A stretch of DNA of 18,608 nt from an uncultured Flammeovirgaceae bacterium (GTDB taxonomy: Bacteria; Bacteroidota; Bacteroidia; Cytophagales; Cyclobacteriaceae): positions 1-18,608 of the forward strand of contig CAMLLI010000004.1 in NCBI GenBank assembly GCA_946480685.1. The letters run 5' to 3'. This document shows, in pieces, positions 1 through 18,608 of the stretch (the stretch's first letter is position 1; the number at the start of each line of letters is the position of its first letter). Position numbers and translations under genes: made by a program. The notes under the pieces are model-generated. The model did no database searches. It was not told the DNA's origin and saw only the letters and a program-made list of their open reading frames with translations.

Positions 1-1643
1 AGATCAATTCGGAATACGAAGACTATGTACCGGTGTTGAATGAACAGGAAACAGAATTGTTCTTTACCACCCGCAGAAGAGATGACAACTTGAACCAGAA
101 CGTGGCTGACGATAACAAGCCATGGGAAGATATATTCTTTGCTACCAAGCAAGGCAACACGTGGTCGTATGCCAAAAACATCGGCATGCCTGTAAACACA
201 CCCTATCACAACTCAAACCTCGGTTTGTCCGCGGATGGTAACACGCTGTTCATTTATATGGATGACGGTGGAGGAGATATATACTATAGCGAACGCACCA
301 ACGGTGTATGGAGCGAGCCGGTGCCAATGCCGGGTATTATCAACTCGAGCTTTGAAGAGAAATCTGTATCTATTTCGGCTGATGAAAAAACGTTATACTT
401 CTCCAGTAACCGACCTGGTGGATTTGGAGGACTCGATCTATACCGCGCTACCAAAGACAGCAAAGGAGAATGGTCAAACGTAAAGAACCTCGGCCCGAAG
501 ATCAACACAGACCAGGATGACGATGCTCCATTTATTGACTATGACCTGGTGACGCTATATTTCAGTAGCAAAGGTCATAAGGGAATGGGTGGTTTTGATG
601 TGTTCAAATCAACACTGGATGCAAAAGGTAACGAGTGGTCTGATCCGGAAAACCTTGGTTATCCAATCAATACCCCTGATAACGATATATACTTTGTATC
701 CTCTAAAGACAGCAAGCGCGCGTATTACTCTTCGGTTCGTGAAGATGGTATGGGCTATACTGATATATATATGATCACCATTCCCGATGGTCTTAAAAAT
801 CCTCAGCCGGCAGTTGCGAAAAATCCGGAGTCGCCAAAAGATACGGCACAGCAAACAACCGAAACACCTGTTGTTGCCAAGAACGAACCGAAGACGGATC
901 CTGTGGTAACAACACCAACGGAACCAAAGAATAATCCTACGAAAAACGAGCCGAAGACTGAACCTAAAACGGAACCCAAGACTGAGCCGAAGAAGGAACC
1001 TAAGAAACCAATCGTTCCGCTCAAGTATGTCGTAACGGTACTGGATGCTGCAGACAAATCGCCACTCGATGCCAAAGTAAAGCTGGTGGGCGCAAAGGAT
1101 AATGTTATTGTAGGATCAACATCACAAGGCAATGGTGTATACGAATTCACCATCAAGAATGCGCAGGGTAAAGATTACAGACTGTCGGTAGATCGCGATG
1201 GCTATGCATTCCAGAATATGAATGTAAAAATTCAGGGTGCTACTACTGAAGAGAAAGTAGTTACCCGCACCATAGAGTTGCGTAAACTTTCAGTGGGCGT
1301 TACTTCAATCCTACGCAATATTTACTTTGATTTCGATAAGGCTACATTTGAAACTGAGTCTTATACCGAACTCAATAAGCTCGAAGCGATGATGCGCACC
1401 AATAACAACATGACCATCGAGCTTGCCGGCCACACCGATGCTATCGGAACAAAAGCTTATAACATGTACCTCTCACAAAAACGTGCAGAGGCCGTGAAAG
1501 ATTATCTCACCAAAAAAGGTATCGATACCCGCAGGATCAAAGCGGTTGGCTATGGTAAAAGTAAACCACTTGCCAGCAACGATGACGAATCGGAAGGCCG
1601 CGAACTTAACCGCCGGGTAGAGTTTAAAGTTCTCTCGAATTAA
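1..1643 (+). CDS. PD40 / carboxypeptidase-regulatory-like / OmpA family envelope protein (5' truncated by window edge)
   Basis: The frame is open from base 3 (Ile-Asn-Ser-Glu-Tyr...) with no stop, so the gene begins left of the window; the GTG at 33 is only an internal codon. Domains in order: PD40/WD40-like beta-propeller repeats (to about 770; repeated 'LYFSSNRPGGFGG' and 'LYFSSKGHKGMGG' type blades), a Lys/Glu/Pro/Thr linker (about 790-1015), a carboxypeptidase-regulatory-like beta domain (about 1018-1280) and an OmpA C-terminal domain (about 1310-1640) with YFDFDKATF, GHTDAIG and NRRVEF, which normally binds peptidoglycan. The product probably sits in the periplasm or at the outer membrane, anchored to the cell wall. 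The propeller-CRD-OmpA order is like PorE of the type IX secretion system, but Bacteroidota carry many such proteins, so PorE identity is not claimed. A hairpin follows directly. Confidence 0.9.
   Translation, partial: INSEYEDYVPVLNEQETELFFTTRRRDDNLNQNVADDNKPWEDIFFATKQGNTWSYAKNIGMPVNTPYHNSNLGLSADGNTLFIYMDDGGGDIYYSERTNGVWSEPVPMPGIINSSFEEKSVSISADEKTLYFSSNRPGGFGGLDLYRATKDSKGEWSNVKNLGPKINTDQDDDAPFIDYDLVTLYFSSKGHKGMGGFDVFKSTLDAKGNEWSDPENLGYPINTPDNDIYFVSSKDSKRAYYSSVREDGMGYTDIYMITIPDGLKNPQPAVAKNPESPKDTAQQTTETPVVAKNEPKTDPVVTTPTEPKNNPTKNEPKTEPKTEPKTEPKKEPKKPIVPLKYVVTVLDAADKSPLDAKVKLVGAKDNVIVGSTSQGNGVYEFTIKNAQGKDYRLSVDRDGYAFQNMNVKIQGATTEEKVVTRTIELRKLSVGVTSILRNIYFDFDKATFETESYTELNKLEAMMRTNNNMTIELAGHTDAIGTKAYNMYLSQKRAEAVKDYLTKKGIDTRRIKAVGYGKSKPLASNDDESEGRELNRRVEFKVLSN
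948..1007 (+). repeat. Tandem 12-bp coding repeat (EPKT/EPKK, five units)
   Basis: Five consecutive 12-base units encode EPKT, EPKT, EPKT, EPKK and EPKK, varying mainly at third codon positions (gag ccg aag act, gaa cct aaa acg, ...). Related single units occur just upstream (about 880-930). This is the flexible linker between the propeller and the CRD domain; synonymous divergence between the units suggests it is old rather than a recent slippage product. Confidence 0.85.
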
Positions 1644-1648
1644 TTGGA

Positions 1649-1714
1649 CTGTTAATCGTTATCCGTTACACGTTATCCGAAAAGAGGAAACGAATAACGG
1701 ATAACGGTTAACAG
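1649..1714 (+). repeat. Long hairpin of inverted CGTTATCCG units between the OmpA gene and ubiE
   Basis: Two 20-base arms (1649-1668 and 1695-1714) pair along their whole length with a single U-G wobble at 1656/1707. After a 2+2 internal loop, a further CGTT/AACG stem (1671-1674 with 1689-1692) continues inward. The arms are built from repeated units: CGTTATCCG at 1657-1665 and 1671-1679, and inverted copies CGAATAACG at 1691-1699 and CGGATAACG at 1698-1706. It starts 6 bases after the upstream stop codon, so it may end or protect that transcript, but the following ATTTCATTCC is a poor U-tract. It may instead be a dispersed intergenic repeat. Confidence 0.8.
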
Positions 1715-1716
1715 AT

Positions 1717-1747
1717 TTCATTCCTATCATCAAACCATCTACCTTCG
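1717..1747 (+). promoter_or_regulatory. Probable ubiE promoter (Bacteroidota -7 TACCTTCG)
   Basis: TACCTTCG at 1740-1747 matches the TAnnTTTG -7 consensus at all but one base. A TTC at 1717-1719, 20 bases upstream, is a weak stand-in for the -33 TTG. The start codon of ubiE follows 21 bases after the -7 element. The element lies immediately after the hairpin at 1649-1714. Confidence 0.45.
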
Positions 1748-1768
1748 TCCCGGTTTATTACAGGTACG

Positions 1769-2488
1769 ATGGTAGTTCCGTATAAAGAAGAAAACACTGG
1801 CAAGAAGGAGCAGGTAGCGAAGATGTTTGACAACATCAGTCATCGCTATGATTTTCTTAATCATTTTCTCAGTCTTGGTATTGATAAAGGCTGGCGCAAA
1901 AAAGCTATACAACACCTCAAACCGTTTAAGCCAAAACAATTACTGGATGTAGCTACGGGTACGGGTGACTTCGCCATACAGGCGCTTACACTGAACCCTG
2001 ACAAGATCATTGGCATTGATATTTCGGCAGGGATGCTGGAAGTAGGGAAGAAGAAAGTGGCGGAGAGACGCCTGGCTGATCGTATTGAACTGCAACTCGG
2101 TGATTCTGAAAATATTCCCTTTGCCGACAATACATTTGATGCTGTGACCGTTGCGTTTGGCGTTCGTAATTTCGAGAACCTGGAGCGTGGTCTTCGTGAA
2201 ATTTATCGCGTATTGAAGCCCGGAGGTCAGTTAGTAGTGCTCGAATTTTCAAGGCCGCGAAAATTTCCTTTCAGGCAGGTATATAATTTTTATTTTAAAT
2301 TCGTTTTGCCTAAGATCGGTAGAGCGGTATCCAGTGATAAAGCTGCTTATACGTATCTGCCGGAATCTGTAGAGGCTTTTCCGGATGGTGAAAATTTTCT
2401 TCACATCCTTAATATTGTTGGATTTAAACATGCGAAATGCAGAACACTCACATTTGGAGTAAGCTCAATCTATACCGGCTCAAAGTAA
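1769..2488 (+). CDS. ubiE: Demethylmenaquinone methyltransferase (UbiE/MenG)
   Basis: This SAM-dependent C-methyltransferase converts demethylmenaquinone to menaquinone, the last step of the quinone pathway in organisms that respire with menaquinone; Bacteroidota generally do, so the MenG role is expected. The 239-residue length is normal. Visible hallmarks: the UbiE signature YDFLNHFLSLGIDKGWR (residues 27-43), SAM motif I LLDVATGTGDF (58-68), the acidic motif IGIDIS (81-86), and the second UbiE signature beginning RNFENLERGLREIYRVLKPG (133-152). The ATG at 1769 lies close behind a plausible -7 element and has no Shine-Dalgarno sequence. The 3' end overlaps the next gene, porT, by 52 bases in another frame, so the two are almost certainly cotranscribed. 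Confidence 0.96.
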   Translation: MVVPYKEENTGKKEQVAKMFDNISHRYDFLNHFLSLGIDKGWRKKAIQHLKPFKPKQLLDVATGTGDFAIQALTLNPDKIIGIDISAGMLEVGKKKVAERRLADRIELQLGDSENIPFADNTFDAVTVAFGVRNFENLERGLREIYRVLKPGGQLVVLEFSRPRKFPFRQVYNFYFKFVLPKIGRAVSSDKAAYTYLPESVEAFPDGENFLHILNIVGFKHAKCRTLTFGVSSIYTGSK

Positions 2489-3180
2489 TCTTTGCTGTTA
2501 CCATCATGCTATGCGCAGGCATAGCGCACGCGCAGGTACAGCGCACTACACGCTGGGTACAAAAGAATAACCCCAACTATGACGATCGAAAACTGACGTA
2601 TGGTTTTCTTATAGGGCTGCATACTTCTACGTATCAGTTACAATATTCCGACCAGTTTGTTACGCCTAAATTCGATACCGTTCACTCGGTAGTGGGCGCA
2701 TGGTCAGCAGGTTTCTCATTGGGGTTTATTGTGAACTATAGACTCGATGACCAACTCGATCTGCGGTTAACACCCAAGGTTGGATTCTACGAACATAAGA
2801 TCAGCTATAACTATACGGATGATACTCCACGCGATGACCAGTTAGTGGAGAGTACCATGGTTGAGTTTCCGGTATTGTTGAAGTATAAATCGCAGCGCAG
2901 AGGTAATGTACGTATGTATATGATTGGTGGCGTGGTGCCTGCACTCGAAGCTTCCGGTAAAAAGAAAACCGAAGAGCGTGAACTGGGTATAAGAACCTCC
3001 AACATCAGTCTGGATGCCGGCTTCGGTTTCGATCTATACTATCCGCTGTTCAAGTTCTCTCCGGAGATACGCTTCTCGCGCGGGATCGTAAATATGCTTG
3101 ATCGCACAACCGATGCATACGGTGCTCCGTTGAAACGTATCAACACGAATACAGTAACCCTGTATCTTCTCTTCCAGTAA
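2437..3180 (+). CDS. porT: PorT-family outer-membrane beta-barrel protein (type IX secretion)
   Basis: 247 residues with an N-terminal signal peptide: a hydrophobic stretch at about residues 15-31 and a likely cleavage after Ala-His-Ala (residue 32). The rest is an alternating beta pattern typical of small 8-stranded barrels, with Gly/Tyr-rich strands and an aromatic C-terminus (TLYLLFQ). Length, the WVQKNNPNYDDRK start of the mature protein and the overall pattern match PorT/SprT, which in Porphyromonas and Flavobacterium is needed for type IX secretion of proteases and gliding adhesins. The start at 2437 lies inside the ubiE 3' end; the next in-frame ATG (2506) would cut the signal peptide, so 2437 is preferred. 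No other secretion (por/gld/spr) gene was recognised here, except possibly the upstream OmpA protein. A generic barrel of this fold is the alternative. Confidence 0.85.
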   Translation: MQNTHIWSKLNLYRLKVIFAVTIMLCAGIAHAQVQRTTRWVQKNNPNYDDRKLTYGFLIGLHTSTYQLQYSDQFVTPKFDTVHSVVGAWSAGFSLGFIVNYRLDDQLDLRLTPKVGFYEHKISYNYTDDTPRDDQLVESTMVEFPVLLKYKSQRRGNVRMYMIGGVVPALEASGKKKTEERELGIRTSNISLDAGFGFDLYYPLFKFSPEIRFSRGIVNMLDRTTDAYGAPLKRINTNTVTLYLLFQ

Positions 3181-3193
3181 CTATATATAGTTA
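3178..3193. repeat. Perfect 16-bp palindrome across the porT stop / SDR start junction
   Basis: TAACTATATATAGTTA is a perfect palindrome running from the porT stop codon to the first base of the SDR start codon. It has no U-tract and is very AT-rich, so it is not a terminator; it may be a small operator or chance. Confidence 0.5.
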
Positions 3194-3948
3194 TGCGAAA
3201 ACGAATTGCTTTGATCACCGGAGCTACATCCGGTATTGGTGAAGCCACGGCAAGGCTATTGGCCGCGAATAACTTTAACCTGATACTGTGTGGTCGCCGG
3301 CAAGACAGGTTGGACAAGCTCGAGGCCGAGTTGAGTAAAGCTGCATCGATCACTACACTTTCGTTTGATGTGCGCGACCAGCAAGCTGTAGCAAGTGCTA
3401 TAGCATCTCTGCCGGATGCGTGGAAGAGTATAGATGTACTGGTGAATAATGCAGGTAATGCGCATGGTCTTGATCCCATTCAGAACGGAAGCATAGAAGA
3501 CTGGGATGCCATGATTGACATCAACGTTAAAGGACTTCTCTATGTATCGAAGGCTGTATTGCCTGTGATGACCGAGCGGAAATCAGGACATATTATCAAC
3601 CTCGGATCGATAGCCGGTAAGGAAGTATATCCGAATGGTAATGTATACTGCGCCAGTAAATTTGCTGTAGATGCGCTTACACGTGGTATGCGCATAGATC
3701 TGAATGCGTTCGGAATAAAGGTAACTTCGATAAATCCTGGAATGGTTGAGACAGAATTCTCGGTTGTGCGATTCAAGGGCGATAAAGAAAAAGCCGATTT
3801 GACCTACAAAGGACTCACGCCTCTTACGGGTAAAGATATAGCGGATATTATTTTATATGTACTGCAGGCACCACCTCATGTGCAGCTTGCTGATATAACG
3901 GTTTTTCCAACGGCACAGGCCAGCAGCACCGTGGTGAAACGGAACTAG
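3193..3948 (+). CDS. SDR family NAD(P)-dependent oxidoreductase (YdfG-like)
   Basis: A classical short-chain dehydrogenase/reductase of 251 residues. It has the nucleotide-binding TGATSGIG (9-16), a basic C-G-R-R after beta-2 (33-36) that suggests NADP(H) preference, NNAG (85-88), and the catalytic set Asn111, Ser139, Tyr152 and Lys156 (YCASK). The overall sequence resembles the YdfG-type 3-hydroxy acid dehydrogenases (serine, 3-hydroxyisobutyrate and malonic-semialdehyde-type substrates), but substrate cannot be read from the sequence. It starts 12 bases after porT and has no evident promoter of its own, so it is likely the last gene of the ubiE-porT-SDR unit. It converges with the hydrolase gene across an 18-bp gap with no clear terminator. 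Confidence 0.92.
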   Translation: MRKRIALITGATSGIGEATARLLAANNFNLILCGRRQDRLDKLEAELSKAASITTLSFDVRDQQAVASAIASLPDAWKSIDVLVNNAGNAHGLDPIQNGSIEDWDAMIDINVKGLLYVSKAVLPVMTERKSGHIINLGSIAGKEVYPNGNVYCASKFAVDALTRGMRIDLNAFGIKVTSINPGMVETEFSVVRFKGDKEKADLTYKGLTPLTGKDIADIILYVLQAPPHVQLADITVFPTAQASSTVVKRN

Positions 3949-3966
3949 ACTCCGCGGTATATTATA

Positions 3967-4623
3967 CTATATAAACTTCAGCAGGGTAGGAGCATCGATA
4001 TCATGCTTGCCTTCAAATTCGATCAACGTAGGTTCAATGCCTAACGTGGATGAAACGGATTTCATTTCCGTAAAGCGCGTGTCGTTTAAGAACGGATCAG
4101 ACTTTCCGTATACCAGGTATGTCTCCTTGTCTTTTAGTATAGACGCGCTTTCGTTGAAGTTCATGTCGGGAGGAAATATACCGGCCCATAAGATCAATCG
4201 CTGAAAGTTTACATGGCCATGCGTTACCCAACGTGAAACGGTTGCTGATCCTTGTGAAAAACCCAGCATGGTTACCTGTATATCTATACCAGCCGGAATC
4301 TCTTTATGATAGAGTGCATCCAGATAAGCTATATAGTTGTCGATATCCATCATTCGGTTTTCTTTTGTCATCCATGTAGCTCCGACACGATTGTTGCCAC
4401 TTTGCATGCGCGATGTTACATCCTCCAGGTAAAAACGCGATAGCGCTTCCGGAGCGATAACGCATACATTGTGAGCCTCCAATACTTTGAATTTCTGAAT
4501 GAAATATTGGGCGAGCTGCCCGTAGCCATGTAATACAAACCATATCTGCCGTGTAGCGGGTGTAAGTGTACCCAGTTTATAGTAACGCGCGCGGCAGTTG
4601 AATGAGAGTTCCTGTTGTTCCAT
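3967..4623 (-). CDS. Alpha/beta hydrolase, phospholipase/carboxylesterase type
   Basis: A small single-domain cytosolic serine hydrolase of 218 residues without signal peptide. It shows the oxyanion-hole segment LHGYG (31-35), the nucleophile elbow GFSQGSA with Ser123, and likely triad partners Asp176 (GKSDP) and His207 (GKHDID). GFSQG and the length fit the YpfH / carboxylesterase 2 family, which cleaves short esters or thioesters; the natural substrate is unknown. The ATG at 4623 is preceded by TACCTTTC (4629-4636), a near-consensus -7 element that directly abuts the terminator of the upstream gene, so it appears to be transcribed on its own. Confidence 0.88.
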   Translation of the reverse strand: MEQQELSFNCRARYYKLGTLTPATRQIWFVLHGYGQLAQYFIQKFKVLEAHNVCVIAPEALSRFYLEDVTSRMQSGNNRVGATWMTKENRMMDIDNYIAYLDALYHKEIPAGIDIQVTMLGFSQGSATVSRWVTHGHVNFQRLILWAGIFPPDMNFNESASILKDKETYLVYGKSDPFLNDTRFTEMKSVSSTLGIEPTLIEFEGKHDIDAPTLLKFI

Positions 4624-4628
4624 ACTAT

Positions 4629-4636
4629 GAAAGGTA
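4629..4636 (-). promoter_or_regulatory. Possible -7 promoter element of the hydrolase gene
   Basis: On the minus strand this reads TACCTTTC, one base off TAnnTTTG and 5 bases upstream of the ATG, which would give a leaderless or nearly leaderless mRNA. No TTG is found at the -33 position because the terminator hairpin occupies it, so the call is tentative. Confidence 0.3.
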
Positions 4637-4641
4637 TAAAT

Positions 4642-4671
4642 AAAAAAGCCTTCCCGCAGGGAAGGCTTTTT
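4642..4671 (-). terminator. Intrinsic terminator after the small secreted protein gene
   Basis: A perfect 8-bp GC-rich stem GCCTTCCC / GGGAAGGC (4648-4655 and 4659-4666) with a 3-base loop, flanked by A6 and T5. The minus-strand transcript ends in a U-tract, so it terminates the gene at 4694-5113. The symmetric flanks would allow it to act on the plus strand too, although no plus-strand gene runs into it. Confidence 0.93.
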
Positions 4672-4693
4672 CTATGATGACGATAGTTAAATC

Positions 4694-5113
4694 TTATCGT
4701 TTAAAACCAAGTGCGCTACCTCCGCAATAGGAAGTGGAACCATCAAATGTATACTGGATATAGTATATACCGGTGGTGTTGCAAGGGTATGCTATAGCCG
4801 AGATAAACTGACCGTTTACTTTGCTGGTAGCAACTTTGTTACGGTTTGAATCAAAGAGACTCACCACGATACCATCGGTTGGTTCTTTTGGTGCGCAGAT
4901 GTTGATCATATACTGTGTGCCTTTGGTGAACACATAAGAATACTCAACAAAATCTTTTCCTCCCTTTTCAATTTTATAGCTTTTCAAAAAATTGAAGCCC
5001 GCTGCCAGCTTAGGGATACACTGGTTGCTCATAGCTTCAGAGTTGCACTGTCCGATAACATCTAACGTGCTTAGAACGCATACGGATAGAGCAATGAGTA
5101 TTAACTTTTTCAT
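4694..5113 (-). CDS. Small secreted cysteine-containing protein, function unknown
   Basis: 139 residues with a clear signal peptide (MKKLILIALSVCVLS...), likely cleaved near Val-Ile-Gly/Gln-Cys at residues 21-22; the Cys at 23 is preceded by Gln, so it is not a lipobox. The mature part has five cysteines (23, 32, 73, 111, 130) and alternating beta-type segments such as TGIYYIQYTF and GIVVSLFDS, resembling the beta-sandwich of PPC-like (pre-peptidase C-terminal) domains; this fold suggestion is an inference. It lies 27 bases after the lipoprotein gene and ends at a strong terminator, so it is probably the second gene of that transcript. I do not recognise the family. Confidence 0.75.
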   Translation of the reverse strand: MKKLILIALSVCVLSTLDVIGQCNSEAMSNQCIPKLAAGFNFLKSYKIEKGGKDFVEYSYVFTKGTQYMINICAPKEPTDGIVVSLFDSNRNKVATSKVNGQFISAIAYPCNTTGIYYIQYTFDGSTSYCGGSALGFKR

Positions 5114-5140
5114 AGTGCAAATAAAATTATACTTGGCTTT

Positions 5141-6046
5141 TTATGCTATTATCTTGTTTCTGATAGAAGATGTTGCAGCGCTGATGCTGGCTATGTCTTC
5201 CGGTGTTATTTCAATGGTACTTGTACTGTTGTCCTTAATTACCATTACACCGTCAACAACTTCAAAAGTGGATTCTTTATAGGTATAAGTAATCTTTACT
5301 TTATCGTATATCTTCTTCAACTCTTCCATGTCTTTCAACAATGATGCCATATTCTGGTCAGTGTCTTTATAGAAGGAGAGAAGCAGCATAATGTTTTCAA
5401 GAATGATTTTCTGCTCACCGATTGTTTCTTTCAATTGCTGGTTACCAGGATTAGCAGATGCTACACCACATGTAATGTGAAGTGCTTCCAACCATCCGCC
5501 AGTGAGGAATAACACGCTGAGGTTTGCACGATCTTGTGTCTGAAGATAGCTGTTGATCGTGTTGAAGTTCTGTGTTGTGATCAGCAAAAGTGAATCGAGG
5601 TTTTTGCTGTTGGTAGCCAAACGGCCGATGGTTTCGATATCAAAGAACTGACCGATGCTTAAACCGTTCGCAAGTTCTTTAATGGACGCCATATACTTTA
5701 CACCATCCTGATTCTGTTCATAGATGTTGGTATAGCCGAGGTCTGTACCATAGATACCAAGGTTAAGCGCCTTTTTATAGTTGCTGTTATACTTGAATGT
5801 ATTATCAGGTGAATTCAGGAACGTTGGATTGTATTTCTTACCTGACTCTTTCAGTAATACTGAAATTTCCAACGGGCTGGGTATCTGCTGCAGAATGTCG
5901 CCGATAACTTCTTTGGAAATAGGTGTACCCTCCGAAGTGGCGGTAGTGTCTGGCTTGTCTTCTGTGAAAATGGGCTCATCCGTTTTCTTACCGCATCCAG
6001 CGACTGTAAAGAGTGCCAGGATCAACCCGATAAGTAGTATTCTCAT
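5141..6046 (-). CDS. Putative lipoprotein, function unknown
   Basis: 301 residues beginning with a lipoprotein signal: a hydrophobic stretch, then lipobox Val-Ala-Gly-Cys with Cys18 as the lipidated residue. The Lys-Lys-Thr-Asp-Glu that follows is charged, vaguely like the surface-export signals of some Bacteroidota lipoproteins; this is a guess. The rest is mostly helical without a recognisable enzyme motif; a C-terminal segment (about 240-300) has several short beta-like stretches. The ATG at 6046 lies 21 bases after a near-perfect promoter. It follows the ABC transporter gene on the same strand (68-bp gap), so transport-related work in the periplasm is possible, but the separate promoter argues against obligate coexpression. 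Confidence 0.75.
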   Translation of the reverse strand: MRILLIGLILALFTVAGCGKKTDEPIFTEDKPDTTATSEGTPISKEVIGDILQQIPSPLEISVLLKESGKKYNPTFLNSPDNTFKYNSNYKKALNLGIYGTDLGYTNIYEQNQDGVKYMASIKELANGLSIGQFFDIETIGRLATNSKNLDSLLLITTQNFNTINSYLQTQDRANLSVLFLTGGWLEALHITCGVASANPGNQQLKETIGEQKIILENIMLLLSFYKDTDQNMASLLKDMEELKKIYDKVKITYTYKESTFEVVDGVMVIKDNSTSTIEITPEDIASISAATSSIRNKIIA

Positions 6047-6067
6047 AGATATAAAATTATACAGTTA

Positions 6068-6097
6068 CAAAGTTAAAAATTAAGCATTCAGTGCCAA
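6068..6097 (-). promoter_or_regulatory. Bacteroidota-type promoter of the lipoprotein operon
   Basis: On the minus strand TTG (complement of 6095-6097, within TTTTTGG) is followed after exactly 19 bases by TAACTTTG (complement of 6068-6075), a full match to TAnnTTTG with standard spacing. The start codon follows 21 bases later, giving a short leader. Confidence 0.75.
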
Positions 6098-6114
6098 AAA
6101 GTTACGTTGTTGCT

Positions 6115-9100
6115 TTAATTCTTTTTCTGTGAAGTTCCTTTCATCTTGCCGGGAACCTTGTCAAAAGAGTTAATCAGCTTACGCAACAATTCGAAATATA
6201 AAGTAACATACAATATCACGGTCATCAACCAGATTACCAGTATATCAAATGTATAGGTGCTAATGGATGTACCGAATACTTTCTTTACAGGAGCAAAGAA
6301 AGGTGTCCGGTAATTCAATAGTCCTTCTGATTTAGGGTCAAGGAAAATAGGATTGATCTGCTGGATCAACTCACCGTTGTATTCGATGATGCGCTCCTTT
6401 TCCGTTACGTTCTTTACGAGATCAGCAAGACTTTCATTATAGTATGCATCTTTCAGTTGATTGATGTTCTTGCCGGCCTTTTCGATTGTAGCAAACTTGG
6501 CTTCGCGTTTCGCTACAGCTTTGTTATACGTTCCCTGATAGAATGTTTTATAGGCCGCAAAAAAGTCTTCAAGCTTCTTGTTAAATGCAGGTGTAAAGTC
6601 TTTCAATGTCCAGGGCGCTGCAAGTTCTTTTTCTAATCCTTTCTTGAAAAAGTCATCCTGCAAAGTAGACTGTATAACATATAAATCCTTTTGCATGATG
6701 AGTCTCACCGAGTCATTCTTCTCGTTGATGTTCTCCGAGATGAATCTGCGTTTCTTGTCCAGTTCATCTACCAGGAACGAAGAGTGAAAATCAGATAATG
6801 CTTCCAGTCGGTCATCGTCATAGAATGGCTCTTCATATGAGTTGTTCTTGAAATGATATACTGCCATCGCTTCGTAAGCCCAGCGTGAAGCCATCATATC
6901 GGCCACGACAGGAACTTTACCCTTTGTGCTGATGAGATCATTCAGCTTATCGAAGTTGAAGAGCAAACCACTCAGGATCATTTGAGGGATCAGCAACAAC
7001 GGTATCATTACATATACTGTTACTGCCGAGTTGAACGCAGATGAAATGTTAAGTCCGAGTACACTGGCGAAACATGATGTAGTAAACAATACAAGCCAGA
7101 ACGGAAGAAGCATGCTCCACTCGATCTCCAGGATCAGGTTACCGACCAATACAAATGTAAAAGTCTGTATTGCCGAAAGCGTAAAGAGTATAACAAGCTT
7201 GGACATAAGATAACTGTTCCAACTCAAGTTAAGGAACGACTCTCTGCGAAGTATCTTTCGATCGCGAATGATCTCTTCTGCACTTACCGTAAGTCCCATG
7301 AACAACGCTACAATTATACTCATGAGCATAAAGGCAGGGAAGTTCTCGTTGAAGCGGAATATATATTCTCTGCCGCCCGGTGCACTTTTATACTTGATGA
7401 TAAACGCCAGGATCAATGCGAGCAAGGGTGCCTCCAACAGGTTGATAAGCAAGTACTGCTTGTTGCTGAGTTTGGCAAGTGTATCGCGTGTAGCAAAAAT
7501 TATAGTTTGCTTGATGCGAGTAGGGAGCGTGAGCGAATGCGGAGGTTCTTCTTTGATGTCCTCTACCTTGGTGATTTTAAAACGCTCTTTGTATAGGTCG
7601 TACCATTGTGGAGGTGTGATCTTGCGCTTGTTGGTAGGCTGACCGTATTCGTCAACAACCTTTGCTTCAATGATGTTGAAGATCTGCTCCGGGTTAACAT
7701 TACCACACGTCTCGCACTGTCCGCGGTTGCTGTCAACCTGGTGGGTGGATTTCTTGAAGTATGTTACGGCTTCTACCGGAGGACCGTAGTACGCAGGGTA
7801 TCCGCCAGTGTCCATAATCACCATCTTGTCAAACATCTTGTAGATGTCGGATGATGGCTGGTGAATAACCACGAATATAAGTTTACCCTTGAAGGATAAT
7901 TCTTTCAGTAAGTCAATTACGTTTTCAGAGTCACGTGAAGAAAGTCCGGAGGTAGGTTCATCGAGGAAGAGTATAGCAGGCTCGCGTATCAACTCCAACG
8001 CAATGTTCAGACGTTTACGTTGTCCCCCGCTAATGGTCTTATCCAACGGGTTCCCTACACGGAGATCCTTACGCTGGTCGAGGCCGAGGTTCTCGAGTAC
8101 TTCCATCACGCGTGTATGCAACTGCTCTTCTGTAAAGTGAGCAAAGCAAAGTTTCGCGTTATAGTATAAGTTTTCGTAAACGGTAAGTTCTTCAATCAGC
8201 AGATCGTCCTGAGACACATAACCGATTACACCGTGAATCTTTTCTTTCTGTGTATGTATATCAAAGCCGTTGATCAGTATTTGTCCTTTGGAGGGCTCAA
8301 CTAATCCGGCCATTACATTCAGCAATGTAGTTTTACCGGCACCACTGGCACCCATGATACCAATGAGTTTACCGGGGCCTTCTGCTATCAATACATTGCG
8401 CAGACCGATAGCACCATTCGGGAATTTAAGTTCATCGATAATGGCGTTAAAGGAAAGCTTGGTTGTTTTTAACTCCTCGTTGTAGTTGGCAACCAGGTCG
8501 CTATAGTATAGCGCATCACCGGCTTGGGTTTTAATGGTGCTGCCATGGGAGAACAGATATACCCTGTTCGGCTGCATGGTAAAACCATTGAGTATATTCA
8601 GTTCTTCGCCGAGATACTTTGTGAAATACATCTCAACACTCTGCACGCGCATAAAGATCAGGTTACCCTGTATATGGCCATGCACGTGTTTATATAGTTT
8701 ACCTTCTTCTGCCTTGTGATCGGAGTTGAGAAGAAGTATATCAGCGAAATTCAAAGATGAAGAATCTTCGGAGCGTATAAAGCTCTCGATGAGATCGTAT
8801 TCTTCCTGGATTATATTAAATACAGTGGAGACTGTGTTGATGATCTCCATCCGTTGTGGACTAAAGTTCTTATCGGTACTTACCAGCTCCAGCAGTTTTA
8901 TTAATACAACGACCTTTTGCTTTTGCGTAAGTGTTTTGTTGATCTTCTTACAGATACCAAGCGTCTTAACCGAGTCTTTTACAGACGTGAGTTTCTTCTT
9001 GCCATCATCATCATCGTCTGCTTTACCGTATCCGGAGAATTGATCGTAGAGGTCCAGGTACTCTTTAACGGAGTCCTGATCAAGTTCAGTCTGGAAGAAG

Positions 9101-9198
9101 TTGATCACATACAGACGCTCGCGTTCTGTGACCCCGCCATCCTGTTTCGTTATAATTGCAAAAAGTTGTGTGAGGGCTTTGAGTATTTCTTCACTCAT
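6115..9198 (-). CDS. ABCG-like ABC transporter with N-terminal TerB-like domain (ATPase-permease fusion)
   Basis: 1027 residues. Residues 1-145 form an all-helical TerB-like domain with an Asp-rich loop (61-65); 150-250 is an uncharacterised linker domain. The ATPase (about 250-475) has Walker A GASGAGKTT (283-291), Q-loop at SQ (329-330), signature ISGGQRKR (389-396), Walker B ILFLDEP (409-415) and H-loop His446. A CETCGN motif (C495, C498) precedes the permease. TM helices lie near 583-602, 622-641, 666-690, 696-718, 724-745 and 983-1004, the ABC-2/ABCG arrangement for a half transporter that would dimerise in the inner membrane. An unusually long, charged, helical segment (about 746-982) between TM5 and TM6 should be periplasmic. 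All ATPase motifs are intact, so it should be active; the substrate is unknown. It lies just after the siaC terminator and probably starts its own transcript (TACCTTTA at 9221-9228). Confidence 0.92.
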   Translation of the reverse strand: MSEEILKALTQLFAIITKQDGGVTERERLYVINFFQTELDQDSVKEYLDLYDQFSGYGKADDDDDGKKKLTSVKDSVKTLGICKKINKTLTQKQKVVVLIKLLELVSTDKNFSPQRMEIINTVSTVFNIIQEEYDLIESFIRSEDSSSLNFADILLLNSDHKAEEGKLYKHVHGHIQGNLIFMRVQSVEMYFTKYLGEELNILNGFTMQPNRVYLFSHGSTIKTQAGDALYYSDLVANYNEELKTTKLSFNAIIDELKFPNGAIGLRNVLIAEGPGKLIGIMGASGAGKTTLLNVMAGLVEPSKGQILINGFDIHTQKEKIHGVIGYVSQDDLLIEELTVYENLYYNAKLCFAHFTEEQLHTRVMEVLENLGLDQRKDLRVGNPLDKTISGGQRKRLNIALELIREPAILFLDEPTSGLSSRDSENVIDLLKELSFKGKLIFVVIHQPSSDIYKMFDKMVIMDTGGYPAYYGPPVEAVTYFKKSTHQVDSNRGQCETCGNVNPEQIFNIIEAKVVDEYGQPTNKRKITPPQWYDLYKERFKITKVEDIKEEPPHSLTLPTRIKQTIIFATRDTLAKLSNKQYLLINLLEAPLLALILAFIIKYKSAPGGREYIFRFNENFPAFMLMSIIVALFMGLTVSAEEIIRDRKILRRESFLNLSWNSYLMSKLVILFTLSAIQTFTFVLVGNLILEIEWSMLLPFWLVLFTTSCFASVLGLNISSAFNSAVTVYVMIPLLLIPQMILSGLLFNFDKLNDLISTKGKVPVVADMMASRWAYEAMAVYHFKNNSYEEPFYDDDRLEALSDFHSSFLVDELDKKRRFISENINEKNDSVRLIMQKDLYVIQSTLQDDFFKKGLEKELAAPWTLKDFTPAFNKKLEDFFAAYKTFYQGTYNKAVAKREAKFATIEKAGKNINQLKDAYYNESLADLVKNVTEKERIIEYNGELIQQINPIFLDPKSEGLLNYRTPFFAPVKKVFGTSISTYTFDILVIWLMTVILYVTLYFELLRKLINSFDKVPGKMKGTSQKKN

Positions 9199-9220
9199 AG
9201 GTTAGAGATATAGCAATTTA

Positions 9221-9228
9221 TAAAGGTA
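9221..9228 (-). promoter_or_regulatory. Possible -7 promoter element of the ABC transporter gene
   Basis: The minus strand reads TACCTTTA, one base off TAnnTTTG, 22 bases before the ATG at 9198. The spot where a -33 TTG would lie is inside the terminator stem and does not match, so only half a promoter is visible. Confidence 0.3.
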
Positions 9229-9230
9229 TA

Positions 9231-9298
9231 AAAAAATATCGGTTACCAGTCCCTTCAGAACACCACTTTCCGGGTTCGTGTGTTGACTGGTAACCGAT
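9231..9298 (-). terminator. Strong intrinsic terminator closing the che/sia operon
   Basis: Perfect 14-base arms (9238-9251 and 9285-9298, ATCGGTTACCAGTC and its complement) enclose a 33-base loop. Inside, AACAC (9259-9263) pairs with GTGTT (9280-9284) stacked directly on one arm, leaving a 7-base bulge. On the minus strand the stem is followed by A-TTTTTT, a proper U-tract. It lies 32 bases after the SiaC stop codon and separates the signalling operon from the ABC transporter gene. The stem-plus-large-loop shape is longer than usual and could bind a regulator. Confidence 0.88.
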
Positions 9299-9330
9299 TC
9301 ATCCTTAGGAGATTAACCCCCTCAACGACA

Positions 9331-9693
9331 TTAGTACGTTTTAAACTCGAACGGTATTTCTACCAGCTCTGAAAACTCCTGACCGGCCTCTTCCATATCT
9401 TCATCGTCTTCGTGAAAATACCACAGGATCTTCATGCCTTTAATGTCTTCCAGCGCAGATAACACATCCAGTATCAGTTTGGATGATGCTGTGTTGAAGT
9501 ATTCCAGTTTAAAAACGAATTCAGTAGAAGGGTTTGAGTCGCTGCTATATTTCTCAATCCACTCCAATACCGGGCGATAAAACTCGGCAGAGTCTTCAGG
9601 CAGTGAACGACCGGAGATTTCAAAGATTCCGTTTTTCTTATCGAGGATTATTTTCGGTGTGTCTTCTGTTCCTTCCAGATTCAAAATTTCCAT
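9331..9693 (-). CDS. SiaC-like (DUF1987) regulatory phosphoprotein
   Basis: 120 residues, cytosolic, a single DUF1987 domain. Family marks: FEISGRSLPEDSAEFYRPV (residues 24-42), WIEKY (45-49) and YFNTASSK (65-72). In Pseudomonas aeruginosa SiaC is phosphorylated by SiaB and dephosphorylated by SiaA on a threonine that I recall as Thr68; here a Thr in the conserved NTASS context is also residue 68. Unphosphorylated SiaC there activates the diguanylate cyclase SiaD; no GGDEF protein is in this window, so the target here is unknown. The gene is the last of the run, 33 bases after the kinase gene, followed by a strong terminator. The C-terminal part is acidic (HEDDEDMEEAGQEF). Confidence 0.9.
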   Translation of the reverse strand: MEILNLEGTEDTPKIILDKKNGIFEISGRSLPEDSAEFYRPVLEWIEKYSSDSNPSTEFVFKLEYFNTASSKLILDVLSALEDIKGMKILWYFHEDDEDMEEAGQEFSELVEIPFEFKTY

Positions 9694-9726
9694 GGTATAA
9701 AGCTATTTATATTATTCTAAATCAAT

Positions 9727-10275
9727 TTATTCGTTATCTCTCGGCACATTTACTTTCAGACAAAAGAAGCAATACTCTTCGTTCATCTCAGGAAACTCAA
9801 ACTCTAACCTTTCGCCTGATTTTCTTGCCATGTCCACAAAGCCAAGTCCGGCACCACCTTTATCAGAGATCGTGGTGTTCTTGATGATCTCCTTGTAAAG
9901 ATCTTTCAAACCATCTTTATCAAGGCCGTTGATGCGGTCGAGTGCACCTTGCAGTTTGACAACATTTTCCTTGCGGATCGGGTTACCCGTCATGATCGAA
10001 TAACGGTTGGCCTCCTTGCCGATCAGAAAGATCGCGGCATGGCTTCTTACCTGGCCGTCTACCAATTCATCGCTATGTTTCACAATGTTCTGGAGCGCCT
10101 CAACCATCACATTGAACACCTTGCGCTTTATGCTCGATTCCTCGCCGGAAGAATCAAGGTTTCGCTCGGCCATGGACAGTATAGACTTGGTGCTCTCCTG
10201 GGTAAAATCACCCTGAAACACCAGAATCAGTTTCTGCGACATCATGGTGCGGTGCAGGTCATAAATAAAATTCAT
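9727..10275 (-). CDS. SiaB-family (DUF6272) GHKL-type protein kinase
   Basis: 182 residues with a GHKL ATP-binding fold like anti-sigma-factor kinases. An N-box lies at EALQNIVKHS (Glu59, Asn63, His67), where Asn would bind Mg-ATP, and a G-box at KGGAGLGFVDMA (139-150). The usual Asp-x-Gly motif before the lid is replaced by TGNP (96-99), as is typical of divergent members. By homology to Pseudomonas SiaB it should phosphorylate the SiaC-like protein encoded next. It is preceded by a 107-bp gap holding a hairpin and AT-rich sequence, the largest gap in the operon, so its level may be set separately from the phosphatase. Confidence 0.87.
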   Translation of the reverse strand: MNFIYDLHRTMMSQKLILVFQGDFTQESTKSILSMAERNLDSSGEESSIKRKVFNVMVEALQNIVKHSDELVDGQVRSHAAIFLIGKEANRYSIMTGNPIRKENVVKLQGALDRINGLDKDGLKDLYKEIIKNTTISDKGGAGLGFVDMARKSGERLEFEFPEMNEEYCFFCLKVNVPRDNE

Positions 10276-10342
10276 GCGTCAGAAGATTAGATTAAAATTG
10301 ATTGAGATTCACTAAGTTAAAATTTATTTTATTTTAAAATCC

Positions 10343-10366
10343 ACCTTCGCTTTCAAAGCGTGAGGT
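10343..10366 (-). promoter_or_regulatory. Hairpin between phosphatase and kinase genes (possible attenuator or RNA-processing site)
   Basis: On the minus strand ACCT-CA-CGCTT-TGA-AAGCG-A-AGGT folds into a 9-bp stem with a small internal loop. It begins 17 bases after the phosphatase stop codon and is followed by GGATTTTAAAATAAAATAAATTTT, a broken U-tract, so partial termination is plausible. A TAACTTAG (complement of 10312-10319), one base off the -7 consensus, follows, but without a -33 TTG. The stretch 10276-10382 holds nothing else I can identify. Confidence 0.45.
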
Positions 10367-10382
10367 TGGGTCTTTTACTGGT

Positions 10383-13300
10383 TTAAAACTTTATCCCGAT
10401 CAGCAACACGTCATCTGTCTGCTTATGGTCGCCTCGCCAGCCTTCCCATTCCTGATCAAATATAGTTACAGCTTCGTTCATGGACGATGTATGAACGCGT
10501 TCAATTATATCACGCACGCGCTTCGGTCCAAACTTACGCCCTTCCGGTCCGCCAAACTGATCCGGGAAACCATCCGAACTGAAGTAGATGGAGTCACCTT
10601 CATTTAACTTAACGTAGGTATTGGTAAAGTTAGTCTGGTTCTTAAATATACCACCACCAATCGGGAATTTATTACCTTTCACTTCTTCCATGGCACCGCT
10701 CTTCATAATATATAGCGGGCGGTGTGCTCCGGCATACTCTACTTCGCGTGTAGCCATGTTGATCTTACACAACGCGATGTCCATACCATCTTTCGTTGTT
10801 GAGTCTTCATCCTGGCGCAGGGTTGTTGTTACACCTTCATCCAGTAAGTCGAGTATCTTGCCAGGCTCGGTGATCTTACGGCTTCGAACGATATCGTTCA
10901 GCAGGAAGTATCCGATCAACGACAACAAAGCTCCCGGTACACCGTGACCTGTACAGTCAACGGCTGCGATAAAGATCTCTTCTTTGATCTGTACGAACCA
11001 AGGGAAGTCTCCGGAAACGACATCGCGTGGTTTGTAAAGTATAAATGAATCAGGCAATGCACGGCTTATCACGCGGCTGTTCGGAAGAATAGCAGTCTGG
11101 ATACGCTTCGCATAGTTTATACTTTCGGTGATCTTCTTGTTCTTGTTCTGGATCTCGAGCTCAATCATCTTCCGCTCGGTAATATCGTGCGATACAACGA
11201 GTACAGATTCCAGTTTATTAGACTCATCAAATTCAGGTATAGCATTTACCTGCATGATGCGTTTACCCATCTCAGAAGGGAAATCCATTTCAGTATCCGC
11301 TTTCTGGTTGGTAGCATTTACCTGTTCAACAACTTTCAGCCAGCCTTCCAGTACGGACTGATCCAGCTCGGCATCTTTTACTTTCTTGTTGAGGAAGTAG
11401 GATGGATGTTTGCCGGTATATTCTTCGATCACCGGGTTGATATAGGAGATCGATTCGCCTTCGAGACGTGTGATAAGGTCGAGCGAGTTTTCGGAGAGAG
11501 CCTGCATCTTACTGCGCATGCGTTGCTCCAGCTCTGCTCTTCTGCGTTCGGTTATATCGCGTGAGTTAAGGATATAGCCGTGGATCGCAGCATTCGACAT
11601 GAAGTTTGTTCCGGTTGATTCGATCCAGATAAAGCTTCCGTCTTTGGTGCGGTACTCATATTGCGTTGTAACTTTTTCATCTGGATTCTCGGACAGTTTA
11701 CGGAACAGATCTTTGAAGTTGTCACGGTAATCCGGGTGTACCTTGTCGATGTCGCTCTTGCCGATCATCTCTTTCTGTCCATAACCAAGAATGGTTTCAA
11801 CAGAAGGAGAGATATAGCGGATGCTCTCGTCTTCTTCGTAGATGGTAATAACCTCGGAAGCATTTTCGAGCAGAAGCTGCATACGCTTTTGTGTACGATT
11901 CACTTCTTCGATTTGCTCTTCGAGTTTCTGGTTTGAGCGTTGCAGTTCTTCCTGTGTCGCCTGCATTTCTTCTGCATTCTGGCGAAGTACTTCCTGCTTT
12001 TCTTTCAGCTCATTACTCATCTCCTGCGATTCTGCCAGGAGTATACGTGTACGTTCGTTTACTTTGATGTTAAAGATGGTACGCGCCAGGATAAGTGAAA
12101 GCTCCTGTACGAATTTTACCTGCGAAGGATCGAACTTACGGAAGCCGGCAAACTCCAGCACACCATATACTTCTTCGTTGGTAATAAGTGGTACAATCAA
12201 TATACAGGAAGGGCGTTGATCACCTAATATACCCGAAGTGATGGTTACATAATCATCCGGTATCTCGGTACGCATAACCGTATCTTTTTCAGCGGCAGCT
12301 TGTCCAACAAGTCCTTCTGCAAATTTGAATTTTGCCTTTAGGTACTTTTTACGATTGTAAGCGTAGCTTGCGCGCATCTCGATTACTGCCGGTGAATTTT
12401 CATCGTTCACCACGTAGAATGCACCCTGTATAGCACCGATCTTTTCAAGTATAAACTTGATCACATCTTCGCCAAGTGCATCGATGGAATCGTGCATACG
12501 AAGAATCTCACTGATCTCGGCAACACCGCGCACAATCCAGTTACGCTCTTTGTCTCTTCTTTCGTTCTCGATCAGGTTGTTACGCATGTCGATCAGCGAG
12601 AGACCGAGTATATCATTTTCACTGGCCGGTTTAAAGGCTGTGTCATATTTACCTTCACCAATGCGCTTGGCAAATTCTGCATTGCCGCGCAGGGTGTGTA
12701 CAAGTTCGTTTACTTTGGTGCCCATCTGTCCAAACTCGTCACTGCTGGTCTGCTCGGAATTCTCCGGCAACACACCTTGCGCCACCAGGCTTATGGTATT
12801 ACGCATAGCATATAATGGGCGCGTTAGTGAGCGGGCGAAAAGCATCGCCAGGAAAATGGCGAGAGCAACGATACAAAGACCGGCATAAGTAAATGTGCTG
12901 ATCAGTCCTTTTGCATCGCCATGCGCTTCAGCAAGATCCATCTTCGCGATAAGCGCCATGTTCTTCCCTACTTTGCGCGCGGTTTGCAGAATGGTGTTTC
13001 CGTTCAGGTCTTTACCGGTAGTAGGTATAGTTTTACCTTCTACTGCATCGGCAAAACCTTTTACAAATTGTTCGTTCGGATTATAGAGTATGATGGCTGA
13101 TGAAGTATCGCCACGCAACGGACTCACTATTGCTATTTTCTTTGATGTAGGATCTACGCGGCCCAGCAGAAGTTCGCCGGTTTGCCCGAGCCCGTGATAG
13201 TTCTTCAGTGTTTTATAGGCAGGAGTGAGGTTGAGCTTTACAATGATGAGTTGCTGGCTGCCACTGTTGTTGGTAACAGCACCCGCTGCGTATGAGAAGT

Positions 13301-13856
13301 AATTCTTTTTAGTCTTATCGCGAAATACAGATGTAAAGTGTATATCATTTTTAGCGCGTTCGAAAGTTATACCATCCGGATCGATAAAATTACCTTTTAC
13401 ATTCGGGTCGGTAGACGCTACAACGGCACCGGTAGGCGAAGTGATAATGATATCGTCTACTTCAAATATATACTTCTGCTCTTCGAGGAAACCGACCAGA
13501 CCACCACCATCGGTTGGTTCGCTTGCTGCTGCTGAATCAGGTGCAGCGGTTGCATCGGGAGCTCCCATCATGGCCATCAGGTCCATACCACCGCCACCGG
13601 CAGCTGCGGCACCGTCACCTTTCTTGATGGTTTCGGAGTTCTTGAGAACCTCTACAGCTATAGCTGCCTTCTCGAAGTAAGTGTTGAGGTAAGCAGCGCG
13701 ATTATCGGCCAGCGCATTGAGTGTAGCTGAATACTTTTCCTGGTTTGTTTTCAGGTGATAATCGTAACTAAAAAAACTGATCGCGGCTACAGCCACGAGC
13801 GACACCGCGAGTATTAAAATCGTAATCTTGGTGCTGACGTTTATGCTTTTCATCAT
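10383..13856 (-). CDS. Membrane sensor SpoIIE/PP2C-type phosphatase (SiaA-like): Cache-HAMP-GAF-PAS-PAS-SpoIIE
   Basis: 1157 residues counted from the ATG at 13856, which lies 19 bases after the previous stop codon; an in-frame TTG at 13904 would add 16 residues and overlap that gene, and is less likely. Order: TM1 (11-29), periplasmic Cache-like sensor (about 35-320) with an Ala/Gly/Met-rich low-complexity insert (82-120), TM2 (about 321-341), HAMP (342-394), GAF (455-600), coiled coil (604-660) with RQNAEEMQATQEE (625-637), PAS (660-770), PAS (784-896), SpoIIE phosphatase (934-1157). Metal-binding motifs are present: SGDFPWF, DCTGHGVPGA, SSDGFPDQ and KQTDDVLL, with Asp950, 967, 1095 and 1148/1149; Pro replaces the usual Tyr/Thr after SGDF and SDGF. 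Like SiaA it should dephosphorylate the SiaC-like protein encoded two genes later, with activity set by the sensor domains. Confidence 0.9.
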   Translation of the reverse strand: MMKSINVSTKITILILAVSLVAVAAISFFSYDYHLKTNQEKYSATLNALADNRAAYLNTYFEKAAIAVEVLKNSETIKKGDGAAAAGGGGMDLMAMMGAPDATAAPDSAAASEPTDGGGLVGFLEEQKYIFEVDDIIITSPTGAVVASTDPNVKGNFIDPDGITFERAKNDIHFTSVFRDKTKKNYFSYAAGAVTNNSGSQQLIIVKLNLTPAYKTLKNYHGLGQTGELLLGRVDPTSKKIAIVSPLRGDTSSAIILYNPNEQFVKGFADAVEGKTIPTTGKDLNGNTILQTARKVGKNMALIAKMDLAEAHGDAKGLISTFTYAGLCIVALAIFLAMLFARSLTRPLYAMRNTISLVAQGVLPENSEQTSSDEFGQMGTKVNELVHTLRGNAEFAKRIGEGKYDTAFKPASENDILGLSLIDMRNNLIENERRDKERNWIVRGVAEISEILRMHDSIDALGEDVIKFILEKIGAIQGAFYVVNDENSPAVIEMRASYAYNRKKYLKAKFKFAEGLVGQAAAEKDTVMRTEIPDDYVTITSGILGDQRPSCILIVPLITNEEVYGVLEFAGFRKFDPSQVKFVQELSLILARTIFNIKVNERTRILLAESQEMSNELKEKQEVLRQNAEEMQATQEELQRSNQKLEEQIEEVNRTQKRMQLLLENASEVITIYEEDESIRYISPSVETILGYGQKEMIGKSDIDKVHPDYRDNFKDLFRKLSENPDEKVTTQYEYRTKDGSFIWIESTGTNFMSNAAIHGYILNSRDITERRRAELEQRMRSKMQALSENSLDLITRLEGESISYINPVIEEYTGKHPSYFLNKKVKDAELDQSVLEGWLKVVEQVNATNQKADTEMDFPSEMGKRIMQVNAIPEFDESNKLESVLVVSHDITERKMIELEIQNKNKKITESINYAKRIQTAILPNSRVISRALPDSFILYKPRDVVSGDFPWFVQIKEEIFIAAVDCTGHGVPGALLSLIGYFLLNDIVRSRKITEPGKILDLLDEGVTTTLRQDEDSTTKDGMDIALCKINMATREVEYAGAHRPLYIMKSGAMEEVKGNKFPIGGGIFKNQTNFTNTYVKLNEGDSIYFSSDGFPDQFGGPEGRKFGPKRVRDIIERVHTSSMNEAVTIFDQEWEGWRGDHKQTDDVLLIGIKF
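11946..11984 (-). other. Shared coiled-coil motif RQNAEEMQATQEE in the phosphatase
   Basis: Thirteen codons encode RQNAEEMQATQEE between the GAF and first PAS domain. The same motif (RQNMEEMQATQEE) is in the HAMP-GAF sensor at 16648-16686, with different synonymous codons (cgc/cga, gaa/gag, gcg/gct), so selection is on the protein. It contains E-E-x-x-A-T, the pattern of chemoreceptor methylation sites. Confidence 0.8.
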
Positions 13857-13875
13857 ACGCGTTTGACGCTTCCGT

Positions 13876-14640
13876 TTAGGCTCTTTTTGAAATTTTATCG
13901 GCAATTAACTCTGCAGATTCCTCTACAAACTTGCGCTGGTCTTCTGTAAGGTTTGTGAACGATGCGATCTCGATTATTCCCAGTACACGTTCTTTCTTGA
14001 TCGGAACAATCAACAAAAATTTAGGAGAGGCGCTGCCTAATCCTGAAATGATCTTGATATATCCCTGCGGTACATCGTCAACATATAGCGTGCGTCCGCT
14101 GGAAGCAGATTGTCCTATAAGTCCTTCACCAAATTCGTAGCTGATCACTGTGCTTTCACCGATTGTAAGAGCATATCCGTTTTTCAATTCTACTTTGCGC
14201 TTGCCATCTTCTTCTTTCACTATATATATAGCGCCCTGGCCTGCATCCAGTTGTTTACACACTGCCTGAAGACCTGCCTGAAGTATATCTTTTACTGCGT
14301 TGGCCTGGTTAACACTGCTCTTTACTGTATCGAGACTGATGGTGGTTTTGCCGGCCTGTTCAGCGGCTTCACGTTCGGCCGTAGCAGCATCTACAATGCG
14401 ATCGCGCATTACAACCACTTCCTTTCGATAGCGAAGTGCTGAAAGAAGTGTTACTGCTCCCAACACAAATGTGAGAACGAGTATGATATAAATATTTACT
14501 AGCTCCGCCTGGTAGCCATCGGTCAAACGAAGGTTTGCCGGCAGGGAGTAAATAAGATATAGTGAAATGCCTATGCCGGCAGTAAAGACTGCTGCCAGTA
14601 TAAGGTTCAGGTAATAGCGATCGTTAAATAGACCTGTCAT
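13876..14640 (-). CDS. Two-TM membrane protein with coiled coil and GAF domain
   Basis: 254 residues: TM1 (10-33), short periplasmic loop, TM2 (49-68), charged helix (72-98), then a GAF domain (about 112-250) with GEGLIGQ (171-177), a P-x-x-Y-I-x-I-x-S-G-L-G segment and LLIVPIKKERVLGIIEIASF. There is no catalytic output domain, so it is either a sensory accessory subunit or a partner that forms mixed oligomers with the GAF domains of the two large sensors, which are close paralogues. Its ATG overlaps the CheB stop codon in ATGA, indicating translational coupling; the phosphatase gene follows 19 bases after its stop. Confidence 0.85.
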   Translation of the reverse strand: MTGLFNDRYYLNLILAAVFTAGIGISLYLIYSLPANLRLTDGYQAELVNIYIILVLTFVLGAVTLLSALRYRKEVVVMRDRIVDAATAEREAAEQAGKTTISLDTVKSSVNQANAVKDILQAGLQAVCKQLDAGQGAIYIVKEEDGKRKVELKNGYALTIGESTVISYEFGEGLIGQSASSGRTLYVDDVPQGYIKIISGLGSASPKFLLIVPIKKERVLGIIEIASFTNLTEDQRKFVEESAELIADKISKRA

Positions 14641-15230
14641 CGATATTGTTTATCTAGTTCCTTTAAAAACTCTACAATTTGATCAACCTTCATTACGTGA
14701 TCAATTTTTGTTGCCGCCAGTGCGGCACGTGGCATCGTATCAATCATACATTCCGAAGGTTCCTGTACGATGGTTAATCCGCCACGGTCGTGTATATGTT
14801 TCATTCCCAACGCGCCATCTTTATTGGCACCGGAAAGAAGAATTCCGATCAGCTTCTCTTTATATACAAAGGCACTGGTGCCTAAGGTTATATCAATGGC
14901 TGGTCTGGAGTTGTTTATCATCTCTTCTGTAGAGAGCGCAAAGTAAAGCCCGAGTTCTACAGACATATGATAATTGGCCGGAGCCAGGTATACACTTCCT
15001 TTCTTTATATTCTCTTTATCGTGGGGTTCGGTAACCTGCACAACGCTTTTAATAGAGAGAGCTTCCACAAAACCATTACGCACGTGCTTCAGTCTGTGCA
15101 GGCACATGATAATTGGTAACGGAAAACCTTTAGGCAACTGTGACAGGATTTTTACCACACCCTGGAAGCTGCCTGCTGACCCACCGATAACAACGGCTTT
15201 ATAGCTGTTATTTAGGTTGTACTTACTCAT
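14637..15230 (-). CDS. cheB: Stand-alone CheB-type protein-glutamate methylesterase
   Basis: 197 residues consisting only of the CheB catalytic domain; the N-terminal receiver domain of classical CheB is absent, so phosphorylation by CheA cannot control it. Catalytic residues: Ser18 in GGSAGS, His45 in CLHR and Asp138 in SGANKDGALG, with the conserved APANYHM (83-89) and SRPAID (108-113). The enzyme removes methyl groups from glutamates or deamidates glutamines of chemoreceptors. No receptor, CheA or CheW is in view, so the substrates are probably the neighbouring HAMP-GAF proteins (inference). It starts 20 bases after cheR and overlaps the GAF gene by 4 bases. Confidence 0.92.
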   Translation of the reverse strand: MSKYNLNNSYKAVVIGGSAGSFQGVVKILSQLPKGFPLPIIMCLHRLKHVRNGFVEALSIKSVVQVTEPHDKENIKKGSVYLAPANYHMSVELGLYFALSTEEMINNSRPAIDITLGTSAFVYKEKLIGILLSGANKDGALGMKHIHDRGGLTIVQEPSECMIDTMPRAALAATKIDHVMKVDQIVEFLKELDKQYR

Positions 15231-15250
15231 TCGTAAAAGGCAAACTTCAC

Positions 15251-16072
15251 TTAATCTTTTATTTTCTTATAAATCTTCTCTTCATTATTAACCACGATGA
15301 AGCGATTGGCATAGTCGCACCAGATCAAAGACTCTTTTGATCCAATGGCGAGATAACCATACTTGAATAAGCTCTCGTGGAATTTTTTCAATACCTCATT
15401 CTGCAAGGCCTGGTTAAAATATATCATCACGTTCCGGCAGAGAACAAGATCAAACTTGTTGAAGATATCGCCCGTTACCAGATCGTGTCTGCGAAACGAA
15501 ACATTCATGAAAAGATCTTTATTGAAAACAGCATTGCCGTTTTCTTCGCGATAGTAATCTTTAAAGCTCTTGGTACCCTGGAAGCGGATATAGTTCTTTT
15601 CGTTCAGCTCCATATTCTTGATCGGATAGGTAGCGAGCTTCGCCTTATCAAGAATATTTACATCGAGGTCGGTAGCAATGATGGTAACATCGTGAAGTAT
15701 ACCCATCTCTTTGAGCATAATGCACATAGAGACAACTTCTTCACCAGATGAACAACCGGCATGCCATATCTTGAACTGTTTATGGTTAAGCATGATGGCA
15801 GGGATGATCTCCTCGCGCATTATGCGCCAGAAACTCGGGTCACGAAACATCTCTGTTACGTTTACCGTGAGTTCATCCAGAAACTCATTAATAAAAGAAG
15901 GCTGTTCGGTAAGCTTTTTCAAAAGGGCATCAACGGAAAGTTTCTTTAATTCCATGATGCGTAGTACACGCCTTTTGAAAGAAGACATCGCGTAATTCCG
16001 GAAGTCATAATTATACTTCTGGTAGATTAGCTCCGAAATTCTTTTAAGGTCTGCAATATCAATATCGAGCAT
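15251..16072 (-). CDS. cheR: CheR-type protein-glutamate O-methyltransferase
   Basis: 273 residues, the normal size for CheR, with the helical N-terminal domain (about 1-75) and the SAM-binding domain. Marks: VNVTEMFRDPSFW (70-82), SAM motif I WHAGCSSGEE (103-112), ATDLD (133-137) and LCRNVMIYF (211-219). It uses SAM to methylate glutamate side chains of receptors. It looks complete and active. As the first gene of the signalling operon, it has a plausible promoter 26 bases upstream and is followed by cheB after 20 bases. The C-terminus lacks a fused TPR or PAS module. Confidence 0.95.
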   Translation of the reverse strand: MLDIDIADLKRISELIYQKYNYDFRNYAMSSFKRRVLRIMELKKLSVDALLKKLTEQPSFINEFLDELTVNVTEMFRDPSFWRIMREEIIPAIMLNHKQFKIWHAGCSSGEEVVSMCIMLKEMGILHDVTIIATDLDVNILDKAKLATYPIKNMELNEKNYIRFQGTKSFKDYYREENGNAVFNKDLFMNVSFRRHDLVTGDIFNKFDLVLCRNVMIYFNQALQNEVLKKFHESLFKYGYLAIGSKESLIWCDYANRFIVVNNEEKIYKKIKD

Positions 16073-16097
16073 GAAAAGGTCTTTATAAAAAGGAACC

Positions 16098-16127
16098 CAA
16101 AGTTAATTTCTATGGTAAACTACCGAA
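16098..16127 (-). promoter_or_regulatory. Probable promoter of the cheR-siaC operon
   Basis: The minus strand reads TAACTTTG (complement of 16098-16105), a full match to TAnnTTTG and identical to the -7 of the lipoprotein operon. Nineteen bases upstream is TTC (complement of 16125-16127) instead of TTG. The cheR ATG follows 25 bases after the -7 element. Confidence 0.55.
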
Positions 16128-16131
16128 TGGA

Positions 16132-16161
16132 TTTGAACATTAAATCTTACATGTGTTCAAA
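16132..16161. repeat. Inverted repeat upstream of the cheR promoter (possible operator)
   Basis: TTTGAACA (16132-16139) and TGTTCAAA (16154-16161) are perfect inverted 8-mers, 14 bases apart, directly upstream of the -33 region. Centre-to-centre distance is 22 bases, about two helical turns, as expected for a dimeric regulator, but it could be chance in AT-rich DNA. Confidence 0.4.
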
Positions 16162-16365
16162 AGCCTTCGTAGCACACAATTTTTCTAAGTAAATGAAATT
16201 ACTGAAATCGTCCTAATTAGCGAGAAAAAGGGACCAAAAACTTTACCCACAACCCGGTTGAAGTGTCTCATTAAAAATAGCACAACACATACCCGGACAA
16301 TCACGAATAGCTTGTATTTCCTGATTTATGGTTTCAGGAACTTCCCCTCTTTGGTATTACATGTT

Positions 16366-18213
16366 TTACCTTGTTTTACGTGCAAGCTCTTGCTGCGTAA
16401 TTTCCAGTGCCTCTAAATTTATTTTCAGAGTTTTGGCAATTTCTTCCGCCAGTTGCCAGTCATCGGACCGCACAGGTTTTTGCGCGAGCTCTTTTTCTAA
16501 CATGGCGATCTTATCCAGAAGAGCACGTTCTTTGCGCTCCAACGTGAGTGTTGCTTCTTCCAGTTTACCCGTTGTGCCAGATATATTTCCTAACTGCTGT
16601 TCCAACTCCTGGATGCGCTCTATATAACCATGCTCTTTGCGCGCCACCTCTTCTTGTGTAGCTTGCATCTCTTCCATGTTCTGTCGCATCTCTTCTTCCT
16701 GCGCACGCATCTGTTCGGTTTGAGACTGAAACTGCTCAATGAGGAATTTATTTTTCTGCGCAGCACGTACTGAAGCTATAGATGATGCTATGGTTTCGCC
16801 CAGCTTTTCAACAAATGTTATTTCATGCGGAGCATATTCGTTGAATGATGCAAGCTCTACGATACCATATACCTGCGTATCAACTTTAAGCGGTACAATG
16901 AGTATAGATCGCGGGTTGGCGTCTCCCAATCCGGACGTTATACGGATATATTCGTCAGGGAAATTAGTATAGTAATTGGTTTCTGCTTCCAGGTATGTTT
17001 GCCCCAATAAGCCTTCGCCAAGTTTTATTTTACGTGTCTCAAATTTCTTGATGTCGAACGCAAACAACGATACCAGTTCCAGGTGTTTGTTGTTCTCATC
17101 TTCATCGTTCAATATATATAGCGCGCCCTGGTTAGACTTGGTATACTGCACCAGTGATGAAATGATCTTGTCACCAAGAGTAACAATGTCGTCACTGGAC
17201 GAACGCATGATGTCAACAAATTTCGCGAGGCCTTCATTAGCCCACTGTCGCTTGCGTTCTTCTTCATTCAATGATTTCAGTTTGCCCTGCATATCAATGA
17301 GTGAATCGGCCAGCTTATTCTTGCCGTGATTATAGCCGCTGTCGAGTGTGGCCTTGTAATCTATATCAAGATTACCCTGTCCAATGGCAGTAACAAAGTC
17401 GGTAGCATCTTTCAGATTCTCCAGTGTCTCATTGATCTGGTTGGAAAGTTTGCCGATCTCGTTGTTAGGAGAGTCAGACATTTGCTGATGGTTGGAGGTA
17501 CTGATGCGCAGTGTATTGAGCGGACGAAGTACATGACGTTCAAATGCCAGGAAGATCAATGTGAGGAGCGCTACATCAAACACGATGATGGCAACAACCC
17601 AACGATGCACCGATGACTTCTCTTTCATTACCTCCGTCTCAACATCGTTGAAAAGATTATCATACCATTGAGACAGCGTAAGTGATAAGCTTTCTTCTTT
17701 CAATACGGCCGCACGCCATGCTTTGTCGGATATAACTGCCGGTGTTGTCACCACTGTGTTGCTATACGTACTGTCACCTTCCGCAGCATCAGCAGGTGTT
17801 GTGTTTTCACGGATGCTCAGTACTTCTCTTACTGAACTTTTATACTCTTCCCAGTATTCGTTCAGGTTGTCGAATGAGATCCGGGGCAGGCGCTTGAGGG
17901 GTTTCAGTATAACATCGGTGCGATCGATCCGTCCGCCTTTACTCAGCACACCCAGCAGGTGATCCTGGTTCACAATCTTCGCTTCAATCTCTGCGGAGAG
18001 ATCTTCATTCCGGGTAAAGTGGCGTTGCACCATCAGTGAGATCTGCTGACTTGATATTTCTGCGCTGCGTATAAAATCAAGTTTCTGCTCTGTCTCATCC
18101 AGCACATTAATGCGATATTGAATGATATAATACTCCGCGAAGTATATCAGGAACATGACAACGAGCAGGTAAATACCGATCAGCCGCAGAGATGTATTGC
18201 GCAGAAATTTCAT
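16366..18213 (-). CDS. Membrane HAMP-GAF sensor with long C-terminal coiled coil
   Basis: 615 residues from the ATG at 18213; an in-frame TTG at 18222 would add only three residues. Order: TM1 (about 9-29), periplasmic helical sensor region (30-204) with an Ala/Thr/Ser-rich patch (about 138-160), TM2 (about 205-225), HAMP and HAMP-like segment (226-310), GAF (about 335-485) with GEGLLGQ (399-405), then a coiled coil to the end holding RQNMEEMQATQEE (510-522). It has no kinase, phosphatase, cyclase or classical chemoreceptor tip. The GAF and coiled-coil parts are paralogous to the neighbouring SpoIIE phosphatase, so it may pair with it or act as a methyl-accepting receptor for the adjacent CheR/CheB. 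It is on the same strand, 293 bp upstream of cheR. Confidence 0.87.
   Translation of the reverse strand: MKFLRNTSLRLIGIYLLVVMFLIYFAEYYIIQYRINVLDETEQKLDFIRSAEISSQQISLMVQRHFTRNEDLSAEIEAKIVNQDHLLGVLSKGGRIDRTDVILKPLKRLPRISFDNLNEYWEEYKSSVREVLSIRENTTPADAAEGDSTYSNTVVTTPAVISDKAWRAAVLKEESLSLTLSQWYDNLFNDVETEVMKEKSSVHRWVVAIIVFDVALLTLIFLAFERHVLRPLNTLRISTSNHQQMSDSPNNEIGKLSNQINETLENLKDATDFVTAIGQGNLDIDYKATLDSGYNHGKNKLADSLIDMQGKLKSLNEEERKRQWANEGLAKFVDIMRSSSDDIVTLGDKIISSLVQYTKSNQGALYILNDEDENNKHLELVSLFAFDIKKFETRKIKLGEGLLGQTYLEAETNYYTNFPDEYIRITSGLGDANPRSILIVPLKVDTQVYGIVELASFNEYAPHEITFVEKLGETIASSIASVRAAQKNKFLIEQFQSQTEQMRAQEEEMRQNMEEMQATQEEVARKEHGYIERIQELEQQLGNISGTTGKLEEATLTLERKERALLDKIAMLEKELAQKPVRSDDWQLAEEIAKTLKINLEALEITQQELARKTR
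16648..16686 (-). other. Shared coiled-coil motif RQNMEEMQATQEE in the HAMP-GAF sensor
   Basis: The 13-residue motif matches the one in the SpoIIE phosphatase at 12 of 13 positions and sits at the same place, just after the GAF domain. It holds E-E-M-Q-A-T, fitting the E-E-x-x-A-S/T pattern of methylated glutamates in chemoreceptors. A further EEE triplet stands two residues before it. Confidence 0.8.
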
Positions 18214-18276
18214 AATCACCAAATAAGGTAAAATACCCTAAACCCCAAAACCGCTGTATGGAAAAAGCTGAAAGTG

Positions 18277-18305
18277 AAAAATCAGGGGAGATTTATTGCC
18301 CCGCC
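18277..18305 (-). terminator. Possible weak terminator after cdd
   Basis: On the minus strand GGGG (complement of 18299-18302) pairs with CCCC (complement of 18285-18288) across a 10-base loop and is followed by TGATTTTT. The stem is only 4 bp, so termination would be weak. The 18214-18332 gap holds nothing else I could identify, and no consensus promoter for the sensor gene was seen. Confidence 0.35.
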
Positions 18306-18332
18306 CCACTATAAATCAAACACGTTGAGACA

Positions 18333-18608
18333 CTACAGGCTGTCGTTCGTGAAGCCAAAGGGTAACAACGAGAGCGCAGAGGGAGCCTTAATCCATTGAT
18401 GCTGCTGGCTTTGCATGATGATTTCGATCGGGGCCTTCTGCCGGTTCTCGAACTCCAGCAACACCTGTCGGCACTCACCACAACATGTAGCCGGTGTCAG
18501 TTCGCTCTCACCACGTTTCTGTGCTGTTACTGCAACCTTGAGAATCTTAACATGCGGATAAAGTGCATAAGCCGAAAACAACGCTACACGCTCAGCACAG
18601 AGTCCGGA
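18333..18608 (-). CDS. cdd: Cytidine deaminase, C-terminal part (5' end beyond window)
   Basis: The frame is open to the window edge and reads S-G-L-C-A-E-R-V-A-L-F-S-A from base 18608 inward, so the gene starts outside. The zinc site is visible: Cys-Ala-Glu (ligand Cys and proton-shuttling Glu) and, about 40 residues later, CCGECRQVLLEF, giving the two other Cys ligands. Zn-dependent cytidine deaminase converts cytidine and deoxycytidine to uridine forms in pyrimidine salvage. The residue before the C-G-x-C ligand pair is Cys rather than the usual Pro. The visible part has 91 codons plus stop, ending TNDSL. It does not look functionally tied to the signalling genes. Confidence 0.92.
   Translation of the reverse strand, partial: SGLCAERVALFSAYALYPHVKILKVAVTAQKRGESELTPATCCGECRQVLLEFENRQKAPIEIIMQSQQHQWIKAPSALSLLPFGFTNDSL

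Follow-up and report, generated by a model that had tools for sequence, protein, structure and literature searches.

Reversible glutamate methylation is the memory of MCP-CheA pathways. The locus described here raises the question of what the same methylation enzymes do when a Ser/Thr partner switch is encoded beside them and their occurrence follows that of a sensor family without an MCP signalling domain. An initial annotation of the window (the whole stretch of DNA analysed, 18,608 nt) had proposed methylation-based adaptation of a SiaA/SiaB/SiaC-like phospho-switch. Overall this proposal was partly supported, with methylation predicted from conserved sequence motifs.

A conserved six-gene operon in Cytophagales

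All six annotated ORFs were found, all on the minus strand (as are all features given below), and their order and spacing were as first described, with ORFs and Pfam/NCBIfam matches in agreement. The first gene, cheR (15251–16072), encodes a protein-glutamate methyltransferase of 273 aa (CheR PF01739, E 1.6e-41; solved CheR 5ftw, E 4.6e-33) and is separated by 20 bp from cheB (14637–15230), which encodes a stand-alone methylesterase of 197 aa without a receiver domain, here termed class 1 (CheB_methylest PF01339, E 3.3e-48; solved CheB 3sft, E 2.2e-30). A 4-bp overlap joins cheB to the gene of a membrane-anchored GAF protein (13876–14640; 254 aa; two TM helices by hydropathy; GAF_2, E 2e-15). 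This is followed after 19 bp by a SiaA-like membrane sensor phosphatase with the domain order TM, HAMP, GAF, coil, PAS, PAS and SpoIIE/PP2C (10383–13856; SpoIIE PF07228, E 6.5e-19); these coordinates and the 19-bp gap assume an ATG start, the mechanical ORF beginning at a TTG at 13904. A gap of 107 bp (10276–10382) precedes the gene of a siaB-like protein kinase (9727–10275; 182 aa; DUF6272, E 5.7e-42), and a further 33 bp lie before that of a siaC-like phosphoprotein (9331–9693; 120 aa; SiaC PF09345, E 3.5e-39; solved SiaC 6kko/6k4f, E 3.8e-16).

The strong terminator annotated after siaC was confirmed as an intrinsic terminator (9229–9298) consisting of a 14-pair stem and a T-run, with a folding energy of -41.4 kcal/mol (z -4.8) that was equalled by 0/200 shuffles. 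The promoter annotated before cheR was rejected: consensus matches in 6000–18608 occurred at chance level (24 vs 24.3 expected), and the sole window match to a Bacteroidota-type promoter motif lay elsewhere. The idea that the 107-nt gap encodes a structured RNA was likewise rejected, as the window sequence folds no more stably than its shuffles (z -0.1). Many of the 80 named loci have a gap of comparable length, and its siaB-side half is conserved in near kin. By eye, hairpin-like stretches with changing sequence appear to recur in it across loci.

The full six-gene order was present in 69 of the 80 named loci of Cytophagales and in 31 of 38 relatives carrying class-1 CheB, and linkage of cheR-cheB to sia genes was seen in many genera. 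The six genes are a conserved operon of Cytophagales, uniting CheR/CheB with the Sia-like switch as first proposed, and the neighbourhood is not that of a single strain. Two flanking genes had been missed. A TerB/ABC transporter gene lies 3' of siaC in 66/80 named loci (in the window a TerB-ABC-ABC2-type transporter by Pfam, 6115–9198; TerB 24.3 bits, just below the cut-off of 24.4), and a GAF sensor gene lies 5' of cheR in 24/80. In the window this sensor gene (16366–18222) ends 293 bp before cheR, and its 618-aa product has two TM helices (hydropathy), a GAF domain (GAF_2, E 1.3e-13) and a coil with EEMQAT; a Pfam scan of it gave GAF only, with no output domain found.

Class-1 CheB, defined after the window had been inspected, occurs as a single copy in each of 38/59 relatives, the remaining 21/59 having none. 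Among 296 genomes sampled from the phylum, 12 of them from the window's order, it was found in four (358–369 bits; next best 199.8); G001 and G024 belong to both genome samples.

Methylation enzymes and Sia-type proteins

CheR and CheB keep their catalytic residues, as judged from Pfam, solved structures and alignments. GEE and CRNxxIYF were kept in 37/37 operon-class CheRs, and S18, H45 and D138 of class-1 CheB were invariant (19 aligned rows). The missing CheB receiver alone proves nothing, because a receiver-less CheB also occurs in the classical chemosensory class F3 (PMC9239204).

The partner-switch set of PP2C phosphatase, kinase and phospho-target is complete by family assignment. Residues 917–1173 of the SpoIIE protein (TTG-start frame) match SiaA-PP2C (6k4e, E 1.1e-37), and the SiaA equivalog NF038263 scored 204.3 bits, below its cut-off of 700, with only residues 915–1173 of 1173 matching. 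The kinase scored 176.7 bits against the SiaB subfamily model (SiaB_fam_kinase, NF038262; cut-off 85) and 84.6 bits against the equivalog NF038264, below its cut-off of 225; its Glu/Asn N-box pattern was found in 32/32 proteins. The SiaC-like protein scored 133.6 bits against PF09345 (cut-off 24.5) and 86.5 bits against the equivalog NF038265, below the cut-off of 150. Its Thr68 aligns with the Thr of NT[AS]S in Pseudomonas SiaC, a motif present in 31/31. The cyclase noted as missing is indeed missing: there is no SiaD diguanylate cyclase beside siaC in the window, where the conserved TerB-ABC transporter adjoins instead, as it does in 66/80 named loci. By analogy with SiaD, this transporter is perhaps a candidate client of SiaC.

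A candidate methylation site in GAF sensors

No CheA or CheW was found in the eight window proteins scanned (CheA also carries a CheW domain). The statement that the unit has no CheA, CheW or classical receptor was correct for CheA and CheW, and overlooked an MCP-type methylation consensus in two of its proteins. Judged against the MCP consensus (PMC1079850), candidate sites reading EEMQAT occur at residues 517–522 of the upstream sensor (16657–16674) and, by motif match, in the phosphatase protein, where the site separates the GAF from the PAS domains (11955–11972). The third site of Tsr reads SMEQLTATV vs typically NMEE[LM]xATQ in the sensors, with equal spacing to hydrophobic residues by eye. 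In EE[LM]xAT, variation falls on an x position of the MCP consensus, and both Glu residues as well as the Ala and Thr are mostly kept. EEM[QEAR]AT was found in 56/71 operon SpoIIE proteins, the same search finding none in 15; the motif pattern was written after the window and the loci had been read.

These genomes also carry the motif in many sensors encoded apart from the operon. GAF_2 was present in 44/44 motif proteins and HAMP in 19/44, and the only enzymatic output among them was the window SpoIIE (among 25 of 32 families listed). PF00015 (MCPsignal) gave no match in the upstream sensor, none for the 44 motif proteins among the 25 of 32 families listed, and none in the ten longest scanned singly. 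GAF receptor modules number up to about two dozen per genome. The SpoIIE protein and the sensor upstream of cheR are likely receptors, to judge from their MCP-type methylation consensus.

The motif tracks class-1 CheB

Among the 59 relatives, the exact motif form was found in 34/38 genomes with class-1 CheB vs 0/21 without (Fisher p 2.4e-12, kinship ignored). In the phylum sample, motif and class-1 CheB fell in the identical 4/296 genomes, and a reversed control pattern gave 0 matches in both genome sets. The occurrence of the motif follows that of class-1 CheB, not that of MCPs, CheW or other CheBs.

Module searches covered 12/38 class-1 genomes (hand-picked) and 27 others (21 relatives and 6 from the phylum sample). 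The rows of the A3 module are motif-bearing proteins with the motif columns excluded, and high-scoring loci therefore lean towards motif bearers. Loci were read for all modules in G001, G017, G048, G051 and G053 and for part of the modules elsewhere; tail counts omit 8 modules, too short or partial, over seven sets. The strict motif was present in 14/22 tails of G001, 10/16 of G017, 4/6 of G048 and 15/18 of other class-1 loci vs 0/5 in G053 and 0/6 in five other genomes without class 1. Three of the 8/22 G001 tails without it belong to long proteins (1,153–2,153 aa). In G053 no CheB was found among the matches listed, and the CheR match is a 63-position fragment in a 1,285-aa frame; the genome keeps a sensor gene, 4 bp, the GAF gene and then SpoIIE. 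One G053 tail fits a looser motif, EQEDST, outside the site register, the site letters there being QELESA. G046 has CheR and no CheB among the matches listed.

A strict coupling of motif and CheB is weakened by two genomes in which cheR-cheB is retained and sites are few or absent. G051 has the strict motif in only 2/13 tails, both in low-scoring modules, and not in its SpoIIE protein; in G039, which has class-1 cheR-cheB, no module was found, and the stretch read contained no SpoIIE. On an rpoB tree, which left out G002, G028 and G029 (no rpoB match) and G006, the motif followed CheB in 5.5 of 8 supported contrasts and never opposed it (median p 0.06, one row misread). Minus the misread row, with G054 dropped for a suspected wrong frame and with a richer model, 1.8 of only 3 contrasts followed (median p 0.5). 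The kinship-controlled counts for the coupling are weak.

Proposed pathway and alternative explanations

Our leading explanation, which we hold to be somewhat better than even, is a chemosensory-like pathway without CheA, in which CheR and CheB would adjust both the GAF sensors and the SiaA-like phosphatase. CheR and the receiver-less CheB would put on and take off methyl groups at the sensor coils, the methylation state of which may set sensor gain or memory. The sensors examined have no recognisable output domain, with the exception of the operon's SiaA-like SpoIIE protein with its phosphatase. Their summed state could tip the balance between the phosphatase and the SiaB-like kinase, which would determine phosphorylation of SiaC at Thr68. 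By the SiaD analogy, unphosphorylated SiaC would act on a client, perhaps the neighbouring TerB-ABC transporter.

If the operon enzymes were instead ordinary adaptation enzymes of an MCP-CheA pathway, placed beside the Sia switch by chance, MCPs and CheW would be their partners. The genomes nearest to the window (G001–G007) do have both elsewhere in the genome, contrary to 'no classical receptor' at that level, and the window's near kin carry further CheBs in frames of ~345–395 aa, with room for a receiver (among the matches listed); class F3 also has a receiver-less CheB (PMC9239204). However, 17/38 class-1 genomes lack both CheW and any MCP match above cut-off, which rules out the classical system as the general client and in this respect upholds the initial annotation, even though the window's own kin have such systems, which may use these enzymes there. 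G045 has three weak MCP matches, below cut-off. Conversely, class-1 CheB is absent from G014, G021 and G049, three genomes equipped with MCPs, CheW and further CheBs. Given also the sia linkage in many genera, we consider a chance association very improbable.

The EExxA[ST] coil could alternatively be a signalling helix, a docking or dimerising segment that pairs sensors with SpoIIE, with CheR/CheB modifying, for example, the GAF protein, SiaB or SiaC. Conservation wider than the site (EEE[ML]RQN before it, QEE after it) is what a coiled-coil interface would show, G051 and G039 retain cheR-cheB with few or no sites, and CheR has been reported to methylate the non-MCP protein PhoP at R112 (PMC8546571). 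Variation mostly limited to an x of the consensus, the tracking of class-1 CheB and the absence of the motif from all five G053 tails argue against docking, which we regard as doubtful though the most serious competitor. A purely local action of CheR/CheB, limited to SpoIIE and the accompanying GAF protein, with the other motif sensors serving other pathways, fits the fact that cheR-cheB are co-encoded only with SpoIIE, the GAF protein and, in some loci, a single sensor. It agrees poorly with repetition of the motif in many unlinked sensors and with its exact form occurring only in genomes with class-1 CheB, and we judge it improbable.

Extending the CheA-independent pathway to the whole group, we tentatively suggest, at somewhat below even confidence, that Cytophagales may have a second kind of methyl-accepting array, composed of output-less GAF receptors with their own CheR/CheB, in which a SiaA-type phosphatase acting on SiaB/SiaC replaces CheA/CheY. 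If this is true, methylation adaptation is modular, and receptor methylation as sensory memory is transferable and not bound to histidine kinases. Many sensors of Cytophagales that lack a recognised output would then acquire a function, and the SiaC/DUF1987 proteins of Cytophagales an upstream pathway.

Comparison with known systems

SpoIIE/RsbU partner-switching modules comprise a PP2C phosphatase, a HATPase-like kinase and a STAS-like target protein. Here, in contrast, kinase and target are of the SiaB and SiaC families, and methylation enzymes are added. The operon resembles SiaABCD of Pseudomonas aeruginosa in having a membrane phosphatase, a SiaB-family kinase and SiaC in adjacent genes, in keeping Thr68, and in the alignment of its PP2C domain and SiaC to solved SiaA and SiaC. 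It differs in that its proteins fall below the NCBI equivalog cut-offs for SiaA, SiaB and SiaC, in having CheR and CheB and no cyclase beside siaC, and in the GAF and PAS domains and MCP-like site of its phosphatase protein.

The likeness to the bacterial chemosensory pathway lies in CheR/CheB with kept motifs, membrane sensors and a coil with the MCP methylation consensus. Unlike that pathway, the unit has no CheA/CheW (17/38 class-1 genomes gave no CheW match), its sensors contain GAF domains and showed no match to MCPsignal, its output is a Ser/Thr phosphatase, and its CheB has no receiver, as in class F3 (PMC9239204). In its accessible part, that study of Campylobacterota, in which CheR, CheB and SiaC all occur, keeps SiaABCD apart from the chemosensory classes. 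Among the papers listed by a search of literature with few subscription journals and no bioRxiv preprints, none joined CheR/CheB to SiaABC, DUF1987 or SpoIIE switches, and none reported sensors of this kind from Bacteroidetes. Methylation of PhoP by Salmonella CheR (PMC8546571) is alike in that CheR acts on a non-MCP protein; there, however, the residue named for CheR, an Arg, lies in a response regulator, whereas here the candidate site is a coil consensus in a sensor.

Organization and conservation of the operon

The six genes of the operon (cheR, receiver-less cheB, a GAF gene, SpoIIE, siaB and siaC; 9331..16072) were found at the positions proposed in the initial annotation, all on the minus strand, and the gaps it described hold if the SpoIIE gene starts with the ATG at 13856. 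The terminator proposed after siaC was strong and the promoter proposed before cheR could not be supported. Family assignments of the operon proteins were firm, and the existence of the operon is beyond doubt. The gap between the phosphatase gene and siaB (10276-10382) was of similar size in many named loci among the best 80 of 421 stretches, its siaB-side half being conserved among near kin and the region after the SpoIIE stop carrying hairpin-like stretches of changing sequence.

Across 59 relatives, the nearest of which shared 25% of the window's 31-letter words, 47 encoded some CheB. Reading 57 stretches around stand-alone CheBs, among the matches listed, revealed one class adjoining cheR and sia genes (class 1). 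A profile built from 19 CheBs of this class (A1) gave one match of 318-378 bits in each of 38 genomes, with every other CheB at ≤207 bits. The six genes occurred in order on one strand in 31 of the 38 class-1 genomes (G057 included) and three loci (L063, L073, L078) were ended by contig ends. Four genomes departed from this order: G039 (locus L037) retained cheR-cheB only, G055 (L052) and G038 (L054) retained cheR-cheB-GAF, and the block was split in G043 (L041).

Among 421 stretches confirmed in named genomes, the best 80 were examined. Their titles were Cytophagales taxa (Ohtaekwangia koreensis, Chryseolinea, Fulvivirga, Marivirga, Flexithrix, Microscilla and Thermoflexibacter among them) or wider Bacteroidetes labels, barring three metagenome bins labelled Bacteroides sp., Chitinophagaceae and Thalassobius. 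The CheB of O. koreensis was 99% identical to that of the window. All six genes were in order in 69 of these 80 loci, with kilobase gaps in two (L314, L317), and of the 11 without the full ordered set six were judged to be ended by contig ends (L267, L268, L285, L290, L304, L310). A sensor resembling the one upstream in the window preceded the operon in 24 of the 80. The pairing of a Sia-type switch with methylation enzymes is thus conserved order-wide. A literature search found no description of this pairing.

Other CheB and CheR proteins were also recorded. A second stand-alone class (107-141 bits against the window CheB; L031, L043, L070, L077, L082, L083, L086, among the matches listed) adjoined cheR together with genes for proteins some 870-1,350 aa long. 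A third, of about 200 aa (43-68 bits; L035, L049, L059, L065, L071, L079, L081, L084, L085, L087), had no cheR match in the stretches read. Among the matches listed, many relatives also had CheB domains embedded in long open frames (about 900-2,150 aa), and in several a CheR match shared the frame. Genome G046 encoded a full-length CheR (C1:2219510-2220076; 144 bits) and had no CheB match.

Enzymes and switch proteins

The window CheR and CheB both aligned with solved enzymes, the C-terminus of the SpoIIE protein with the phosphatase domain of solved SiaA, and SiaC with solved Pseudomonas SiaC, Thr68 being kept. Motifs that we take to hold the catalytic residues were present in every operon-class protein collected: GEE and CRNxxIYF in CheR (37/37), GGSAGS, HRL and SGANxDG in CheB (38/38), NT[AS]S in SiaC (31/31) and the N-box pattern in SiaB (32/32). 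SiaC Thr68 and SiaB Glu61 are both named in the portion of PMC7647112 available to us. SiaC-family matches numbered 14, 19 and 13 in genomes G039, G048 and G051, respectively, which suggests that numerous SiaC switches operate in parallel within this order.

A candidate methylation site in GAF sensors

A candidate site, EExxA[ST], lies in the coil that links the GAF and PAS domains in the SpoIIE protein (QNAEEMQATQEEL) and in the coil of the sensor upstream of cheR (QNMEEMQATQEEV). The Tsr gene reads SMEQLTATV at its third site, where hydrophobic residues before and after the Glx pair have, by eye, the same spacing as in the window-type coil. At the DNA level, an exact search for EE[hydrophobic]QATQEE matched in 34 of the 59 genomes, all of them class 1 (34/38), and in none of the 21 without class-1 CheB; the reversed control pattern gave 0. 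Among 296 genomes of the phylum, 172 had some CheB-profile match, and exact motif and class-1 CheB occurred in the same 4.

In 40 further stretches 42 motif ORFs were identified. Together with the two window proteins, all 44 contained GAF_2, 19 contained HAMP and many contained PAS domains; the sole enzymatic domain was the window SpoIIE (among 25 of 32 families listed). Scanned singly, the ten longest of the 42 yielded no output domain above cut-off, kinases and cyclases included. A marginal Omp85_2 match in the L130 motif protein was taken as chance. Judged from sequence, we propose this GAF family as putative methyl acceptors, which would supply the receptor missing from the initial idea of methylation-based adaptation.

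Coupling of site and enzymes

A profile of the module preceding the coil, with the motif left out (A3; E ≤ 1e-20), matched 11 of 12 class-1 genomes searched (5-24 copies each), G039 having no module, and 6 of 27 other genomes, of which only G053 exceeded 200 bits. Strict EExxA[ST] within 34 residues after the module was present in 14/22 tails in G001 (0.35 expected from shuffling), 10/16 in G017, 4/6 in G048 and 15/18 in further class-1 loci; the residue before Ala, an x of the consensus, varied (Q, E, A, M, S, T, L, N, K among others). The strict motif was absent from tails in G053 (0/5) and in five other genomes without class 1 (0/6). Modules of G047, G052 and G305 lay within a few kb of second-class CheBs and lacked the strict motif.

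In G053 no CheB match was found, and the single CheR match was a 25.6-bit fragment in a 1,285-aa frame on a different contig. Its contig C27 carries a sensor gene, 4 bp, a GAF gene and then SpoIIE, with cheR-cheB absent between; siaB-siaC-like genes are on another contig. The SpoIIE reads LKMAAS at the site. We infer loss of the enzymes over primary absence, and the pattern, from one lineage, is that expected if the site persists only as long as the enzymes exist.

Against strict coupling, G051 has retained the enzymes although its strict sites are few (2/13 tails), and G039 keeps them without the module. In L037 of G039 the class-1 cheR-cheB pair stood alone, with no SpoIIE in the stretch read and no GAF modules in the genome; this pair may have another substrate or be a relic. 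Shared descent also bears on the association, the contingency p of 2.4e-12 for motif versus class-1 CheB ignoring kinship. A first rpoB tree, with one row misread, gave 8 supported contrasts (5.5 concordant, 0 discordant; median p 0.06); a better-modelled tree without that row gave 3 (1.8 concordant, 0 discordant; median p 0.5), with motif and CheB labels each changing at least 12 times. Motif and class-1 CheB never conflict in direction, but kinship-controlled significance was not reached. From these patterns, methylation of the sensor coils by the operon CheR/CheB is predicted.

Output and relation to known systems

As described in the available portions of PMC7647112 and PMC8457831, SiaB phosphorylates SiaC, phosphorylated SiaC is the substrate of SiaA, SiaD is the proposed target of a shift towards unphosphorylated SiaC, and the cyclase is activated by SiaC; the latter source also suggests that modulation of adjacent proteins is common among DUF1987 proteins. 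The gene following siaC (6115-9198; next gene in 66 of the best 80 of 421 named loci) encodes an ABC transporter that begins with a TerB-like stretch at its N-terminus and by analogy might be a client of the operon SiaC, a candidacy we consider rather unlikely. The intervening terminator favours separate transcription and is no argument against binding. Beside the transporter lie two small putative exported proteins (5141-6046 and 4694-5113), one with a lipoprotein-like start.

Receiver-less CheB belongs also to the classical chemotaxis class F3 (PMC9239204, in the portion available), so this trait alone is no mark of a distinct system, and in the window's own kin a classical system and the class-1 operon coexist. 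MCPsignal above cut-off and CheW were each detected in 24 of the 59 genomes. Neither was present in 17 of the 38 class-1 genomes, counting G045 with three MCPsignal matches under cut-off, and 14 of these 17 carry the EE[hydrophobic]QATQEE motif. The usual partners of CheR and CheB are therefore not needed in these 17 genomes.
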